NCBI GenBank assembly: GCA_001941065.1
Contig: MSHJ01000005.1
Location: 248,001 to 312,000 of the forward strand
Length of the DNA stretch: 64,000 nucleotides
DNA from: Alistipes sp. Zagget8
Lineage (GTDB): Bacteria; Bacteroidota; Bacteroidia; Bacteroidales; Rikenellaceae
Direction of reading: 5' to 3'
The position numbers were made by a program, and so were the translations under genes. The notes beneath the pieces were generated by a model. The model did not search any database, had not been told where the DNA came from, and was given only the letters and a program-made list of their open reading frames with translations. Of this stretch, positions 1 through 64,000 are shown one piece after another. Every line of letters starts with the position of its first letter. The first letter of the stretch is position 1.

Positions 1-1
1 T

Positions 2-814
2 TTTTCCACACCGCAGGTGATGGCGATTCTGAACGTCACGCCCGATTCGTTCTATGCCGATAGCCGTATGCCTGATGGCGACGCCGTCGAACAGCGTGTC
101 CGGGAGGCCGTGGCCGAAGGTGCGCAGTTGATCGACGTGGGGGGCTACTCCTCGCGTCCCGGCGCCGACGAGGTCCCTGCCGACGAGGAGTGGCGGCGTG
201 TGGCGCTGGGCGTGGAAGCCGTGCGGCGACTGGCTCCGGATGTGCCGGTTTCGGTCGATACGTTCCGCAGCGAGGTGGCCGCAAAGGCTGTCGAGACGTT
301 CGGACCGTTGATTATCAACGATATTTCCGCCGGGGAACTCGACCCTGCGATGCTCTCCGTTGCCGCGGAATACGACGTTCCCTATATCGCCATGCACATG
401 AAGGGCGACCCGCAGACGATGCAGTCGCAGACCGACTACCGGCGCGACATCACCACCGAGGTCGTGGATTATTTCCGCTCCCGCACCGAAGCGATGCTTG
501 CGGCGGGCATCCGGCGTGAAAACATCGTCCTCGATCCCGGTTTCGGCTTCGCCAAGACCACGGAGCAGAACTATGAACTGCTCGCCGGACTGCATGAACT
601 CTGTGCACTGGGCTATCCCGTGCTGGCGGGTCTTTCGCGCAAGTCGATGATTTATAAAGTCCTCGGCACGACGCCTGCCGGGTCGCTCGCGGGCACGGTG
701 GCGCTGGGCTGGGAGTGCCTGCGTCAGGGAGCGAAGATTCTGCGGGTCCACGACGTGCGCGAGGCCGCCGATACGGTGCGGCTGTTCGGCCTGTTTGAAC
801 GTAACCGAAAATAG
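2..814 (+). CDS. folP: Dihydropteroate synthase, 5' end cut by window
   Basis: Condenses 6-hydroxymethyl-dihydropterin pyrophosphate with p-aminobenzoate in cytoplasmic folate synthesis. The N-terminal signature ILNVTPDSF is followed by the pterin-binding strands (DVGGYSSRPGA, SVDTF, NDISAG) and late motifs DPGFGFAKT and GLSRKS, in the usual order. The frame is open from base 2 through the track's GTG at 17. The family normally has a short N-terminal stretch before LNVTPDSF, so the true start lies upstream of the window. The next gene begins 2 bp after the stop, so they are probably co-transcribed. Confidence 0.95.
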   Translation, partial: FSTPQVMAILNVTPDSFYADSRMPDGDAVEQRVREAVAEGAQLIDVGGYSSRPGADEVPADEEWRRVALGVEAVRRLAPDVPVSVDTFRSEVAAKAVETFGPLIINDISAGELDPAMLSVAAEYDVPYIAMHMKGDPQTMQSQTDYRRDITTEVVDYFRSRTEAMLAAGIRRENIVLDPGFGFAKTTEQNYELLAGLHELCALGYPVLAGLSRKSMIYKVLGTTPAGSLAGTVALGWECLRQGAKILRVHDVREAADTVRLFGLFERNRK

Positions 815-816
815 CT

Positions 817-1617
817 ATGGCAAACGAACGACCAGCGGCGGATGCCGCGGAAAAATCCTCCGGAAAACCGGCCGGCCGGCGGAACCAACACCGTTCCGGG
901 CGTTCGGGCCCGCGTTCCGGACAATCGGGGAATGCCCCGGCCCGTAATCCGCGGCGGTGGGCGTGGCGGGAATACGCCCTGCAGCTTTCGGTGGTGATCC
1001 TCGGTATCGTGGTGACCTTTGCGGGGAGCGGCCTGATCGAACGCTGGCGGCAGGCGCGGCAGGTCCGCACGACCATGCTGCTGGTTTATGAGGAACTGAA
1101 AACCAATCTTAAACTGCGTAACGTCTGCTGCGAGAAATTGCGTTTCGACCAAAACGGGATGCTGATGTTCGACCGCTACGAACGGAATGTGGACCTTATC
1201 CCGGAGGATTCGCTGGATCGCTACGTAACGCTGCTCGGTACGATGTACGGCGTCGGCGTCCAGAGCGACGCTTTCGAGGTGCTGAAGAGCTCGGGCGTGA
1301 TCCAATTTGTCGGGGATATGGACCTGCTGATGCAGGTGCTGGGCTGTTACCGGCAGCTGGGTGATTTCGAAGCCCGGGTCGATTCGTATACCCAAAGCAA
1401 GGTGAATGCGATGAACCATTTTTCCACCGGCAGCATCCACACCGATTTCCACCTGGAGTCGCGCGAGCTGTGGCGGATGTTGCTCCGCGATCCCATGTGC
1501 AACAGTTTCATCGGCATGTCGGCCTATTATGTGGGCTATCCCGACTATCTCCGGAGCGACATTGCCGGTGTCGGGAAAACCATCGCCGCCATCAACGCAA
1601 AATACGGATTCGAATGA
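817..1617 (+). CDS. Single-pass membrane protein of unknown function (DUF6090-like)
   Basis: 266 aa. Residues 1-48 are low-complexity and basic (Arg, Gly, Ser, Pro), and one membrane segment follows at about 52-72. The rest is a soluble, mostly helical domain with no motif I recognise. The arrangement of [17 protein letters not shown] followed by a charged RWRQARQ and a helical region resembles the Bacteroidota DUF6090 membrane proteins, but that is only a resemblance. The gene overlaps the following ATP-binding protein by an ATGA junction, so the two are translationally coupled. No catalytic function is claimed. Confidence 0.75.
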
Positions 1618-2264
1618 TACGAGTTACCGACATACACAAGCGATTCGGCACGCTGGAGGTGCTGAAAGGCGTCTCGCTCGACGTGGCGCCGGGCGAGGTG
1701 GTCTCCATCGTGGGGGCCAGCGGCGCCGGGAAGACCACGCTGTTGCAAATCATGGGAACCCTTTCGCGTCCCGACAGCGGACGTGTGGAGATCGGCGGCG
1801 AGGATGTCTCCGCGCTGGGCGACAAGGCTTTGTCGCGGTTCCGCAACGAGCGTATCGGCTTCGTCTTCCAGTTCCACCACCTGCTGGCCGAGTTCACGGC
1901 TTTCGAGAACGTCTGCATTCCGGGACTGATCGGGCGGCGTCCCCGTGCCGATGTCGAACGACGTGCCGCCGAGCTGCTCGCTATGATGGACCTCACGGCA
2001 CGCCGCGACCACAAGCCCGGACAGCTCTCGGGCGGCGAACAGCAGCGTGTGGCCATTGCCCGTGCGCTGGTCAATTCGCCCGCCGTGCTGCTGGCCGACG
2101 AACCTTCGGGCAACCTCGACTCGCACAACCGCGACGAGATCCACCGCCTGTTTTTCGAATTGCGTGAGAAATTGGGTCAGACCATCGTGATCGTCACCCA
2201 CGACGAGAACCTCGCCGCGATGGCTGACCGGAAGATCACCATGTCCGATGGAACGATTCTCTGA
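1614..2264 (+). CDS. ABC transporter ATP-binding protein, LolD/FtsE-like
   Basis: 216 aa. It has Walker A (GASGAGKTT), a Q-loop (FVFQFHHLL), the signature LSGGEQQR, Walker B (VLLADEP), a D-loop (SGNLDS) and the H-loop His in IVTHDE. Length and the [15 protein letters not shown] variants match the LolD/MacB-type ATPases that power lipoprotein release from the inner membrane. The track ORF begins at 1470, but the ABC homology starts at the ATG at 1614, which overlaps the upstream stop as ATGA. No LolC/E-type permease lies nearby, so the partner must be encoded elsewhere. Exact substrate is inferred. Confidence 0.9.
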
Positions 2265-3030
2265 CGACGACCAGCGGGAGCTGCTCGAAGCCCTGCACGA
2301 CAAATACAACCGTCCCGAATTCATCCCCGACGACCCGATTTCGGTGCCGCACCGTTACGCGGAGCGTGCCGACCGGGAGATTGCGGGTTTTTTCTCCGCC
2401 ACCATCGCGTGGGGCAACCGCAAAGCCATTGTTCGCAGCGGCCACCGCATGATGCATTTCATGGACGACGCCCCGGCGGATTTCGTGCGCAACGCCTCGG
2501 AGCGCGAACTGGCGCTGCTCTCCTCCTATGTCCACCGCACCTTCAACGGTCAGGACCTGCGCGATTTCGTCCTGGCCCTGCGCCGCATGGAGGAGCGCCA
2601 CGGGGGTATCGGGAATTTCTTTGAAACACGTTACGAAGCTACGCATGATATGCCCGCCGTGCTGGCCGATTTCCGGCGTGAGTTTTTCGTCGGGGACCAC
2701 GCTCCGCGGTGCGAGAAACACCTCTCGTCCATCGAGAAGGGTGCGGCCTGCAAACGGCTCTGCATGTACCTGCGGTGGATGGTGCGCCGGGACGGCAGGG
2801 GCGTGGATTTCGGCATCTGGCGGCGTATCCCGATGTCGGCTCTCTACCTGCCGCTGGACCTCCATGTCGGCAATATGGGACGTGCGCTGGGATTGCTGAC
2901 CCGCCGCCAGAACGACTGGCGTGCCGTGGAGGAGATCACCGCCGTACTCCGCAAATTCGATTCCGACGACCCCGTGCGGTACGATTTTTCGTTGTTCGGC
3001 GCCGGAATCGATAACTATCTGAACGTGTAA
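2248..3030 (+). CDS. TIGR02757 (DUF2400) family protein
   Basis: 260 aa with the family landmarks: an N-terminal helix ending DPISVPHRY, the block [34 protein letters not shown], and the C-terminal [23 protein letters not shown]. The family is widespread in Bacteroidota and thought to be related to HhH-type base-excision proteins, but I know of no proven reaction. The start lies 17 bp inside the preceding ATPase gene, and the next gene begins 1 bp after the stop, consistent with one operon. Confidence 0.88.
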
Positions 3031-3031
3031 T

Positions 3032-3733
3032 ATGTTCCGGTTTAAGCAATTCTCTATTCGTCAGGACCGCTGCCCGATGAAGGTCGGCACCGACGGCGTC
3101 CTGCTGGGCGCCTGGGCCGGGGTGCGCCCCTCCGACCGGCGGATGCTCGACATCGGCACCGGCACGGGGCTGATTGCCCTGATGCTGGCCCAGCGGGCTC
3201 AGGATGCGTCTGTCACGGGCGTCGACATCGACGATGTCGCGCAGGCCCGCGAGAATGCCGATGCCTCGCCGTGGGGCGACCGGGTGTTTTTCGAACGATG
3301 CCCCGTGCAGGAGTTCAGGGCGCCGGAACCCTTCGACCTAATCGTTTCGAACCCGCCCTTTTTCGTCGATTCGCTCACCTGTCCCGACGAAGGCCGCACC
3401 GCGGCGCGTCATGCCGTGCACCTGCCGTTCGACGAACTGCGCGACGCCGTCCTCCGCCTCATGGCTCCCGCCGGGCGCTTCGCCGTGGTTCTTCCCACGG
3501 CCGAGGCCGAACGTTTCCTCGCGGTCTGCGCCGGGCGGCTGGCCCTCACGCGCCGTACCGACGTGCGCACCACGCCCCGCCATCCGGCCAAACGGGCGCT
3601 GCTGGAGTTTTCCCGCGCGGGGGCGGCCGATGCCGCTCCCGAGATCTCGGAACTGACCGTCGGCACGGGCGAACACGAGTGCTATACCCCCGAATACCGC
3701 GCCCTGACGCGTGATTTTTACCTGAAATTTTGA
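3032..3733 (+). CDS. trmN6: tRNA1(Val) A37 N6-methyltransferase-like protein
   Basis: 233 aa class-I SAM-dependent methyltransferase. The opening FRFKQFSIRQDRCPMKVGTDGVLLGAW is typical of the YfiC/TrmN6 group, which methylates N6 of A37 in tRNA1(Val). Motif I is LDIGTGTGLIALMLAQR, the acidic loop is VTGVDID, and motif IV is SNPPFF, the N6-adenine signature. It is the last gene of the run that starts with folP. The following gene has its own promoter, whose -33 element overlaps this gene's stop codon. Confidence 0.9.
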   Translation: MFRFKQFSIRQDRCPMKVGTDGVLLGAWAGVRPSDRRMLDIGTGTGLIALMLAQRAQDASVTGVDIDDVAQARENADASPWGDRVFFERCPVQEFRAPEPFDLIVSNPPFFVDSLTCPDEGRTAARHAVHLPFDELRDAVLRLMAPAGRFAVVLPTAEAERFLAVCAGRLALTRRTDVRTTPRHPAKRALLEFSRAGAADAAPEISELTVGTGEHECYTPEYRALTRDFYLKF

Positions 3734-3759
3734 AGGCTCACGAAAAAAAGTTACATTTG
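3729..3759 (+). promoter_or_regulatory. Bacteroidota sigma-70 promoter
   Basis: TTTG, 19 bp, TACATTTG: an exact match to the TTTG / TAnnTTTG -33/-7 layout. The -33 element overlaps the trmN6 stop codon. The expected start of transcription is about 23 nt before the ATG at 3787. Confidence 0.75.
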
Positions 3760-3786
3760 TAGAACAGCAATATAAAGACCCGGACC

Positions 3787-4680
3787 ATGAAACTCAGACT
3801 TTTGGCGTTTGCCCTGCTGCTTGCGGGCGGCGTATCGGCACAGAATCCATACATCGCCCTGCAGGGTGCGAACGAAACCGCTTCGGGCGTCTCCATCGCC
3901 CAGCCCCGCACGATCCTCGCCGTGGATGTCACGGTCGAGCGCGACCAGACCCTCACGGGACCCTATGCACGCTATGCGCAGAAATACCTCGGCGTGCGTG
4001 CTCCGCTGGCCGACAAGACGACGTGGAGCGTCACCGGGGCGCAGATCGCCCTGCTGGACCGCGATACCTACCTCAATGCCGGGACTCCCGCGCCCGCTTC
4101 GACGCGCACTTTTAACCACGCCGCCTCCGACGAGGAGTTCGCACGCCTGCAGCCCGACAAGACCGATATGACGACGCCCGCGCTGGAAGATGCCGCGCGT
4201 GCCGCTGCCGACCGGATTTTCTCGCTGCGCCGCCACCGCATCGAGCTCATCACGGGCGAAGCCGGGGAGAACGTCTTCGGCGAGGGTCTCAAAGCCGCGC
4301 TGGCCGAGATCGACCGCATGGAGCAGAGCTATCTGGAGCTGTTCCTCGGCAAACGCACCGTCTCGACCGAAACCCGCCGGTATGTGGTCTACCCGCAGGC
4401 GGACAAGAAACAGTATATCGTCTGCCGTTTCAGCCCGGCCGCCGGACTGCTGCCCGACAGCGATCTTTCGGGCGACATCGTGCTGCTGCAGATCGAGCCT
4501 TCGGGCAACACGAAATGCGATCTGGAAGCCGGTCCGAAGGAGACCTCCGTCGTGGCGTGCCGCGTTGCCGACCCGTCGACCTGCACCGTTCTCGCGGGCG
4601 GCCGCGAATATGCCCGTGCCGTGCTTCCCGTCTTCGAATTCGGCCGCACGATCAACGTCGCCCTGCCGCGGCGCAAATAA
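3787..4680 (+). CDS. DUF4831 family exported protein
   Basis: 297 aa. A signal peptide (MKLRLLAFALLLAGGVSAQ) is followed by the domain typical of DUF4831: QPRTILAVDVTVER, the GPYARYAQKYLGV block, and the central LRRHRIELITGEAGENVFGEG. DUF4831 proteins are periplasmic or envelope proteins restricted to Bacteroidota and of unknown function. It has its own promoter and is followed 13 bp later by a DNA-repair-like gene. I see no catalytic motif. Confidence 0.85.
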   Translation: MKLRLLAFALLLAGGVSAQNPYIALQGANETASGVSIAQPRTILAVDVTVERDQTLTGPYARYAQKYLGVRAPLADKTTWSVTGAQIALLDRDTYLNAGTPAPASTRTFNHAASDEEFARLQPDKTDMTTPALEDAARAAADRIFSLRRHRIELITGEAGENVFGEGLKAALAEIDRMEQSYLELFLGKRTVSTETRRYVVYPQADKKQYIVCRFSPAAGLLPDSDLSGDIVLLQIEPSGNTKCDLEAGPKETSVVACRVADPSTCTVLAGGREYARAVLPVFEFGRTINVALPRRK

Positions 4681-4693
4681 TTCCCGACGCAGT

Positions 4694-5350
4694 ATGGATT
4701 TCACCTCCCGGATGGCCGCGCTGCTCGGGGCTTTCCGCCGTGAGCGCAACGGAGCCGTGGCCGATTCGATGCGTTTCCACGGCAGGCCCTACGGCCTGAA
4801 TTACGGTGTGAGCCTTCCGACGCTGCGTATGCTGGCGCGTGCCGAGGCTCCCGACCACGAATTTGCCAAATACCTGTATTTGCAGGATGTCCGCTGCCTG
4901 CGGCTTGCGGCGTTCCATATTGCCGATCCCATGCGCCTGACGCCCTCCGAATTCGCCTTCTGGGGCGGCGGGCTGCTCAATTCCGAGATGGCCGAAGAGG
5001 CCGCTTTCGCCCTCTTGAGCCGTTCGGAGGCCCTTCCGGCGCTCTTCGAAACGTGGATAGCCCCGGAGGCCCGCTGCCTCGAACAATATGCCGCCCTGAT
5101 GGCCGCGGCCCGTGCTCCGCATCCGTCGCCGGAGTGGATTGCCCCGGCGGTCGATGCCGTGCGGCGTGCCGCGGCGTGTGACGCTGCCGACGCACATCTG
5201 CTTGCGCAGGGTGCTGCGGCGCTGCTGACCGCCATCGGTTCCCTGAACGACGCGAACCGGCAGGCGGCACTCCGCGCAGCCGGTTCGCTGGATTCGTCTC
5301 CCGCCGCGGAGTATCTCCGCGGGGAGCTGGCCTGGCGTCTGGAGGCCTAA
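4694..5350 (+). CDS. AlkD-like HEAT-repeat DNA alkylation repair protein
   Basis: The track ORF starts at 4190, but everything before 4694 is out-of-frame read-through of the DUF4831 gene; the ATG at 4694 gives a 218-aa protein. It opens like Bacteroidota AlkD-like proteins (RFHGRPYGLNYGVSLPTLRMLAR) and continues as short amphipathic Ala/Leu-rich helices consistent with HEAT repeats. AlkC/AlkD proteins excise alkylated bases. I cannot place a catalytic Asp with confidence, so the activity is inferred from family shape. The stop overlaps tail-to-tail with the thioredoxin gene on the other strand. Confidence 0.7.
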   Translation: MDFTSRMAALLGAFRRERNGAVADSMRFHGRPYGLNYGVSLPTLRMLARAEAPDHEFAKYLYLQDVRCLRLAAFHIADPMRLTPSEFAFWGGGLLNSEMAEEAAFALLSRSEALPALFETWIAPEARCLEQYAALMAAARAPHPSPEWIAPAVDAVRRAAACDAADAHLLAQGAAALLTAIGSLNDANRQAALRAAGSLDSSPAAEYLRGELAWRLEA

Positions 5351-5673
5351 TGCTGCAATACGTGCTCGCGTTTTTCGAGTTCTTCGAGCACATTGACCAA
5401 ATGTTCGTAATCCAGCTGTCCGCTCTCGCGCCACAGCACCTCCCCGCGCCGGAAGAACATCAGTGTCGGCACCGACATGATGTTGTATCGGCACACGACC
5501 TCGATCAGCCCGGGGTCCTCGATGTCCACCCGGTAGACATCCGCCCGGCCGTTCATCTGTTTCTGGAATCGGTCGATCACGGGGTGCATCGCCCGGCAGG
5601 GCCCGCACCAGACGGCGAAGAAGTCCACGAAGGTCAGGGCATCCCGCCAGATAATCTTGTCAAAGTCTTTCAT
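5347..5673 (-). CDS. Thioredoxin-fold protein with WCGPC active site
   Basis: 108 aa, the normal thioredoxin length. The redox motif VWCGPCRAMHPV and the cis-Pro segment MSVPTLMFFRRGE are both present. It reduces disulfides in the cytoplasm; no signal peptide is seen. The track extends the ORF upstream to 5778, but homology begins at MKDFDKI, so the ATG at 5673 is used. An in-frame ATG ten codons upstream is possible. It is transcribed toward the AlkD-like gene, whose last 4 bases it overlaps. Confidence 0.9.
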   Translation of the reverse strand: MKDFDKIIWRDALTFVDFFAVWCGPCRAMHPVIDRFQKQMNGRADVYRVDIEDPGLIEVVCRYNIMSVPTLMFFRRGEVLWRESGQLDYEHLVNVLEELEKREHVLQH

Positions 5674-5845
5674 GGAGTCTGTTTTTTCAATGTATTTATG
5701 CATTTTTCCGGCCGATTGCATAGCTGTCGGTCGTAATCGCCGCCTTTGGCGTCGTTTACAAGTTTGACCCACCCCCAAACCCCCGCCTTGGCGGGGGCTT
5801 ATCGCATGCGTCCGGAATTTCCGCCTATATTTCGTGTCGGTATTT
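5674..5845. other. Intergenic region with GC hairpin and C/G-run tract
   Basis: The 172 bp between thioredoxin and the SDR contain a strong hairpin at 5780-5797 (CCCCCGCC-TT-GGCGGGGG) flanked by C runs on + (ACCCACCCCCAAACCCCC). On the - strand this reads as consecutive G runs. There is no T tract, so it is not a standard terminator of the SDR gene. A smaller CGCC...GGCG pair lies near 5740-5755. No gene is seen here. Confidence 0.45.
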
Positions 5846-6811
5846 TTAGCTTATCTCCACCCACGTGATTCCCGCGTGGGTCTTGTCGGCGAGCTCCTTT
5901 TCGGCGTAGCTGATCGTGCGCCGGAGCCCTTCGACCAGCGGGGTGCGGGGCGCCCATCCCAGTTCGCGCCGCGCCGCCGAGATGTCGGGCGTGCGCCGGC
6001 GTGCGTCGTCGATGCGTGCGTCGGTGTGCACGATATGCGACCGGCTCCCCGTCAGGGCGATTATCTTCTCGGCCAGCGAGCGGATCGGGATTTCGTGGTT
6101 GCTGCCGAAATTGATCGTGCGCGTCGTTTCGGTCGGCGGGGCCTCCATCAGCCGCACCAGCCCGTCCACGGCGTCCTCCACCCAGCAGAACGTCCGCAGC
6201 TGTTCGCCGCTGCCGTTGACCGGGATGTCGCGGTTCTGCAGCGCCGCGACGATCATCTTCATCACCACGCGCTGGTCCATCAGGTCGGCGCCGCTGCCGT
6301 AGGTGTTGAACAGGCGGGCGATACGGGCATCGACGCCGAATTCGGCCTGATAGGCGCGGTGCATCGCCTCGGCAGCGCGTTTTCCTTCGGTGAGGATGCG
6401 GTGCGTGGAGCACGCGCCGGCCTCCTCGGAGGTGTCGCGGCAGCCTACGGCGTAGACGTTGCCTGCGGATGCGAACAGGATGCGGGCATGCTCCGTGCGG
6501 GCGGTGTCGAGGGCGTTTATCGACCCCAGCATATTGACTTTGAGGGTCTCCACGGGCAGCGCCTTGTTGTAGCGTACGCGCGACGGCGAGGTGAGGTTGT
6601 AAATCTCGTCGCAGCGAATCCCGAAATGGTTGACGATGTTGTGGCGGACATACCGGAATCCCGGATGCGGGGGCATGTCGCGCAGCAGCGGCGAATTGGC
6701 GATGTCGCGCACATCCACGCAGAAAACTTCGTGCCCTTCGTCCAGCAGACGCAGGCACAGGTGGGTGCCGATGAATCCCACGCCGCCCAGTACGACTATT
6801 CGCTTTTGCAT
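5846..6811 (-). CDS. UXS-like extended SDR epimerase/decarboxylase lacking the catalytic Tyr
   Basis: 321 aa extended short-chain dehydrogenase. The Rossmann motif GGVGFIGTH binds NAD. The layout (ARLFNTYGSGADLMDQRVV, RTFCWVEDAVDGLVRLM, NFGSNHEIPI) is that of UDP-glucuronate decarboxylases/epimerases. In the YxxxK active site the Lys is kept (Lys144) but the Tyr is Leu140 (RILTEGKRAAEAM), and the usual Ser/Thr strand reads FASAGNVYA. So the fold and cofactor site look intact while the standard acid/base is gone. It may bind a nucleotide sugar without normal catalysis or use other chemistry. It stands alone between unrelated genes. Confidence 0.8.
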   Translation of the reverse strand: MQKRIVVLGGVGFIGTHLCLRLLDEGHEVFCVDVRDIANSPLLRDMPPHPGFRYVRHNIVNHFGIRCDEIYNLTSPSRVRYNKALPVETLKVNMLGSINALDTARTEHARILFASAGNVYAVGCRDTSEEAGACSTHRILTEGKRAAEAMHRAYQAEFGVDARIARLFNTYGSGADLMDQRVVMKMIVAALQNRDIPVNGSGEQLRTFCWVEDAVDGLVRLMEAPPTETTRTINFGSNHEIPIRSLAEKIIALTGSRSHIVHTDARIDDARRRTPDISAARRELGWAPRTPLVEGLRRTISYAEKELADKTHAGITWVEIS

Positions 6812-6913
6812 CTCGATCCCGTTTTACGGAGAACAAAAGCAAAATCTATTCCATTTTCCGATGTGCGGGGTGCGGATTCCCGGCGCGATTCGGTTTGTCT
6901 TTTCGAGAGGGGT

Positions 6914-6953
6914 ATATCCGTACTATTTTAGCTTTCTTTTGTATGCATTTTTT
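6914..6953 (+). promoter_or_regulatory. Candidate HTCS operator upstream of GH89
   Basis: GTAC at 6920 and GTAT at 6941 begin 21 bp apart, each followed by an A/T-rich ATTTT-type tail. The proximal copy starts 35 bp before the -7 box, as it does in front of GH97 and the 9658 gene. The match to the GH97 copies is moderate (about 10-11 of 19 positions), so the shared spacing carries most of the weight. Confidence 0.45.
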
Positions 6954-6975
6954 TATCTCCCGGATGTCGGCCGTT

Positions 6976-6983
6976 TAATTTTG
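6976..6983 (+). promoter_or_regulatory. -7 box for GH89 gene
   Basis: TAATTTTG fits TAnnTTTG. No good TTTG lies at -33, which is typical of an activator-dependent promoter. The implied transcript start (about 6988) leaves only a few bases before the upstream ATG at 6993, which favours the ATG at 7017. Confidence 0.6.
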
Positions 6984-7016
6984 TACAGTCCGATGAACCG
7001 TAAAGCATCCGAAATA

Positions 7017-9554
7017 ATGAAAATCTACCGACCTGTTCTTTTGTTTCTTCTCGCCGTGACGATGCTGTCGTGCGGCGATGCTCCGCAAACACCCGAATCC
7101 TGCGCCCGGGAGGTGATCGAACGCACGCTCGGCCGCCGGGCTCCCGATGTCGAACTGCGCCTGACGGAGAAGGCGCCCGACGGACACGACCGCTTTGCGA
7201 CCCGTGTGACGGACGGACGCCTCGTGATCGAGGGCAGCAGCGGCGTGGCCCTGACGCGGGGATTCTACGATTATATTACGACCAACGGCTACGGGCAGGT
7301 GACATGGACGGGTACGCGCATGGAGCTGCCCGAACGGCTCCCCGATACGCCGCTGCGCGAGGTCAGCTCACCGTTCCGCCACCATTATTATATGAATGTC
7401 TGCACATTCGGCTATACCTATCCCTATTGGAGTTGGAACGAGTGGGAGAAGGAGCTCGACTGGATGGCGCTGCACGGCTTCGACATGGCGCTGGCGCCCA
7501 TCGGCAGTGAGGCCATTCTGATGCGCATATGGCGTGACATGGGCCTGACGGAGGAGGAGATCAACGAGCTTTTCACCGCCCCCGGACACCTGCCCTGGAT
7601 GCGCATGGGGAACATGAGCGGACTGGACTCCCCGCTTTCGGAGCGGTGGCTCGACGAACAGGTCGCCCTGCAGCACCGGATTCTCGACCGTATGCGCGGA
7701 CTGGGCATCACACCCGTGTTCAGCGGCTTCGCCGGCTTTGTGCCTCCGGCCATTGCCCGCGTGCGCCCCGGGGTCACGTTGACCGAGACCCGCTGGAACG
7801 ACCACATGAAGAGCTGGATGCTTCCGGTCGAATCACCCCTCTTTCGGGAGATTGCCGCCCGCTATATGGAGGAGTGGGAGCGGGAGTTCGGACGGGGTGA
7901 ATACTACCTCGTGGATTCGTTCAACGAGATGGAACTTCCCTTCGGAGAACTTTCGCCCGGGGAGGTTCATGCGCAGTTGACCCGTTATGGCGAGACTGTT
8001 TACAAAAGTATTGCCGCGGTCAATCCCGATGCCGTGTGGGTGCTGCAGGGATGGATGTTCGGCTACCAGCGCGACATCTGGACCCCGGACAACATCCGGG
8101 CCCTGCTGGCGGGCGTTCCCGACGACAAATTGCTGGTAGTCGATCTGGCCGAGGATTTCAACGCCATGGTGTGGCGCAATGCTCCCGGCTGGGAGTATGC
8201 CGACGGCTTCGCCGGCAAGCAGTGGATTTACAGCACCGTTCCCAATTTCGGCGGACGCTCGGCCCTCAGCGGCTCGTTGGAATTCTATGCGAACGGCCAT
8301 CTGGCCGCCCTGCAATCGGCCCGCAAAGGTAATCTCGTCGGTTACGGCACGGCGCCCGAAGGGGTGGAGAACAACGACGTGGTGTACGAAATGATCGCCG
8401 ATGCGGGTTGGTCCTCCGAACCGATCGACGTGGAGCAGTGGGTGCGCCGCTATGCCCGTAACCGCTACGGGGATTGTCCCGGGGAGCTCGGCCTTTTCTG
8501 GGACCATATCCTCCGCTCTTCTTATTCGGTCTCCGTTCCCAACCAGGCCCGCTACCGCTGGCAGATGACTCCTTACGACCAGCGGCGCGGTCCGGTCGAT
8601 ATTTCGGATGACTTTTTCCGGGCGGTGGAACACTTTGCGGCAGCCGGGCCGGAGCTGTCCGGCAGCGGGCTGTATCGCGCCGATCTGGCGCTCTATGCGG
8701 CCCTCTATGCTGCCGGCAAGGCGGACATCGCCGTCGAACGCGCCAACGCCGCCTATCTCGCGGGCGACCCGGAGGCCGCTGCTGCGGAACGCGATGCCTT
8801 TTTCTCGCTGCTTCTCACCGCCGACCGCTTGCTGGAATCGACGCCCAATCACCGGCTCGAACGGTGGCTCGGCTTTGCCGAAGCCCGGGGGCATAGCGCC
8901 GCGGAGAAGGAGCGCTACCAGCGCGATGCCCGGCGGCTTATTACCTGTTGGAGCGACGGCGCTTCGCTCCACGATTACGCCTGCCGGGTGTGGTCGGGGC
9001 TTATCCGTGACTACATCGTTCCCCGCTGGGAACACTATTTCGATTGCAAGGAGCGCGGCACGGCGCCCGATTTCGCAGGGCTCGACTCCGTATGGCTCGC
9101 CTCGGCCGCTGAACCGCTCTCGCCGCAGGAGCGCTGTCCCGATGTGCTGACGGCGGCCGAAGAGCTGTTTGCACGCTACGGTGCCTATGGGAGCGATTTT
9201 GTGCGTCCCGAATCGCGGGGAATCGTCGGTTCGTGGTCGCCGTTCGAATTCGGCGGTTCCCGGCGCCGCATCCGTCTGACGCTCGACCCCGCGACCGTGC
9301 CCGGCATCCGGGGCGTTCGTTTCCGCGTCCTGCGGGGCGGTGACGGCGTGCGGGTGGGGAATCCCGTCCTCCAAGTCGACCGGGTGAATATCGCTTCGAT
9401 GCAGTACGAAGCCGAGATGGGGCCCGTACATGCCGAAGCGGTCATCCCGATCCGGCATACGCAGCGCACCGTTCCGGCCGAAGCGGCGCTTTTCGTCACC
9501 CTCGACGGCCCTGCCGCCGCCGATTCGTTCGGGGTCATCGAACTGGTCCGCTGA
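7017..9554 (+). CDS. GH89 alpha-N-acetylglucosaminidase lipoprotein
   Basis: 845 aa. The lipoprotein signal ends in LSCG, so it is lipid-anchored at the envelope. A small N-terminal alpha/beta domain precedes the GH89 barrel (VCTFGYTYPYWSWNEWEKE, NMSGLDSPLSE). The two catalytic Glu of the NAGLU family fit Glu304 in SFNEMELPF and Glu448 in GTAPEGVENN. An all-helical region follows, then a C-terminal beta domain I cannot name. GH89 removes terminal alpha-GlcNAc, as found on gastric-type mucin or heparan sulfate. The track start at 6630 is read-through; the promoter and lipobox fix the start at 7017. It is first in the PUL, with its own promoter and candidate operator. Confidence 0.93.
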   Translation: MKIYRPVLLFLLAVTMLSCGDAPQTPESCAREVIERTLGRRAPDVELRLTEKAPDGHDRFATRVTDGRLVIEGSSGVALTRGFYDYITTNGYGQVTWTGTRMELPERLPDTPLREVSSPFRHHYYMNVCTFGYTYPYWSWNEWEKELDWMALHGFDMALAPIGSEAILMRIWRDMGLTEEEINELFTAPGHLPWMRMGNMSGLDSPLSERWLDEQVALQHRILDRMRGLGITPVFSGFAGFVPPAIARVRPGVTLTETRWNDHMKSWMLPVESPLFREIAARYMEEWEREFGRGEYYLVDSFNEMELPFGELSPGEVHAQLTRYGETVYKSIAAVNPDAVWVLQGWMFGYQRDIWTPDNIRALLAGVPDDKLLVVDLAEDFNAMVWRNAPGWEYADGFAGKQWIYSTVPNFGGRSALSGSLEFYANGHLAALQSARKGNLVGYGTAPEGVENNDVVYEMIADAGWSSEPIDVEQWVRRYARNRYGDCPGELGLFWDHILRSSYSVSVPNQARYRWQMTPYDQRRGPVDISDDFFRAVEHFAAAGPELSGSGLYRADLALYAALYAAGKADIAVERANAAYLAGDPEAAAAERDAFFSLLLTADRLLESTPNHRLERWLGFAEARGHSAAEKERYQRDARRLITCWSDGASLHDYACRVWSGLIRDYIVPRWEHYFDCKERGTAPDFAGLDSVWLASAAEPLSPQERCPDVLTAAEELFARYGAYGSDFVRPESRGIVGSWSPFEFGGSRRRIRLTLDPATVPGIRGVRFRVLRGGDGVRVGNPVLQVDRVNIASMQYEAEMGPVHAEAVIPIRHTQRTVPAEAALFVTLDGPAAADSFGVIELVR

Positions 9555-9587
9555 CGCTCCCGAAAACCGTTCACACGATTTTTTTGT

Positions 9588-9636
9588 TTTTTTGTACTCG
9601 ATTTTCCTTCGGATATTAACGGATTGCCTAATTTTA
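9588..9636 (+). promoter_or_regulatory. Candidate HTCS operator and -7 box for the SusCD operon
   Basis: The 19-mer at 9588-9606, centred on TGTACTCGATTTTC, matches the distal GH97 site at 15 of 19 positions. Its G is 35 bp upstream of a -7-like TAATTTTA (9629-9636). The expected second copy 21 bp further up is poorly conserved. No terminator is visible between here and 18364, so this is likely the promoter for both hydrolases, SusC, SusD and the BACON/FISUMP lipoprotein. Confidence 0.55.
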
Positions 9637-9657
9637 GGATATAAAACCCGTCCGACC

Positions 9658-10671
9658 ATGTATGACAAACTGAAATATCTTTTTCTGACCGTCCTTCTGG
9701 CGGCCTCCTGTTCCGGTAAGGATCAGGGCGAACCCGTCAACCCCCCCCCGCCCGGCATCGTGCCTAAGGACGGGGTGTTCGAGCAGCGCGGCGAAGGTTC
9801 GTTTGTCTATACGGGCTATGAGCCGTTGAAGGACAAACCGATCACGCTCTACTACTACATTCCCTCCGGCGGCGAGGTCGAACGGATGCCCGTGCTTTTT
9901 TCCATGCACGGCGCCGAGCGCGACGGCACCATCCAGCGCAACGCCTGGAAATATTTCGCCGAAAAGTACGGTTTCGTCGTCCTGGCACCGGAATACTCCA
10001 AGACTTATTATACGGAAAACGACTACCAGTTCGGGAGCGTCTGCCGTTCGTCCGGCTCCGACGTACTGAACGAGGAGTCGCAATGGACCTACCAGACCGT
10101 CGAGGCGCTTTTCGATTATTTCAAAAGCGAGACGGGCAACACCTCCGCAGCCTATTACCTCTTCGGCCATTCGGCCGGCGGGCAGTTCGTTCACCGCTTC
10201 CTGCTGGCCATGCCCGGAGCGCGTGTGGAACGTGCCGTGGCGGCCAATCCCGGGTCGTGGACCTTCCCCTGTGTCGAAGGCATCACGGGAACCGACGGAA
10301 AAACCTACGGCTGGCCCTATGCGGTCGCTGCGACGCCCTTTGCCGATGCCGCGCACCTCACGGCCTTTTTCGCCCGGAAAATGTATGTCCAGATAGGCAC
10401 CGCCGATACCGATGAGAACGACTCGTCGCTGCCCAAGGACGCTCCGTCGATGGCCCAGGGGCCGCATCGTTATGCCCGCGGGCGGAATTTCTTCGCAGCC
10501 TGCACGACGGTGGCGGGGGAGTCGGACATGCCGCTCCGTTTCGTCCTCTCCGAGGTCGAAGGCGTCGGCCACTCGACCCTGCGGATGGTTTACGGCAAAG
10601 CCTCCGTGACGAATCCCGCCGACACCGAGGCCCGCGGAAAAAACAGCGCATTCAATTTATTGTTCGAATAA
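9658..10671 (+). CDS. Surface-lipoprotein alpha/beta hydrolase (esterase-like)
   Basis: 337 aa. The signal ends in a lipobox (AASCSG), followed by a Pro-rich linker and an alpha/beta-hydrolase domain. Visible elements are the oxyanion-region MHGAER, the nucleophile elbow GHSAGG, a late acidic IGTADTDEND and the His in GVGHST, so the triad appears complete. The shape resembles PHB-depolymerase/feruloyl-esterase-like enzymes. In a PUL a carbohydrate esterase that removes acyl groups is the best guess. It is a clear paralogue of the next gene, 6 bp downstream. The linker is encoded over a run of nine C (9741-9749), which could slip. The start is the ATG at 9658; the earlier track start is read-through of GH89. 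Confidence 0.85.
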   Translation: MYDKLKYLFLTVLLAASCSGKDQGEPVNPPPPGIVPKDGVFEQRGEGSFVYTGYEPLKDKPITLYYYIPSGGEVERMPVLFSMHGAERDGTIQRNAWKYFAEKYGFVVLAPEYSKTYYTENDYQFGSVCRSSGSDVLNEESQWTYQTVEALFDYFKSETGNTSAAYYLFGHSAGGQFVHRFLLAMPGARVERAVAANPGSWTFPCVEGITGTDGKTYGWPYAVAATPFADAAHLTAFFARKMYVQIGTADTDENDSSLPKDAPSMAQGPHRYARGRNFFAACTTVAGESDMPLRFVLSEVEGVGHSTLRMVYGKASVTNPADTEARGKNSAFNLLFE

Positions 10672-10677
10672 ACTGCC

Positions 10678-11685
10678 ATGATAAAACGTACGATCCTTTC
10701 GATTTTCGCCGTGCTCTTCGTCTTTTCGGGCTCTTTCGCCCAAGACGACGGCAAGTTCCGGCGCGGCGGCGGGATGATGGTCTTCACGGGTTACGAACCG
10801 ATGAAGGAGCATCCCGTGAACCTCTATTACTACATCCCCACGCAGGGTAACATCAAGAAGATGCGGGTGCTCATCTCCATGCACGGCGCCGAGCGCAGCG
10901 GCCGCATCCAGCGCGGTGTCTGGCGCAATCTGGCCGAGGAGTACGGCTTCATCGTGCTGGCTCCCGAGTTCAAGCACGACAACGGCTATCTGGAAAACGG
11001 CTACCAGTTCGGCTGGGTCTCCGAGGACCCGAAGATTTTCCGCCTGAGACCGCGCGAGGTGTGGACCTACCAGCTTATCGAGGCTGTTTTCGACTATTTC
11101 AAGGAGAAGACCGGCAACGTGAGCGAAACTTACGATATGTTCGGCCATTCGGCCGGCGGACAGTTCGTTCACCGCTATCTGCTGGCCATGCCCGAGGCAC
11201 GCGTGAGACGTGCCGTGGCGGCCAATCCCGGCAACTACACCTATCCTGACGAGCGCGGGCTCTTCACCCCGTCGGGCGAACCTGCCGATCCTCCCGGCTG
11301 GCCCTATTCGGTGAAGGACACGCCCTTTGCTTCGGACGACTACCTCGCGCCCTTCTTCAAACGCGACCTGGTCATCCTGATCGGTACCGAGGATACCGAG
11401 CCCGTCAGCCCCGACATGGCCGAGAACAACCCCAACCGCATCCAGGGTCGTCACCGCTACGAGCGGGCCTGGAAATTCTTCAACGCCTCGCGCGACATCG
11501 CCCTTAAAAAAGGGCTGGAGTTCAACTGGACCATTCAGGAGGTGCCGGGTGCCGGGCACAACAGCGGCCAGATGGTCTACGGACAGGGGAGCGTGCGCAA
11601 CTGGCGCATCGAGAACGACGAGCGGGTCTACAACCTCAAGGATGTGACGGGCCGCGGGGCCTACAGCCTGATTTTCGAACGATAG
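10678..11685 (+). CDS. Secreted alpha/beta hydrolase, paralogue of preceding gene
   Basis: 335 aa. A cleavable signal peptide without a lipobox (VFSGSFAQ) predicts a periplasmic or secreted protein. The catalytic domain matches its upstream neighbour block for block (FTGYEP, LYYYIP, ISMHGAER, VLAPEF, GHSAGGQFVHR, RAVAANPG) and keeps Ser, acid (IGTEDTE) and His (GAGHNSG). This is a tandem duplication in which one copy is membrane-anchored and one soluble, suggesting the same bond is cleaved in two places. SusC follows 34 bp downstream without a promoter. Confidence 0.85.
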   Translation: MIKRTILSIFAVLFVFSGSFAQDDGKFRRGGGMMVFTGYEPMKEHPVNLYYYIPTQGNIKKMRVLISMHGAERSGRIQRGVWRNLAEEYGFIVLAPEFKHDNGYLENGYQFGWVSEDPKIFRLRPREVWTYQLIEAVFDYFKEKTGNVSETYDMFGHSAGGQFVHRYLLAMPEARVRRAVAANPGNYTYPDERGLFTPSGEPADPPGWPYSVKDTPFASDDYLAPFFKRDLVILIGTEDTEPVSPDMAENNPNRIQGRHRYERAWKFFNASRDIALKKGLEFNWTIQEVPGAGHNSGQMVYGQGSVRNWRIENDERVYNLKDVTGRGAYSLIFER

Positions 11686-11719
11686 ACCGAACCGAGAACA
11701 AAACTTAAAACCCGAACTT

Positions 11720-14700
11720 ATGAACTATTGTCCTACAAATGCGAATCGTCTGCGGTGTAGGGGTGTGGCGGTGTTCGCCGCACTCGTAACCCTGCTTGTT
11801 CCGGTCTTTGCGTCGGCGCAGGCCGCGCAGCAGAAGCAGCCGGCCGCGTCGAAGACGACCGTCAATGGGTATGTCTTCGACGAGAGCAACCAGCCGCTCT
11901 TCGGAGCCACTGTCACCGAGGAGGGGACCACGAACGCCGTGGCCGTCGACAAGAACGGTTCTTACCGGATTCAGGTGACGCCCCGCGAAGGTCTGAAGCT
12001 GACCTATCGTTTTCTCGGCATGGAGCCGCAGACGGTCGAGGTGGGGCGTCGGAGCACGATCGACGTGGTGCTGAAAAGCGACGCCGTGAAGATCAGCGAC
12101 GTGGTGGTGACCGGTTACGGCAACATCCTCCGGGAGGCCTATACGGGTTCGGCCTCGATACTTTCGTCCAACGACATCTCCCGGCGTGCCGCGGGGTCGT
12201 TCGAGAGCCTGCTCGGCGGACTCGTTCCCGGCCTGCTCTCATCGGGCTCCGGACAGCCCGGCGATGCGGCCGAATTGCGGCTGCGCGGTTTCGGGTCGAT
12301 CGGTTCCGGCGGGCAGCCCCTCTATGTCGTCGACGGGGTGGTCTTCGACCAGGACAACACCTCGGGACACAGCGGTGCGGTGTCGAGCCCCATGGCCACG
12401 CTCAATCCGGCCGACATCGCCAGCATCACCATCCTCAAGGACGCCGCTTCGGCATCGCTCTACGGTTCACAGGGCGCCAACGGCGTGATCGTCATCACCA
12501 CCAAGCAGGGTGTTCCCTCCGACCGCGTGCGCTATACGCTCTCGGTGCAGGCGGGTTTCTCGCGCATCTCCCCGGCCGTGCGGCCCGACCTTGTCGATTC
12601 GGAGCAGTACAAGGAGCTCTGGACCGAAGGCCAGTTCCACCGTCTGGTGCAGCAGGCCGGCGGGTCGTTCGTCGAGAATCTCAACGGGCTCTACAACAAC
12701 AAGCTCGGCTTCACGGTCGACGGCAAGAACTACTACCAGTGGTACAAGCAGGCGCAGCAGGATTTCAACAACTACTACGCCGTTCCCCGGCCTGACGGCT
12801 CCTACCACAACTACGATTTCTGGGGTGCCGACGCCGACAAACTCCCTTCGGTCGACTGGTATGACAAAATCCTGCGCAACGCTTCGTTCCAGCAGTATGA
12901 CCTTTCGCTTTCGGGCGGCAGTTCGACCCTGAAGTACTATATGTCCGTGGGCTATCTCAATCAGCAGGGCATCATCATCAACAGCGACTTGCAGCGCTAT
13001 TCGGCCCGTGTCAGCGTGAGTGCCGACGACCGTAAGAAGCGTATCAACTGGGGCGCTTCGGCCAACATCAGCCGCACCGAACAGTCGGGACCGCTCACCA
13101 GCGGTTCGAATTACAATATGCCCCATTACGCGGCGCTGCTGCTGCCGTCGGTCGTCCCGGCCTACCTCGAAGACGGCTCCTACAATTTCCGTTTCCCCAA
13201 CAACCTGCTCAACGGCAACCACAATCCCATTGCCAGCGCACGGGACAACATCCGCAAACGTCCGCAGTTCAACCTTTTCGCTTCGGCGTGGGTGCGGCTC
13301 AACATCACCGACTGGCTCGATTTCCGTTCGGACATCTCGCAGTATTACATCACCGGCCGGCGCTCCGACTATTTCGACCGGGATTTCGGTACGGGATACC
13401 TCGTGGGCGGCGAGCTGACCGACTACGATTCGAAGCGCCTGAAGACCACCAGCAAGAATATGCTCAATTTCAACTATACGCTCAACGGACGTCACCGCTT
13501 CAGTGCGACGGCGGGGTTGGAACTGGTGGATTTCCGCCAGGAGTGGAATTCCGTGACGGCGGTCAATTTCCTCAACGACCTGCGGCCGGTGCTTTCGTCC
13601 GCCGCCGAGATCTCGGGGTGGAGCGGCAGCGGCTACGACTATTCGCAGGTCTCGATCGTCACCCGTGCCGACTATTCCTACCGCTACCGCTATTTCATCG
13701 GGGGCTCGTTCCGTCAGGACCGCTCTTCGCGCTTCTCGCCCGAACACCGCACGGGTAATTTCTGGTCCGTGTCGGCGGCCTACCGCATTACCAACGAAAA
13801 CTGGGCGTGGCTGAATCCCGTGAAGCGGATATTCAACAACATCAAGTTCAAGGCGAGCTACGGCTACAACGGCAACCTGCCGTCGAATTATTACAACTGG
13901 CGGACGCTTTACAGCGGTTCGGGGCGTTATGACTCCGGGCACGCCCTTTCGCAGACGTTCCGTGCGACTTACGACCTGAGCTGGGAGAAGAACAACGTGC
14001 TCAACGTGGGCGTCGACCTGGGGATGTTCAAAGACCGCATCCGCATCTCGGCCGAGTACTACTCGCGCAAATCCACCGACCTGCTGCAGGAGGTTCCCGT
14101 GTCGCAGGTGTCGGGATACAGCACGATGCTGATGAACACCTCGGCGGGCATCCGCAACCGGGGCTTCGAGCTGGACCTCGACGCCCGCATCCTCAACAAG
14201 CTCTTCAAGTGGAATTTCAAGCTCAACATGGCCACCCTGAGCGCCAAATATTTCGGTCTGGAGCAGGACATCATCGGCTCCAACGCCCAGATCATGCGCA
14301 ACGGACAGAGCGTCGGGGCATGGTACCTGAACAAGTTCGCGGGCATCGACTCCAACACCGGACAGGTGCTCTACTACGGCGTGGACGAATACGGCAACGA
14401 CATCATCTCCAACAGCGACAACCCCTCGTTCCGCCGCATCGTTGGCAAGGGTGTTCCGACCGTGTCGGGCGGTTTCAACACGCTGTTCAGCTACCGCGGC
14501 TGGGACCTCTCGGCGTTGTTCACCTATGCGTGGGGACACGACGTTTACGATTCGCGGGCCGCGGGCCGCACGGGTATCGACGGGCAGTCGATGGACTACA
14601 ACATTGACGTGCGGCAGCTCGACCGCTGGACTCCGGACAACCGTTACGCCTCCAACCGCATCCGCATCAACGGCCAGACCTCGTCGGGCAGCTCCACGCG

Positions 14701-14941
14701 CTATCTCTATAAGGGCGATTACCTCAAGATGAAGAACGTCCGCCTGCAGTACACTTTCCCGGCCAGCACCTTCCGCAAGCTGCGCATGACGGGCTTCACG
14801 CTCTTCGTGCAGGCCGAGAACCTCTGGGTGTGGACCGAGGCGCAGGGATACGATCCCGACCTGCAGATCGACGGTTACATCGCGGCTGCTAAATACCCTT
14901 CGGCCATGACTTTCACGGCCGGTCTCAATTTCAACTTTTAA
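11720..14941 (+). CDS. SusC-like TonB-dependent outer-membrane glycan transporter
   Basis: 1073 aa. After a signal peptide there is a CarboxypepD_reg-like beta-sandwich (about 48-125, VNGYVFDESNQPLFGATV), a TonB-box-like DVVVTGYGN, and a plug with LRGFGSIGSGGQPLYVVDGV and the SusC signature ILKDAASASLYGSQGANGVIVITT. A large barrel ends in the terminal aromatic GLNFNF. It imports oligosaccharides across the outer membrane as a complex with the SusD-like lipoprotein 12 bp downstream. It has no STN domain, consistent with control by the HTCS rather than a sigma/anti-sigma pair. Confidence 0.96.
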   Translation: MNYCPTNANRLRCRGVAVFAALVTLLVPVFASAQAAQQKQPAASKTTVNGYVFDESNQPLFGATVTEEGTTNAVAVDKNGSYRIQVTPREGLKLTYRFLGMEPQTVEVGRRSTIDVVLKSDAVKISDVVVTGYGNILREAYTGSASILSSNDISRRAAGSFESLLGGLVPGLLSSGSGQPGDAAELRLRGFGSIGSGGQPLYVVDGVVFDQDNTSGHSGAVSSPMATLNPADIASITILKDAASASLYGSQGANGVIVITTKQGVPSDRVRYTLSVQAGFSRISPAVRPDLVDSEQYKELWTEGQFHRLVQQAGGSFVENLNGLYNNKLGFTVDGKNYYQWYKQAQQDFNNYYAVPRPDGSYHNYDFWGADADKLPSVDWYDKILRNASFQQYDLSLSGGSSTLKYYMSVGYLNQQGIIINSDLQRYSARVSVSADDRKKRINWGASANISRTEQSGPLTSGSNYNMPHYAALLLPSVVPAYLEDGSYNFRFPNNLLNGNHNPIASARDNIRKRPQFNLFASAWVRLNITDWLDFRSDISQYYITGRRSDYFDRDFGTGYLVGGELTDYDSKRLKTTSKNMLNFNYTLNGRHRFSATAGLELVDFRQEWNSVTAVNFLNDLRPVLSSAAEISGWSGSGYDYSQVSIVTRADYSYRYRYFIGGSFRQDRSSRFSPEHRTGNFWSVSAAYRITNENWAWLNPVKRIFNNIKFKASYGYNGNLPSNYYNWRTLYSGSGRYDSGHALSQTFRATYDLSWEKNNVLNVGVDLGMFKDRIRISAEYYSRKSTDLLQEVPVSQVSGYSTMLMNTSAGIRNRGFELDLDARILNKLFKWNFKLNMATLSAKYFGLEQDIIGSNAQIMRNGQSVGAWYLNKFAGIDSNTGQVLYYGVDEYGNDIISNSDNPSFRRIVGKGVPTVSGGFNTLFSYRGWDLSALFTYAWGHDVYDSRAAGRTGIDGQSMDYNIDVRQLDRWTPDNRYASNRIRINGQTSSGSSTRYLYKGDYLKMKNVRLQYTFPASTFRKLRMTGFTLFVQAENLWVWTEAQGYDPDLQIDGYIAAAKYPSAMTFTAGLNFNF

Positions 14942-14953
14942 CCGAACAGCACC

Positions 14954-16543
14954 ATGAAAAAGATACGGATCTATTTGGCTGCGCTTCTCCTGCTTCCGGG
15001 ATTATCCTCTTGCGGGGATTTCCTCGACAAGGAGTCCTATACCGATCAGGACAAGGAGATTCTGAAAACCCCCGAAGGCATCGAGGCGCTGCTCAACGGT
15101 GTTTACGACATCTTCCAGCATGCGAACTACTACGGACGCAACCTGATGGCTTACGAGGCTGCCAAGGGCAACGATTTCTTCGTGCGCGTGTCGAGCGGCA
15201 ACAGCTTCGAGCGCGAGAACCGCTATGCCGAGTCGACCGCCTCGTCGGGAGCCGCCTCGGGGCTGTGGCTCAAGATTTACGGCGGCATCCGAACCGCCAC
15301 CGATGTCATCGAAGCCATCGACGGCGTGCAGGGCATGGGCGAGGACGACCTGCACCGGGTCGAGGGCGAAGCCCGCGCACTGCGCGGACTGGCCTATTTC
15401 GATCTGATGCGGCTGTTCGCCTATCCGCCGCGTTTCTCCTTCCCCGACGGTGAGGAGTATAATATCGGCGCTACACCCGGGGCCTATGCGTGGGGCGTGC
15501 CTATTCTCGAAGGTATGGATATGGCCAATAACATCTTCGACTACGAGGTGCGCCGCGATTCGGCGGTGACGGTATACGGTTACATCGAAGGTGAACTGCT
15601 CGAAGCCAAACGACTGCTGACCGGCACGGCCTCGCGTCAGGGACATGTCAACTATGTGGCCGTCTGCGGCCTGCTGGCGCGTCTGTATCTCTATATGGAG
15701 CGTTGGGACGATGTCGTCGAGCAGGGCGAGGAGGCGTTGAGGGCTGCTGCCGGGACCTACCGGATGATTCCTTACGACACCTACAAGACCTCCTATTACA
15801 AGCCGTTTAACTCGGAGAACATCTGGGAGCTTGTCTACAGCCTTTCGGACAACAACGGCGGCAACAGCCTCAACTACCTCGTCCGCAAGCCCACCTATGA
15901 AAATCCGGGTGCCGAGAACGACGGACAGGTGTCGCAGGCCATCGGCTATGCCGCCTACGGGCTGTTTCCGGCCACGGTTTCCCTGCTGCAGTCCGATCCC
16001 GACGACGTGCGGGGCTATCTGGTCTGCGACCTGGGCATCGCCAACAAGGATTACAAAGGCTACCGCAAATATGTAGGCGAGACCTACCACTATGTCTACA
16101 ACCAGCCCGTCATCCGCCTGCCGGAGATCTACCTGACGCTGGCCGAGGCTTATCTGTGCAAGGAGGGTGGTTCGGTCGCCCTGGCCGAACCCTATTACAA
16201 CTACGTGCGCGAGGCGCGTGTGAACACGACGGGATTCGAATCCTCCACCGTTTCGGGGGCTCTCGCCGAAGTGCTCACCGAACGGCGCCGGGAGCTGATG
16301 CTCGAAGGGCACAACTACTGGGACTATTTCCGCCGCGGCGAAACGATGAAGCGTCCCGAACTGCTTGAAAATGCCAACAAGATAACCATCGCCTTCGGCT
16401 ACGGTTCGGGCAAGAGCCAGGCGCGTATGCAGGTCGTCTATCCGATTCCGCTGTCGGAGCTGGAGGCCAACAAGGCCATCCGCGACCAGCAGAACCCGGG
16501 TTACGAAACCTATGACGAGGTATACCAGACCAATAACGAATAA
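14954..16543 (+). CDS. SusD/RagB-like glycan-binding lipoprotein
   Basis: 529 aa. The lipobox (LSSCG) is followed at once by DFLDKESYTDQD, the usual SusD N-terminus, then TPR-like helices and the C-terminal block LTERRRELMLEGHNYWDYFRR typical of RagB/SusD. It caps the SusC barrel outside the cell and captures the glycan. The gene directly follows its SusC partner and is co-transcribed with the next lipoprotein. Confidence 0.95.
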   Translation: MKKIRIYLAALLLLPGLSSCGDFLDKESYTDQDKEILKTPEGIEALLNGVYDIFQHANYYGRNLMAYEAAKGNDFFVRVSSGNSFERENRYAESTASSGAASGLWLKIYGGIRTATDVIEAIDGVQGMGEDDLHRVEGEARALRGLAYFDLMRLFAYPPRFSFPDGEEYNIGATPGAYAWGVPILEGMDMANNIFDYEVRRDSAVTVYGYIEGELLEAKRLLTGTASRQGHVNYVAVCGLLARLYLYMERWDDVVEQGEEALRAAAGTYRMIPYDTYKTSYYKPFNSENIWELVYSLSDNNGGNSLNYLVRKPTYENPGAENDGQVSQAIGYAAYGLFPATVSLLQSDPDDVRGYLVCDLGIANKDYKGYRKYVGETYHYVYNQPVIRLPEIYLTLAEAYLCKEGGSVALAEPYYNYVREARVNTTGFESSTVSGALAEVLTERRRELMLEGHNYWDYFRRGETMKRPELLENANKITIAFGYGSGKSQARMQVVYPIPLSELEANKAIRDQQNPGYETYDEVYQTNNE

Positions 16544-16574
16544 ACGAAAATAGAACAATCTAAAACCGAGAACT

Positions 16575-18335
16575 ATGAAAAAGTATCTGTATCGGACGCT
16601 GATCGTACTGTGCTTCGCGCTGGTCGGCTTCTCGTGTGAAAAAGAGGAGTCGAACGAGGAGGTGATGCTCGACGATGTGACGCTGAATTTCGCTCCGGCC
16701 AAGAAATCGGTCCAGGTCGATCTGCCGCTCGACCGGGTCAGCAACTATTGGCATATTTATGCTCCGTCGGAGGATTCGTGGCTCCAATACGAGGTGATCC
16801 CGGGCCGCAAGTCGATGTATGTGGTCGTGGACGGCAACCTCACCGACGATGTGCGCTCCTCCTACATCATGGTGCGCAGCGGACGCCAGACGCAGCGTAT
16901 TCAGGTCGCTCAGGATACCGAGGGCGGCATTTCGCTCTCGTCGGACTACCTTCCGGTGCGTTATCTGGGCGCTTCGTCGTCGCTCACGATCCTCAACACC
17001 GAGTTCCTGACCGACCTGTCGGTTTCGGTCGAGGATACCGAGACGGAGTGGTGCTCCGCGCTGATCGACGGCGACCGGCTCTTCGTCAATACCCGCTTCA
17101 ACGACCGCACGGAGGCTCGCAGCGCCCTGCTGACCGTCACGGGCAAGCGGGCCATTACGGGAGAGACGCGCACGGCCTTCGTCACCGTCTATCAGGGCAA
17201 GGGCGGCATGACGCCCTACGTTTTCGAGATTCCCGATTTCAGCGAGTCGCAGGTCTATAAGGTGATGGACGGCCAGAAACAGGTGGCACAGATCACCCGG
17301 GAGTTCCTGCGTGCGAAAGGCAAGATCAACGCGCAGGCCGTGGTGGTCTACCCGGTGGAGAACGACGAGGTCGACCTCTCGATGGGCTATGTGGCGCAGA
17401 TCGTGCTTGCGAACTCCGATCTGGACGATGCGACCTATACCTATGCTGCCCCGACGGGTGCCGTGCACGGCGGAAGCGTATCGTTCAATATGGCCGACAA
17501 TACGCTGTCGGGCTATATCGCCGGGACGCTGGCCGAGCCTGTGACGAAGATTTATATGCCCGGCGACGTGGGGATGGGGCCCGAGGAGGTCGTGGGCAGC
17601 CAGGAAGCCACCGTGGTTCCGCACGTCATTACCGATGTCCGCAACGCCGAAACCAACGTTTATCCTATCGTGAAGATCGGCACGCAGTACTGGATGGGCC
17701 GGCACCTCAATACGGTCTACTACAACAAGAACAAGAATTTCGAGACCATCCCGACCAATGTGACGACCAATGAAGCGGACCGCCGGAAACCGAACTACTG
17801 CATTTACAGTTACAACAACGGTGCGAGCACGGAATCCGCAGCCGTGACGAACCGCGAGCGCTTCGGGCTGCTTTATCCTTACCTGACTATCGGCGGCTTC
17901 GAGACCGTTGCGGAAGCCGGATTGAGCAATGCGGAAGATCTTATTGCGGACAATCTTTCGCCCGAAGGCTGGATCGTGCCGACCAAGGACGAGGCCAACT
18001 CTCTGAAAGCCTACCTCGGAGGAAACGGCTGCATGGGGCGTCTCCGCCGTTTCGTCGACTACGACGCCGAAGGTCAGCCGCAGGTGTTCCCGACGGCCGG
18101 AAGGCCGGACGACAACATCTCCGGGTTCAATGCTCCCAGAAGCGGTTACAGAAGCCATTCCGGGGCCTGGACCTCCGGAGCGGAGAACGGTTGCTGGATG
18201 TGGACGCGCACTTTCCAGAATGCGACGAATTCTTCCATGTTCCATGTGAGCGATGTGCAGACGTCGCAGAACTCCGCTCGTGCCATGTCCATCCGCAGCC
18301 TCAACGACGGCGGTATCAGGATCAAGGCGCAGTAA
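16575..18335 (+). CDS. PUL surface lipoprotein with BACON-like domains and a FISUMP-like C-terminus
   Basis: 586 aa. A lipobox (VGFSCEKE) is followed by two Ig-like segments at about 30-115 and 120-210 (GRQTQRIQVAQ, RTAFVTVYQG), each ending in the strand pattern of BACON domains. A middle domain follows at about 215-360. The C-terminal region, from VKIGTQYWMGRHLNTVYYN through EGWIVPTKDEANSL to SIRSLNDGG, resembles the FISUMP (Fibrobacter major paralogous) domain. It sits where SusE/SusF or surface glycan-binding proteins are found, so a binding role is likely but unproven. A strong terminator follows. Confidence 0.8.
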   Translation: MKKYLYRTLIVLCFALVGFSCEKEESNEEVMLDDVTLNFAPAKKSVQVDLPLDRVSNYWHIYAPSEDSWLQYEVIPGRKSMYVVVDGNLTDDVRSSYIMVRSGRQTQRIQVAQDTEGGISLSSDYLPVRYLGASSSLTILNTEFLTDLSVSVEDTETEWCSALIDGDRLFVNTRFNDRTEARSALLTVTGKRAITGETRTAFVTVYQGKGGMTPYVFEIPDFSESQVYKVMDGQKQVAQITREFLRAKGKINAQAVVVYPVENDEVDLSMGYVAQIVLANSDLDDATYTYAAPTGAVHGGSVSFNMADNTLSGYIAGTLAEPVTKIYMPGDVGMGPEEVVGSQEATVVPHVITDVRNAETNVYPIVKIGTQYWMGRHLNTVYYNKNKNFETIPTNVTTNEADRRKPNYCIYSYNNGASTESAAVTNRERFGLLYPYLTIGGFETVAEAGLSNAEDLIADNLSPEGWIVPTKDEANSLKAYLGGNGCMGRLRRFVDYDAEGQPQVFPTAGRPDDNISGFNAPRSGYRSHSGAWTSGAENGCWMWTRTFQNATNSSMFHVSDVQTSQNSARAMSIRSLNDGGIRIKAQ

Positions 18336-18363
18336 TCCTTCGTAAAGAGGAATGCCGGAGCCG

Positions 18364-18400
18364 AGCTTTCATGGTCCGACGGGCCATGAAAGCTTTTTTT
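18364..18400 (+). terminator. Rho-independent terminator of the SusCD operon
   Basis: Perfect 11-bp stem AGCTTTCATGG / CCATGAAAGCT, 9-nt loop, then a run of seven T. It separates the structural operon from the HTCS gene, whose -7 box begins 12 bp later. Confidence 0.9.
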
Positions 18401-18412
18401 CGAAAAAAAGAT

Positions 18413-18420
18413 TAAATTTG
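18413..18420 (+). promoter_or_regulatory. -7 box for the HTCS gene
   Basis: TAAATTTG fits TAnnTTTG, with a T-rich segment at the -33 position that doubles as the upstream terminator's T tract. Unlike the other PUL promoters there is no GTAC motif 35 bp upstream, as expected for independent expression of the regulator. Confidence 0.65.
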
Positions 18421-18443
18421 TTTTCGGATACAGCGAATTGCCC

Positions 18444-21400
18444 ATGGGACGCAGAATCATCCTTCAACTCCTGCTGCTGTTTGCGGCGGCCACGGCCGTT
18501 GCGGCCCGCACCCCGGACCGCGTCATATCGCGGCGGTATGTGATGGAGAACGGGCTCTCGTCGAACCGGGTCTACAGCATCGTGCAGGATTCGCTGGGCT
18601 TCATCTGGTTCGGGACCAACGACGGGCTCAACCGCTTCGACGGGCTCGATTTCCGAAAATACTACTATACCGGTGAGGACGACGGCGGGATGTCGAGCAA
18701 CAGCGTCCGCTGGCTGCTGATAAGCCGTGACAACCGTATGTGGATCGCGCTGGACGACGGAGTCGACGTCTACGATTCCCAGACGGGCGCCTTCAGCCAT
18801 TTCGACGCCCGGACGGAAACGGGCGAGGCCATCAACGGCCGGGTGCTGCGCATTGCCGAGGATGCCGACGGCGAGTTGTGGATCGGGACCATGACCGACG
18901 GACTCTACCGTTATACGCCCTCCGCCGACCGGCTGCAGGTCTACCGGCACGACCCGGCCGATGCATCGTCCATCTCCCAGAATTCGGTCGCTTCGCTCTT
19001 CGTCGACAGCGAGGGGATTGTCTGGGTGGGGACTTACGATCAGGGGCTCTGTGCCTTTTCGAAAGAGACCGGACGCTTCACCACCTACCGGAAACAGCCC
19101 GGCGGACTGTCGGACAACCAGGTGCACAGCATCTATGAAGATGCGGTCGGCTATCTCTGGATCGGAACCTACTCTTCCGGTATCGACTGTTTCGACCGCC
19201 GGACCGGCCGCTTCGTCAACTACCGCGACGAGCGCCCCGGCAGCCCGCTCCACCACATCCACGACATCGTTGCCTACGGTCCCGGCGAGATTCTCGTCGC
19301 CTCGGACAACGGGGTCGGCATCTTCCATATCGAGGAGGGGGTGATCCGTCCGGGCGACAAACACAATCCGCGCGTGCTTCCCGTTGCGAATAAACTGGTC
19401 TACAAGGCCTACAAGGACCGCGAGGGCGGCCTGTGGCTGGGCTCCTATTTCTATGGCGTGGAGTATTTTCCGCCGATGCAGCACAATTTCCGCTTTTACG
19501 GCTGCGACGACGGTTCTTCCTCGGACAAGGGACGGGTTATCAAGGCCGTGAGCGAGGGTGAAAAGGGAATCCTCTGGGTGGGCACCGACAACGACGGCAT
19601 CTATACCGTCAATACGCTGACCGACGAGGTGAAGCCTTTCCGCACGGCAGCGGACATCGGGCTGACCCAATATATCGTCTCGGACCTGCTGTACGACGAC
19701 GACCGCCTCTTCACCGCCACCTATGAACGGGGGCTCGAGGTCTTCGACCTGCGGACCGGCCGCGTGAGGAGCTATTTCCATGACCCGGACGACGAACATT
19801 CGCTGCCCTCTTCGCGCGTCTTCATCCTCTTCAAGAGCGCCACGGGACGCATCTATTTGGGGACGGCCAACGGTCTGTGCCGCTATGACCGTGAGCGGGA
19901 CCGCTTCGTTCGGCTGGGTATTCCCGTGCGTATCGCGGCCATTGCCGAGGACGGCGACCACAACCTCTGGGTGGCCACCAAGGAGAACGGACTCTACCAC
20001 TACGACATTCGGACAGGCGCCTGCCGCCATTACCTCGCCGACCCGGACGATCCCTGCTCGCTGGTGCGCAACGTGCTGACGGTACTGGCCGTCGACCGTG
20101 ACGGACGGCTGTGGATCGGTTCCGACGGTTACGGTGTCTGCCGTTACGACGCTGCGACGGACGCTTTTGTCCGCTACGACGATCTGCCGCTTCCCAACCG
20201 CATCATTTCGGGCATCGTTCCCGACGGCGAGACGCTCTGGATCGCGACCAACAAGGGGCTCGTGCGCTGGAACACGGCTACGAATGCGACGCGGCTTTTC
20301 TCCCGCTCGGACGGGCTCTACAACGAGCAGTTCACCGAACTCGCCTGCATGGTCGATTACAGCGGCCTTTTTGTGCTGGGCACCACCGACGGCATCTGCA
20401 CCTTCTCGCCCCACCGGCTCACGGACGATAGCCGCACGGTTCCGCCGGTGGTCCTCACGTCGCTCTCCATCTACAACCGTCCCGTCACGCCCCGCAGCGA
20501 AGCCTCGCCGCTGGTGCGATCCATCGAGACGACAAGGGAGGTCGTGCTGGCCCACAACCAGCGGATGCTCAGCGTCGAGTTCGCGTCTCTGAGTTATGTC
20601 AATCCGGCCGAGATGCTCTACCGCTACAAACTGGAGGGCTTCGACGACAAATGGTACGTCACCGACGGCCGTAACCGCATCGTCAACTACAACAACCTCC
20701 CGGCCAAACGCTATACGCTGCGTATCGAGAGTGCCGACAACAATGGGGTATGGGGCAGCGGACAGACCGTGCTCGACATCGTCGTCCGTCCGCACGCCCT
20801 CAGGTCGCCCCTGGCGTTCACGCTTTATGCGCTTGTTCTGCTGCTGGCGCTGACCGCCCTGATCCGCTACCTGCTCCGGCGTTCGGACCGGAAGCACGGC
20901 GAGAGACTCCGGCAATTCGAAATGAAGACCCAGCAGGAGGTCTACGACGCCAAGATCAATTTCTTTACCCATATTACGCACGAGATCCGGACGCCGCTGA
21001 GCCTCATTATCGGGCCGTTGGAGTACATCCGCAAGTCGCGGCCGATGAATGACAAATACGGCGAGTACCTCGATATCATCGAGATGAACTATAAACGCCT
21101 CTATGCGCTGGTGACGCAGTTGCTCGACTTTCGCAAGGTCGATTCGGGCAACTACCGCCTCAGCTATGCTCCCTGCGGTGTGGCGGAACTCGTCGACGGG
21201 ATCGTGGCGCTGTTCGGTCCGACGGCCCGGCAGCGGGGCATCCGGCTGCATGTGACAGTCGAACCGCAGGATTTGGTGCTGGTCACCGACCGGGAGGCGC
21301 TGACCAAAATCCTCAGTAATCTCCTCTCCAACGCCATCAAGCACGCCTCCGGGCATATTTCGCTCACCGTCCGGCAGTGCGGGGAGCGGGTGACGCTCGT

Positions 21401-22505
21401 CGTCGGGGACGACGGTCCGGGCGTCGCTCCTGCCGAGCGCGAGAAGATATTCCGGCCCTTCTATCAGGTCGCCTCCGACCGTTCGGGGGCAAAGGGCAGC
21501 GGCATCGGGCTGCACATGACCCGGCAGTTGGTCGAGCTGCTCGGGGGAACCATCTCCGTCTCCGACCGGGACGGCGGGCTTTCGGGCGCCTCCTTCCGGG
21601 TGGAACTGCCCGTGCGCGAGGTGTCGGCGGCCGACACCGGGACGGAGAGCCGGCTCCATGAGTTTATCATCGACGATTTCGCGTCGGAGAACCCTGCCGA
21701 CACCGATCCGGAGCCTGTCGAGGAAGACGGGGCCCCGGTGCGGCGATATACCGTCATGCTGGTCGACGACAATGCCGAAATACTGGATTTCCTCACCCGG
21801 GTACTGAGTGAACGCTATTTCTGCATCGCCGTGGCGAGCGGTGAGGAGGCGCTGCTCATGCTGGCCAAGAACCGGGTCGATCTGGTGATAAGCGACGTGA
21901 TGATGGACGGGATGGACGGCCTCGAACTGTGCCGCCGCATCAAGACCGACATCGACACTTCGCACATCCCGGTGGTGCTGCTGACGGCCAAGACTAACCT
22001 CGAAACCAAGATTCAGGGGCTGGAGTACGGCGCCGACGCCTACATCGAGAAACCCTTCTCCATCACCCACCTCAATGCGCAGCTCACAAACCTCATCGCA
22101 GGCCGCAATCGGCTTCGCGAGGCCTTTGCCTCCACACCCCAGCCCGCGACGCGCATCGAGGCCTACAACCGGCTGGATCAGGAGTTCGTCGACCGCTGTA
22201 CGGCCATCATCACGGAGAATATCACCGTGCCGGATTTCTCCATCGAGATGCTGGCTCAGGAGATGGGGATGAGCCGCACCTCGGTGTTCGTCAAGTTGAA
22301 AGCCATTACCGGAACGACCCCCAACGATTTCATCAAACTCATCCGCCTGAAGGTGGCCTGCAAGCTGATGGCCGAGGGCCATTACCGAGCAACGGAGGTG
22401 GGCTTTCTGGTGGGGTTCAATTCGTCGTCCTATTTCGCCAAATGCTTCTTCAAGCAGTTCGGGATGCGGCCCAACGACTACATCAAGAGCCTCGAACGGC
22501 AGTAG
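18444..22505 (+). CDS. Hybrid two-component system (HTCS) sensor-regulator
   Basis: 1353 aa single-chain sensor, kinase and transcription factor. After a signal peptide, a periplasmic double propeller (about 25-690) is built of repeats such as DSLGFIWFGTNDGLNRFD. A Y_Y_Y domain follows at about 700-775 (YRYKLEGFDDKWY), then one TM at about 788-810. Next come HisKA with the phospho-His in FFTHITHEIRTPLS (near 845), HATPase_c (about 950-1060), a receiver (about 1102-1215, Asp in ISDVMMDG) and an AraC-type DNA-binding domain (about 1262-1350). It should sense a glycan fragment in the periplasm and activate the surrounding PUL. The ATG at 18444 fits the signal peptide; the track's 18438 is a TTG. 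Confidence 0.97.
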   Translation: MGRRIILQLLLLFAAATAVAARTPDRVISRRYVMENGLSSNRVYSIVQDSLGFIWFGTNDGLNRFDGLDFRKYYYTGEDDGGMSSNSVRWLLISRDNRMWIALDDGVDVYDSQTGAFSHFDARTETGEAINGRVLRIAEDADGELWIGTMTDGLYRYTPSADRLQVYRHDPADASSISQNSVASLFVDSEGIVWVGTYDQGLCAFSKETGRFTTYRKQPGGLSDNQVHSIYEDAVGYLWIGTYSSGIDCFDRRTGRFVNYRDERPGSPLHHIHDIVAYGPGEILVASDNGVGIFHIEEGVIRPGDKHNPRVLPVANKLVYKAYKDREGGLWLGSYFYGVEYFPPMQHNFRFYGCDDGSSSDKGRVIKAVSEGEKGILWVGTDNDGIYTVNTLTDEVKPFRTAADIGLTQYIVSDLLYDDDRLFTATYERGLEVFDLRTGRVRSYFHDPDDEHSLPSSRVFILFKSATGRIYLGTANGLCRYDRERDRFVRLGIPVRIAAIAEDGDHNLWVATKENGLYHYDIRTGACRHYLADPDDPCSLVRNVLTVLAVDRDGRLWIGSDGYGVCRYDAATDAFVRYDDLPLPNRIISGIVPDGETLWIATNKGLVRWNTATNATRLFSRSDGLYNEQFTELACMVDYSGLFVLGTTDGICTFSPHRLTDDSRTVPPVVLTSLSIYNRPVTPRSEASPLVRSIETTREVVLAHNQRMLSVEFASLSYVNPAEMLYRYKLEGFDDKWYVTDGRNRIVNYNNLPAKRYTLRIESADNNGVWGSGQTVLDIVVRPHALRSPLAFTLYALVLLLALTALIRYLLRRSDRKHGERLRQFEMKTQQEVYDAKINFFTHITHEIRTPLSLIIGPLEYIRKSRPMNDKYGEYLDIIEMNYKRLYALVTQLLDFRKVDSGNYRLSYAPCGVAELVDGIVALFGPTARQRGIRLHVTVEPQDLVLVTDREALTKILSNLLSNAIKHASGHISLTVRQCGERVTLVVGDDGPGVAPAEREKIFRPFYQVASDRSGAKGSGIGLHMTRQLVELLGGTISVSDRDGGLSGASFRVELPVREVSAADTGTESRLHEFIIDDFASENPADTDPEPVEEDGAPVRRYTVMLVDDNAEILDFLTRVLSERYFCIAVASGEEALLMLAKNRVDLVISDVMMDGMDGLELCRRIKTDIDTSHIPVVLLTAKTNLETKIQGLEYGADAYIEKPFSITHLNAQLTNLIAGRNRLREAFASTPQPATRIEAYNRLDQEFVDRCTAIITENITVPDFSIEMLAQEMGMSRTSVFVKLKAITGTTPNDFIKLIRLKVACKLMAEGHYRATEVGFLVGFNSSSYFAKCFFKQFGMRPNDYIKSLERQ

Positions 22506-22510
22506 GAGCC

Positions 22511-22550
22511 GTTTCTGTACGCGATTGTCATGATTCTGTACGTCATTATC
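22511..22550 (+). promoter_or_regulatory. Tandem direct repeat, candidate HTCS operator for GH97
   Basis: Two 19-bp copies with a 21-bp period agree at 15 of 19 positions: GTTTCTGTACGCGATTGTC and GATTCTGTACGTCATTATC. A period of two helical turns suits AraC-type domains binding in tandem. The proximal GTAC starts 35 bp before the -7 box and there is no TTTG at -33, as expected for an activated promoter. Confidence 0.75.
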
Positions 22551-22572
22551 CGGCCGAAAACGCCGCAGGGGT

Positions 22573-22580
22573 TAATTTTG
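22573..22580 (+). promoter_or_regulatory. -7 box for GH97 gene
   Basis: TAATTTTG fits TAnnTTTG and leaves a leader of about 20 nt before the ATG at 22607. No matching -33 element is visible; the tandem repeat occupies the space just upstream. Confidence 0.65.
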
Positions 22581-22606
22581 GACATATTTCCAGATAAATC
22601 CCTGCT

Positions 22607-24604
22607 ATGAAAAAAACGCTTTTCTTCCTGTTTTCCGCCTTTGCCGCCTGTGCGTTTCCCGCCTCGGCCCGGCAGCATCTGTCGCTCGCCGATCCCGCCG
22701 GCAGGATGAAGCTCGACCTCTATGTCGGGACGTCGGGGATCGAGTATGCGCTGACGCACGACGGGACGACGGTAATCGACCGTTCGCCTGTTTCGCTGAC
22801 CCTGGCCGGAGGCACGGTGTGGGGCGCCGATCCGAAGATCGAACGCGTCGTCCGCCGGTCGGTGGATACGGTGATTTTCCCGCCCGTCTACCGGAAAGAC
22901 CGCATCCGGGATCGTTTCAACGAACTCACCGTCGATTTCGAGGGTGGTTACGGAATGGTTTTTCGCGCCTATGAAGACGGTGTGGCCTACCGTTTCGTCG
23001 CCCGCGGCGGCAGTCCCTTCGTCGTGGAGAGCGAGCAGGCGTCGTTCAACATTCCCGGCGATCCCTGCGCCTATGCCGCCTATCCCAAGGGGCGGATGAA
23101 CAATGGCGCTCCGGACCCTTTTTACAGCTCGTTCCAGAATACCTATACCCATCGTCCGCTCTCGGAGTGGAACGACGGCTCTATCGCCATGCTGCCCCTG
23201 TTGGTCGAGAGCGCCGGGGGCCGGAAGCTCTGCATCACCGAGGCCGACCTCATCGACTATCCGGGCATGTATCTCCGCAACGATGCGGGGAATGTCCTGC
23301 GCGGGGTGCATGCCGCCTATCCGAAGGAGCTCCGGCGGCAGACGCGCGGGTTGAAATGTGTCGTGCAGAGCCGCGAACCCTACATTGCACGCATGGACGG
23401 CCGTTCGCCGCTGCCGTGGCGCGTGATCGTAGTCTCGGAGAACGATGCGCAGCTGCTCGACAACGACATGGTCTACAAACTGGCCACGCCCGCTTCGGGG
23501 AGCGACTATTCGTGGGTCCGGCCCGGCAAGGTGGCCTGGGAGTGGTGGAACAACTGGAACCTGCGCGGCGTCGATTTCGAGACGGGTGTGAACGACGACA
23601 CGTATAAATATTACATTGATTTCGCGGCGGCGAAAGGCATCGAATACGTGATCCTGGACGAAGGCTGGGCCGTGGAGGGTGAGGCGGATCTCTTTCGCGT
23701 GGTTCCGGAGATCGACCTGCCGGGGCTGGTGAACTACGCCGCCGAACGCGGCGTGGGAATCATTCTCTGGGCGGGTTATTACGCCTTCGACCGGGATATG
23801 GAGAACGTCTGCCGCCACTATGCCGCCATGGGCGTCAAGGGTTTCAAGATCGATTTCATGGATCGCGACGACCAGTATATGATCCATTTCAACTACCGCG
23901 CCGCACAGATGGGCGAGAAATACAGGCTGCTCATCGACCTCCACGGCACCTCGAAACCCACGGGGTTGCAGCGCACCTTCCCCGGGACGGTCAATTTCGA
24001 GGGGGTTCACGGCCTCGAAGAGATGAAATGGGCCAAAGAGGGGACCGATCAGGTGACCTACGACGTCACATTCCCCTTTATCCGCATGGTCGCGGGGCCG
24101 GTGGACTACACGCAGGGGGCCATGCGCAACGCCACGAAAGAGAATTTCCGGACCGTCTACACCGAGCCGATGAGCCAGGGCACGCGCTGCCGCCAGATGG
24201 CCCAGTACGTGATCTTCGAATCGCCGCTCAATATGCTGTGCGATACGCCGAGCAACTACCTCCGCGAGCAGGAGTGCACCGATTTCATCGCCGCCGTGCC
24301 GACCTGCTGGGACGAAACCCGCCCGTTGGCAGGCGAAGTGGGGCACTGCGTGGCTGTTGCCCGCCGCCGGGGTGCGGTGTGGTATGTCGGTGCGATGACC
24401 GGCTGGGAGCCGCGCGAGATGGAGTTCGACCTCTCGTTTCTGGGTGCGGGCGATTTCCGGGCCGAGATTTTCCGTGACGGGGTCAATGCCGGCAAGGCGG
24501 CGCAGGATTACCGGCGCGAGGTGCTGCCGGTGCCTGCGGATCGGAAACTGCGTGTGAAGATGGCTCCCGGGGGCGGAACCGTGATGAAGATCGGAAAAAA
24601 ATGA
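22607..24604 (+). CDS. GH97 glycoside hydrolase, probably retaining alpha-galactosidase type
   Basis: 665 aa with a cleavable signal peptide (FAACAFPASA). An N-terminal beta-sandwich (about 25-280), a barrel (about 285-560) and a C-terminal beta domain match GH97. The family contains inverting alpha-glucosidases (SusB) and retaining alpha-galactosidases; the latter carry an Asp nucleophile on the fourth barrel strand. Here Asp416 in FKIDFMDRDDQ sits where that nucleophile is expected, and NFEGVHGLEE supplies candidate acid/base Glu. I therefore favour a retaining alpha-galactosidase-like enzyme. It has its own promoter under the candidate HTCS operator. Confidence 0.88.
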   Translation: MKKTLFFLFSAFAACAFPASARQHLSLADPAGRMKLDLYVGTSGIEYALTHDGTTVIDRSPVSLTLAGGTVWGADPKIERVVRRSVDTVIFPPVYRKDRIRDRFNELTVDFEGGYGMVFRAYEDGVAYRFVARGGSPFVVESEQASFNIPGDPCAYAAYPKGRMNNGAPDPFYSSFQNTYTHRPLSEWNDGSIAMLPLLVESAGGRKLCITEADLIDYPGMYLRNDAGNVLRGVHAAYPKELRRQTRGLKCVVQSREPYIARMDGRSPLPWRVIVVSENDAQLLDNDMVYKLATPASGSDYSWVRPGKVAWEWWNNWNLRGVDFETGVNDDTYKYYIDFAAAKGIEYVILDEGWAVEGEADLFRVVPEIDLPGLVNYAAERGVGIILWAGYYAFDRDMENVCRHYAAMGVKGFKIDFMDRDDQYMIHFNYRAAQMGEKYRLLIDLHGTSKPTGLQRTFPGTVNFEGVHGLEEMKWAKEGTDQVTYDVTFPFIRMVAGPVDYTQGAMRNATKENFRTVYTEPMSQGTRCRQMAQYVIFESPLNMLCDTPSNYLREQECTDFIAAVPTCWDETRPLAGEVGHCVAVARRRGAVWYVGAMTGWEPREMEFDLSFLGAGDFRAEIFRDGVNAGKAAQDYRREVLPVPADRKLRVKMAPGGGTVMKIGKK

Positions 24605-24635
24605 TTATTATTGTAGAACTAAATCGCTCGGAACA

Positions 24636-25715
24636 ATGAAAAGATCGATTACCGTGCTCTTCCTGCTGTTCGTCGCAGCGGCCGGGGCGCAGGAGAAGAA
24701 GGAGGTGAGCAACAATACGCTCGCCGTGCGCATCGCAGACCAGGAACACGATTTCGACGTGGTGGTCAAGAAACTCGAGGATGTGCTGTGGTACGACAAG
24801 ATGGACGACGTGGCCTATGTCGACAAGGTCCGCCTGACCGGTCCGCCGCGTTTCCGGCAAATCCCCACGGGCAACGCCTTCCACGATGCCCTGCTGGACA
24901 ACGACCTCGTTTTCCACGCCTATGTCTTCATCCCCAAAAAGGCGAAGCAGAACAAGAAATATCCGCTGGTGGTCTTCTCCCACGGCGGCATCCACGGCAC
25001 CTTCTCCACGGTCTATGCGCACGTTATCCGTGAACTTGTGGCCCAGGGGTATCTCGTCGTGGCGCCCGACTACCGCGGCAGCACGGGCTACGGCAAGGGT
25101 TTCTACCGGAGCATCGACTACGGGGGATTGGAGAATGAGGATGTGCTGGCGGCCGCCCGCTATATGGTGGAGAATTACCGCATGGTCGATTCCCGGCGGG
25201 TGGGGCTGCTGGGATGGAGCCACGGCGGGATGATTACGCTGATGAACGCCTGCAAATATCCCGAGGTCTATGCCTGCGGTTATGCAGGGGTCCCGGTCTC
25301 CGACGTGACCTACCGTCTCGAATACCAGAAGCCGGGCTATACCGATAATTTCACGGCTTCGTACCACATCGGCAAAACCCCGCAGGAGGCTCCCGAAGAG
25401 TATGCCCGCCGTTCGCCGGTGAACTATGCCAAAGACCTGCGGATTCCGCTGATGATCACCACTGCGGAGAACGACGACGACGTGAGCGTCCGCGAGGTAC
25501 GGCGCATGATCGATTCGCTGAATTTCTACAAGAAGGATTTCGAATACAAGGTCTATCCGCCGATGCCCGGGGCGCACCTGTTCGACCGCATCGACACCCG
25601 CGAGGCGACCGACATCCGTTATAAAGCCTATGAGTTCCTCGCCCGTTACCTGACGCCTCCCAGACCTTTCCGTTCGCCGGACGAACTGCGCAAGGCGGGG
25701 TATCGGTTCAATTAG
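24636..25715 (+). CDS. Secreted S9/prolyl-oligopeptidase-like alpha/beta hydrolase
   Basis: 359 aa. A signal peptide (LFVAAAGAQ) precedes an alpha/beta-hydrolase domain with oxyanion VFSHGG, the S9-like block VVAPDYRGSTGYGKGF, nucleophile elbow GWSHGG, acid in TTAENDDDVS and His in PGAHLF. The YRGSTGYG block is typical of prolyl oligopeptidase/dienelactone-type enzymes. It could be a peptidase or an esterase. It lies 31 bp after GH97 and is probably its operon partner. It meets radA tail-to-tail 3 bp downstream. Confidence 0.8.
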   Translation: MKRSITVLFLLFVAAAGAQEKKEVSNNTLAVRIADQEHDFDVVVKKLEDVLWYDKMDDVAYVDKVRLTGPPRFRQIPTGNAFHDALLDNDLVFHAYVFIPKKAKQNKKYPLVVFSHGGIHGTFSTVYAHVIRELVAQGYLVVAPDYRGSTGYGKGFYRSIDYGGLENEDVLAAARYMVENYRMVDSRRVGLLGWSHGGMITLMNACKYPEVYACGYAGVPVSDVTYRLEYQKPGYTDNFTASYHIGKTPQEAPEEYARRSPVNYAKDLRIPLMITTAENDDDVSVREVRRMIDSLNFYKKDFEYKVYPPMPGAHLFDRIDTREATDIRYKAYEFLARYLTPPRPFRSPDELRKAGYRFN

Positions 25716-25718
25716 AAA

Positions 25719-27086
25719 CTATTCCAGGAAGAGCGCCCGCGGGAGCTGGTCGATGCTGTTGATCGGCACGACCTCGATTCCCTTGGGGCGTTTGCCGCCT
25801 TTGGCCAGATAGCCCGAGACGATGATGCGTTTGAATCCCAGCCGGGCCGCCTCGCTGATGCGTTGTTCGGTGCGGGGTGCGGGGCGCACCTCGCCCGAGA
25901 GTCCGATTTCGCCCGCGCAGCAGACCCCCTCGGCCACGGGACGGTCGTAGTAGGAGGAGATGACGGCCGCCACGACCGCGAGGTCCAGCCCCGGATCGGC
26001 GACCTTGAATCCGCCTGCGAAATTCAGGAAGACGTCCTTCTGGAACATCTTCATCCCCACGCGTTTTTCCAGTACGGCCAGCAGCATGTTCATGCGGCGT
26101 CCGTCGTAGCCCGTCGTCGAACGCTGGGGCGTGCCGTAGGCCGCGCCGCTCACCAACGCCTGCACCTCGATCAGATAGGGCCTCACGCCGTCGGCCGAAG
26201 CCCCCACGGCGATGCCCGAAAGCGGTTCTTCGTAGTGGGTCAGCAGTATTTCCGACGGATTGTCGACCCCCCGCAGGCCGGCGTCGAGCATTTCGAACAC
26301 CCCGATTTCGAACGTGGCGCCGAAGCGGTTCTTGATGCCCCGCAGGATGCGGTAGATGTTGTTGCTGTCGCCTTCGAACTGCAGGACCACGTCGACGATG
26401 TGTTCCAGTATTTTGGGACCGGCTATCGCGCCGTCCTTGGTGATGTGCCCGATGATGAATATCGACGTTCCGGTCGATTTGGCATATTTCAGCAGCGTCG
26501 CGGCGCATTCGCGGATCTGCGACACGCTGCCCGCCGACGAGTCCAGCAGGTCGGTGTAGATGGTCTGTATCGAGTCGATTACCACCAGGTCGGGACGGTG
26601 CTCGGCGATCTGTGCCACGATGTTCTCCAACAGTGTTTCGGGATAAATCAGGCACTCGTCGTTGCCGATTCCTATGCGTGCCGCCCGCATTTTGATCTGC
26701 TCGGCCGACTCCTCGCCCGAGACATAGAGGGTTTTCAGTCCGTTTGCCGCCAGTGCGATTTGCAGCGAGAGGGTCGATTTACCGATTCCCGGCTCGCCGC
26801 CCACCAGCACCAGCGATCCGGGGACCATGCCGCCGCCCAGCACCCGGTTGACCTCGGCATTCCCGAGGTCGATGCGCACGTGTTCGCTCTCGCGGATGTC
26901 CTTCACCCGCTGGGGCTTGGCCGTGGGCAGGGGACCCGCCACGGTCGCGGCGACCGAACCGCTTTCACGGGCGATGATCTCCTCGGTGAAGGTGTTCCAC
27001 TCGCCGCACGAGGGGCAGCGCCCCAGCCATTTGGGGGCTTCGAACCCGCAGTTCTTGCAGAAATATGCTTTTTTGACTTTTGCCAT
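25719..27086 (-). CDS. radA: DNA repair protein RadA
   Basis: 455 aa. A C4 zinc finger (CKNCGFEAPKWLGRCPSCGEW, quoted in part) precedes a RecA-like ATPase with Walker A GEPGIGKST and Walker B LVVIDSIQT. The RadA-specific motif KNRFG lies in RGIKNRFGATFE, and a C-terminal Lon-protease-like domain follows (about 300-450). RadA is a branch-migration helicase that processes recombination intermediates. It is the third gene of a - strand operon, 1 bp after the lipoprotein stop. Confidence 0.97.
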   Translation of the reverse strand: MAKVKKAYFCKNCGFEAPKWLGRCPSCGEWNTFTEEIIARESGSVAATVAGPLPTAKPQRVKDIRESEHVRIDLGNAEVNRVLGGGMVPGSLVLVGGEPGIGKSTLSLQIALAANGLKTLYVSGEESAEQIKMRAARIGIGNDECLIYPETLLENIVAQIAEHRPDLVVIDSIQTIYTDLLDSSAGSVSQIRECAATLLKYAKSTGTSIFIIGHITKDGAIAGPKILEHIVDVVLQFEGDSNNIYRILRGIKNRFGATFEIGVFEMLDAGLRGVDNPSEILLTHYEEPLSGIAVGASADGVRPYLIEVQALVSGAAYGTPQRSTTGYDGRRMNMLLAVLEKRVGMKMFQKDVFLNFAGGFKVADPGLDLAVVAAVISSYYDRPVAEGVCCAGEIGLSGEVRPAPRTEQRISEAARLGFKRIIVSGYLAKGGKRPKGIEVVPINSIDQLPRALFLE

Positions 27087-27087
27087 C

Positions 27088-27672
27088 TCAGTTCGCGTTT
27101 GCCGAGGTGTACGACCGGCGTTCGGCCTTCGTGATTCCGGCGTCGGGATAGAAGGCCTGGTATTGTTCGGTCAGGTCGGTGACCAGCACCGTTTTGGTCC
27201 GTCCGTCCGTGTCCTGATAGGTCGAGAGCGTGAACGTGTATTCCGTCTCGGGCTCCGGGCAGTAGATCAGTATCTCGCTCGTGCCCGGGGCCTTGAAGAA
27301 CGCCCCGATCACCGTGCCGGCCTCCGTCCCGGTGTCGATCCGGGCGCGTCCGCCGTTGTATTTCGAGAAATTGAGCGTGTAACCTCCGCCCGCCTGCACC
27401 TGCGCCGACGCGATGATCTCCGCCTTGATCTCTTCGACCACGGGGTCCGTCGTTTCGCCCTCGTCCGCGCGGCTTTCCGGTGTCGGTTCAGGTTCAGGTT
27501 CCGGTTCCGGTTCCGGTTCGGGCTCGGGTTCCGGCTCGGTGCTCGGAACGGTCACTACGGCTTCGACGCGCACGACGGGGTAGACGGCCGTGTAGAACAC
27601 CTCCGATTCGCTGCAGGCTGCCAGCAGCAACGCCGACAGCAGGGCGGCGCCGTATTTCAATCCTTTCCTCAT
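27088..27672 (-). CDS. Lipoprotein with (Glu-Pro)9 linker
   Basis: 194 aa. The signal ends in a lipobox (LLLAACSES). A short segment (about 20-43) is followed by a rigid Glu-Pro repeat, then a C-terminal beta-rich domain (about 85-194). I do not recognise the domain. Its start overlaps the LUD stop by 4 bp and its stop is 1 bp before radA, so the three are co-transcribed. The ATG at 27672 is chosen because the lipobox follows directly; the track's earlier start is inside LUD. Confidence 0.85.
   Translation of the reverse strand: MRKGLKYGAALLSALLLAACSESEVFYTAVYPVVRVEAVVTVPSTEPEPEPEPEPEPEPEPEPTPESRADEGETTDPVVEEIKAEIIASAQVQAGGGYTLNFSKYNGGRARIDTGTEAGTVIGAFFKAPGTSEILIYCPEPETEYTFTLSTYQDTDGRTKTVLVTDLTEQYQAFYPDAGITKAERRSYTSANAN
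27484..27537 (-). repeat. Hexanucleotide repeat encoding (Glu-Pro)9
   Basis: Nine GAA/GAG-CCN units in a row encode alternating Glu and Pro, an extended stiff spacer. Most units are GAACCG or GAACCT, so expansion or contraction in steps of 6 bp would keep the frame. Confidence 0.85.
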
Positions 27673-28310
27673 AATCCCAAATCTTCGTCGATCAATATCA
27701 CCAGCACACGCTTGTCGGGCCAGCAGCGCAGCATCTCTATCCGGGTGTTGCATACGCGGTCCTGCGCGTTGCAGTCCGAGCAGACGCCCGTTTTGGCGCA
27801 GGGCGTGCGGAATCCGGGGTGGCGGGCGATGTTCTGCGGTGCGGCGATGCGGCGGATGCGCTCCTCGGCCGCGTCGCGGTCGGCCACGACCTTGTTGCGG
27901 CCTGCCGCGATAACCACCTTGCGGGGCCCGAATGCCACCGGAGCGATGCGGTTTCCCACTTTGTCGAGCCAGTGGAGCGTTCCCTCCAGCGTCACGGCGT
28001 TCACGCCCGTCACGAAAAAGTCCGACAACAGGGCTTGACGGCGTATTTCGAGCCGTTCCTCATAAGGCATCGAGGCGTCGAATCCGTCGAGCAGCGTTAT
28101 TTCGTCGTTGCCGGCGAGCCACTCGACGATCCCCGTCGCACGCATCGTCATCGAATCGCCGAACGACGCCAGCCGCGGCCGGCACTCCTCCGCGGCGGCT
28201 TTCATCACGGCGAACGCTTCGGCCGTATTGCCGACGGCCACGGCGTCGAAATGGTGCCGCCGCAACGCTGCAGCGCAGGCTTCCAGTTTTTCCAAGCTCT
28301 CTTTTGCCAT
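27669..28310 (-). CDS. LUD domain protein (LutC/YkgG-like)
   Basis: 213 aa. The LUD-family layout is visible: an N-terminal helix, ASFGDSMTM, SDFFVTGVNAVTLEGTL, and GNRIAPVAFGPRKVVIAAGRNKVV. It ends with a Cys cluster (CAKTGVCSDC). LUD proteins include the lactate-utilization subunit LutC, but no LutA/B genes are nearby, so the substrate is open. The start is set by the promoter: the track's 28325 start would lie inside the -7 box, whereas the ATG at 28310 is 4 nt after it, so the message is probably leaderless. Confidence 0.85.
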   Translation of the reverse strand: MAKESLEKLEACAAALRRHHFDAVAVGNTAEAFAVMKAAAEECRPRLASFGDSMTMRATGIVEWLAGNDEITLLDGFDASMPYEERLEIRRQALLSDFFVTGVNAVTLEGTLHWLDKVGNRIAPVAFGPRKVVIAAGRNKVVADRDAAEERIRRIAAPQNIARHPGFRTPCAKTGVCSDCNAQDRVCNTRIEMLRCWPDKRVLVILIDEDLGL

Positions 28311-28314
28311 CACA

Positions 28315-28345
28315 CAAAGGTACACTATTTTCCGGTTTCTGCAAA
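28315..28345 (-). promoter_or_regulatory. Promoter of the LUD-lipoprotein-radA operon
   Basis: On the - strand TTTG, 19 bp, TACCTTTG: an exact -33/-7 match. The box ends 4 nt before the LUD start codon. Confidence 0.8.
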
Positions 28346-28350
28346 GCCGA

Positions 28351-28390
28351 AAACACAGGAGGCGCGGAACATTCCGCGCCTCCTGTGTTT
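28351..28390 (-). terminator. Terminator of the metalloprotease operon
   Basis: An 18-bp perfect stem (AAACACAGGAGGCGCGGA / TCCGCGCCTCCTGTGTTT) with a 4-nt loop, ending in TTTT on the - strand. It lies 16 bp after the pseudo-protease stop and just upstream of the LUD promoter, insulating the two units. Confidence 0.9.
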
Positions 28391-28406
28391 CAATGGCTTC
28401 CCGCCG

Positions 28407-30944
28407 TTACTCCGTTTTCAGCGAGTTTTCGATCCTGCGGAGCATGTAGCTGCAGAAATCGCGCGACGAAGCGTCCGATGCCACGACCAGGCCCTTACGG
28501 TAGATGTCGCGCAACTGCAACAGCATGCCGTAATAGACGTGCTCCGAAAAGTCTTTGGCGTAATACGCCATCCGGTATTTGCCGTATGCGCTTATGGGCT
28601 CCAGCGTCGCCGTGGCTTCGTAGGGGAATGCGGGCTGCATGACCTCCTCGTCTGCCGCCGCGAACGCCGCGGCCCGGCTTCGTGCGGATTTGGGCTCCGC
28701 GAGCACCTTCGAACCGCCGATGACCACGCCCGTGAACGCCTGTTGGAGCTGCCGGTTGTAGTCGGACAGCTTGCGTCCGGCCCTTACGTCTCGGAAGATG
28801 TAGTCGGCCATGTCTGCCGCCATCTCTCCCGGGGTGTAGGCTCCCGGCAGTCCGTTCTGGTAGCGGGGCAGGGTCTCCATGCGCTTCATCAGCGTTCCCA
28901 GACAATCTGCCTGCACGGCCTGCGGGAGGTTGGCCAGCTGGCCTTCGGTGAGCTTCGTGTCGAGCCACGAGAGGTCCTCGATGGCCTTCAGCGTCTCCTT
29001 CACATAGCGGCGCTGCTCCTCCTTGGGCACGACGCGGAGCATCGTCTGCCCGTCGCCCTCCGTGACCTCGGTGTAGTAGACCCCGCCGATGTAGGCCGCC
29101 ATGTAGGAGACCATCTCCCGGACGCCCGTCGACAATGCCGCAATGGCCTCCGTGCGGTAGCTTCCGTCCGCGTCGCGCCCTTCGAGCCACTCCGCTGCAT
29201 GCCGTGCGACGGTGCGCAGGTTCTCGAACCGGTAACGGGTCCGTTTCACGGGATCGTCGCCCAGGTTGTAGTAGGCCAGCCGCACGTCGCCGAAATAGTA
29301 GTCGTACCAGTAGTTGCCGTAGTAATAGGCCGGGTCGCCGGCTTTCTCGCGGAGCATCTCCGAGAGCGCTTTCTGCTCCTCGGCGGGGCTTTTGGCCCCT
29401 GCGATGTCGCCGTAGAGCCAGCGGATGGCGAAATAGTCGTATTTGCCCAGACAGTCGTTCACCAGCCGCACGCCCTTGTCCCCGGGCTGTGCGAGGTAGT
29501 TGTAGTCGTTGAGCGCCGTGATCGACGAGCAGAGCCCGTTCTCGCGGGTGAACGCCGCCGAACGCAGCGAGTCGGTCGGGTAGGCCGCCGCTGCTGCATA
29601 GTTGGTCGCCAGTCCGAGCAGCTGGGCCACGCCGCGTGCCGTGTGCACGGCCAGCGACGAGGCGAGCTCCTCGTCGTCGAGAACCATGTCGCGTGCCGCG
29701 GGATCGGCGGCCGAGAGGTCGATGAAGCGGCGGAGCCGGATGGCGTCGAGCAGGCTCTCGGGCAGGTGGATGCGGCCGCCCGTGATCTCGCCGCTGCGGG
29801 GATCGGTCGAGAGGTTGACCGTCATCTTCGGATTGGTCGAAGCGACGTATTTCACGTAGAACCTGCCGGGGCTGTTGCTGTCGAATCCGTCGGCGGGATA
29901 AACCTCGGCCTTGAGCACGTCGCCCATGCCGATGCGGCGGAAGGCTTCGTTCCACAGCGCGATGCCGCGGCGGATTCCCTGCTGCCATGCCGGGGCGAAG
30001 AGCGTGTCGATGTAGAAGGTCACGGGACGTATCTCACCTCCTTTGCGGAAATCGATCCGCGAGGCGAAATAGGCCGGACGGGAGCCCTGCTCCGCGGTGA
30101 AGCGGGTGAAGGGCACGGGCAGCACGCCGATCCGCGGATCGGCGATACGCGCCGGGGCGCACTCCTCGGGGAGCATCGTGACGGTGCGCCGCGCGAGGGC
30201 CGTGAAGGGCTTGTCCTTGCAGATGATGAAGATGAAATACTGCGTCGTGACGCCGTAGGTCATGTCGCTGATGACCGAGGCGTAGTCCTTTCCGCCCTCC
30301 ACGTCGCGGAGCAGCGAGCGGTCTGCCTTGTAGCTGGCCTTGGAGATATGCAGCGGACCCATGCCGCGGGCTTCGAACGCCTTGAGGTGTTCGTTGTCGC
30401 TCATGAACAGCGCTGTGTTCTCGATCACCACGGCCGTCGAATCGGCGTTGTAGGCTTTGATCGGGTAGCTGGCGACGATGGGCATCGCCGAGTTGATTTT
30501 CAAGGCCTTTGCGATTCCTGCATCGCCGTCGGAGAGCGTTCGCTGCGGCACCTCGTGCATCCGCACCAGCGAATCCCGGCGCGAGAAGGTCACGTGGTAG
30601 GGCGGCAGGGGCTGCTGGCCCGCCAGTCCGTAGTCGGCCAGCGACGACTCCTCGATGGAGGTGTTGATGACGAACTCGCGTTCGAGGATGTCGAGCGGAA
30701 TCTCCGTGTAGAGTTTTCCCTCGATGAGGTGGAGTTTGAAGAGTCCGTCGGCGCTTTTGACCTCTTTGTCCTTGAAGAGTTTTTCATAGGCCGACAGCTT
30801 TTTTTCGGGCGCCGGGGCTTCGCTTTTTTTCTTGTTCCTGCGGCTTTTGGCCCCCGCCTCCGCGGGCAGCGCGGCCGTCGCCAGGAGTGCGGCAAGCAGC
30901 AGCGTGCCGATCTTGTTCAGGGATATTCTCATGGCTGGAGGCAT
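28407..30944 (-). CDS. Catalytically degenerate DUF5117/5118-type metalloprotease homologue
   Basis: 845 aa with a signal peptide and a Lys/Arg-rich start (KSRRNKKKSEAP) shared with its neighbour. The two align along their length (SAYEKLFK, INTSIEESSLADYGLAG, YPTDSLRSAAFT, NYLAQPGD). The active site is lost: where the neighbour has HEVGHCLGFMH this protein reads RGVAQLLGLAT (residues 437-447), so all three zinc His and the Glu are gone. The Met-turn SIMDY is SITAL. It may regulate or chaperone the active enzyme or bind substrate. The start overlaps the upstream stop as TAATG; an ATG at 30932 is an alternative that also fits the signal peptide. Confidence 0.9.
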   Translation of the reverse strand: MPPAMRISLNKIGTLLLAALLATAALPAEAGAKSRRNKKKSEAPAPEKKLSAYEKLFKDKEVKSADGLFKLHLIEGKLYTEIPLDILEREFVINTSIEESSLADYGLAGQQPLPPYHVTFSRRDSLVRMHEVPQRTLSDGDAGIAKALKINSAMPIVASYPIKAYNADSTAVVIENTALFMSDNEHLKAFEARGMGPLHISKASYKADRSLLRDVEGGKDYASVISDMTYGVTTQYFIFIICKDKPFTALARRTVTMLPEECAPARIADPRIGVLPVPFTRFTAEQGSRPAYFASRIDFRKGGEIRPVTFYIDTLFAPAWQQGIRRGIALWNEAFRRIGMGDVLKAEVYPADGFDSNSPGRFYVKYVASTNPKMTVNLSTDPRSGEITGGRIHLPESLLDAIRLRRFIDLSAADPAARDMVLDDEELASSLAVHTARGVAQLLGLATNYAAAAAYPTDSLRSAAFTRENGLCSSITALNDYNYLAQPGDKGVRLVNDCLGKYDYFAIRWLYGDIAGAKSPAEEQKALSEMLREKAGDPAYYYGNYWYDYYFGDVRLAYYNLGDDPVKRTRYRFENLRTVARHAAEWLEGRDADGSYRTEAIAALSTGVREMVSYMAAYIGGVYYTEVTEGDGQTMLRVVPKEEQRRYVKETLKAIEDLSWLDTKLTEGQLANLPQAVQADCLGTLMKRMETLPRYQNGLPGAYTPGEMAADMADYIFRDVRAGRKLSDYNRQLQQAFTGVVIGGSKVLAEPKSARSRAAAFAAADEEVMQPAFPYEATATLEPISAYGKYRMAYYAKDFSEHVYYGMLLQLRDIYRKGLVVASDASSRDFCSYMLRRIENSLKTE

Positions 30945-33562
30945 TATTTATTGAGCGCTTTGTCGAGGTTGTGCAGCAGGTACTGGTAGTGCATACGGGT
31001 CTCGCCCGACGCCGATGCCGCCTTGCCGCGCAGCAGGTTGCGGATGCGCAGGATGTCGTTGTAGTAGATCATCGAGATGTCCTTCTGCGTGAAATACTGG
31101 AACCGGGGGGCTCCGAATCCCGACACGGCGTCGCCGTCGGCCGCGATTTCGTGCTCACATCCGGCGCAGCTGCACAGCGGCGCGGGCCGGGCGAATGCGC
31201 TGAATGCCTCCCATCCGGCGTCGTCCGCGGCGAATGCGTTAGGCGTGCTGCCTCCGGCGGTGTAGTTCTTCAGCCCGGCCTTGGCGGCCGCGGCCTTGAG
31301 GAATTCGCGCTGGATGGCCATTTCATCCTCGGTCAGGCGGCGGTTGCGCACGGTCGGCTCCCACACGAAATCCGAGACGTCCTTGTAGCAGGCTTCGGGG
31401 GTGTAGGGGTCCTTCGACAGCTGGGCGTTGATGGCGAGGGTCTTTTTGGCCGGGGCGTTGACCACGGCTTTGATAACGGCCTCGCGCACGGCCTCCCGGG
31501 GCGATCCCAGGATGGTCACTTTCTCCAGCAGCGGGGCGTTGTCGAGCCACTGCATCTGCTTGAGCTCCCCGAGGATGAACTGCAGCGCCCGGCGCTGTTT
31601 TTCACGCGGCACGCACGCCACGGCTTCCACGGGGTCGCCTTCGAGTTTCTCGTTGAGGTAGATGCCGCCGATGTTGGCGTAGACGTGCTGGATGTAGGTG
31701 ATGTACTGGTTCACGACGTTCGTGTACATGGCGTTGCGCTGCGAATAGTCTTCGTCCCCGGCGGCAAGCCACGCGTCGAGGTTTGCGAGGATGTAGCGCA
31801 GGTTCCGGATGCCGTATTCCGAGGCTTTCACGGCGTCGTCGCCGAGGTCCTCGGTCTGGGACTTGGGATCGACGATGCCGCCGAACTGCTGCTTGCCGTA
31901 GCGGAAGGTCGGGTCGGCCGACGCCTCGGTGATCCATTTCGAGGTCACCTCATACTCTTCCTCGGGGGTCCCGGCATCGGGAACCGGGGTGTAGAGCCAT
32001 TTCACGGCATATTCGTCGTAGACACCGAAGCGGGGCGGGGTGAGTTTCACGCCGCGTTCCCGGTCGCCGGGCTGTGCCACGTAGTTGAAACGCGCGTAGT
32101 CCATGATCGAGGTGGTCGTGCCGTATTTCTGCGTGAACGACGGCGAGCGGAGCGAATCGACCGGAATCACCGACGACGAACTCATGTTGTGCATGAATCC
32201 CAGACAGTGGCCCACCTCGTGCGCCAGCACGTAGCGGAGTCCGTCGAGGAGTACCTCGTCGGGCAGGTTTACCTGCCGGACGCGCTCGTCGGCCTGCGAG
32301 GTCTGGACGAAGATCATCCGGTTGAGCATCTTCACGACGTCGTGGAAGACGTAGACCGAGGCGTTGAGTATCTCGCCGCTGCGCGGATCGACCCACGAGG
32401 GACCCATGGCGTTGGCGATGGGTATCGGGGCGTAGCGCAGGCAGGAGTATTTGATGTTGTCGGGATCGAACTCCGGGTCGTCTTCGGGGTAGGGCAGCGC
32501 CTTCACGGCGTTCTTGAACCCGATTTTGGCGAAAAGCTCGTTCCACTGCATGACGCCCTCATAGACGGCGGGCTGCCACTTTTCGGGGAAATCCGGGTCG
32601 ATGTAGAAGACGATCGGCCGGACGGGCTCGACCTGCTCGCCGCGCTTCCAGGCCTCCGGGTCCGAAGGCTCCAGCCGCCAGCGGTTGGCCAGGTAGAGGG
32701 CCTTCACGCGCTGCTCCTTGTCGCTGTAGAGGTATTTCCCGGTGGGGAATACCGACATGCGGCTGTCGGTGATGCGGGGGCGGTAGGGCTCCTCGTCGAG
32801 CAGCACCAGCGTGCGGGTCATGACGGCGGTCAGGGGCTCGTTGTCCACGATTTTCTGCTTCGTCACGGGGTGCGTCACCGAGTAGGTGTAGCTCAGCGTG
32901 CTCTTCACCGTGAGGTTGTCGGCGAACGACTTGATGCCGCCCAGCGACGAAAGCTCCTTCTTGAACGACTCGCTGAGGCTCGACGACCCCGAACCGCCAT
33001 AGGCCCCGAGGTACGAGAAGGGCGACAGCTCCTTGACGTGGCTCACGAAGAGGTCCGTGACGTTGATGACCACGGCCGTCGAGTCGGCGTTGTAGGCGTC
33101 GATTTTGAAATTGCGGAAGATGGTCGGGATGTTGTTCCGGTCGAGCGAGCGGAGGATGTTCCCGGCCACGCCCAGCGTGTAGTTGTCGGCGTTGATCTCC
33201 CGGATTTGCACGCTCTCGCCCGTCTTGGTGAAGGTGATGTGGAGCGGCGTGTAGGATTTCGAGCCGGGGACTCCCGTGAGGTTGTCCGAGGTCTCCGAAA
33301 TCACCGACCCCAGCAGCATTTCGCGTCCGAAGAGCGCCTGCGGGAATTCGAAATAGAGCTTGTCGTCGACCTTGTGCAGCTTGATCATGCCATCGGCAAC
33401 CTCGTGTTTCTTCTTGAAGAGTTTGTCGTATGCGCTCTCCTTGGGTTTGGGCGCTGCGGCTTCTGTTTTGGCCTTTTTCCGGCTGCTTTTCCGGCTTTTG
33501 GCCTCGAGGGGCGCGGCGGCTATCAGGGCGCAGAGCGAAAGCGTAAGAACTTGTTTGAGCAT
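30944..33562 (-). CDS. Exported zinc-dependent metzincin-like protease (DUF5117/5118 family)
   Basis: 872 aa. A signal peptide (SLCALIAAAPLEA) is followed by a basic stretch, then DUF5118-like and DUF5117-like regions. The catalytic motif is HEVGHCLGFMH: His448, Glu449, His452 and His458, the extended metzincin pattern. A Met-turn-like SIMDYARFNY lies downstream, and a C-terminal domain follows. It should be a periplasmic or surface peptidase of unknown substrate. It lies between the YiiX-like gene (24 bp upstream) and a degenerate paralogue (1-bp overlap downstream). Confidence 0.92.
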   Translation of the reverse strand: MLKQVLTLSLCALIAAAPLEAKSRKSSRKKAKTEAAAPKPKESAYDKLFKKKHEVADGMIKLHKVDDKLYFEFPQALFGREMLLGSVISETSDNLTGVPGSKSYTPLHITFTKTGESVQIREINADNYTLGVAGNILRSLDRNNIPTIFRNFKIDAYNADSTAVVINVTDLFVSHVKELSPFSYLGAYGGSGSSSLSESFKKELSSLGGIKSFADNLTVKSTLSYTYSVTHPVTKQKIVDNEPLTAVMTRTLVLLDEEPYRPRITDSRMSVFPTGKYLYSDKEQRVKALYLANRWRLEPSDPEAWKRGEQVEPVRPIVFYIDPDFPEKWQPAVYEGVMQWNELFAKIGFKNAVKALPYPEDDPEFDPDNIKYSCLRYAPIPIANAMGPSWVDPRSGEILNASVYVFHDVVKMLNRMIFVQTSQADERVRQVNLPDEVLLDGLRYVLAHEVGHCLGFMHNMSSSSVIPVDSLRSPSFTQKYGTTTSIMDYARFNYVAQPGDRERGVKLTPPRFGVYDEYAVKWLYTPVPDAGTPEEEYEVTSKWITEASADPTFRYGKQQFGGIVDPKSQTEDLGDDAVKASEYGIRNLRYILANLDAWLAAGDEDYSQRNAMYTNVVNQYITYIQHVYANIGGIYLNEKLEGDPVEAVACVPREKQRRALQFILGELKQMQWLDNAPLLEKVTILGSPREAVREAVIKAVVNAPAKKTLAINAQLSKDPYTPEACYKDVSDFVWEPTVRNRRLTEDEMAIQREFLKAAAAKAGLKNYTAGGSTPNAFAADDAGWEAFSAFARPAPLCSCAGCEHEIAADGDAVSGFGAPRFQYFTQKDISMIYYNDILRIRNLLRGKAASASGETRMHYQYLLHNLDKALNK

Positions 33563-33586
33563 AAATCTTATTGATAGTTAGTTGTT

Positions 33587-34225
33587 TCAGAAATAGCGGT
33601 GAACGATGCGGATGGCCTTCGACCGGGACATATCGCCCGGATTGGTGCCCGGCACGCCCTCGGGGATGTCGCATTTGTGGCGTTTGAAATGCTCGATCCA
33701 CAGGGGGCTCGTCTCGCCCGTCGTCTTGTCGCGGAAGGTCATGGGCTTCATCCGGAAGATCGGTTTTCCGCCGGGACGCAGGTAGGAGACATAGATCAGC
33801 TCGCTGCAGTAATACGTGTCGTCATCGGGGTCGAAAACATAGTCGTAACGTTTTCCCAGCAGCTTTTTGATCCGTTCGATGGCCGCCGGAATGTTCTTCT
33901 GCAGCCGGGGTTTCAGCCTGCCGACCACTACGACCGGTTTGCCGTCGGCCAGCTGGGAGTTGCGGAAGAACTTGTCCAGCTTGCTCTTGACGACCCCGTA
34001 AGGCACGGCTTCGAGCACATAGGTCTCCCCGTCCTCGATATAGGCCACGCCCACGTGCGAAAATTCCAGCTGTTCGATGCCCGAGGTGACGTTCATGATG
34101 GCCTCGGTGTAGGCGCTCCGGCCGTTGACCTGAAAGAGCAGGTCGCCGGTCTCGAGCCGGAACGGCTCTCGGGCATACCCCGTCGCGGCGGTGAGGAGCA
34201 GCAGGATGAACAGAATTCGTTTCAT
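33587..34225 (-). CDS. YiiX/YebB-like permuted papain-fold hydrolase
   Basis: 212 aa with a signal peptide (LLLTAATGYA). The YiiX family is a circularly permuted NlpC/P60-like cysteine hydrolase. Here LETGDLLFQ opens the domain, the His is in EFSHVGVAY and the catalytic Cys in YYCSELIY. Possible substrates are peptidoglycan peptides or lipid/amide bonds; the family is poorly characterised. It is the first gene of the operon with the two protease homologues. The ATG at 34225 precedes the signal peptide directly; a second ATG lies three codons upstream. Confidence 0.85.
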   Translation of the reverse strand: MKRILFILLLLTAATGYAREPFRLETGDLLFQVNGRSAYTEAIMNVTSGIEQLEFSHVGVAYIEDGETYVLEAVPYGVVKSKLDKFFRNSQLADGKPVVVVGRLKPRLQKNIPAAIERIKKLLGKRYDYVFDPDDDTYYCSELIYVSYLRPGGKPIFRMKPMTFRDKTTGETSPLWIEHFKRHKCDIPEGVPGTNPGDMSRSKAIRIVHRYF

Positions 34226-34260
34226 GGTTTGCATAGGCGAATTGTCTTCGAAAGATAAGC

Positions 34261-34299
34261 ATTATTCCGGCAGTCCCGTGCAGGACTGCCGGAAATAAT
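34261..34299 (-). terminator. Hairpin ending the ECF-sigma/SusCD operon
   Basis: ATTATTCCGGCAGTCC / GGACTGCCGGAAATAAT forms a 16-bp stem with one bulged A and a 6-nt loop, 17 bp after the PKD-like lipoprotein stop. The trailing T tract on the - strand is weak (GCTTATCTTT), and that TATCTTTC may double as a -7 box for the YiiX gene. Confidence 0.7.
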
Positions 34300-34315
34300 G
34301 CATCGTTTGGGGGTT

Positions 34316-35884
34316 TTACTGGTTTGCCAGGTAGCGGACCACCTTGCCCGGGATAGCGGTTTCCACCTCGGAATAGGCTTTCAAATCGTCGGTCCGGGCG
34401 TCCAGCACATACATCTTCGACGTTTTGGCACTTGCATCGTACGTGAATATCGCCGTATACATCTCCTCGGTATCGGTATTGACCCTGTTCGGGGCGGTTA
34501 TGACCACCTCGGCAGCCGTGATCGGCGCCGGAAAGCTCTTCGCCACCTGCGGATCGGCCAGCGATTCGTAGCTCGTGCGCCAGAGGTCGCTGCCCTTGGC
34601 GATGTAGAGGTAGTTGAGCGGCACCTCGATGCCGTTGGTGAACATCGTGCAGTCGTCGCTCATGCCTCCGGTCCAGCCGGTGATGTCTTTCTTCCCGACA
34701 TAGGTGATAATGTCCTGGCCGCTGGTTTTCTGCTCGTAGGTGTAGGTGTAGAGCTGATAGGCCGAGCCCGATTTCACCGCCACGAACATCTTGATCTGCT
34801 TGCTGATGAACGTCGGCTGGCGGAATACGCCGATGATCTTGTCGGCTTTGAGCGTTCCGCCGTTTCCGTCCGGCAGTATCTGGCGCAGGTAGCCCCGGCT
34901 GTTATCATAGCGGTAATACCAGAGTTCTCCCGAGCCCATGCGCTGTACCGAGAAATACATCAGATTTCCATAGGGAGCGGCTCCCATGATCTGCGCCACG
35001 TTTTCCTGCGTGGGCTCGGCTCCGGGCAGGATGACCTGATAGGCTTCGTTGCTCGGGGCGATGAAGAGCGAACTGCCGATCAGCATCTCCTGCATGAATC
35101 CCTTGTAGAAGGTCTGTCCCTCGATCTCTCCGTCGGGCGTGCCCTGGAACACTTCGTTGCCGATCGTACCTATGTGGAAGCCCATCGGGTAGTTTCCCGA
35201 CTCCGACGTTTCGACGATTACGCCGTAATCCGGGGCGCGGTCGGTGTAGACGATGAGTTTCGATCCGGTGAAGGTGGCTCCGACCACGGAGCCTTCGATC
35301 TCGCGCGAGGTGTTGTAACGGGTGTAGAGGTCGGTGTAGAGTGTCGTGAATGCCTCGGGAGTCGAGGTGCTCGTGCCTTTGACCGAACCCCATTCGATGG
35401 TTCCGTCCTCCTTTTCATAGACGAAGACCCCGATTTTCGGCGTTATCGTCTGGGAGATCGTCACCCTCTGGATGCTGCCGCTTTCGTTCTGGAGGTAATA
35501 ACGCCATGTTTCACCCGATTCCGGGTTGTTAATGGCCAGCCAGAACGAAGTTTGTCCCGAGTCGTTGAACTCCATTTTTGCGGTACGGGTCACCGTCCAG
35601 TCGAGTTTAAGGGCCGAGGCGATGGTGTCGTTGCCCATGACCCAGTCGTAGGTGAACTGCGATGCGTCCACACCCGGATTGAACCGGACCGTGGGGTTTA
35701 TGCTCAGTGTTTCGTCCTCGATCAGTTCGATGTTGGCTTTGGTTTCGAAGCCGGGTATGCTCATGCCCTCCACCGCGGCGATGCTGGTCCACGAGCCGGT
35801 GTAGTAACTGCCCTTGTCGTCGTAGCAGCCTGTTGCCGCGAGGGCGGCTGCCAGAATAACCGTCAGGTATTTGAGTATTTTCAT
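34316..35884 (-). CDS. PKD-like family lipoprotein of a SusCD operon
   Basis: 522 aa. The lipobox (LAATGCYDD) is followed by the characteristic DDKGSYYTGSW start and one or two PKD-like Ig domains (to about 150). A C-terminal propeller-like region follows with repeated strands. It fits the PKD-like lipoproteins that follow SusD and DUF4843 genes in Bacteroidota operons, where they are probably surface-exposed binding proteins. It is the last gene of the operon, 12 bp after DUF4843. Confidence 0.85.
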   Translation of the reverse strand: MKILKYLTVILAAALAATGCYDDKGSYYTGSWTSIAAVEGMSIPGFETKANIELIEDETLSINPTVRFNPGVDASQFTYDWVMGNDTIASALKLDWTVTRTAKMEFNDSGQTSFWLAINNPESGETWRYYLQNESGSIQRVTISQTITPKIGVFVYEKEDGTIEWGSVKGTSTSTPEAFTTLYTDLYTRYNTSREIEGSVVGATFTGSKLIVYTDRAPDYGVIVETSESGNYPMGFHIGTIGNEVFQGTPDGEIEGQTFYKGFMQEMLIGSSLFIAPSNEAYQVILPGAEPTQENVAQIMGAAPYGNLMYFSVQRMGSGELWYYRYDNSRGYLRQILPDGNGGTLKADKIIGVFRQPTFISKQIKMFVAVKSGSAYQLYTYTYEQKTSGQDIITYVGKKDITGWTGGMSDDCTMFTNGIEVPLNYLYIAKGSDLWRTSYESLADPQVAKSFPAPITAAEVVITAPNRVNTDTEEMYTAIFTYDASAKTSKMYVLDARTDDLKAYSEVETAIPGKVVRYLANQ

Positions 35885-35896
35885 GGTCGTTCGTCT

Positions 35897-36640
35897 TTAT
35901 TCGTAATTGATCGTTCCTTTGAACTCCACCAGTTCTCCGTTGTCGTAAGTGGGGTTGTCGCGGAACCATTCATAGGTGCGTTTGCCGTAGGCATAGAGCT
36001 TGGCTTTATTGCTTTCCTGCCAACTGTCGGAGGTCACTCCGTTGAGTTCGACGTATTTCTCGGCTTTTATCGAGGTGAAGTTGCCTCCGTAGGTGTTCAG
36101 GTCGTTCTTGTTCCAGAAAACGGGCTGGCTGGTGAATCCTTCGCCCGAGATTTCCAGTCCGATACTCTGGTATTTGTCCAGTCCCACGGCAAAATTTTCT
36201 CCCGGGACGAGTTCCAGGACCAGCGTTCCCGAAACCTTGTCGGCACGTAGCTTGGCGATGTTGGCATGTACGACGGCCGAATCGGCATACTGCCCTGCGT
36301 GGAGAATCTGGCTTTCCGGGAGCGTGAAATGTACGCCTTCCACCAGGTCGCCGTAGCTTTTTTCGGTCGATACACGTACCGAGTATGTCCGGTCGTAATC
36401 CGCGATGTCTCCGGAGAGGTATATCGGGAGTTTGAAATCGGTCTGTTCCTGGCCGGCATGGAATACGGCGGCGAGTTTCAGGGTGTCGAGGGCGCTGCCG
36501 CTCAGATTCAGTCCGGGCAGAAAGTAGCTCTTGACGAAATTCAGCGAGGGATGTTCGGCATCGTATACCGGAATATCCTCCTTTTTGCAGGCTGCGAAAG
36601 CGATGGCGATTGCCAGAACGGATATGATGTATTTTTTCAT
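35897..36640 (-). CDS. DUF4843 lipoprotein
   Basis: 247 aa. The lipobox (IAFAACKKE) and the N-terminal pattern PVYDAEHPSLNFV match DUF4843, which follows SusD in many PUL-like operons. Two beta-sandwich-like segments follow, with no catalytic motif. It is probably an outer-membrane surface component of the neighbouring SusC/SusD complex. The gene lies 11 bp after SusD and 12 bp before the PKD-like gene. Confidence 0.87.
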   Translation of the reverse strand: MKKYIISVLAIAIAFAACKKEDIPVYDAEHPSLNFVKSYFLPGLNLSGSALDTLKLAAVFHAGQEQTDFKLPIYLSGDIADYDRTYSVRVSTEKSYGDLVEGVHFTLPESQILHAGQYADSAVVHANIAKLRADKVSGTLVLELVPGENFAVGLDKYQSIGLEISGEGFTSQPVFWNKNDLNTYGGNFTSIKAEKYVELNGVTSDSWQESNKAKLYAYGKRTYEWFRDNPTYDNGELVEFKGTINYE

Positions 36641-36651
36641 GGCTTTCTCTC

Positions 36652-38223
36652 TTAATAGGTTCGGCCCGCGTTGAACTCCTTGTCGGGGATGTCGGGCGTA
36701 TATCTGTTGTCGTTCATCGTGAAATAGTAGGTCAGCTCCGGAACCTGGAACAGCGTGGTCAGCCGTTCAGCGTTGCGCCGCTTGTAGGCGTAGAAGAGCT
36801 GTCCGTCGCCGAGCGTTTCGCGGCGGTATTCCAGCAGTATTTCGGCTTTCAGCTCCTCGGGGTCCGCCGAGTTGAAGATACCGCCCTGCCGTGCGGTCTG
36901 GAGCTGCTGGAGGATGCTCAGGCCTTCGCCCGGACTGACGGCCTCGATGGCCGCTTCGGCGGCGATCAGGTAGGCTTCGCCCAGCTTGAGCAGCGTCACG
37001 GCCTGCTTCGGATAGAGCGCCACGTCCTCTGCCGCACTCGATTCGCGGATGTATTTGCCGACCATGCCTGCCGGCGAGGAGGTTCGTTTCCAGAGATTGA
37101 TGCGGATGTCGCTCGCTGCCGAGAAGAAGGCTGCGGGCACCAGTCCGGAGGTTGCGCTGAGCCATTTGTTCGACATGAAGCGGCCGAACATCTTGAGCCT
37201 TTTGCCGGTCATGCTGAGCGCGTCGCGCATATTATCGTCCAGATCGTCCGTGAGCACGGCGAAGAGGTTTTCCATCGGGCAGCTGCGGTCCACGGGCGTT
37301 CCGTAACTGTCGATGCGGTTGCGCTCGGCTTCGGTGATGAAGTGGACGCCGGCTCCCGCGGCGTTGTCGATGACCTCCTTGGCGGCGTCATACGCCTCCT
37401 TGTCCTTGCCGCGGTAGAGGAACGACCGTGCCTGGAGGAGTTTCACGGCGTAGTAGTTCAGCTTGTACTGCCGGTTGGTGGTGAACATCAGCGTGTGGTA
37501 GCGCTTGTTCGAACTGATGGGGTCGTTGTCCTTCATGATCTCGGCGACATGGGCCAGGTCGGCGTCCACCTTGTCCAGAATCTCGTCGGTCGTCGATGAG
37601 GGAACGAATTTCAGGGCGTCGAGCGTCTCCATGTAGGGGATGCGCCTGGCGGTCTTGCCCTGCTCCGAAAGGTAGGGAGGCTGGAACAGCCGCACGAGGT
37701 CGAGGTGCAGGTAAGCCCTTACAGCCAGCGCTTCGCCCGTCAGCAACTCCTTGACGCCCGTTTCGAACGCTACGTCGGTGGTTTTGAGCTCCTGGAGCAG
37801 CAGGTTTGCGTTGGTGATGGTGTTGTACGTCTTCGTCCAGATAGCCTCCAGCGTGGCGTCGGTCTGTTCTGTACGGATTCCTCCGCGCGTGTAATTGAAT
37901 GCCGGGAACTGCAGTGCGGTCACGGCGTCGCCATAAGTGGGGTCGTTGTAGAAATTATTGGCGTGATAGGTGACCATGTTTCCGCTGCCCATGTACACGG
38001 CGCCTCCCATCATGTCGAGGTATCCGCACGTGAGGTCGAATCCGTAGAGCTTGTCGTCGGCCATTTTGATGTAGAGGCCCGCGAGTGCGGAGTAGAAACC
38101 GTCCTCGTTTTCGAAGACCTTGTTCGAGGTGATCTCCGAACGGGGATATACGTCGAGCCAGTCTTTGCACGATACGGTGCCGACGGCCAACAGCAGCAAG
38201 GTTGCGATATATCTTATTTTCAT
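36652..38223 (-). CDS. SusD/RagB-like lipoprotein (second pair)
   Basis: 523 aa. The lipobox (VGTVSCKDW) is followed by LDVYPRSEITSNKVFENEDGF, a standard SusD start, quoted only in part as motif. TPR-like helices continue to a C-terminal LLEYRRETLGDGQLFYAYKRRN, the RagB/SusD signature. It pairs with the SusC just upstream on the - strand, whose reading frame is broken. If that transporter is dead, this lipoprotein would lack its partner. Confidence 0.93.
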   Translation of the reverse strand: MKIRYIATLLLLAVGTVSCKDWLDVYPRSEITSNKVFENEDGFYSALAGLYIKMADDKLYGFDLTCGYLDMMGGAVYMGSGNMVTYHANNFYNDPTYGDAVTALQFPAFNYTRGGIRTEQTDATLEAIWTKTYNTITNANLLLQELKTTDVAFETGVKELLTGEALAVRAYLHLDLVRLFQPPYLSEQGKTARRIPYMETLDALKFVPSSTTDEILDKVDADLAHVAEIMKDNDPISSNKRYHTLMFTTNRQYKLNYYAVKLLQARSFLYRGKDKEAYDAAKEVIDNAAGAGVHFITEAERNRIDSYGTPVDRSCPMENLFAVLTDDLDDNMRDALSMTGKRLKMFGRFMSNKWLSATSGLVPAAFFSAASDIRINLWKRTSSPAGMVGKYIRESSAAEDVALYPKQAVTLLKLGEAYLIAAEAAIEAVSPGEGLSILQQLQTARQGGIFNSADPEELKAEILLEYRRETLGDGQLFYAYKRRNAERLTTLFQVPELTYYFTMNDNRYTPDIPDKEFNAGRTY

Positions 38224-38235
38224 GGGAATCTGTTT

Positions 38236-39639
38236 TTAGAAATTAGCCTGGAGACTGAGTGTGAACGTGCGGGCGTAGGGATACGAGAGACCGCGCTCCT
38301 GCCGGATCGTGGAGGAGTAGAACAGGTCGTTGGCCGAGAGCGCGATACGAATCATCGACATGCCCAGCAGCCGCTTGTCGGGCGTGTTGAGGTTGTACAT
38401 GATGCGTATCGAGTTCATCCGCAGGTAGTTGTTCTTCTGCACGAAGCGCGAGCTGGCGTAGGTCTTTCCCGAGACGTTGATGCCGCGGTACTTGGCGCTC
38501 TGGCCCGGCTCCGACCAACGGTCGTAGAGGGCCCGGCGGTCCATGTTGTAGGCCACCCGGTCGGTCGAGTTGTTCATCGAGGTGTTCTCGATGCGGTCCA
38601 CGAGCGTCTGGTTGTACATTTCGCCGCCGAACGAGTATTCGAAGCTGGTGTTCAGCGACCAGCGCTTGTAACTGAGGTTCAGGCCGAAATAGCCCCGGAG
38701 GTCGGGCTCCGTGTCGCCCACGACCACCTGATCCGCCGAGTTCCACGTGAAGGTGCGCTTGCCGTCCTTGGTGATGAATATCTCCTGACCCGTTCCGGGG
38801 TCGATGCCGGCCGACGGCACGGCGTAGATCGCCGTGAGCGACTTGCCCTCTTCGAACAGGAAGACGTTTTCGATTTTGGTTTTGTCGGTCGTCGTCTGCT
38901 GCTCCATGATCTGCTTGTTGTAGTCCTTGAGGGCTTCGGAGAGGTTTGTCAGCTTGTTGCGGTTGTGCTGTCCGTTGACGAAGAGGTTCAGCTGCCACTC
39001 CTTGGTGCGGACGGGCGTTACCGAGAGGCTGAAATCGAAACCTTTGTTGCTGACGTCGCCCTGGTTGGCCGTGTAGGACGAGAATCCCGTCGAGGGCAGG
39101 ATGTCCACCCGGGTGATGTTGTTGTCCGTGGTGTTCGAGTAGTAGTTGAACTCCAGGTTGATGCGGTTCTGGAGGAATCCCAGTTCGAGGCCGATGTTGC
39201 GTTTGAGCGTCGTCTGCCACTTGAGGTCTGGATTGGCCAGCGACATGAGCTCCGCGCCCGTGATTCCGTCGTACATCGTCAGGTACTTGTACATGTTCAG
39301 GATCTGGCTCAGCACGAAATTCGAGTTGCCGGTGGTTCCGATGTTGGCTTTCAGGGCGAGGTTGTCGAAGAGCTTGCGGTTCATGAATTTCTCGTTCATG
39401 AGGTTCCAGCGCACGCCCACGGCCCAGAACGACGACACGCGCTGCTTGCTGGCGAAGTTCGACGATCCGTCGACGCGGTAGCTACCGTCGACCATGTAAC
39501 GGTTGTCGAACGAGTAGTTGACCGTTGCGAAGGCGCCCGCCGTGCGGACGATGCTGCTCGAACCGGTGGGGCGTCCCGAAAGCGGATACTGTGCGCCGTC
39601 GGAGGGGAACGTCTGCGAGTCGTTGAGGAATCCCGTCAC
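38236..39639 (-). pseudogene. SusC C-terminal half, separated by a frameshift
   Basis: 467 codons encode the distal barrel strands of a SusC transporter, ending LSYPYARTFTLSLQANF with the terminal Phe. There is no signal peptide or plug, so it cannot function alone. It opens at a GTG overlapping the TGA of the N-terminal half (GTGA), and homology runs straight on from that half. Near 39640-39655 one extra base (or two fewer) would join the frames. The junction has no homopolymer or slippery heptamer. It is either a recent mutation or a sequencing/assembly error. Confidence 0.85.
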
Positions 39640-41717
39640 CGCATAGCTGTGGCTTCGGCCTTGTCCTCCTTGATTTCGCCGCCCAGGACGGCCTGCACGG
39701 TGTGTCGTGCGAAGCTCTTCTGGTAGGCGAGGGTCATCTTGCCGTAGTATTTCGTCGACGAGGTGTTGCCCTTGTTATAGCTCCCTCGGCGGTAGAGCTG
39801 CTCGATGGAGTTGTTTTCGAGCCCGTCGGTGATTGCCGAGCTGAACGGCGAGACGTATTTCTCCGTCATGCTCTCCTGCCGGTCGTAGGTGAATTCGCCG
39901 CGCAGGCGGAGGTCCTTGACGATCTCCCAGTTGGCTCCCAGCTGATACGACAGGCTCAGGCTGTTGCCGCGCGAGAAATTGTTCAGGTTGTTGGCCTCGT
40001 AGAGCGGGTTGATCTGGCTGCCGAGGACGTTGGGCCCGATGTCGGTCCAGGGATAATTCTCGTAGAGCGGGATGTTGTTGGCCGAGAGGGACGGGAAATA
40101 GTTTCCGCTGCTGTCCTTGATGCGGAAGATCGGGAGCAGCTGGGTGTAGGTCGCGAAATTGCCGTAGGGCGAATCCTTCGTGTCGGTGAATCCCACCTGC
40201 AGGTCGCTGGTCAGCTGTAACCGGTGGGTGTCGTAGATCAGCTTCGCACCGCCGCCGTAGTTGTTGCGCAGCGATCCGATCATCACGCCGTCCGAAAAGT
40301 TGCCGTTGAGGCTGATCTGGTAACGCAGCGTGCGGTCGGTCCCCTCCTTGCCGACATCCGTTCCGCCTTCGAGCATCAGCGAGTGGTTGTGCTTGAACGC
40401 GGTGCGGAGCGGTTGTGCGAGCCAGTAGGTGTCCACGCCGTTGGCGGCCTCCATTTTGAGCATCGTCAGCAGGTTGCGCCGTTCGGGGTCCACCCCGCCG
40501 ATGGCGCCCGATCCTTTCGAGAAGACGTCCATTTTCTCGTAGTACTGTACGAGCTCCTTCGAGTTCATCAGGTTGTACGACGAGAGGTCTGGGGTTTCGA
40601 TGCTGGTGTCGAGTTTATACGAAATCTGCAGTTTGCCTTTTTGGGGCATCCTGGTCGCGATGACGACCACGCCGTTGGCGGCACGCGAACCGTAGATCGA
40701 CGAGGCCGCGGCATCTTTGAGGATGGTGACGCTTTCGACGCGGTTGATGTCGAGGTTGTAGACCTTTTCGACCGTGACCTGGAATCCGTCGAGGATGAAG
40801 ATCGGCAGCGTGGTGTAGGTCTGGAGCGTGTTCTCCGAGATGTCGGGCATACTGTTCGCGCCGCGGATTTCGATGCGGTCGGGGATGTAGTTGGGGTTCG
40901 ATCCGAATTCGCCGGTGATGTCCGAGATCACGAACGAGGGATCGTACACCTGCAGCGCCTGCAGGATGTTGGTCGGGTTGACTTTCACGAGGTCTTCGCC
41001 CTTCACCTGCGTCGCCATACCCGTGAAGCTGTTCTTGGCCTTGGGCACATAACCCGTGATAATCAGGGCTTCGGATTCGATGACGTCGGCTTTCAGGGTG
41101 ACGTTCAGCGTTCCGTTGCCGACGGGGAGCGTCTGGGTCTCCATGCCGATCATCGAGAAGGTGATCTGCGTCTCATCGGCGGGCACGCGGAACGAGAAGG
41201 TTCCGTCGGCTGCCGTCGAGGTGCCGCGCTGCTTGTCCTTGACCGAGATGACCGACACGCCGACCATCGGGTTGCCGGCTTCGTCCCTGACCACGCCCGA
41301 TACCGTGCGCACCGGGACGGCCCGGGCCATGACCGACCCGCCCTGTGCCGCCGTGGTTTTGGGGTCCTGCGACAGCACGATGGTGTTGTTGATGAACTGG
41401 TAGGTGAGTCCCAGCTTGGGGAGGATGCTTTCGAGCACCTTGTTCACGGGGACCTGCCGCGCCGAGACGTTCACTTTGCGCGAGACGTCGACGTTGTTGT
41501 CGCTGTAAAATATCTTGTACCCGGTCTGTTTCTGGATTTCGGCCAGCAGGACCGAGAGCGGTTTTTCCTGTAACCGGAACGAGACTTTGGCCTCCTGCGC
41601 ACGGAGTGCGCCGGCGGGGAAACAAGCCAGGAGGGCCAGCAGCAGGCACATCCGCAGCAGCCGTAAGGGCCGTGTGCCGCGCGGTGCCGGGGTGGTGTAT
41701 GTTGTGATGTTGTTCAT
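39636..41717 (-). CDS. SusC N-terminal half with STN signalling domain (frameshifted gene)
   Basis: 693 aa. After the signal peptide comes an STN domain (about 44-95, FRLQEKPLSVLLAEIQKQTG), the domain that contacts FecR-type anti-sigma factors. Then follow a CarboxypepD_reg-like domain (about 118-200), a TonB-box-like ALIITGYV, a plug with ILKDAAASSIYGSRAANGVVVI, and the first barrel strands. Translation stops at ATAMR-TGA in mid-barrel; the rest is in the 38236-39639 frame. The intact gene would be about 1160 codons. A truncated product would keep the signalling domain but not a complete barrel. Confidence 0.88.
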   Translation of the reverse strand: MNNITTYTTPAPRGTRPLRLLRMCLLLALLACFPAGALRAQEAKVSFRLQEKPLSVLLAEIQKQTGYKIFYSDNNVDVSRKVNVSARQVPVNKVLESILPKLGLTYQFINNTIVLSQDPKTTAAQGGSVMARAVPVRTVSGVVRDEAGNPMVGVSVISVKDKQRGTSTAADGTFSFRVPADETQITFSMIGMETQTLPVGNGTLNVTLKADVIESEALIITGYVPKAKNSFTGMATQVKGEDLVKVNPTNILQALQVYDPSFVISDITGEFGSNPNYIPDRIEIRGANSMPDISENTLQTYTTLPIFILDGFQVTVEKVYNLDINRVESVTILKDAAASSIYGSRAANGVVVIATRMPQKGKLQISYKLDTSIETPDLSSYNLMNSKELVQYYEKMDVFSKGSGAIGGVDPERRNLLTMLKMEAANGVDTYWLAQPLRTAFKHNHSLMLEGGTDVGKEGTDRTLRYQISLNGNFSDGVMIGSLRNNYGGGAKLIYDTHRLQLTSDLQVGFTDTKDSPYGNFATYTQLLPIFRIKDSSGNYFPSLSANNIPLYENYPWTDIGPNVLGSQINPLYEANNLNNFSRGNSLSLSYQLGANWEIVKDLRLRGEFTYDRQESMTEKYVSPFSSAITDGLENNSIEQLYRRGSYNKGNTSSTKYYGKMTLAYQKSFARHTVQAVLGGEIKEDKAEATAMR

Positions 41718-41732
41718 CTGCTTGATCTTAGG

Positions 41733-43112
41733 TTATTTGACAATGGGGAATGCCTTTTTGCCGACCTCGGTTATCTGCGAGCCGTCGTAGGCGGTTATCG
41801 TCTGGTTGAGACGCTTGCAGAAATGGTAGCGCACGCCTTCTCCCATAAATTCGTACTGGTACTGCTTGCCTATGGCCTCCATCAGCTGAGCCTGCGTGGC
41901 CGTTTCGGGCAGCTTCATCGACTCGCTGTTGCGCTGGACCATGAAATCGTTGAACTGTCCGATTCCCGCGGGCAGCTGGTTCGACTTGGCGGCGGCTTCC
42001 GCGGCCAGGAGGTATACCTCGCCGATCTTGATCATCGGGATGGCCGGCGTGGTCTTCCACTTGTCGATTTTGCTTGTCGGGGCGAATTTCGTGCGCATCG
42101 TGTTGTCAGCGTCGAACCAGTTGCGGCGCCGGTCGTCGGCGTGCAGGTCGTCGATGTCGAGCCGTGGCGAGAGGGTCACGCCCTTACCGTCGGGAGCCGG
42201 GGTGAAGAGCTCTTCCGAGAGTGCGCAGAATCCCGTCTCGGGGGAGGGCAGCGCGAAGATGAACTCCGCCGAGAACTCATAGTCGGTTCCCGAGACGGTC
42301 CTCACGAAAGCGTATCCGCCTTCGTCGATGATTTTCGTCAGCAGTCCGTATGCCTTTCCGAAATCCTCCGCCGTGCCGCGGCTCATCCGTGCGCGTGCTT
42401 CGGCGGCCAGACATCCGTAGTAGTTGAGTTTCCAGACGCGGTCGATGGGCGAAGCCCCCAGGAGCGACATATCGTCGTAGCTCACGCCGGTGACGATGGG
42501 ATCGTATTTGGCGAGCTCCGCGGCAGCGGCTTCCAGCTCCGTGACGATCTTGTCGGTCAGCTGCGCCGTGGTCATCTGCGTGCCTTTGGGCTGCGTGCCC
42601 TCCATCCAGAGGATGTTCGACGCGGCGTTGTCCGCCGCATAGGCGGGGCTGTACAGTTTCAGGAGTTCGAAATGCAGGAACGCCCGCAGGCCCCGGGCCT
42701 CGGCGACCATCATTTCGCGCGATCCGTCGATGAAATCCACGTCGCGTTTTTCGGCGAACAGCCCGAGGATGTCGTTGCACTGGTAGATGGCGGCATAGAG
42801 TTTGGCGTATGCCTCCCGGGCGATTTCCCGGGCCATGTCGCTGTTGAAATCCATCTTGGACCATGCCTCGGCCCCGGCATAGGGGACGAAACTCTGGGCG
42901 AGGAATTCCACGCCTCCCAGCGTGAGGTTCGAGCCGTAGAGGTCCGCGGAGCGGAGCCCGGCATAGATACCGTTCATGTAGTCGCGGAAGGAGGCTTCGT
43001 TGTCGAAGACCTTGGCGCCGGATTGTCCTCCTCCCTTGGGTTCAGCCTCGAACCACTTGTCGCACGACACGGTTACGAGGAGCAGGAGTGCGGTGTATAT
43101 GATTTTTTTCAT
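41733..43112 (-). CDS. SusD/RagB-like lipoprotein (first pair)
   Basis: 459 aa. The lipobox (LLVTVSCDKW) precedes FEAEPKGGGQSGAKVF and SusD-type helices, with the RLNQTITAYDGSQ end common to this clade. It follows the short SusC by 12 bp and precedes the frameshifted SusC by 15 bp, so the operon holds two SusC/SusD pairs in series. Confidence 0.92.
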   Translation of the reverse strand: MKKIIYTALLLLVTVSCDKWFEAEPKGGGQSGAKVFDNEASFRDYMNGIYAGLRSADLYGSNLTLGGVEFLAQSFVPYAGAEAWSKMDFNSDMAREIAREAYAKLYAAIYQCNDILGLFAEKRDVDFIDGSREMMVAEARGLRAFLHFELLKLYSPAYAADNAASNILWMEGTQPKGTQMTTAQLTDKIVTELEAAAAELAKYDPIVTGVSYDDMSLLGASPIDRVWKLNYYGCLAAEARARMSRGTAEDFGKAYGLLTKIIDEGGYAFVRTVSGTDYEFSAEFIFALPSPETGFCALSEELFTPAPDGKGVTLSPRLDIDDLHADDRRRNWFDADNTMRTKFAPTSKIDKWKTTPAIPMIKIGEVYLLAAEAAAKSNQLPAGIGQFNDFMVQRNSESMKLPETATQAQLMEAIGKQYQYEFMGEGVRYHFCKRLNQTITAYDGSQITEVGKKAFPIVK

Positions 43113-43124
43113 GTGTTCGCGTGT

Positions 43125-45965
43125 TTAAAAGGTTGCCTGAAGCGAGAGGATGAAGCTCGATGCATAGGGGTAGTAGAGGCTGCGGGGGCTCTTCACCGAC
43201 GACGAGTACCAGAGGTCGTCGCACGTGAGGCTCACCTTCAGCGCCTGCATGCGCATCACCGAGGCGATTCGTTTCGGGAATGCGTATCCGATGCGCAACG
43301 ATGCGAGCGAGAGCGTGTTGCGCTTCGACACGAACCGCGACGAGGCGTATTCCGAGGCGTTGCCGACGCCCTGATAGGCGGCGTTCTGATTCGAGGGGCT
43401 CCATTTGCCTGCGGCGGCCGTCGGGACGTTGTCCGCGTATCCGGCCAGGTCCACCGCCTGCTGGGTGTAGAGGTCGTAGAATTTGCCGCCCAGCGAGTAG
43501 GAGAATACCGCTGCGAAATCGAAATTGCGGTAAGCGGCCGTTGCGCCGAACGTGCCGCGCAGTTTCGGGGTCATGCTTCCCTGATAGGCCAAGTCTGCGG
43601 CGGTCGGGTCGAACGACACCGAACCGTCGCGCAGGTAGAACTGTTCGCGTCCCGTCGCCGGATCGATGCCTGCCGAACGCAGGGCGTAGATTCCGTCGGC
43701 GGCGTCACCCTCGGCCATGCCGGAGTGGTATCCGTTTTCGAAATTGGCCGTATTGAACGTTTCGGCCGAATAGCCGGGCAGTTCGGTGATTTTGCTCCGG
43801 TTGGCGACGCCTTTGGCGAAGAGCGTCAGGTCGACGCCGCTGCGGTTGCGCAGGATGCCCGCCGCCACCGAGAATTCCACTCCCGAGTTGCGGATTGCGC
43901 CGCTGTTGGCATAGCGGTATCCCGATCCGAATGCGACGTTCTGTTCTTCGAGCGTCAGCAGGTCCTTCGACAGCGTGTTGTAATAGCTCACGGCGATGTC
44001 CACCGTGCTGATGCGGCCGCTGACGCCGACGTTTACGTTGCGCGTCGTCTTCCATTTCAGGGCCGGGTTGTAGGCGTTCATGTTGTAGAACGTCACGAGG
44101 CCCTTGTTGTAATCGATTCTGTTTTTATTCTCACCCATGCCGTTGAGGTAGGGATTGTCGATATCGTAGCCGTAGAGCGGATTGGCGAACCCGTAGTCGA
44201 ACTGATAACCCGCCGTGCTGCCGTACCCGGCCGTCAGCATCAGCCGTCCGATGAGCCCGGAGTTTCCCATCAGGGCTTTTTTCAGGTCGTAAGCCGCCGT
44301 CAGGCCGTAGGAACCCGCCGTGCGTTTGTCGGGGGCGAGCATCGAGGACTTGTCCACGCGGCCCGAGAGGTCGACGAACAGCGTCTCGTCGAAGCTCCAC
44401 GACACGATGCCGTAGCCGCTCAGCACGCGCTCATAGGTCTTGGTGCCTTCGGGACGCTCCGCCGCGTAACGCTGCGCGAAGGAGATGTAGTCCATGTGGT
44501 CGCTCGACATGCCCACGCCGCGGAATGCGTCGTCGGTCATCGTCGCCGCGTAGACCTCCATGCCGAGCGAAGCCCGCAGGGTGTGGCGTTCGCGTTCGAG
44601 GCGGTAGTCGGCCCACACCTTCTCCTGATAGCTTTCCAGCCGGTTGCGGAGGATGCGGTAGCTGCCCTTCTGGTCGATTTCGTCGATGCCGTAATCCTTG
44701 TAGACGAGCGACTGCGGGGAGACGAACTCCGAACGTTTGTCGTAATCGTGCGTGAGGTTGAACTGTCCCGCCACGCTGAAATGCTCGTCGATTTTCCAGC
44801 GCAGGGTGAGGTTGTTGTTCACCCGCGAGATTTTATTTTCGGCGAAGCTGTTGAGCGAGGTTTCGTAGAGCGGCGATTGCTGTTCGCTGAAGGTCCCTTC
44901 GCCCAGTATGTCGTAAGGTACACCGCGTTCGTCGGCAGGCGCGTAGTAGGGATTCATCCGCGCCCAGCCGTACATCGGCCCGTAGGTCGATTCCGATGCG
45001 TCGGCCATGTCCACGCTCAGTTCATTAGAAATTTGCAGCTTGCGGGTCGTGTAGCCGATGAAGGCCGATGCGCCGTACATCGTGCGTTTCGAACCCTTCA
45101 TCACGCCCTTCACGGGATTCATGTAGAGCACCCCGCGGTAGCGCAGGCTGCTGTCGCCGCCGTCGACCGTGACGCGGTGCCGGTGCGAGAACGAGGTCCG
45201 GAGGGGCATGTCCAGCCAATCGGTCGAACCGTTGGCCTTCACGTCGGCCATGCGCTGCTGGTAGAGCGCGTCGTTGCCGTCGTAGGCGCCCATGCGCTTC
45301 TCCCAGTCGAGTTTCTGCCCGGCGTCCATCAGGTCGAATGCCCGCATACTGGCGCGTTGGAACGTGCCGTCGAAATTATAGGTCAGCTGCAGCCGCTTGT
45401 TCTCGGGGACCTTCGTCGTGATGACGATGACACCCTGACCGGCCCTTACGCCGTACAAGGCCGTCGCCGTGGCGTTTTTGAGAAGCGTGACGCTCGCGAT
45501 GCGCTGCATGTCGAAATCCTTCAGCCGGTCGAACGACTCGCTGTGTCCGTCGACGATCACCAGCGGCCGTGCGTCGGCGGAGCTCAGTCCCCAGGCGAAC
45601 GATTTCACGCCCTGGAGGCTCATGGCGGCGGGAACCGCATTGGGATCGGAACCGTATTGTTCTTGGGGGTCGGTGCCGCAGATCGACGGATCGATCAGTT
45701 GCAGGGCCCTCATGAGGTCGGTGGGGTGGAGTTTGCGCAGCTCCTCGCCCGAATAGCCGGCTTCGGCTGCGGCAGCGGACTCCGTGCGGCAGTTGTCGCG
45801 GACAAAATCTTCGTGTCCGGACGTGTCACCTTGTCCAAACACCGTCGAGGGGCTCATGGATAGCATGACCGAAACGACTGCCGGGAATGCCAGCGGCCGC
45901 AGCAGGCGTACCGCGGAAATTCCTCCCGGAAGCTTCCGTTCGTTTGTTTGTAAAGGTTTCGTCAT
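43125..45965 (-). CDS. SusC-like transporter lacking the usual N-terminal domains
   Basis: 946 aa. A signal peptide ending SPSTVFGQ leads after only about 30 residues into the plug (LRKLHPTDLMRALQLIDPS, SVTLLKNATATALYGVRAGQGVIVIT) and a complete barrel ending SFILSLQATF. The STN and CarboxypepD_reg-like domains and a recognisable TonB box are absent. The plug lines up with that of the downstream SusC. It sits directly after fecR, where an STN-bearing SusC would be expected. It may be a reduced transporter, or the N-terminus was lost and the signal peptide re-joined. Confidence 0.88.
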   Translation of the reverse strand: MTKPLQTNERKLPGGISAVRLLRPLAFPAVVSVMLSMSPSTVFGQGDTSGHEDFVRDNCRTESAAAAEAGYSGEELRKLHPTDLMRALQLIDPSICGTDPQEQYGSDPNAVPAAMSLQGVKSFAWGLSSADARPLVIVDGHSESFDRLKDFDMQRIASVTLLKNATATALYGVRAGQGVIVITTKVPENKRLQLTYNFDGTFQRASMRAFDLMDAGQKLDWEKRMGAYDGNDALYQQRMADVKANGSTDWLDMPLRTSFSHRHRVTVDGGDSSLRYRGVLYMNPVKGVMKGSKRTMYGASAFIGYTTRKLQISNELSVDMADASESTYGPMYGWARMNPYYAPADERGVPYDILGEGTFSEQQSPLYETSLNSFAENKISRVNNNLTLRWKIDEHFSVAGQFNLTHDYDKRSEFVSPQSLVYKDYGIDEIDQKGSYRILRNRLESYQEKVWADYRLERERHTLRASLGMEVYAATMTDDAFRGVGMSSDHMDYISFAQRYAAERPEGTKTYERVLSGYGIVSWSFDETLFVDLSGRVDKSSMLAPDKRTAGSYGLTAAYDLKKALMGNSGLIGRLMLTAGYGSTAGYQFDYGFANPLYGYDIDNPYLNGMGENKNRIDYNKGLVTFYNMNAYNPALKWKTTRNVNVGVSGRISTVDIAVSYYNTLSKDLLTLEEQNVAFGSGYRYANSGAIRNSGVEFSVAAGILRNRSGVDLTLFAKGVANRSKITELPGYSAETFNTANFENGYHSGMAEGDAADGIYALRSAGIDPATGREQFYLRDGSVSFDPTAADLAYQGSMTPKLRGTFGATAAYRNFDFAAVFSYSLGGKFYDLYTQQAVDLAGYADNVPTAAAGKWSPSNQNAAYQGVGNASEYASSRFVSKRNTLSLASLRIGYAFPKRIASVMRMQALKVSLTCDDLWYSSSVKSPRSLYYPYASSFILSLQATF

Positions 45966-45992
45966 AATTCGTGTGGTTTAAATGGGTATTTT

Positions 45993-47210
45993 CTATCTCA
46001 GCGTGATTTTCTTTCCGTCGTAGTCTATCTGCATGCCCGTTCCGGTCGATGCGATGATGGAGAGTATTTTGTCGAGCTCCCCGCACCGCGGGAACTGGCC
46101 GCTGAAGCGGAGTCCGTCCAGGAGGGGCGAGACCTCGAATTCGAAATTGTACCAGCGTGCGAGGCGTTCCATGATTTCGGTGATCGAGGCGTGTTCGAAG
46201 AGGAAGGTTCCGGACATCCAGGCCGTCGCCAGCGACGTGTCCACCTCTTTCACGGCGATTGCGCCGTTGTTCCGGAGGCTGTATTCGGCCTGCTGGCCGG
46301 GTTCGAGCGTCACCCCTTCGCCGCCCGCGAGCGGAGCTATCGCCACAGAACCTTCTACCAGCGTGGTGTATATGGCGCGGTCGCCCTCGTAGGTATTGAT
46401 ATTGAAGCGCGTGCCCAGCACCCGGATGCTCTGGCCGCCCGACTCGACGACGAAGGGCCGCCGGGCGTCGTGCGCCACCTCGAAATAGGCTTCGCCTTCG
46501 AGCCATACGCGGCGTTCGCGGCCCCGGTCCGAGGTGAAGAAGCGCAGGCGCGATGCGGCGTTCAGCCATACCCGCGTGCCGTCGGCCAGCGTGAGGCTGT
46601 ACTCGCTGCCGCGGGGCGTGACCAGCGTGTTGTACTCTTCGGGAAGCTCCTCTTTCGGCTCCTGCCGGGCTTTCCGGGGCTTGTAGGCGAGACTTTTCTC
46701 CCCCGTGAGCTCCACGTCCACGCCTGTCTCCGTCCGGACCGCCAGCGAATCCCGCAGTCCGAGGTCGATGCTCGCGCCGTCGGCGAAATAGAGCACCGCG
46801 TGCTGTCCGTCGGGCCTGATCTGCGCGATCTGCGCCATGACCCGCTTCTGGCGTCCGACGTGCGTGTAATAAATCACGCCGCAGGCGATCAGCACGGCCG
46901 CCGCCAGGCTCGCGGCGCTTTGCAGCATCAGCGAGTAGCGTTTCAGGCGCCGCTGTCCTTTGCGCTCCTCCATCCGGCGCTGCACCTGCTCCCAGGCGCG
47001 TTCCACGTCGCATTCGGCGCGGATTGCACGGCGGTGTTCCAGCTCTTCGGCATCGAGGATTTTCCCGATGATGCGGACTTTGTCCTCTTTTTCCAGCTCC
47101 CGCAGACGCAGTTTCAGCTGTTCACGCTCGTGCGGGGATGTTTTCGACACGAAAAAACGTCCCAGCAGCTTGGCGGCCTTGATAAATGATATGATATCCC
47201 CGACTAACAC
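45993..47210 (-). CDS. FecR-family anti-sigma factor
   Basis: 405 aa inner-membrane protein. The N-terminal cytoplasmic part (about 1-90) should bind the ECF sigma factor. One TM lies at about 93-115, followed by the periplasmic FecR domain (TPRGSEYSLTLADGTRVWLNA, GEAYFEVAHDARRPFVV) and a C-terminal DUF4974/STN-like domain (about 325-405). It should release the sigma factor when an STN-bearing transporter reports substrate. The only in-frame start giving the full N-terminus is GTG at 47210; it lies inside a 15-bp palindrome. Confidence 0.93.
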   Translation of the reverse strand: MLVGDIISFIKAAKLLGRFFVSKTSPHEREQLKLRLRELEKEDKVRIIGKILDAEELEHRRAIRAECDVERAWEQVQRRMEERKGQRRLKRYSLMLQSAASLAAAVLIACGVIYYTHVGRQKRVMAQIAQIRPDGQHAVLYFADGASIDLGLRDSLAVRTETGVDVELTGEKSLAYKPRKARQEPKEELPEEYNTLVTPRGSEYSLTLADGTRVWLNAASRLRFFTSDRGRERRVWLEGEAYFEVAHDARRPFVVESGGQSIRVLGTRFNINTYEGDRAIYTTLVEGSVAIAPLAGGEGVTLEPGQQAEYSLRNNGAIAVKEVDTSLATAWMSGTFLFEHASITEIMERLARWYNFEFEVSPLLDGLRFSGQFPRCGELDKILSIIASTGTGMQIDYDGKKITLR

Positions 47211-47217
47211 TGTTAGT
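47203..47217. promoter_or_regulatory. Palindrome over the fecR start codon
   Basis: ACTAACA-C-TGTTAGT is a perfect 7-1-7 inverted repeat that includes the GTG start. It could be an operator or hide the start codon in a small hairpin. No matching copy was noticed elsewhere in the window. Confidence 0.4.
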
Positions 47218-47332
47218 ATAACACTTCGGAAGCGGAAACGGATGACACGCGATGCGAAAAAAATGTAAAAACTTATTCCAGCATCGGTTAGGAAGATGTA
47301 AAACTGTAACTTAGGGGATGGTTTTCAGCGGC

Positions 47333-47929
47333 TCAGAAGAGCATCCACTGATTGGAAAGCACGATCCGCAGGACTTTGTAGGCGCGGGACTTGTGCGTGC
47401 GCACGGTGTTGACCGAGATGCCGAGCACGTCGGCGATCTCCTGGTTGGAGAGCCCTTCGACGGCCATGTTCAGTACCTGCCGGCCCATGTCCGGGAGTCC
47501 TTCGATCGCCTGCGAGATAATCAGCGACGACTCTTCGCGCATGATGGCGTCGATGAAGAACTCCTCGCTTTTTTTCTCATTGCGTTCGTGTTTGTAATGC
47601 GCCGCCTGCATTTCGGCATAGCGGTTGCGTATCTGCTCGTGGCGCAGGTGGTTGAGGCATTTGTTGCGCAGGGTCTTGTAGAGGAATCCCTTGGCCATGT
47701 ATTCGTTGTCGAACGTGCATCCCTGTTCGAGCAGGGCTACGAAAGCCTCTTGCACGAGGTCCTCGCACACGTCACGGCTCTGGACGAAATTCCGGGCGAA
47801 CGAGACGAACATGGGATAATAGCTCCGGAAGAATTCGGGGATATTTCCCCCCCCCTCCGAACTGCGGAATACAGGGGCTTTCGGGCCGTTGTATGTTCCG
47901 TCCTTATCCATGGTTTCTTCGTCTCTCAT
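47333..47929 (-). CDS. ECF RNA polymerase sigma-70 factor (Bacteroides expansion family)
   Basis: 198 aa. Sigma region 2 (FFRSYYPMFVSFARNFV, DLVQEAFVALLE) and region 4 (LPDMGRQVLNMAVEGLSNQEIADVLGISVNTVRTH, only motif parts quoted) are present, with no region 3, as in ECF factors. It is followed by fecR and two SusC/SusD pairs, the classic cell-surface-signalling arrangement. Codons 26-29 are carried on a run of nine G (nine C on +), whose slippage would abolish the protein. The start is taken at 47929; a Met six codons in is an alternative. Confidence 0.94.
   Translation of the reverse strand: MRDEETMDKDGTYNGPKAPVFRSSEGGGNIPEFFRSYYPMFVSFARNFVQSRDVCEDLVQEAFVALLEQGCTFDNEYMAKGFLYKTLRNKCLNHLRHEQIRNRYAEMQAAHYKHERNEKKSEEFFIDAIMREESSLIISQAIEGLPDMGRQVLNMAVEGLSNQEIADVLGISVNTVRTHKSRAYKVLRIVLSNQWMLF
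47847..47855 (-). repeat. G9 homopolymer inside the ECF sigma gene
   Basis: GAG-GGG-GGG-GGA gives nine consecutive G in the reading frame, near the 5' end. One-base slippage would frameshift the factor early. Confidence 0.7.
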
Positions 47930-47969
47930 TCAACTAACCTTTGCTGCGGACGCAGCTTCCTCTTGCGGT

Positions 47970-48001
47970 CAAATATACTCGCTTTTTGGATAAATTACAA
48001 A
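47970..48001 (-). promoter_or_regulatory. Promoter of the ECF sigma operon
   Basis: On the - strand TTTG, 20 bp, TATATTTG, a good housekeeping -33/-7 pair. It leaves a leader of about 35 nt before the ATG at 47929. Confidence 0.7.
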
Positions 48002-48044
48002 AAAAATTACAAAACGCTGCGGTTTTCGGTCCTCCCCGATACGC

Positions 48045-48079
48045 AAAAACGGCCCGAATCTCCTGATCCGGACCGTTTT
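48045..48079 (-). terminator. Terminator of the M23-dxr-rseP operon
   Basis: On the - strand a 15-bp stem (AAAACGGTCCGGATC / GATTCGGGCCGTTTT with two G-U pairs), 4-nt loop and a T5 end, 16 bp after the small membrane-protein stop. Confidence 0.85.
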
Positions 48080-48094
48080 AACGCGGGATGACAT

Positions 48095-48391
48095 TTATAA
48101 GTTCAGGTACAGACAGACCAGGCCGATCAAAGCCCCGACTCCCGCCGCTGCCAGAATCGTGATCCCGACGATCCTTTTGCGCCGTTCGCGCCGGGCCTGT
48201 TCGCGTATTTCCCGTTTTATGGCGGCGATTTGCTCGGGCGGGAAGGTTTTTTCCGCCGTCCGGCGCCCGTCCGGATCGGTTCCCGTATACATCGCACGGA
48301 GTTTCGCGGTCTGTTCACGGTGTTTGCGCAGCTGGGCCCGGTTGGCCTCGCTGCGTTTGATCATGTCGAATACGTGTCCTGCGAAACTCAT
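48095..48391 (-). CDS. Small membrane protein of unknown function
   Basis: 98 aa. It has a highly basic helical N-terminus (MIKRSEANRAQLRKHREQ) and a central EQIAAIKREIREQARRERRKR, followed by one C-terminal TM at about 75-97. The shape is that of a tail-anchored cytoplasmic coiled-coil protein. It lies 7 bp after rseP and is the last gene before the terminator. I do not recognise the family. Confidence 0.75.
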   Translation of the reverse strand: MSFAGHVFDMIKRSEANRAQLRKHREQTAKLRAMYTGTDPDGRRTAEKTFPPEQIAAIKREIREQARRERRKRIVGITILAAAGVGALIGLVCLYLNL

Positions 48392-48398
48392 CCCTGCC

Positions 48399-49715
48399 TT
48401 ATTTTATAAAGAACCGGTAAATATCGTTTCCGTTGGCGTACAACAGCAGGAACAGGATGATGATCAGCCCGACATACTGGGCTCCTTCCAACACCTTGTC
48501 GCTCACCTTGCGGCCCGTCACCATCTCCCAGAAGGTGAATATAGCGTGCCCGCCGTCCAATCCCGGAATCGGCAGGATGTTCATCACCGCGAGGATGATC
48601 GACAGGAAGGCGGTTTTCAGCCAGAAATCCTGCCAGTCCCACGTGGAGGGGAAGATGCTGCCGATGGCGAGGAACCCGCCCAGCTCCTCGTACATCTTGG
48701 TCTTGGGCTGTACGATCATCTTCAGCTGGTCCCAGTAGGAGGAGATCATGTCGCCGGCCCGGCGGAAACCCGCCGGAATCGATTCCCAGAAGGTATACTC
48801 CTGCGTGCGGAACTTGTAGGGATTGTATGCGAACACGCCGAGCTTCCCCTCTTCCGAAACGGGCAGTTTGAATTCGACGGGCATACCCCCTTCGCGCACT
48901 ACCGACAGCCGCACCGAGTCTCCGGCGTGCAATTTCAGGTAATCCGTATAACCGCGGTAGTCGAGTCCCCGCATTTCGTCGATGCCGACAATCTCGTCGC
49001 CTTTCTGCAGCCGTGCGGCCGTCGGGGCCACGACGCTGTCGATCAGGAAGGGCATGCGCTGGACGAGGAGTTTTTCATACCCTTTGTTCTGACGCATGGC
49101 GATCAGTTCATCGAGCGGGAGCGTCAGCTCGATCTGCTCTCCGCCGCGCTCCACGACCACCCGGCGGTCGCCCTCGGTAATCAGCAGCGCGTTGAGGAAC
49201 GTGTTCAGGTTCTCCACCTTCCCGCCGTCGATGCTCACCAGCCGGTCCCCGTCGCGGAATCCGAGGCTGTGGCCCGTTTCGTTGAAATTGTAGCCCCATC
49301 GGGCATCCTCGTTCGAGAAATAGCTTTCGCCCCACGTGTAGCTGACGCCGATGTAAATGGTGACGGCCAGCAGGACGTTCATCACCACGCCGGCAATCAT
49401 CACCAGAAAGCGTTTCCAGGCGGGTTTCGACCGGAACTCCCAGGGCTGCGGGGGCTGTTTCTGATACTCCTTGTCCATCGATTCGTCGATCATGCCGGCG
49501 ATTTTGCAGTATCCGCCCAGCGGCAGCCACCCGAGTCCGTATTCGGTGTGTCCGCGCCGGAACTTGAACAGCGAGAATCCCAGGTCGAAGAAGATGTAGA
49601 ATTTGTCGACGCGGATTTTGAAGACCCGCGCCATGATGTAGTGTCCCAGTTCGTGGATGCCCACGAGGATGGTGAAACAGAGGAAGAACTGAATGATCTT
49701 GATTAAAATATCCAT
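48399..49715 (-). CDS. rseP: RIP site-2 metalloprotease RseP
   Basis: 438 aa M50 membrane protease. The zinc motif HELGH lies in the first TM (LVGIHELGHYIMAR), and the third ligand region is NILPIPGLDGGH near the C-terminus. One or two PDZ-like segments lie between them (GFRDGDRLVSIDG, ARLQKGDEIVGID). RseP cleaves anti-sigma factors and signal-peptide remnants inside the membrane. It lies 13 bp after dxr, a common pairing in Bacteroidota. Confidence 0.95.
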   Translation of the reverse strand: MDILIKIIQFFLCFTILVGIHELGHYIMARVFKIRVDKFYIFFDLGFSLFKFRRGHTEYGLGWLPLGGYCKIAGMIDESMDKEYQKQPPQPWEFRSKPAWKRFLVMIAGVVMNVLLAVTIYIGVSYTWGESYFSNEDARWGYNFNETGHSLGFRDGDRLVSIDGGKVENLNTFLNALLITEGDRRVVVERGGEQIELTLPLDELIAMRQNKGYEKLLVQRMPFLIDSVVAPTAARLQKGDEIVGIDEMRGLDYRGYTDYLKLHAGDSVRLSVVREGGMPVEFKLPVSEEGKLGVFAYNPYKFRTQEYTFWESIPAGFRRAGDMISSYWDQLKMIVQPKTKMYEELGGFLAIGSIFPSTWDWQDFWLKTAFLSIILAVMNILPIPGLDGGHAIFTFWEMVTGRKVSDKVLEGAQYVGLIIILFLLLYANGNDIYRFFIK

Positions 49716-49728
49716 TTTCGGAATGTGG

Positions 49729-50880
49729 TTACAGTTTCAGGAATTCCGCCGCCAGCGCACGGGCTTCGGCGTCGGCGTCGGCATAATCCGCCAGGGTGGG
49801 CGAGGGGATGAACGCCGCGTGTTCCAGCGCATGGCGGATGGTGCGCACGATGTCGAGCCACGCACACTTGCGGGCGAGGAACGCGGCCACCGCCACTTCG
49901 TTTGCTCCGTTCATCGTGCAGGCCGCCGTCCCTTTGCGCCGCAGGCAGTCGTAGGCGATGTCCAGCGCCGGGTATTTCGCGCGATCCACCTCGGCGAATG
50001 TGAGCTGCGGATGGTTCAGAAAGTTGAACCGCTCGCCCGGACGGTTCGCCCGGTCGGGGAACAGCAGGGCGAAACTGATCGGCATGCGCATGTCGGGAGT
50101 CCCCAGCTGGGCCTTGATGGCCCCGTCCTCGAATTCGACCATCGAATGCACGATCGATTGCGGGTGCAGCAGCACCGAAATCCGCTCGGCGGGGGTGCCG
50201 AACAGCCAGTGGGCCTCGATCACCTCGAAGCCCTTGTTGACCAGCGTCGACGAATCGATGGTGATCTTCGCGCCCATATCCCATTGAGGGTGGCGCAGCG
50301 CCTGTTCCACCGTGACGTTCGCCAGCTCTTCGGCCGCGAGGTCGCGGAACGCCCCGCCGCTGCAGGTGACGATCAGCCTTCTGACCGGGGCGCGTTCGCC
50401 CACGAGGCACTGGAAGATGGCCGAATGCTCCGAGTCGATCGGGATCACCGGGGCCTTCCGCTCCCGGGCCAGCGGCATCACATAGGCGCCGCCCACCACC
50501 AGCGACTCCTTGTTGGCCAGCGCCAGCTTTTTGCCCGCCTCGATGGCCGCCACCGTGGGCGCCAGTCCCGCGTAGCCCACCAGGGCGTTGACCACCACCT
50601 CCGTGTCGCCGCCTCCGGCGACCTGCGCCACGGCGTCGTCCCCGGCGTAAACCTTCGTGTCGGTGTCTGCGAGCGCGTCGCTCAGGGCCGCATAGTGGCT
50701 TTTGTCGGCGATCACCACCGTGTCGGCGTCGAATTCCCGGGCCTGCTGTGCGAGCCTCTCCCAGTTGCGGTTGGCCGTGAGGATGCGGGCCTCGAACCGG
50801 TCGGGGTTTTCGCGGACGATGTCGAGCGTCTGCACGCCGATCGAGCCGGTCGAACCCAGTATGGCAAGTCGTTGTTTCAT
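49729..50880 (-). CDS. dxr: 1-deoxy-D-xylulose 5-phosphate reductoisomerase
   Basis: 383 aa, normal length. The NADPH site GSTGSIGVQTLDIV opens the protein, LALANKESLVVGG is the conserved core, and PIDSEHSAIFQCL contributes metal/substrate residues. It converts DXP to MEP, the committed step of the non-mevalonate isoprenoid pathway. The next gene follows after 13 bp. Confidence 0.97.
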   Translation of the reverse strand: MKQRLAILGSTGSIGVQTLDIVRENPDRFEARILTANRNWERLAQQAREFDADTVVIADKSHYAALSDALADTDTKVYAGDDAVAQVAGGGDTEVVVNALVGYAGLAPTVAAIEAGKKLALANKESLVVGGAYVMPLARERKAPVIPIDSEHSAIFQCLVGERAPVRRLIVTCSGGAFRDLAAEELANVTVEQALRHPQWDMGAKITIDSSTLVNKGFEVIEAHWLFGTPAERISVLLHPQSIVHSMVEFEDGAIKAQLGTPDMRMPISFALLFPDRANRPGERFNFLNHPQLTFAEVDRAKYPALDIAYDCLRRKGTAACTMNGANEVAVAAFLARKCAWLDIVRTIRHALEHAAFIPSPTLADYADADAEARALAAEFLKL

Positions 50881-50887
50881 GCGTTTG

Positions 50888-51757
50888 TCAGAAGACGATG
50901 TATCCCTCGGGGTCCACGGGTTTGCCGTTGTTCCAGAGTTCGAATTCGAAGAGTTTCACCTCGCCGTTTCCGGCTTCGGCGTTGTATCCGATCAGCTCGC
51001 CCGCGCGGATTGTCTGTCCTGTCGACACGAGCGACTGCGAGAGGTTCTTGTAGACCGAGATCAGGTTTCCGGCATGCTGCAATACCACCGTGTAACCCGT
51101 TTCGGGGGCCCACAGGCTCTGCACGACCGTGCCTTTGTCGATGGCCGCGATGCGGTCGCCGGCCGCCGCCGCGATCTTCACGCCGAAATTCCCCTGCTTG
51201 ATGTCGAACTTTCCGGTGATGATTCCCTCGACGGGCGTCACCAGCTCGATCGACTCGCGGACCTTGCGGCGCGACCCTTCGCTGCGGGGCGCTATGGCAT
51301 ACTCCCCGTCTCCCTCCATCTGGGCCCTCAGCAGCGAGTCCTCGGGCGAGGGCATCACCAGCACCTTGCTGATGCGCGACGAGTCCGACGTAGCCAGCGT
51401 CCGTGCCACGGGGGTGCGTCCCTCCAGAATCAGGGCGATGTTGCGGTTGTAGGTCATCATGTCGTTCATCACGCGCTCCATCGAGTCGAGCCGGATGATG
51501 TTCTGCAGGAGGCTTTCGCGCGAACGGTCGGCCTCGGTGCGGTACCCGGGCAGGAACTCCAGCACGGGGCTGTACGCCACCAGCGACAGCGTGAGGATGA
51601 ACAGCAGCAGGACGAACGCCACCAGCCCGGCGAAGATGCTTGCGGGAGAGAGGTGTATGTGCCACTCCTCGGAGTTGTCCGTGGCGTTGAGCATGTTGAA
51701 GCGGCGTTTTCGGAACAGGCCGCGCCACCACATCCGTATTCTCTTCAGAAATTTCAT
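50888..51757 (-). CDS. M23/LytM-fold membrane protein with zinc ligands missing
   Basis: 289 aa. One N-terminal TM (about 40-62), a helical linker, then a LytM-like beta domain (about 165-289). The strands fit M23 but none of the catalytic positions do: HxGxD reads NFGVK, and HxHFExW reads LFEFELW. The family's YxHL is YKNL. EnvC/NlpD-type LytM proteins that lack zinc activate amidases, so a regulatory role at division or in the envelope is plausible. The track ORF starts at 51811, upstream of the promoter; the ATG at 51757 is used. First gene of the operon with dxr and rseP. Confidence 0.88.
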   Translation of the reverse strand: MKFLKRIRMWWRGLFRKRRFNMLNATDNSEEWHIHLSPASIFAGLVAFVLLLFILTLSLVAYSPVLEFLPGYRTEADRSRESLLQNIIRLDSMERVMNDMMTYNRNIALILEGRTPVARTLATSDSSRISKVLVMPSPEDSLLRAQMEGDGEYAIAPRSEGSRRKVRESIELVTPVEGIITGKFDIKQGNFGVKIAAAAGDRIAAIDKGTVVQSLWAPETGYTVVLQHAGNLISVYKNLSQSLVSTGQTIRAGELIGYNAEAGNGEVKLFEFELWNNGKPVDPEGYIVF

Positions 51758-51790
51758 TTTCCGGGAACGTTTTTTCGGGGTTACGTCTGA

Positions 51791-51798
51791 CAAAGGTA
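51791..51798 (-). promoter_or_regulatory. -7 box for the M23-dxr-rseP operon
   Basis: TACCTTTG on the - strand, about 29 nt of leader before the ATG at 51757. The -33 region is only A/T-rich. Confidence 0.6.
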
Positions 51799-51817
51799 GC
51801 CAAAATTCCAAAAAACC

Positions 51818-51848
51818 TTTGGCATCGCCTTTAAAATTTTTACCTTTG
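51818..51848 (+). promoter_or_regulatory. Promoter of the nucleotidyltransferase gene
   Basis: TTTG, 19 bp, TACCTTTG: exact -33/-7 match, about 36 nt of leader. It lies back to back with the divergent M23 promoter. Confidence 0.8.
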
Positions 51849-51888
51849 CAGTTGCTTTGAACCTAAACGTCAAAAACAGATAAAAAGT

Positions 51889-52800
51889 ATGGTCAAACCT
51901 ACACTACTGGTCCTGGCGGCGGGCATGGGCTCCCGCTACGGATCGCTCAAGCAGATGGACGGCGTCGGTCCCAACAACGAAGCTATCATCGACTATTCGG
52001 TCTACGACGCTATCCGCGCCGGTTTCGGCAAGGTTGTCTTTGTCATCCGCCACTCTTTCGAGAAGGAGTTCCGCGAGGTCTTTTCGGCCGACCGCTTCGG
52101 CGGACGCATCGCCGTCGATTTCGTTTTTCAGGAGCTGGACTGCCTTCCCGAGGGGCTTACGGTCCCCGAAGGGCGCGTGAAGCCGTGGGGCACGAACCAC
52201 GCCGTGATGATGGCAGCCGATGCTGTTCACGAGCCGTTCGCCGTAATCAACGCCGACGATTTCTACGGTGCCGAGGCTTATAAGACCATCGGCGACTACC
52301 TCTCGCAGCTCGGCGAGTCGAAGAACCGCTACTGTATGGTGGCCTACGACCTGAACCGGACGCTTTCGGAGAACGGTACGGTTTCGCGGGGTGTCTGCGG
52401 CGTCGATGCCGAGGGCAATCTCACCTCGATGGTCGAGCGCACGCAGATCGAGCGCATGCCCGACGGCCGGATTGTCTTCCACGACGGCGGCGCCGACGAG
52501 GTCCTCGCCGAGGATACGCCGGTTTCGATGAACCTTTTCGGTTTCACGCCCGATTTCTTCGGCTATTCGAAGGAGTATTTTGCGAAATGGGTCGCTGAAA
52601 ATCGCGAAAACCTCAAATCGGAGTTCTACATTCCGACGATGGTCAACAAGCTGATCGGCGACGGCACGGCTTCGCTGCGCGTGCTGCGTTCGGCCGCCCA
52701 GTGGCACGGCGTCACCTATAAGGAGGACAAACCGGCGCTGATGGCCGCCATCGAGAAGATGATCGCCGAGGGGAAATACCCGCGGAATTTGTGGGCATAA
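51889..52800 (+). CDS. Sugar-phosphate nucleotidyltransferase
   Basis: 303 aa. The NTP-binding loop LVLAAGMGSRYGSLKQMDGVGP (quoted in part) and the metal-binding INADDFYG place it among sugar-1-phosphate nucleotidyltransferases, which make nucleotide-sugar donors. A second conserved patch is WGTNHAVMMA. The substrate cannot be read from sequence. It is monocistronic, between an exact promoter and a strong terminator. Confidence 0.88.
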   Translation: MVKPTLLVLAAGMGSRYGSLKQMDGVGPNNEAIIDYSVYDAIRAGFGKVVFVIRHSFEKEFREVFSADRFGGRIAVDFVFQELDCLPEGLTVPEGRVKPWGTNHAVMMAADAVHEPFAVINADDFYGAEAYKTIGDYLSQLGESKNRYCMVAYDLNRTLSENGTVSRGVCGVDAEGNLTSMVERTQIERMPDGRIVFHDGGADEVLAEDTPVSMNLFGFTPDFFGYSKEYFAKWVAENRENLKSEFYIPTMVNKLIGDGTASLRVLRSAAQWHGVTYKEDKPALMAAIEKMIAEGKYPRNLWA

Positions 52801-52816
52801 CCGTTCTGTCCGATTC

Positions 52817-52853
52817 AAAAAGCGAGGCCTCTGTAAAGAAGCCTCGCTTTTTT
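52817..52853 (+). terminator. Bidirectional terminator
   Basis: AAAAAGCGAGGC / GCCTCGCTTTTTT, 12-bp stem with a 12-nt loop and T6 on +; A5 on the other side gives a T tract on -. It serves both the nucleotidyltransferase and the HAD gene that converges on it. Confidence 0.9.
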
Positions 52854-52877
52854 AGTGTCGTATGAACCCGGACTGCG

Positions 52878-53267
52878 TCAGTCCAGAAACCCTTCCTTCA
52901 CCAACTGTTCGCGGATGCGGACCCAGTCGGCCACGGGGCGTTTCACGCCGTCCACGAACCGCAGGGGACATCCCAGGCTGCTGTCGTCGATGTAGAGGTC
53001 GGCATGGACCTTCGGCGAGGAGGTCCAGCGCTTCTGCCCCGGGTTTTCGTTCACGGCGTAGAGCGGTATGCCGTTCCTGCGGAACCACTCCGCGGCCTGG
53101 TCCAGCAGTTTGCCGTGGCGCATCGAGAAGAGGATGAGCCGGCATCCGTTGCCGGTGAGTTCTTTCAGCACCGGGACAGCACCCGCATCCTCCCCGATTT
53201 CGGGGTAGGCGTATGTCACCACCGTGCCGTCGAAGTCTATCGCTATGGTTGCATCCCTGATTGCCAT
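52878..53267 (-). CDS. Small HAD-superfamily phosphatase-like protein
   Basis: 129 aa. HAD motif I is TIAIDFDGTVV, motif II is LFSMR (with Ser), and the late acidic motif is DLYIDDSSLG. There is little or no cap domain. The family (BT0820-like) occurs across Bacteroidota; its substrate is unknown to me. It is the last gene after wza/wzc homologues (3 bp after the kinase). Confidence 0.85.
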   Translation of the reverse strand: MAIRDATIAIDFDGTVVTYAYPEIGEDAGAVPVLKELTGNGCRLILFSMRHGKLLDQAAEWFRRNGIPLYAVNENPGQKRWTSSPKVHADLYIDDSSLGCPLRFVDGVKRPVADWVRIREQLVKEGFLD

Positions 53268-53270
53268 TCG

Positions 53271-55730
53271 TTACCGTTTGATTTTGTGCGACAGCGACCG
53301 GAAGAACGCCTTGATCCGCTTGCGGTAGCTCACCTCCTTGTATTCGTCGCCGTAACCGTACCCATAGCCGTATCCATACCCGTATCCGTAGCCGTACCCG
53401 TAACCGTGTCGGCGCGAGCGGGTTCCGTTCAGGACAATGGCCATATTGTGCAGTTTCTTCTCGCGGTAGAGCCGTTCGATGTCGGGCAGCTGGCGCCGGT
53501 CGAGGACGCCTTCGCGCACGATGTAGATGCAGAGGTCCGCGAGCCGGTCGGTGATGATGGCGTCGGCCACCGACATGGCGGGCGTGCTGTCGATGAAGAT
53601 ATAGTCGTACATTCCGCGCAGCTCCGCCACCAGTTTGTCGAGTTTGTCCGAGAGGAGCATCTCCGTGGGGTTGGGCGGCTGAATGCCGGCATAGATCACG
53701 TCGAGGTTGTCGTGGAACCCGGTTTTTTCGATCAGCTTGCCGAGGTCGGTCTCCGTGCCCGCAAGATATCCGGTGATTCCTCTTTTGCTGTTGCCGTGGC
53801 CAAGTTGGGTCGAGAGTGCGTGACGCCGGAGGTCGAGGTCTATCAGCAGCACGCGCTTGCCGGCCATGGCTAGCGTCATCGCCAGGTTCGTCGCCACGAA
53901 AGTCTTTCCGGCGTGGGGGTCCGACGAGGTGAAGAGGATGGTGTGTATTTCGTTTCCGGCCGAGACGTTCATGAACGTCATGTTCGAACGTAGCATGCGG
54001 AAAGCCTCCGACAGGGCGTCGCGTCCCGTTTCGCGCACCACGATTCCCGAATCTCCGCCGACTCCGCCTTCGGAGTAGGGGATGTCGCCCAGGAACGGAG
54101 CGCTGATGTTGTCCTCCACGTCCTTGCGTCCGCGGATGGTCGTGTCGAGCATGCCGATCAGGTAGAGCAGTCCGAACGGGATTGCCAGCCCCACGATCAG
54201 GGCGATGGCCAGGATCAGCATCGGGCGCGGCGACACGGGGATGGTGCTTCCGTAAGCCAGGTCGATGATGCGGGCGTTGCTCTCGGCGACGGCGTAGTTG
54301 AGCTGCGTCTCCTCCTGTTTGTTGAGCAGGTAGAGGAACAGCTCCTCCTTGATTTTCTGCTGGCGGGTGATGCCCAGGATGACCTTTTCCTGCGAAGGCA
54401 TGGTCGAGATGCGGCGGTTGGCCTGCGTCTCCTCCTTGCGCATGGCGTCGCGCTGGATGATGAGCGTCGAGATGTGCGAGTCGAGCGATGCGATGATCGA
54501 GCGGCGCACGGAGGCCAGCAGGTTGTCGAGGTTCTGAATCACGGGGCTGCGGTCCGAGCTGTTCTCCATCAGTTTTTCGCGCCGCAGGATGGCGTTGTTG
54601 TAGTCTTCGATCTGCGACGAAATGCCCTGATTGGTCACTGACGCCATCATGGGAATCAGCTCCCCGGCGTTTTTCGCGTCGTTCAGGTAGGTGCGGATGA
54701 ATTCCGCGACATTGATCTGGTTTTCGAGCGAGAGACCTTCGGCCTTGTATTTACTGCTCTCCGAGACGCTGCGGGCGGCCTCCGAGGTGATGTCGACCAT
54801 CTGGTTGTCCTTCTTGATGTCCTCGATGTCGCGGTCCACGTCGCCCAGTTCGCGGCCGATGACCGCCAGACGGGCCTTGATGAATTCGGCCGTCGTGACC
54901 GATACGCGGCGTTTGTCGTCGACGGCATCCTCGTTGTAGACGGTGATCAGCGTGTTGAGCACGTCTTCGGCACGCCGGGGCACGGAGTTGTTCATCGAGA
55001 CCGTCACCACCGAAGCCTGCTTGTTGGCCACGTCGCTCTTCACGGCGCTGCGGTAGGCGTTCGTCGTCCGCGACAGCGAATTTTTCACCACGCGGATCGG
55101 GGTCCCGATGTATTCGGGCTTCATGTAGAGGCTCTTGTTGACGACGACCTGCCCGACGGGCGTCGGAATCGTGTCGCCGTAGGCGGCCGTGATGACGCTG
55201 CGGGTCTCCTGCTTGGTGACGAATTTGTCCTCGAAATTCGTCAGCCGCACCTTGTCTCCTTCGAGGGGCGTTACCTCCATGGCGAGCGACAGGTTGTCGC
55301 TGTTGTTGACGAATGCCACCTCGATCGGCGACTGAGCGTAGAGGTTCCGCCTGCGGAGGCGTTCGCGCACGGAGTAGTTGACCGTGAGGTCGAGCCGTTT
55401 GACGACCTCGGTCATCAGGCGCCGCGACTGGAGGATGAAGACCTCGTTGTCGACGCTGCGGCGGTTCTGGAATCCGGCCAGGTCGCTGAATGCGGTCAGT
55501 TCGAGGTCGCCGCCCTTGCGGCTGTCCTTGACGAGGATGGTCGCCGTGCGGCTGTATATCTTGGGGGTGCTTGCCAGGTAGTAGTAGGCCATGCAGAGGC
55601 ACACGAATGCCGAGAGCACGAACCAGTACCAGTTGGCTATGACCATGCGGAGGATGTCGTGCAGCGTGACGGCGCCGGTCATTTCATCGTTGCCCTGCTG
55701 CTGCATGGAGTTTATCTGCTGTTCGGTCAT
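53271..55730 (-). CDS. Wzc-like exopolysaccharide co-polymerase and tyrosine autokinase
   Basis: 819 aa inner-membrane protein. A Wzz domain with TM1 at about 30-50 and TM2 at about 505-530 flanks a long periplasmic coiled coil. A cytoplasmic BY-kinase follows: Walker A SSDPHAGKT (near 605), Walker A' VLLIDLDLRR and Walker B DYIFIDSTP. The C-terminus carries nine Gly-Tyr pairs, the tyrosine cluster that is autophosphorylated to control polymerisation and export. It partners the Wza-like lipoprotein 9 bp upstream. No glycosyltransferases are present in the window. Confidence 0.93.
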   Translation of the reverse strand: MTEQQINSMQQQGNDEMTGAVTLHDILRMVIANWYWFVLSAFVCLCMAYYYLASTPKIYSRTATILVKDSRKGGDLELTAFSDLAGFQNRRSVDNEVFILQSRRLMTEVVKRLDLTVNYSVRERLRRRNLYAQSPIEVAFVNNSDNLSLAMEVTPLEGDKVRLTNFEDKFVTKQETRSVITAAYGDTIPTPVGQVVVNKSLYMKPEYIGTPIRVVKNSLSRTTNAYRSAVKSDVANKQASVVTVSMNNSVPRRAEDVLNTLITVYNEDAVDDKRRVSVTTAEFIKARLAVIGRELGDVDRDIEDIKKDNQMVDITSEAARSVSESSKYKAEGLSLENQINVAEFIRTYLNDAKNAGELIPMMASVTNQGISSQIEDYNNAILRREKLMENSSDRSPVIQNLDNLLASVRRSIIASLDSHISTLIIQRDAMRKEETQANRRISTMPSQEKVILGITRQQKIKEELFLYLLNKQEETQLNYAVAESNARIIDLAYGSTIPVSPRPMLILAIALIVGLAIPFGLLYLIGMLDTTIRGRKDVEDNISAPFLGDIPYSEGGVGGDSGIVVRETGRDALSEAFRMLRSNMTFMNVSAGNEIHTILFTSSDPHAGKTFVATNLAMTLAMAGKRVLLIDLDLRRHALSTQLGHGNSKRGITGYLAGTETDLGKLIEKTGFHDNLDVIYAGIQPPNPTEMLLSDKLDKLVAELRGMYDYIFIDSTPAMSVADAIITDRLADLCIYIVREGVLDRRQLPDIERLYREKKLHNMAIVLNGTRSRRHGYGYGYGYGYGYGYGYGYGDEYKEVSYRKRIKAFFRSLSHKIKR
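53349..53405 (-). repeat. (Gly-Tyr)9 tail of the tyrosine kinase
   Basis: Nine GGN-TAY pairs plus one Gly. All four Gly codons and both Tyr codons are used, so the repeat is kept at protein level rather than by recent DNA slippage. Confidence 0.85.
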
Positions 55731-55739
55731 ATCGTCCGG

Positions 55740-56537
55740 CTATTTGGTGAGGGTTACGATGAGCGTGGCCACGGAGATGGCCGTACCCATCAGTGAAAGG
55801 TAGAAATTTCGGTTCTGGCTGATCTCTCCGGCCTGCGCCTTGTACTTGTTGGGCTTGACGTATACCACGTCGTTCTGCTGGAGGTAGTAGGCCGGGGAGT
55901 CGAACGTGTCCTTCGACGTGAGGTCGAGGACCTGTATCGTGCGCACGCCGTCGACCTCGCGCGTCACGATCACCTCCGAGCGCACGCCGTAGACGGTCAT
56001 GTCGCCGGCCATGGCCAGCGCATCGAAAATCGAGATCTTGTCGCGCGTGACATCGTAGAATCCGGGCCGCAGGACCTCGCCGATGACCGAGATCTTCATG
56101 TCGGCGAACTGCACGTTGACCGTCGGGTCGTTGATGTATCCGCCTTCCCGGATTTTGTCGGCGATGGCTTGCGCCAATTCGCTGCGGGTCTTTCCCGCGC
56201 ACTCGATTTTGCCGATCACGGGCATGTCGAGCATGCCTTTTTCGTCCACCGTGCGCATCTGCAGCGCCTGCGAACTCGCCGTACCGCTGATATTGTTTCC
56301 CGTCAGCGAGTTGTACGACGTCGAGGAGTTGAACGGCACGGCCAGTTCGGGGTCCTTGCTGTTGACGACGATGGTCAGCCGGTCGAGGGGCTTGATGCGT
56401 ATCTGGCCGTTTTCGGCGATTTGTTCGGGCGTAAAAGGCTGTGCGTCCTGCAGATACCACACGCGTTTCTGTGCCGAGCACGAAACGAGCAGGATGGCGA
56501 GAACTGCGCTCCCGATCAGAAGACGGAGTTGCTTCAT
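55740..56537 (-). CDS. Wza-like polysaccharide export lipoprotein
   Basis: 265 aa. The lipobox (LLVSCSAQ) is followed by a Poly_export domain (IRIKPLDRLTIVV, GYINDPTVNVQFADMKISVIGEV, quoted in part) and an SLBB segment (GFYDVTRDKISIFDALAMAG, in part). A C-terminal hydrophobic helix lies at about 243-262. It forms the outer-membrane export channel with the Wzc-like protein encoded 9 bp downstream. First gene of the operon. Confidence 0.92.
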   Translation of the reverse strand: MKQLRLLIGSAVLAILLVSCSAQKRVWYLQDAQPFTPEQIAENGQIRIKPLDRLTIVVNSKDPELAVPFNSSTSYNSLTGNNISGTASSQALQMRTVDEKGMLDMPVIGKIECAGKTRSELAQAIADKIREGGYINDPTVNVQFADMKISVIGEVLRPGFYDVTRDKISIFDALAMAGDMTVYGVRSEVIVTREVDGVRTIQVLDLTSKDTFDSPAYYLQQNDVVYVKPNKYKAQAGEISQNRNFYLSLMGTAISVATLIVTLTK

Positions 56538-56571
56538 GTTAAATAAGGTGTATTTAATGAATTTACGAACG

Positions 56572-56579
56572 CAAAGGTA
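56572..56579 (-). promoter_or_regulatory. -7 box for the wza-wzc operon
   Basis: TACCTTTG on the - strand with a poly-T -33 region, about 30 nt of leader before the ATG at 56537. Confidence 0.6.
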
Positions 56580-56664
56580 GTAATTATTCCGTTAAAAAAA
56601 AGGCTGTTCCGCGCAGTTATTTTACAAGAGTGTGCGCGATGGGGCGGATGTCGGGAAAAAATCG

Positions 56665-56672
56665 TATCTTTA
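56665..56672 (+). promoter_or_regulatory. Weak -7 box for pgmB
   Basis: TATCTTTA differs from TAnnTTTG at the last base; no clear -33 element. The leader would be about 15 nt. Confidence 0.4.
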
Positions 56673-56691
56673 ACGTCCGAAATTACGAAAA

Positions 56692-57348
56692 ATGATCGCT
56701 TGCTGCCTGTTCGATCTCGACGGGGTTCTCGTCGATACGGCCCGCTACCATTATTTGGCGTGGGCCTCGCTGGCCCGGGACCTGGGCTTTGAATTCACGC
56801 CTGCCGCGGGCGAAGCCACCAAGGGCGTGAGCCGCATGGCTTCGCTCGACATCGTGCTGCGTGCCGGGGGTATGTCCGACCGCTTCACGGCGGCTGAAAA
56901 GGAGCGCCTTGCCGCCGAAAAGAACGCCCGTTATCTGGCATATGTCTCGGCGATGACGCCTGCCGAGGTGCTTCCGGGGGCCGCGGCGTTTCTGCGCGAC
57001 GTGCGTGCGCACGGGGTGAAGACGGTCCTCGGCTCGGCGTCGAAGAATGCCGGACCGATTCTCGACCGCTGCGAATTGCGCCCGCTGTTCGACGCCGTGG
57101 TCGACGGCACCGGGGTCACGCACCCCAAACCCGACCCCGAGGTTTTCTCGAAAGGGGCGGAAGCGGTCGGCGTGCGGCCCGAAGCGTGCGTGGTTTTCGA
57201 GGACGCCGCCGCGGGCATCGAAGCCGCCGCGCGTGCCGGTATGCGTTCGGTGGGCATCGGCGGCAGCCCCCTGCTTTCCGGGGCCTCGATGCAGTTGAAC
57301 GGTTTCGAAGGATTTACCTATGAAATGTTATGCAGAAAAATAGACTGA
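56692..57348 (+). CDS. pgmB: Beta-phosphoglucomutase
   Basis: 218 aa HAD enzyme. The nucleophile motif FDLDGVLVDTARYHYLAW, the cap-domain GVSRMASLDIVL, motif II GSASKNA and the late acidic FEDAAAGIEAA all match beta-PGM. It interconverts beta-glucose-1-phosphate and glucose-6-phosphate, exactly the product of the phosphorylase encoded next. The GH65 start lies 19 bp inside this gene, indicating translational coupling. Confidence 0.95.
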   Translation: MIACCLFDLDGVLVDTARYHYLAWASLARDLGFEFTPAAGEATKGVSRMASLDIVLRAGGMSDRFTAAEKERLAAEKNARYLAYVSAMTPAEVLPGAAAFLRDVRAHGVKTVLGSASKNAGPILDRCELRPLFDAVVDGTGVTHPKPDPEVFSKGAEAVGVRPEACVVFEDAAAGIEAAARAGMRSVGIGGSPLLSGASMQLNGFEGFTYEMLCRKID

Positions 57349-59609
57349 ACCTCGTCATCGACCCCTGGCGGATCGTCGAGGAGCGTTTCGACCCGCTCCA
57401 GCAGCAGGCCGCCGAGTCGCTCTTCGCGCTGGGCAACGGCGTGATGGGCGGCCGTGCCAATTTCGAGGAGCGTTACTCGGGCCCGTCGCTTCAGGGCAAT
57501 TACATCGGCGGGGTCTATTACCCCGACAAGACCCGCGTGGGGTGGTGGAAGAACGGCTATCCGGAGTATTTCGCCAAGGTGCTCAACGCGGCCTTCTGGA
57601 TCGGAGTCGATGTCGCGGTCGACGGCGAGCCGCTCGATCTGGCGGCGGTCGAAGTGAAGTCCTTCCGCCGCGAGATGGATATGCGCCGTTCGGTGCTGAC
57701 GCGCCGCATGACGGTCACGATGCGCAACGGCGCCGAGGTCGCCGTCGAGTCGGTCCGCTTCCTGCCGCTGCCGCACCGCGAACTGGGCGTTGTCCGCTAT
57801 GCCGTCACGCCTTTGAACCGGGCCGCCGAAATCACCTTCTCGCCCTATATCGACGCCGACGTGCGCAACGCCGACGCTAACTACGACGAGAAATTCTGGG
57901 AGCCGGTCCTCACCGACGGCGACGTTACGCAGAGCCGCACCCGTAAGAGCAGTTTCGAGGCGGCGTGGGCGCAGGCCGTGGAGCTCGAAGGCGCGGAGTT
58001 CCGCTGCGAGACCCGCCCCGAAGAGGTTCGCCATACCGCTTCGGTGCGCTGCGAGGCGGGCCGCACGGCTACATTATATAAATATGCGGGCATCTGCTCG
58101 TCGCTCAACCACGCCCCTGCGGATCTCGTGTCCGCCGCGCGAGCCGTCGCCGCCGAGGGCCGCAGACGGGGTTTCGACGCCCTGCTGAAAGAGCAGGAGG
58201 AGGCGTGGGCGGCCCGCTGGCACGGATGCGACATCGTGATTGAAGGCGACGCCGCAGCCCAGCAGGGCATCCGCTTCTGCATCTTCATGCTTCTCCAGAC
58301 CTACACCGGGGTCGACACCCGCCTGAATATCGGTCCCAAGGGCTTCACGGGTGAGAAATACGGCGGCGTCACCTACTGGGACACCGAGGCTTACTGCCTG
58401 CCGTTCTACATGGCCACCGCCGGAGAGTCCGTTGCCCGCGAACTGCTGGTCTACCGCTACAACCAACTGGACAAAGCTATCGAGAACGCTGCCAAACTGG
58501 GCTTCGGCGACGGAGCGGCGCTCTATCCGATGGTCACGATCAACGGCGAGGAGTGCCACAACGAGTGGGAGATCACCTTCGAGGAGATTCACCGCAACGG
58601 CGCCATCGCCTATGCCATCCACAATTACATCCGCTATACGGGCGACGAGGCGTACCTCGCCGACTGCGGACTGGAGGTGCTGGTGGGCATCGCCCGCTTC
58701 TGGGCCCAGCGCATCACGTGGTCCGAAGCGCGGCAAAAATACGTCCTGCTGGGCGTCACCGGCCCCAACGAATACGAGAACAACGTCAACAACAACTGGT
58801 ACACCTCCTATATCGCCTGCTGGTCGATGCGCTACGCCGCCCGGGCTGCCGCGTGGGTGCGTGAGAACCGCCCGGCAGACTATGCCCGCATCTGCGCTAA
58901 ACGGGCGTTCGACGAGGTTGCCGAGACCGCCGCATGGCTCCGTATTGCTGACAATATGTACCTCGGCGAGGACCCGGAACGGGGCATCTTCCTCCAGCAG
59001 GACGGTTATCTGGACAAGGAGCAGACGCTCGTGCGTGACCTCGATCCGGAGCAACGCCCCATCAACCAGAAATGGTCGTGGGACCGCATCCTGCGTTCGT
59101 GCTTCATCAAGCAGGCGGATGTGCTGCAGGGACTCTATTTCTTCGGCGAGGAGTTCGATATGGAAACCCTCCGCCGCAATTTTTATTTCTACGAACCGCG
59201 CACGGTTCATGAATCGTCGTTGTCGCCCTGCGTCCATGCGGTCCTTGCCGCGCGTCTGGGCGACATGGCGAAGGCCGGCGAGATGTACCTGCGCACGGCG
59301 CGTCTGGACCTCGACGATTACAACCGCGAGGTCGGCGAGGGGTGCCACGTCACCTCGATGGCCGGATCGTGGCTTTCGGTGGTCGAGGGCTTCGGGGGCA
59401 TGTGCGACCGCGACGGCGTGCTGACGTTCGATCCGCGGCTTCCCGAAGCGTGGGAGTCGCTCTCTTTCAAAGTCAATTTCCGGGGCCGCGTGCTCACCGT
59501 GAAGGTTACGCGCACGGCCGTCGAGGTCTCGAACGAGGGCGCCCCCGTCCCGATTGCCGTCTGCGGCAAACGCTACACCGTCGAAACGCATATCGTGCAC
59601 GAAATGTAA
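57330..59609 (+). CDS. GH65 maltose (disaccharide) phosphorylase
   Basis: 759 aa, no signal peptide, so cytoplasmic. The catalytic acid is Glu481 in TGPNEYENNVNNNWYT, identical in pattern to maltose phosphorylases. The N-terminal beta-sandwich opens with LFALGNGVMGGRANFEE. It splits maltose with phosphate to beta-glucose-1-phosphate and glucose. The neighbouring pgmB supports that, although kojibiose, trehalose and nigerose enzymes belong to the same family. The overlap with pgmB leaves no room for a separate promoter. Confidence 0.92.
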   Translation: MQKNRLNLVIDPWRIVEERFDPLQQQAAESLFALGNGVMGGRANFEERYSGPSLQGNYIGGVYYPDKTRVGWWKNGYPEYFAKVLNAAFWIGVDVAVDGEPLDLAAVEVKSFRREMDMRRSVLTRRMTVTMRNGAEVAVESVRFLPLPHRELGVVRYAVTPLNRAAEITFSPYIDADVRNADANYDEKFWEPVLTDGDVTQSRTRKSSFEAAWAQAVELEGAEFRCETRPEEVRHTASVRCEAGRTATLYKYAGICSSLNHAPADLVSAARAVAAEGRRRGFDALLKEQEEAWAARWHGCDIVIEGDAAAQQGIRFCIFMLLQTYTGVDTRLNIGPKGFTGEKYGGVTYWDTEAYCLPFYMATAGESVARELLVYRYNQLDKAIENAAKLGFGDGAALYPMVTINGEECHNEWEITFEEIHRNGAIAYAIHNYIRYTGDEAYLADCGLEVLVGIARFWAQRITWSEARQKYVLLGVTGPNEYENNVNNNWYTSYIACWSMRYAARAAAWVRENRPADYARICAKRAFDEVAETAAWLRIADNMYLGEDPERGIFLQQDGYLDKEQTLVRDLDPEQRPINQKWSWDRILRSCFIKQADVLQGLYFFGEEFDMETLRRNFYFYEPRTVHESSLSPCVHAVLAARLGDMAKAGEMYLRTARLDLDDYNREVGEGCHVTSMAGSWLSVVEGFGGMCDRDGVLTFDPRLPEAWESLSFKVNFRGRVLTVKVTRTAVEVSNEGAPVPIAVCGKRYTVETHIVHEM

Positions 59610-59617
59610 CCGGAAAT

Positions 59618-59649
59618 CTTGCAGGACCGGATTTAAATACCTATCTTTC
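59618..59649 (+). promoter_or_regulatory. Candidate promoter of the 59679 lipoprotein gene
   Basis: CTTG, 20 bp, TATCTTTC: one mismatch in the -7 box, leader about 25 nt. The gene may also be read through from GH65. Confidence 0.5.
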
Positions 59650-59678
59650 AGCGTTGACAACCAAAACGATTGCGACCT

Positions 59679-61187
59679 ATGAAAAGAATCACCCCTCTTT
59701 TTCTGGTTTTTGGTTTGCTCCTCTGTTCCTGCAGCGAATCTTCCGAACAACCCGTCGGGCCCGAACCTCCCGAACCGGACCCGCAGACCGCCGGCTGTGT
59801 CGGCATTTATCCCGTTCCGTCGGCCACTTTCGACTGGGAACGCGCCGATTGGATGCCGACGCCTCCGGGCCAGTCCCGAATATCCAATCCCTGGATGGGG
59901 GCGGGTGCATTGAACTATGAGATCGATGTACTCAACGACAGCAAGGCTTCCGCTGGCTGGGTGCTGCTTTACAGCACTTTTGATGCAAACGCATCCGCTC
60001 CGCTCGAAAATCCCTATTTCATCCTTTATAACAAGTATCGGGGCATCATGCGGATCGTCCTTTACGTGACCACGCCGATCCGGGTCTCTCCGACCGGTTA
60101 TTTCGAGGAGAGCCTTTCGGTACCCTCCGGCAGCGGTACGTCGGTATTGAATTTCATGGGTGACGACATCATCGACGGGAATGCGAAACCGGTCGCTCAG
60201 ACACGGATTCATTCCAATGAAATACAGGGCCTCTCCACGCTGGCCTATAACAAGTGGTATTGGTTCCAGTATGAACTGGCCTACGATCCGGCCGTTGTCG
60301 ACCTGCCGCAGGAGGAGGCCCGTTTTGACTGGCGCCTGACCTATTATCGTCTCGACGGTGTTTCGCTCGGCGGTCCCGGCCAGATTTTTCTGAACGGTGT
60401 CATCGGTGCCGCCACGGAAGGTCCCGGGGTGTCGCTCGTCAACCTGTTTCGAACGGAGGGCGAAGGGGCTTATTCGGCCATTGGCCACTGGGGCGTTGTT
60501 AAATTTGCAGAGAAGGGCGATACCGGTAAAAACCGGCTAGGAATGGCCGACGACGTTTTCAAAAAACTTGTCGCCGACCTGAACGCGGCTGCGGAATCAT
60601 CTCCCGCCGATTTCGCAGATGGTGACATCGCGATTCTCAACGGGGTTTTCGGCGGCTCCGGCGACCGGACTCTTCCGGTCAATCTGACCCTCCGCACGCC
60701 TTTGCAGCTGAACGGCCCCGCCGTTTCGTCCGGTCCCTCGTCGCGGGGCGCCGCCCTGATGCAGCTGCCCGGAGCCTCCGCTCCCGAATCCGGTTTGGTG
60801 CCCCTGTACGATAAACCGCTGGGTGTCTGCAACATCTCCGGACGGCCTCCGCTGGAGCTGACCTGCCGGACCCTGAAAGGGAAAAAGACGACCTATGCGC
60901 TCGATATGCCCGCGCAGTTGGCGGATTACTCCGCTTATCTGGTGATTAATCCGGCGGTTGCGGAGATCGCCGACGTGACCGTTGCGAAACAAGACCTCGT
61001 GGTCCGGGAAAAAGGCTCCTCCGCCGTGCGCATCAACCCTACGCAAAGTTACGAAGGCGAATCCCTGCCGGAACTGGAATTCGGCGTCCGTTTTACGCTG
61101 AATGTCACCCCGAAGGACGGGGCTCCGACTTCGGTCATTGTCAAGACATTCCTGCTGGACGATCACCGGAATTATGTAAATCAGTAA
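59679..61187 (+). CDS. Lipoprotein of unknown function in the maltose locus
   Basis: 502 aa. The lipobox (LLLCSCSES) is followed by a Pro/Glu linker (GPEPPEPDPQ), a beta-rich domain (about 40-300) and a C-terminal beta domain. I do not recognise any of it. Features are an aromatic-rich core (YNKWYWFQYELAYDP) and no clear catalytic motif. It lies between GH65 and GH13 with its own promoter and terminator. A surface carbohydrate-binding or enzymatic role is possible but not shown. The ATG at 59679 is used; the track's 59670 is a TTG. Confidence 0.8.
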   Translation: MKRITPLFLVFGLLLCSCSESSEQPVGPEPPEPDPQTAGCVGIYPVPSATFDWERADWMPTPPGQSRISNPWMGAGALNYEIDVLNDSKASAGWVLLYSTFDANASAPLENPYFILYNKYRGIMRIVLYVTTPIRVSPTGYFEESLSVPSGSGTSVLNFMGDDIIDGNAKPVAQTRIHSNEIQGLSTLAYNKWYWFQYELAYDPAVVDLPQEEARFDWRLTYYRLDGVSLGGPGQIFLNGVIGAATEGPGVSLVNLFRTEGEGAYSAIGHWGVVKFAEKGDTGKNRLGMADDVFKKLVADLNAAAESSPADFADGDIAILNGVFGGSGDRTLPVNLTLRTPLQLNGPAVSSGPSSRGAALMQLPGASAPESGLVPLYDKPLGVCNISGRPPLELTCRTLKGKKTTYALDMPAQLADYSAYLVINPAVAEIADVTVAKQDLVVREKGSSAVRINPTQSYEGESLPELEFGVRFTLNVTPKDGAPTSVIVKTFLLDDHRNYVNQ

Positions 61188-61194
61188 CACCCTG

Positions 61195-61227
61195 CGGCCC
61201 GGAACATCGGTTTCGGGCCGTTTCTTT
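61195..61227 (+). terminator. Terminator of the 59679 lipoprotein gene
   Basis: CGGCCCG / CGGGCCG, 7-bp stem with a 12-nt loop, followed by TTTCTTT, 7 bp after the stop. Confidence 0.7.
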
Positions 61228-61242
61228 CGGGATGCCGGATTG

Positions 61243-61272
61243 TTGCACGAACCGGAATTTTCATTAATTTTG
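61243..61272 (+). promoter_or_regulatory. Promoter of the GH13 gene
   Basis: TTG, 19 bp, TAATTTTG: good -33/-7 match with a leader of about 22 nt. Confidence 0.7.
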
Positions 61273-61298
61273 AAGCCTGATTCAAAATTTCGATCCAC

Positions 61299-62576
61299 AT
61301 GCTGCACCCCGAATGGAGCTATCAGGCCGTTCTGTATGAAATGAACGTGCGCCAGCTCACGCCCGAAGGCACGCTGCGTGCCGCCGCCGCGAAACTACCT
61401 TTCCTGAAAGACCTGGGCGTCGATGCCGTCTGGCTCATGCCGGTCTATCCCATCGGGGAGGTCGAGCGCAAGGGTTCGCTGGGCTCCTACTATTCGATCC
61501 GTGACTACTGCGCTGTGAATCCCGAGCTGGGCACGATGGCCGATTTCGACGCCTTCGTCGCCGAAGCCCACCGCCTCGGAATAAAGGTCCTGCTCGACTG
61601 GGTGGCCAACCACACGGCCCGCGACGCCCGGTGGATCGCTGAACAGCCCGCCTCGTGGTACGAGCGCGATGCCGCGGGCGAACCCGCCGTGCCGTGGGAC
61701 TGGTCCGACACCGCGAAGCTCAACTACGCCAACCGCGACGTGTGGCGGGCGCAGGGCGACGCCATGGAGTTCTGGATCACGCAGCATGCCGTCGACGGAT
61801 TCCGCTGCGACATGGCGATGCTGGTGCCCATCGATTTCTGGAACGAGACCTCGCTGCGTCTCCGGCGTGTGAAACCCGACCTGTTCATGCTGGCCGAGGC
61901 CGAGGAGCGGAACCTCTTCGAGGAGGGAGCCTTCGACGCCTGCTATGCCTGGGAGATGCACCACCTGATGAACGACGTCGCCCGGCAGCGGGTGCGTGTC
62001 ACGGCCCTGCGCGACTATCTTTATGCCGACCGCGACCGCTATCCCGCGTCGGCCATGCGGCTGGCGTTCACGTCGAACCACGACGAAAATTCGTGGAGCG
62101 GTTCGGAATTCACCCGCCTGGGCGACGCCCGCGAAATTATGGCGGTCTTCACGTTCGTCGTTCCGCGGGGCCTGCCGCTGATTTATACCGGTCAGGAGAT
62201 CGGCTACGACCATGCGTTCGCCTTCTTCGACCGCGATCCGATTCCGTCTTACGGCTCCAATACCTTCACGGAGTTCTACCGCCGCCTCACGGCCCTGCGG
62301 CACGACAATCCGGCACTCGCTGCCGGGGAGCGGGGCGGTGAGATGGTCGAAATACGCAACAATGCCGAGGACTGCCTGATGACCTTCGTCCGCGAAACGG
62401 GCGGCAACCGCGTCGTGGCGGCGATGAACCTCTCGCCCTACGCCATCCGCGCCGACTATTATACGGGCATCTACGCCGGGATGTACACCGACGCCATGAC
62501 GGGCGAACCGTTCGAACTCCGGGGACACGTCGGGGAGGATATGGCGCCGTGGAGCTACCGGATTCTGACAAGCTGA
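61299..62576 (+). CDS. Cytoplasmic GH13 alpha-amylase-family enzyme
   Basis: 425 aa without a signal peptide. The GH13 regions are in order: LDWVANHT (region I), DGFRCDMA with the nucleophile Asp171, FMLAEAEE with acid/base Glu200, and TSNHDEN with Asp262. A short C-terminal beta domain follows. It should act on alpha-1,4-glucans or maltodextrins inside the cell, feeding the GH65 phosphorylase upstream. Exact specificity cannot be read from the sequence. It has its own promoter; the SGNH gene follows closely. Confidence 0.93.
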   Translation: MLHPEWSYQAVLYEMNVRQLTPEGTLRAAAAKLPFLKDLGVDAVWLMPVYPIGEVERKGSLGSYYSIRDYCAVNPELGTMADFDAFVAEAHRLGIKVLLDWVANHTARDARWIAEQPASWYERDAAGEPAVPWDWSDTAKLNYANRDVWRAQGDAMEFWITQHAVDGFRCDMAMLVPIDFWNETSLRLRRVKPDLFMLAEAEERNLFEEGAFDACYAWEMHHLMNDVARQRVRVTALRDYLYADRDRYPASAMRLAFTSNHDENSWSGSEFTRLGDAREIMAVFTFVVPRGLPLIYTGQEIGYDHAFAFFDRDPIPSYGSNTFTEFYRRLTALRHDNPALAAGERGGEMVEIRNNAEDCLMTFVRETGGNRVVAAMNLSPYAIRADYYTGIYAGMYTDAMTGEPFELRGHVGEDMAPWSYRILTS

Positions 62577-62600
62577 ATGAAAAAACAAACTGATCGGAAT

Positions 62601-63446
62601 ATGCGAAAAACATTTTGTCTGCTGGCAGCTCTGCTGCTGGCGGCGGGGCCGGTGGGAGCCTCGGACGACGGGGCCGGAAATAGCAGGGAGTGCGCCGCCG
62701 GAATGAACTTTATACAGAATCAGTGGTCCGGTAGGCGGGTCGCCTTTCTCGGCGATTCGATCACGGACGAGCGCCATATCGGCACGACGAAAAACTATTG
62801 GCAGTATTTGGCCGAGATGCTGGACCTCGTGCCTTTCGTCTATGGGATCAACGGGCATCAGTGGTCCGACGTGCTGGGGCAGGCCCGGAAACTTTACGCC
62901 GAGCGGGGCGATGCCGTAGACGCTGTCGTCGTCTTTGCCGGGACCAACGATTTCAATGCCGGCGTGCCGCTGGGCGAGTGGTACGAGGTCCGGGAATCGG
63001 AGTGCCCGATGCCGGGTCCCGCCGTGGGGATGCGGATGCGCCGTACGCTTTCGGCGGACCCCGGGACTCTCTGCGGACGGATCAATGCCGTGCTGGCCTT
63101 TCTCAAAGAGCACTATCCGACCAAGCAGGTCATCCTGCTCACGCCGCTCCACCGCGGTTATGCGCGTTTCAGCGACCGGAACATCCAGCCCGACGAATCG
63201 TATCCCAACCGGCTGGGGCTCTATGCCGACGCCTATGTCGCAAAAATACGTGAGGCCGGGAGTGTCTGGGCGGTTCCGGTGATCGATCTCAACAGCATCA
63301 GCGGTCTTTATCCCGTTGCCGATTCCCATGTCCGCTATTTCAGCGACGGGCAGACCGACCGTCTGCATCCCAACGCTGCGGGTCACGAACGTATGGCCAA
63401 AGCCCTGGCGTATCAGTTGCTGGCATTCCCGGCCTGTTTCGACTGA
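62601..63446 (+). CDS. Secreted SGNH/GDSL hydrolase
   Basis: 281 aa. After a signal peptide (LLLAAGPVGA) the SGNH blocks are FLGDSITDE (nucleophile Ser), VVFAGTNDFN (block III Asn) and DRLHPNAAGHE (Asp/His). These enzymes deacylate sugars or lipids. The track starts at 62577, directly after the GH13 stop, but the signal peptide begins at the ATG at 62601, which I prefer. Probably co-transcribed with GH13. Confidence 0.9.
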   Translation: MRKTFCLLAALLLAAGPVGASDDGAGNSRECAAGMNFIQNQWSGRRVAFLGDSITDERHIGTTKNYWQYLAEMLDLVPFVYGINGHQWSDVLGQARKLYAERGDAVDAVVVFAGTNDFNAGVPLGEWYEVRESECPMPGPAVGMRMRRTLSADPGTLCGRINAVLAFLKEHYPTKQVILLTPLHRGYARFSDRNIQPDESYPNRLGLYADAYVAKIREAGSVWAVPVIDLNSISGLYPVADSHVRYFSDGQTDRLHPNAAGHERMAKALAYQLLAFPACFD

Positions 63447-63515
63447 CACTGCCGGAAAAAGGCCGGATTCCGGCGGCGAACCTTGACAAACTGAACAAGT
63501 TTGCGGAATTTTCCG

Positions 63516-63523
63516 TATCTTTG
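63516..63523 (+). promoter_or_regulatory. -7 box upstream of the 63756 gene
   Basis: TATCTTTG fits TAnnTTTG. A nearby TTTG (63500-63503) is only 12 bp away, too close for a -33 element. If it drives the 63756 gene the leader is about 230 nt. Confidence 0.5.
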
Positions 63524-63755
63524 CCGGGACCGAAGCAGTGCCTGCGTATGTATTTTGTCGCAAAATATTCTCCGGATAAGGACCGTCGGACGGTCCGGGG
63601 CGTACTGCGCCGTAATTCCCCCCCCCGAAAATAATCGATAGCCACCGTGCCGGCCCCGCCGCCGGCGCCCCGCGGATGATTCGTTTCATCCGCGCGTTTC
63701 CGTATGCCTTCTACCCATTCACTTTTTTTCTATAATCTCAAAAATCATTACAGAA
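63524..63755 (+). other. Long leader with inverted repeat, C9 tract and a 28-codon ORF
   Basis: No annotated gene lies between 63447 and 63755. The part after the -7 box contains a 28-codon ORF (63548-63634, starting MYFVAKYSPDK), a perfect inverted repeat GGACCGTCGGACGGTCC at 63580-63596, and nine C at 63618-63626 inside the last codons of that ORF. It could be a structured 5' UTR with a leader peptide, or decayed sequence. Confidence 0.4.
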
Positions 63756-64000
63756 ATGAAGAAAATTTGTATTTGCTGGCTGGCTTTGTGCGCCGTGTCT
63801 TATGGAACGTATGCGCAGGAATCGGAACGTACCGGCGGGGATTCCCGCCGGTTGGATTCCCTGCAGCAGGTCGTGAATGCGCTCTCCTCGCGTGTGGAGG
63901 ACACCGAAAGGGCCGAATTGAACCGTGCTGTCTGGAAAGACCGCGCCAAGTATTTCAACCTGGGCTACGTCCGGCAGACGCTCGCGGACAAGACCTACGG
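63756..64000 (+). CDS. Outer-membrane-type protein, 3' end cut by window
   Basis: At least 81 codons. A signal peptide (ending SYGTYAQ) is followed by a short coiled coil (SLQQVVNALSSRVEDTE) and VWKDRAKYFNLGYVRQTL, which looks like the start of a Bacteroidota beta-barrel (porin-like) protein. That assignment is tentative because most of the gene is beyond the window. It is not in the ORF track. Confidence 0.7.
   Translation, partial: MKKICICWLALCAVSYGTYAQESERTGGDSRRLDSLQQVVNALSSRVEDTERAELNRAVWKDRAKYFNLGYVRQTLADKTY

Follow-up and report, generated by a model that had tools for sequence, protein, structure and literature searches.

Two adjacent genes in the window, the 64,000-nucleotide stretch of Alistipes sp. 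Zagget8 DNA that was analysed, encode a live Met-zincin (protein A) and a full-length dead homologue (protein B) that probably assemble into an obligate heteromer, an exported zinc protease of two subunits encoded beside an import system. We put the probability of this reading at about 0.55. Protein A would contribute the zinc site. Protein B, its dead sister, would complete the enzyme, either by shaping or stabilizing the substrate chamber or by holding the substrate. Together they would process, most likely in the periplasm, a protein or peptide that the SusC/SusD proteins of this gene run take up. Judged by sequence, B is dead, conserved and selected, lies nearly always beside the live gene and has long been co-inherited with it. 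From these patterns we infer a physical association of A with B, and likewise the exact role that B would have in the complex.

A live and a dead protease gene overlap by one base

The genes for A and B are read from the same strand and meet at a single shared base.

30944-33562, reverse strand: protein A, live Met-zincin, 872 aa (open reading frame)
28407-30944, reverse strand: protein B, dead homologue, 845 aa (open reading frame)
30944..30944, reverse strand: one-base overlap of the A stop codon with the first ATG of B (...AAATAATGCC...)

Because a second in-frame ATG lies 12 bases further on, the exact start of B is uncertain. A and B align from end to end with 31% identity over 854 columns (E 3e-107). 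The zinc motif of A, HEVGHCLGFMH, has the form HExxHxxGxxH, with H448, H452 and H458 as ligands and E449 as the catalytic residue. The Met-turn of A, SIMDY (M487), is invariant across the live partner clade. Motif and Met-turn are two hallmarks of the metzincin zinc peptidases, and B lacks both. In B the site of the zinc helix motif is occupied by RGVAQLLGLAT (residues 437–447). In the family alignment H448, E449, H452 and H458 of A are replaced by R, G, Q and T in B and M487 is replaced by T, with SITA standing where A has its Met-turn; none of the three zinc ligands is left in B, and the catalytic glutamate and the Met-turn methionine are substituted as well. The family alignment bears out the initial annotation, which had set these two motifs against each other and noted the replaced Met-turn methionine. 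A motif scan of the B sequence found no alternative HExxH, HxxEH or HxxxH motif.

Outside the active site the resemblance between A and B persists. The blocks DSLRS and AQPGD are retained in both proteins, and both N-termini, judged by eye, have the look of a type I signal peptide, then a Lys-rich tail. Retention of length, signal peptides (by eye) and blocks had been noted earlier together with the one-base overlap, and each of these points was confirmed. No T9SS C-terminal domain was found among the Pfam matches of A or B. The plausible type I signal peptides, taken with the lack of a T9SS domain, suggest that A and B are periplasmic.

Domains and predicted structures

Both proteins carry the Pfam domains DUF5118, DUF5117 and DUF4953 'Met-zincin' with scores far above the curated cut-offs. 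The DUF4953 score of B is 191.8 bits, against a cut-off of 24.2. In A the domains are arranged as follows.

A residues 43-91: DUF5118
A residues 104-300: DUF5117
A residues 432-737: DUF4953

Since A combines HExxH with DUF4953, it is not a member of M16, whose motif is HxxEH. The dead branch is not split off as a separate entry in Pfam.

Full-length A and B were each modeled with confidence as single chains with AlphaFold2, giving pLDDT 89.9 and pTM 0.89 for A and pLDDT 86.6 and pTM 0.86 for B. The secondary structure of the two models matches, and the zinc-motif helix of A (435–453) is equivalent to helix 424–442 of B. When the whole chains were compared with the PDB by Foldseek, no solved structure matched all of A or all of B significantly, the best matches having TM-scores of about 0.3 or less. 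A sequence search of the PDB with A and B returned nothing significant.

Dead copies lie beside live ones in several Bacteroidales families

Ten family members are encoded in the window's own genome, where L007/L009 form a second live/dead tandem pair elsewhere. This second pair and the many more found in other genomes exclude chance. The occurrence of pairs in many genomes also rules out a local oddity of one genome.

Across Bacteroidales 44 dead-copy ORFs were found at approximately 37 distinct loci. Scans of species-level genome collections yielded 37 of these ORFs (about 31 distinct loci, as some contigs were met twice), and an order-wide survey yielded 7 more, among which L148 may repeat L051. 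One further strong match, G367:C22, stands outside these counts. The hosts are bacteria of gut and sediment: Rikenellaceae (mainly Alistipes, several species), Odoribacteraceae (Butyricimonas), Bacteroides (B. faecis) and uncultured Bacteroidales, among them two MAGs with the label HGW-Bacteroidetes. Order-wide the dead form is rare, being absent from most genomes sampled evenly across Bacteroidales, and live family members without a dead partner are common across the sampled Bacteroidales. Many live members thus work on their own, and the family as a whole does not depend on a dead subunit.

In 32/37 dead ORFs from the collection scans, the direct upstream neighbor on the same strand is a live family member; this figure includes L009 and L010, whose partners are known from other searches. 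In two others (L040 and L053) the adjoining family gene is itself interrupted by a frame break, and the last three begin at the edge of a contig, where the neighbor is unreadable. In the order-wide survey 7/7 dead ORFs adjoin a live one. Some loci were found through the live member, which biases those few toward pairs; most were found through the dead member. The gap between partners ranges from -4 to +27 bases in the 28 pairs measured besides that of the window. L140 has the reversed gene order, with the dead copy before its live sister.

Intact full-length dead frames are present at nearly all loci and in several Bacteroidales families; the dead copies of L097, L082 and L154 are short or fast-evolving. 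The initial annotation had raised the question of whether the dead form is conserved and always paired or, in close relatives, solitary or decaying. Among the 44 ORFs it is conserved and is paired wherever the flank is readable, and no solitary dead copy was seen at any readable flank. Frame breaks were confined to two metagenome-assembled genomes that are not close relatives, one affecting the dead copy of L053 (11566-14203) and the other the live copy of L040 (7085-9786).

Phylogeny of live and dead copies

In a maximum-likelihood tree of 90 proteins, 25/26 dead copies fall on one side of a branch. When more rows were added and the active-site columns were removed, 29/31 dead copies grouped together. 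The exceptions, L070 (the middle member of a Butyricimonas triplet) and L140, sit among live proteins beside live relatives. A tree constrained to a single origin of all dead copies was rejected with p-AU 4e-41, in a test that shares any long-branch bias. Inactivation has thus probably happened three times or more, on each occasion within a tandem array that also holds a live copy. The independently dead L140 (G139:C2 325229-330513) has kept the catalytic Glu and the third His and has lost two zinc ligands.

Key-residue replacements vary by dead subclade (RGQT, RHAV, REFA and QATM). The dead subclade of L149, L150 and L082 retains the second zinc-ligand His (RNIGHCLGLSDN type), so in this group the ligands were lost stepwise or incompletely.

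The live partners of the main dead group form one clade (SH-aLRT 90), and every sampled member of this clade has a dead neighbor. Live and dead subclades correspond one for one. The A and B distance matrices, compared over 23 pairs, have a correlation of 0.94, while the best of 2000 permutations reached 0.36. The dead half evolves about 1.9x faster than the live half. Because the genes are neighbors and are inherited as a block, this congruence indicates joint inheritance and not contact.

Selection on the dead copies

Between the window and Alistipes montrealensis (L039), A has a dN/dS of 0.17 and B one of 0.19. Over other close pairs the ratio ranges from 0.05 to 0.30 for dead copies and from 0.03 to 0.17 for live ones. 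Purifying selection clearly acts on the dead copies, the former active site included. That region is among the most constrained of B (dN 0.044, ratio 0.13; dN of the A region is 0.045), which argues that the dead pocket still matters.

The dead clade retains 63 of the 147 positions that are invariant in the live partners. It has lost Y444, V445, H448, H452, M457, H458 and M460 at the zinc helix, the NAMGPSW segment at 384–390, and Y489, A490 and R491 after the Met-turn. The position of segment 384–390 before the zinc helix suggests that it forms the upper rim of the cleft. Among the positions typical of paired as opposed to unpaired live proteins are D440, D643, F662, G85 and K557, while P415, Q110 and E75 of B are conserved in dead proteins only.

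The proposal, made when the pair was first described, that the dead copy has been kept as a functional partner for the live one is strongly supported by the near-universal pairing, the purifying selection, the matching trees and the recurrent inactivation in tandem. One of the roles suggested for it at that time, a substrate-binding decoy, is weakened: the dead clade has lost NAMGPSW, a segment invariant in the live partners, so B is unlikely to bind substrate identically or to serve as a simple decoy of equal specificity.

This result also bears on a broader possibility, namely that B regulates A as an inhibitor, activator or decoy, by binding A or by competing with it for substrate, and is not a permanent subunit. 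Such a regulator would account for the tight 1:1 linkage and translational proximity of the two genes, and constraint on the former active site of B is what one expects if that surface still binds something. However, the same binding of the same substrate is improbable once NAMGPSW is lost, and a pure decoy should sometimes be solitary or lost. We regard a regulator as rather unlikely; it nevertheless comes next after the reading of A and B as two subunits.

The pair belongs to a SusC/SusD gene run

Upstream of A, on the same strand, lies a run of genes that encodes the components of an import system.

33587-34234, reverse strand: YiiX/C92 permuted papain-like amidase, directly upstream of A; also in L039 and L040
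34316-35884, reverse strand: PKD-like lipoprotein PF16407 (E 3.6e-6, below the curated cut-off)
35897-36640, reverse strand: DUF4843 lipoprotein (Pfam)
36652-38223, reverse strand: second SusD, a SusD-like lid lipoprotein
38236-41717, reverse strand: second SusC, a SusC-like TonB-dependent transporter, split into ORFs 39636-41717 and 38236-39639
41733-45965, reverse strand: first SusD (41733-43112) and first SusC (43125-45965), syntenic in G054
45993-47210, reverse strand: FecR-type anti-sigma factor, head of the gene run

L055 and L048 have PKD homologues in the corresponding position that do score above the cut-off. The split of the second SusC (window 39630-39660) is a one-base deletion relative to the orthologue in G054, which is intact at 1161 aa; the frame break may be an assembly error or may be real. 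Most pairs have SusC, SusD, DUF4843 and PKD genes next to them, and the pair usually follows these. In L041 an endonuclease/phosphatase-family lipoprotein and a PKD/PQQ protein are encoded by the intervening genes; in L058 and L103 the pair comes before SusC. The SusC/SusD gene run of the window contains no glycoside hydrolase. On the forward strand at 22607-25715, downstream of RadA, the window encodes two exported-looking proteins that resemble, by eye, a GH97-like glycosidase and an S9-type peptidase.

A peptide cargo is suggested by the protease pair, and it is reasonable given that SusCD structures with oligopeptide ligands are known, namely RagAB of P. gingivalis and Bt2261-64 of B. theta (PMC7782687). 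The window resembles these systems in having a SusC/SusD operon without a glycoside hydrolase in its gene run. Ferredoxin uptake by FusA/FusC joins a TonB-dependent importer to a protease that processes the imported protein (PMC6793856, PMC6071955). To that extent the window is similar, as a TonB-dependent importer is encoded with a protease; it differs in that the Fus protease, FusC, belongs to M16 and the importer, FusA, is no SusC. The main text of the Fus paper makes no mention of Bacteroidetes or heterodimers. The pairing in the window hints at a protein-feeding counterpart to the well-studied glycan import systems.

Because B shares an operon with SusC/SusD and with the DUF4843 and PKD lipoproteins, it might be an exported binding protein with an import role of its own, for example holding periplasmic peptides, that makes no contact with A. 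Its faster evolution relative to A (ratio 1.9) would fit such independence. A protein of this kind, however, would have no need to adjoin a live protease every time, its repeated origin by inactivation in tandem with live copies is not expected, and the fact that the live partners form their own clade also speaks against it. We consider it improbable, and place it after the regulator and ahead of a folding helper.

Relation to known protease pairs

Inactive protease partners are well known from the M16 peptidases and from eukaryotic sheddase control. Bacterial M16B pairs (TTHA1264/TTHA1265, SPH2681/SPH2682 and AlbF/AlbE) are tandem-encoded active/inactive homologues that make up one heterodimeric enzyme, and in mitochondrial MPP beta/alpha the inactive subunit forms half of the cavity, binds substrate and is essential (PMC12731061). 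Like the M16B pairs, A and B are tandem homologues, one with and one without the zinc motif, and are conserved as a pair. Unlike M16B proteins, which have HxxEH, a clamshell and chains of about 50 kDa, A and B belong to an HExxHxxGxxH Met-zincin family, have chains of about 95 kDa and form a putative complex. For A and B as two subunits of one enzyme, the M16B pairs and MPP would in our analysis be the nearest working model.

A search of the open literature, with subscription papers outside its scope, found no papers naming DUF4953, DUF5117 or DUF5118. With the same scope, no description of a dead metzincin partner was found for Bacteroidetes or for bacteria. The active/inactive peptidase pair as such is known; its strict, ancient occurrence in a Met-zincin family looks new. 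It is possible, and we advance it only tentatively, that A and B belong to an undescribed class, an obligate live/dead heteromeric metzincin that is inherited as a unit across Bacteroidales, whose dead copies arose at least three times and which forms the protein-processing half of SusCD import. The strict, ancient and recurrent pairing in common gut bacteria offers a ready model for the function of a dead protease subunit.

Folding, alternative catalysis and decay

The conserved adjacency, the usual order of live then dead and the fold common to the models of A and B are also compatible with B acting as a folding or secretion helper in the maturation of A. This is quite unlikely, as a dedicated helper need not retain 870 residues and all three domains, and unpaired live relatives fold without one. 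That B is a hydrolase with a different catalytic site, as its constrained pocket region might suggest, is very improbable, given that no metal-binding motif was found in B and that the replacing residues vary between dead subclades. Least probable of all is that B is a duplicate in the course of decay: the dead copy of L053 is frame-broken in a MAG and a few copies evolve fast, but nearly all frames are intact across several families, dN/dS is 0.05–0.30 and most dead copies share an ancient single origin.

B itself, with an intact frame and dN/dS of 0.19, was rejected as a pseudogene, and for the dead clade as a whole dN/dS together with the broad conservation ruled out a decaying duplicate.

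Tandem arrays of the family are not confined to live/dead pairs. In the window's genome three live members (L008, L006 and L004) lie in tandem at G000:C9 487875-495615. Butyricimonas has comparable live triplets (L059, L078 and L079), and in L070 the middle of the three is dead.
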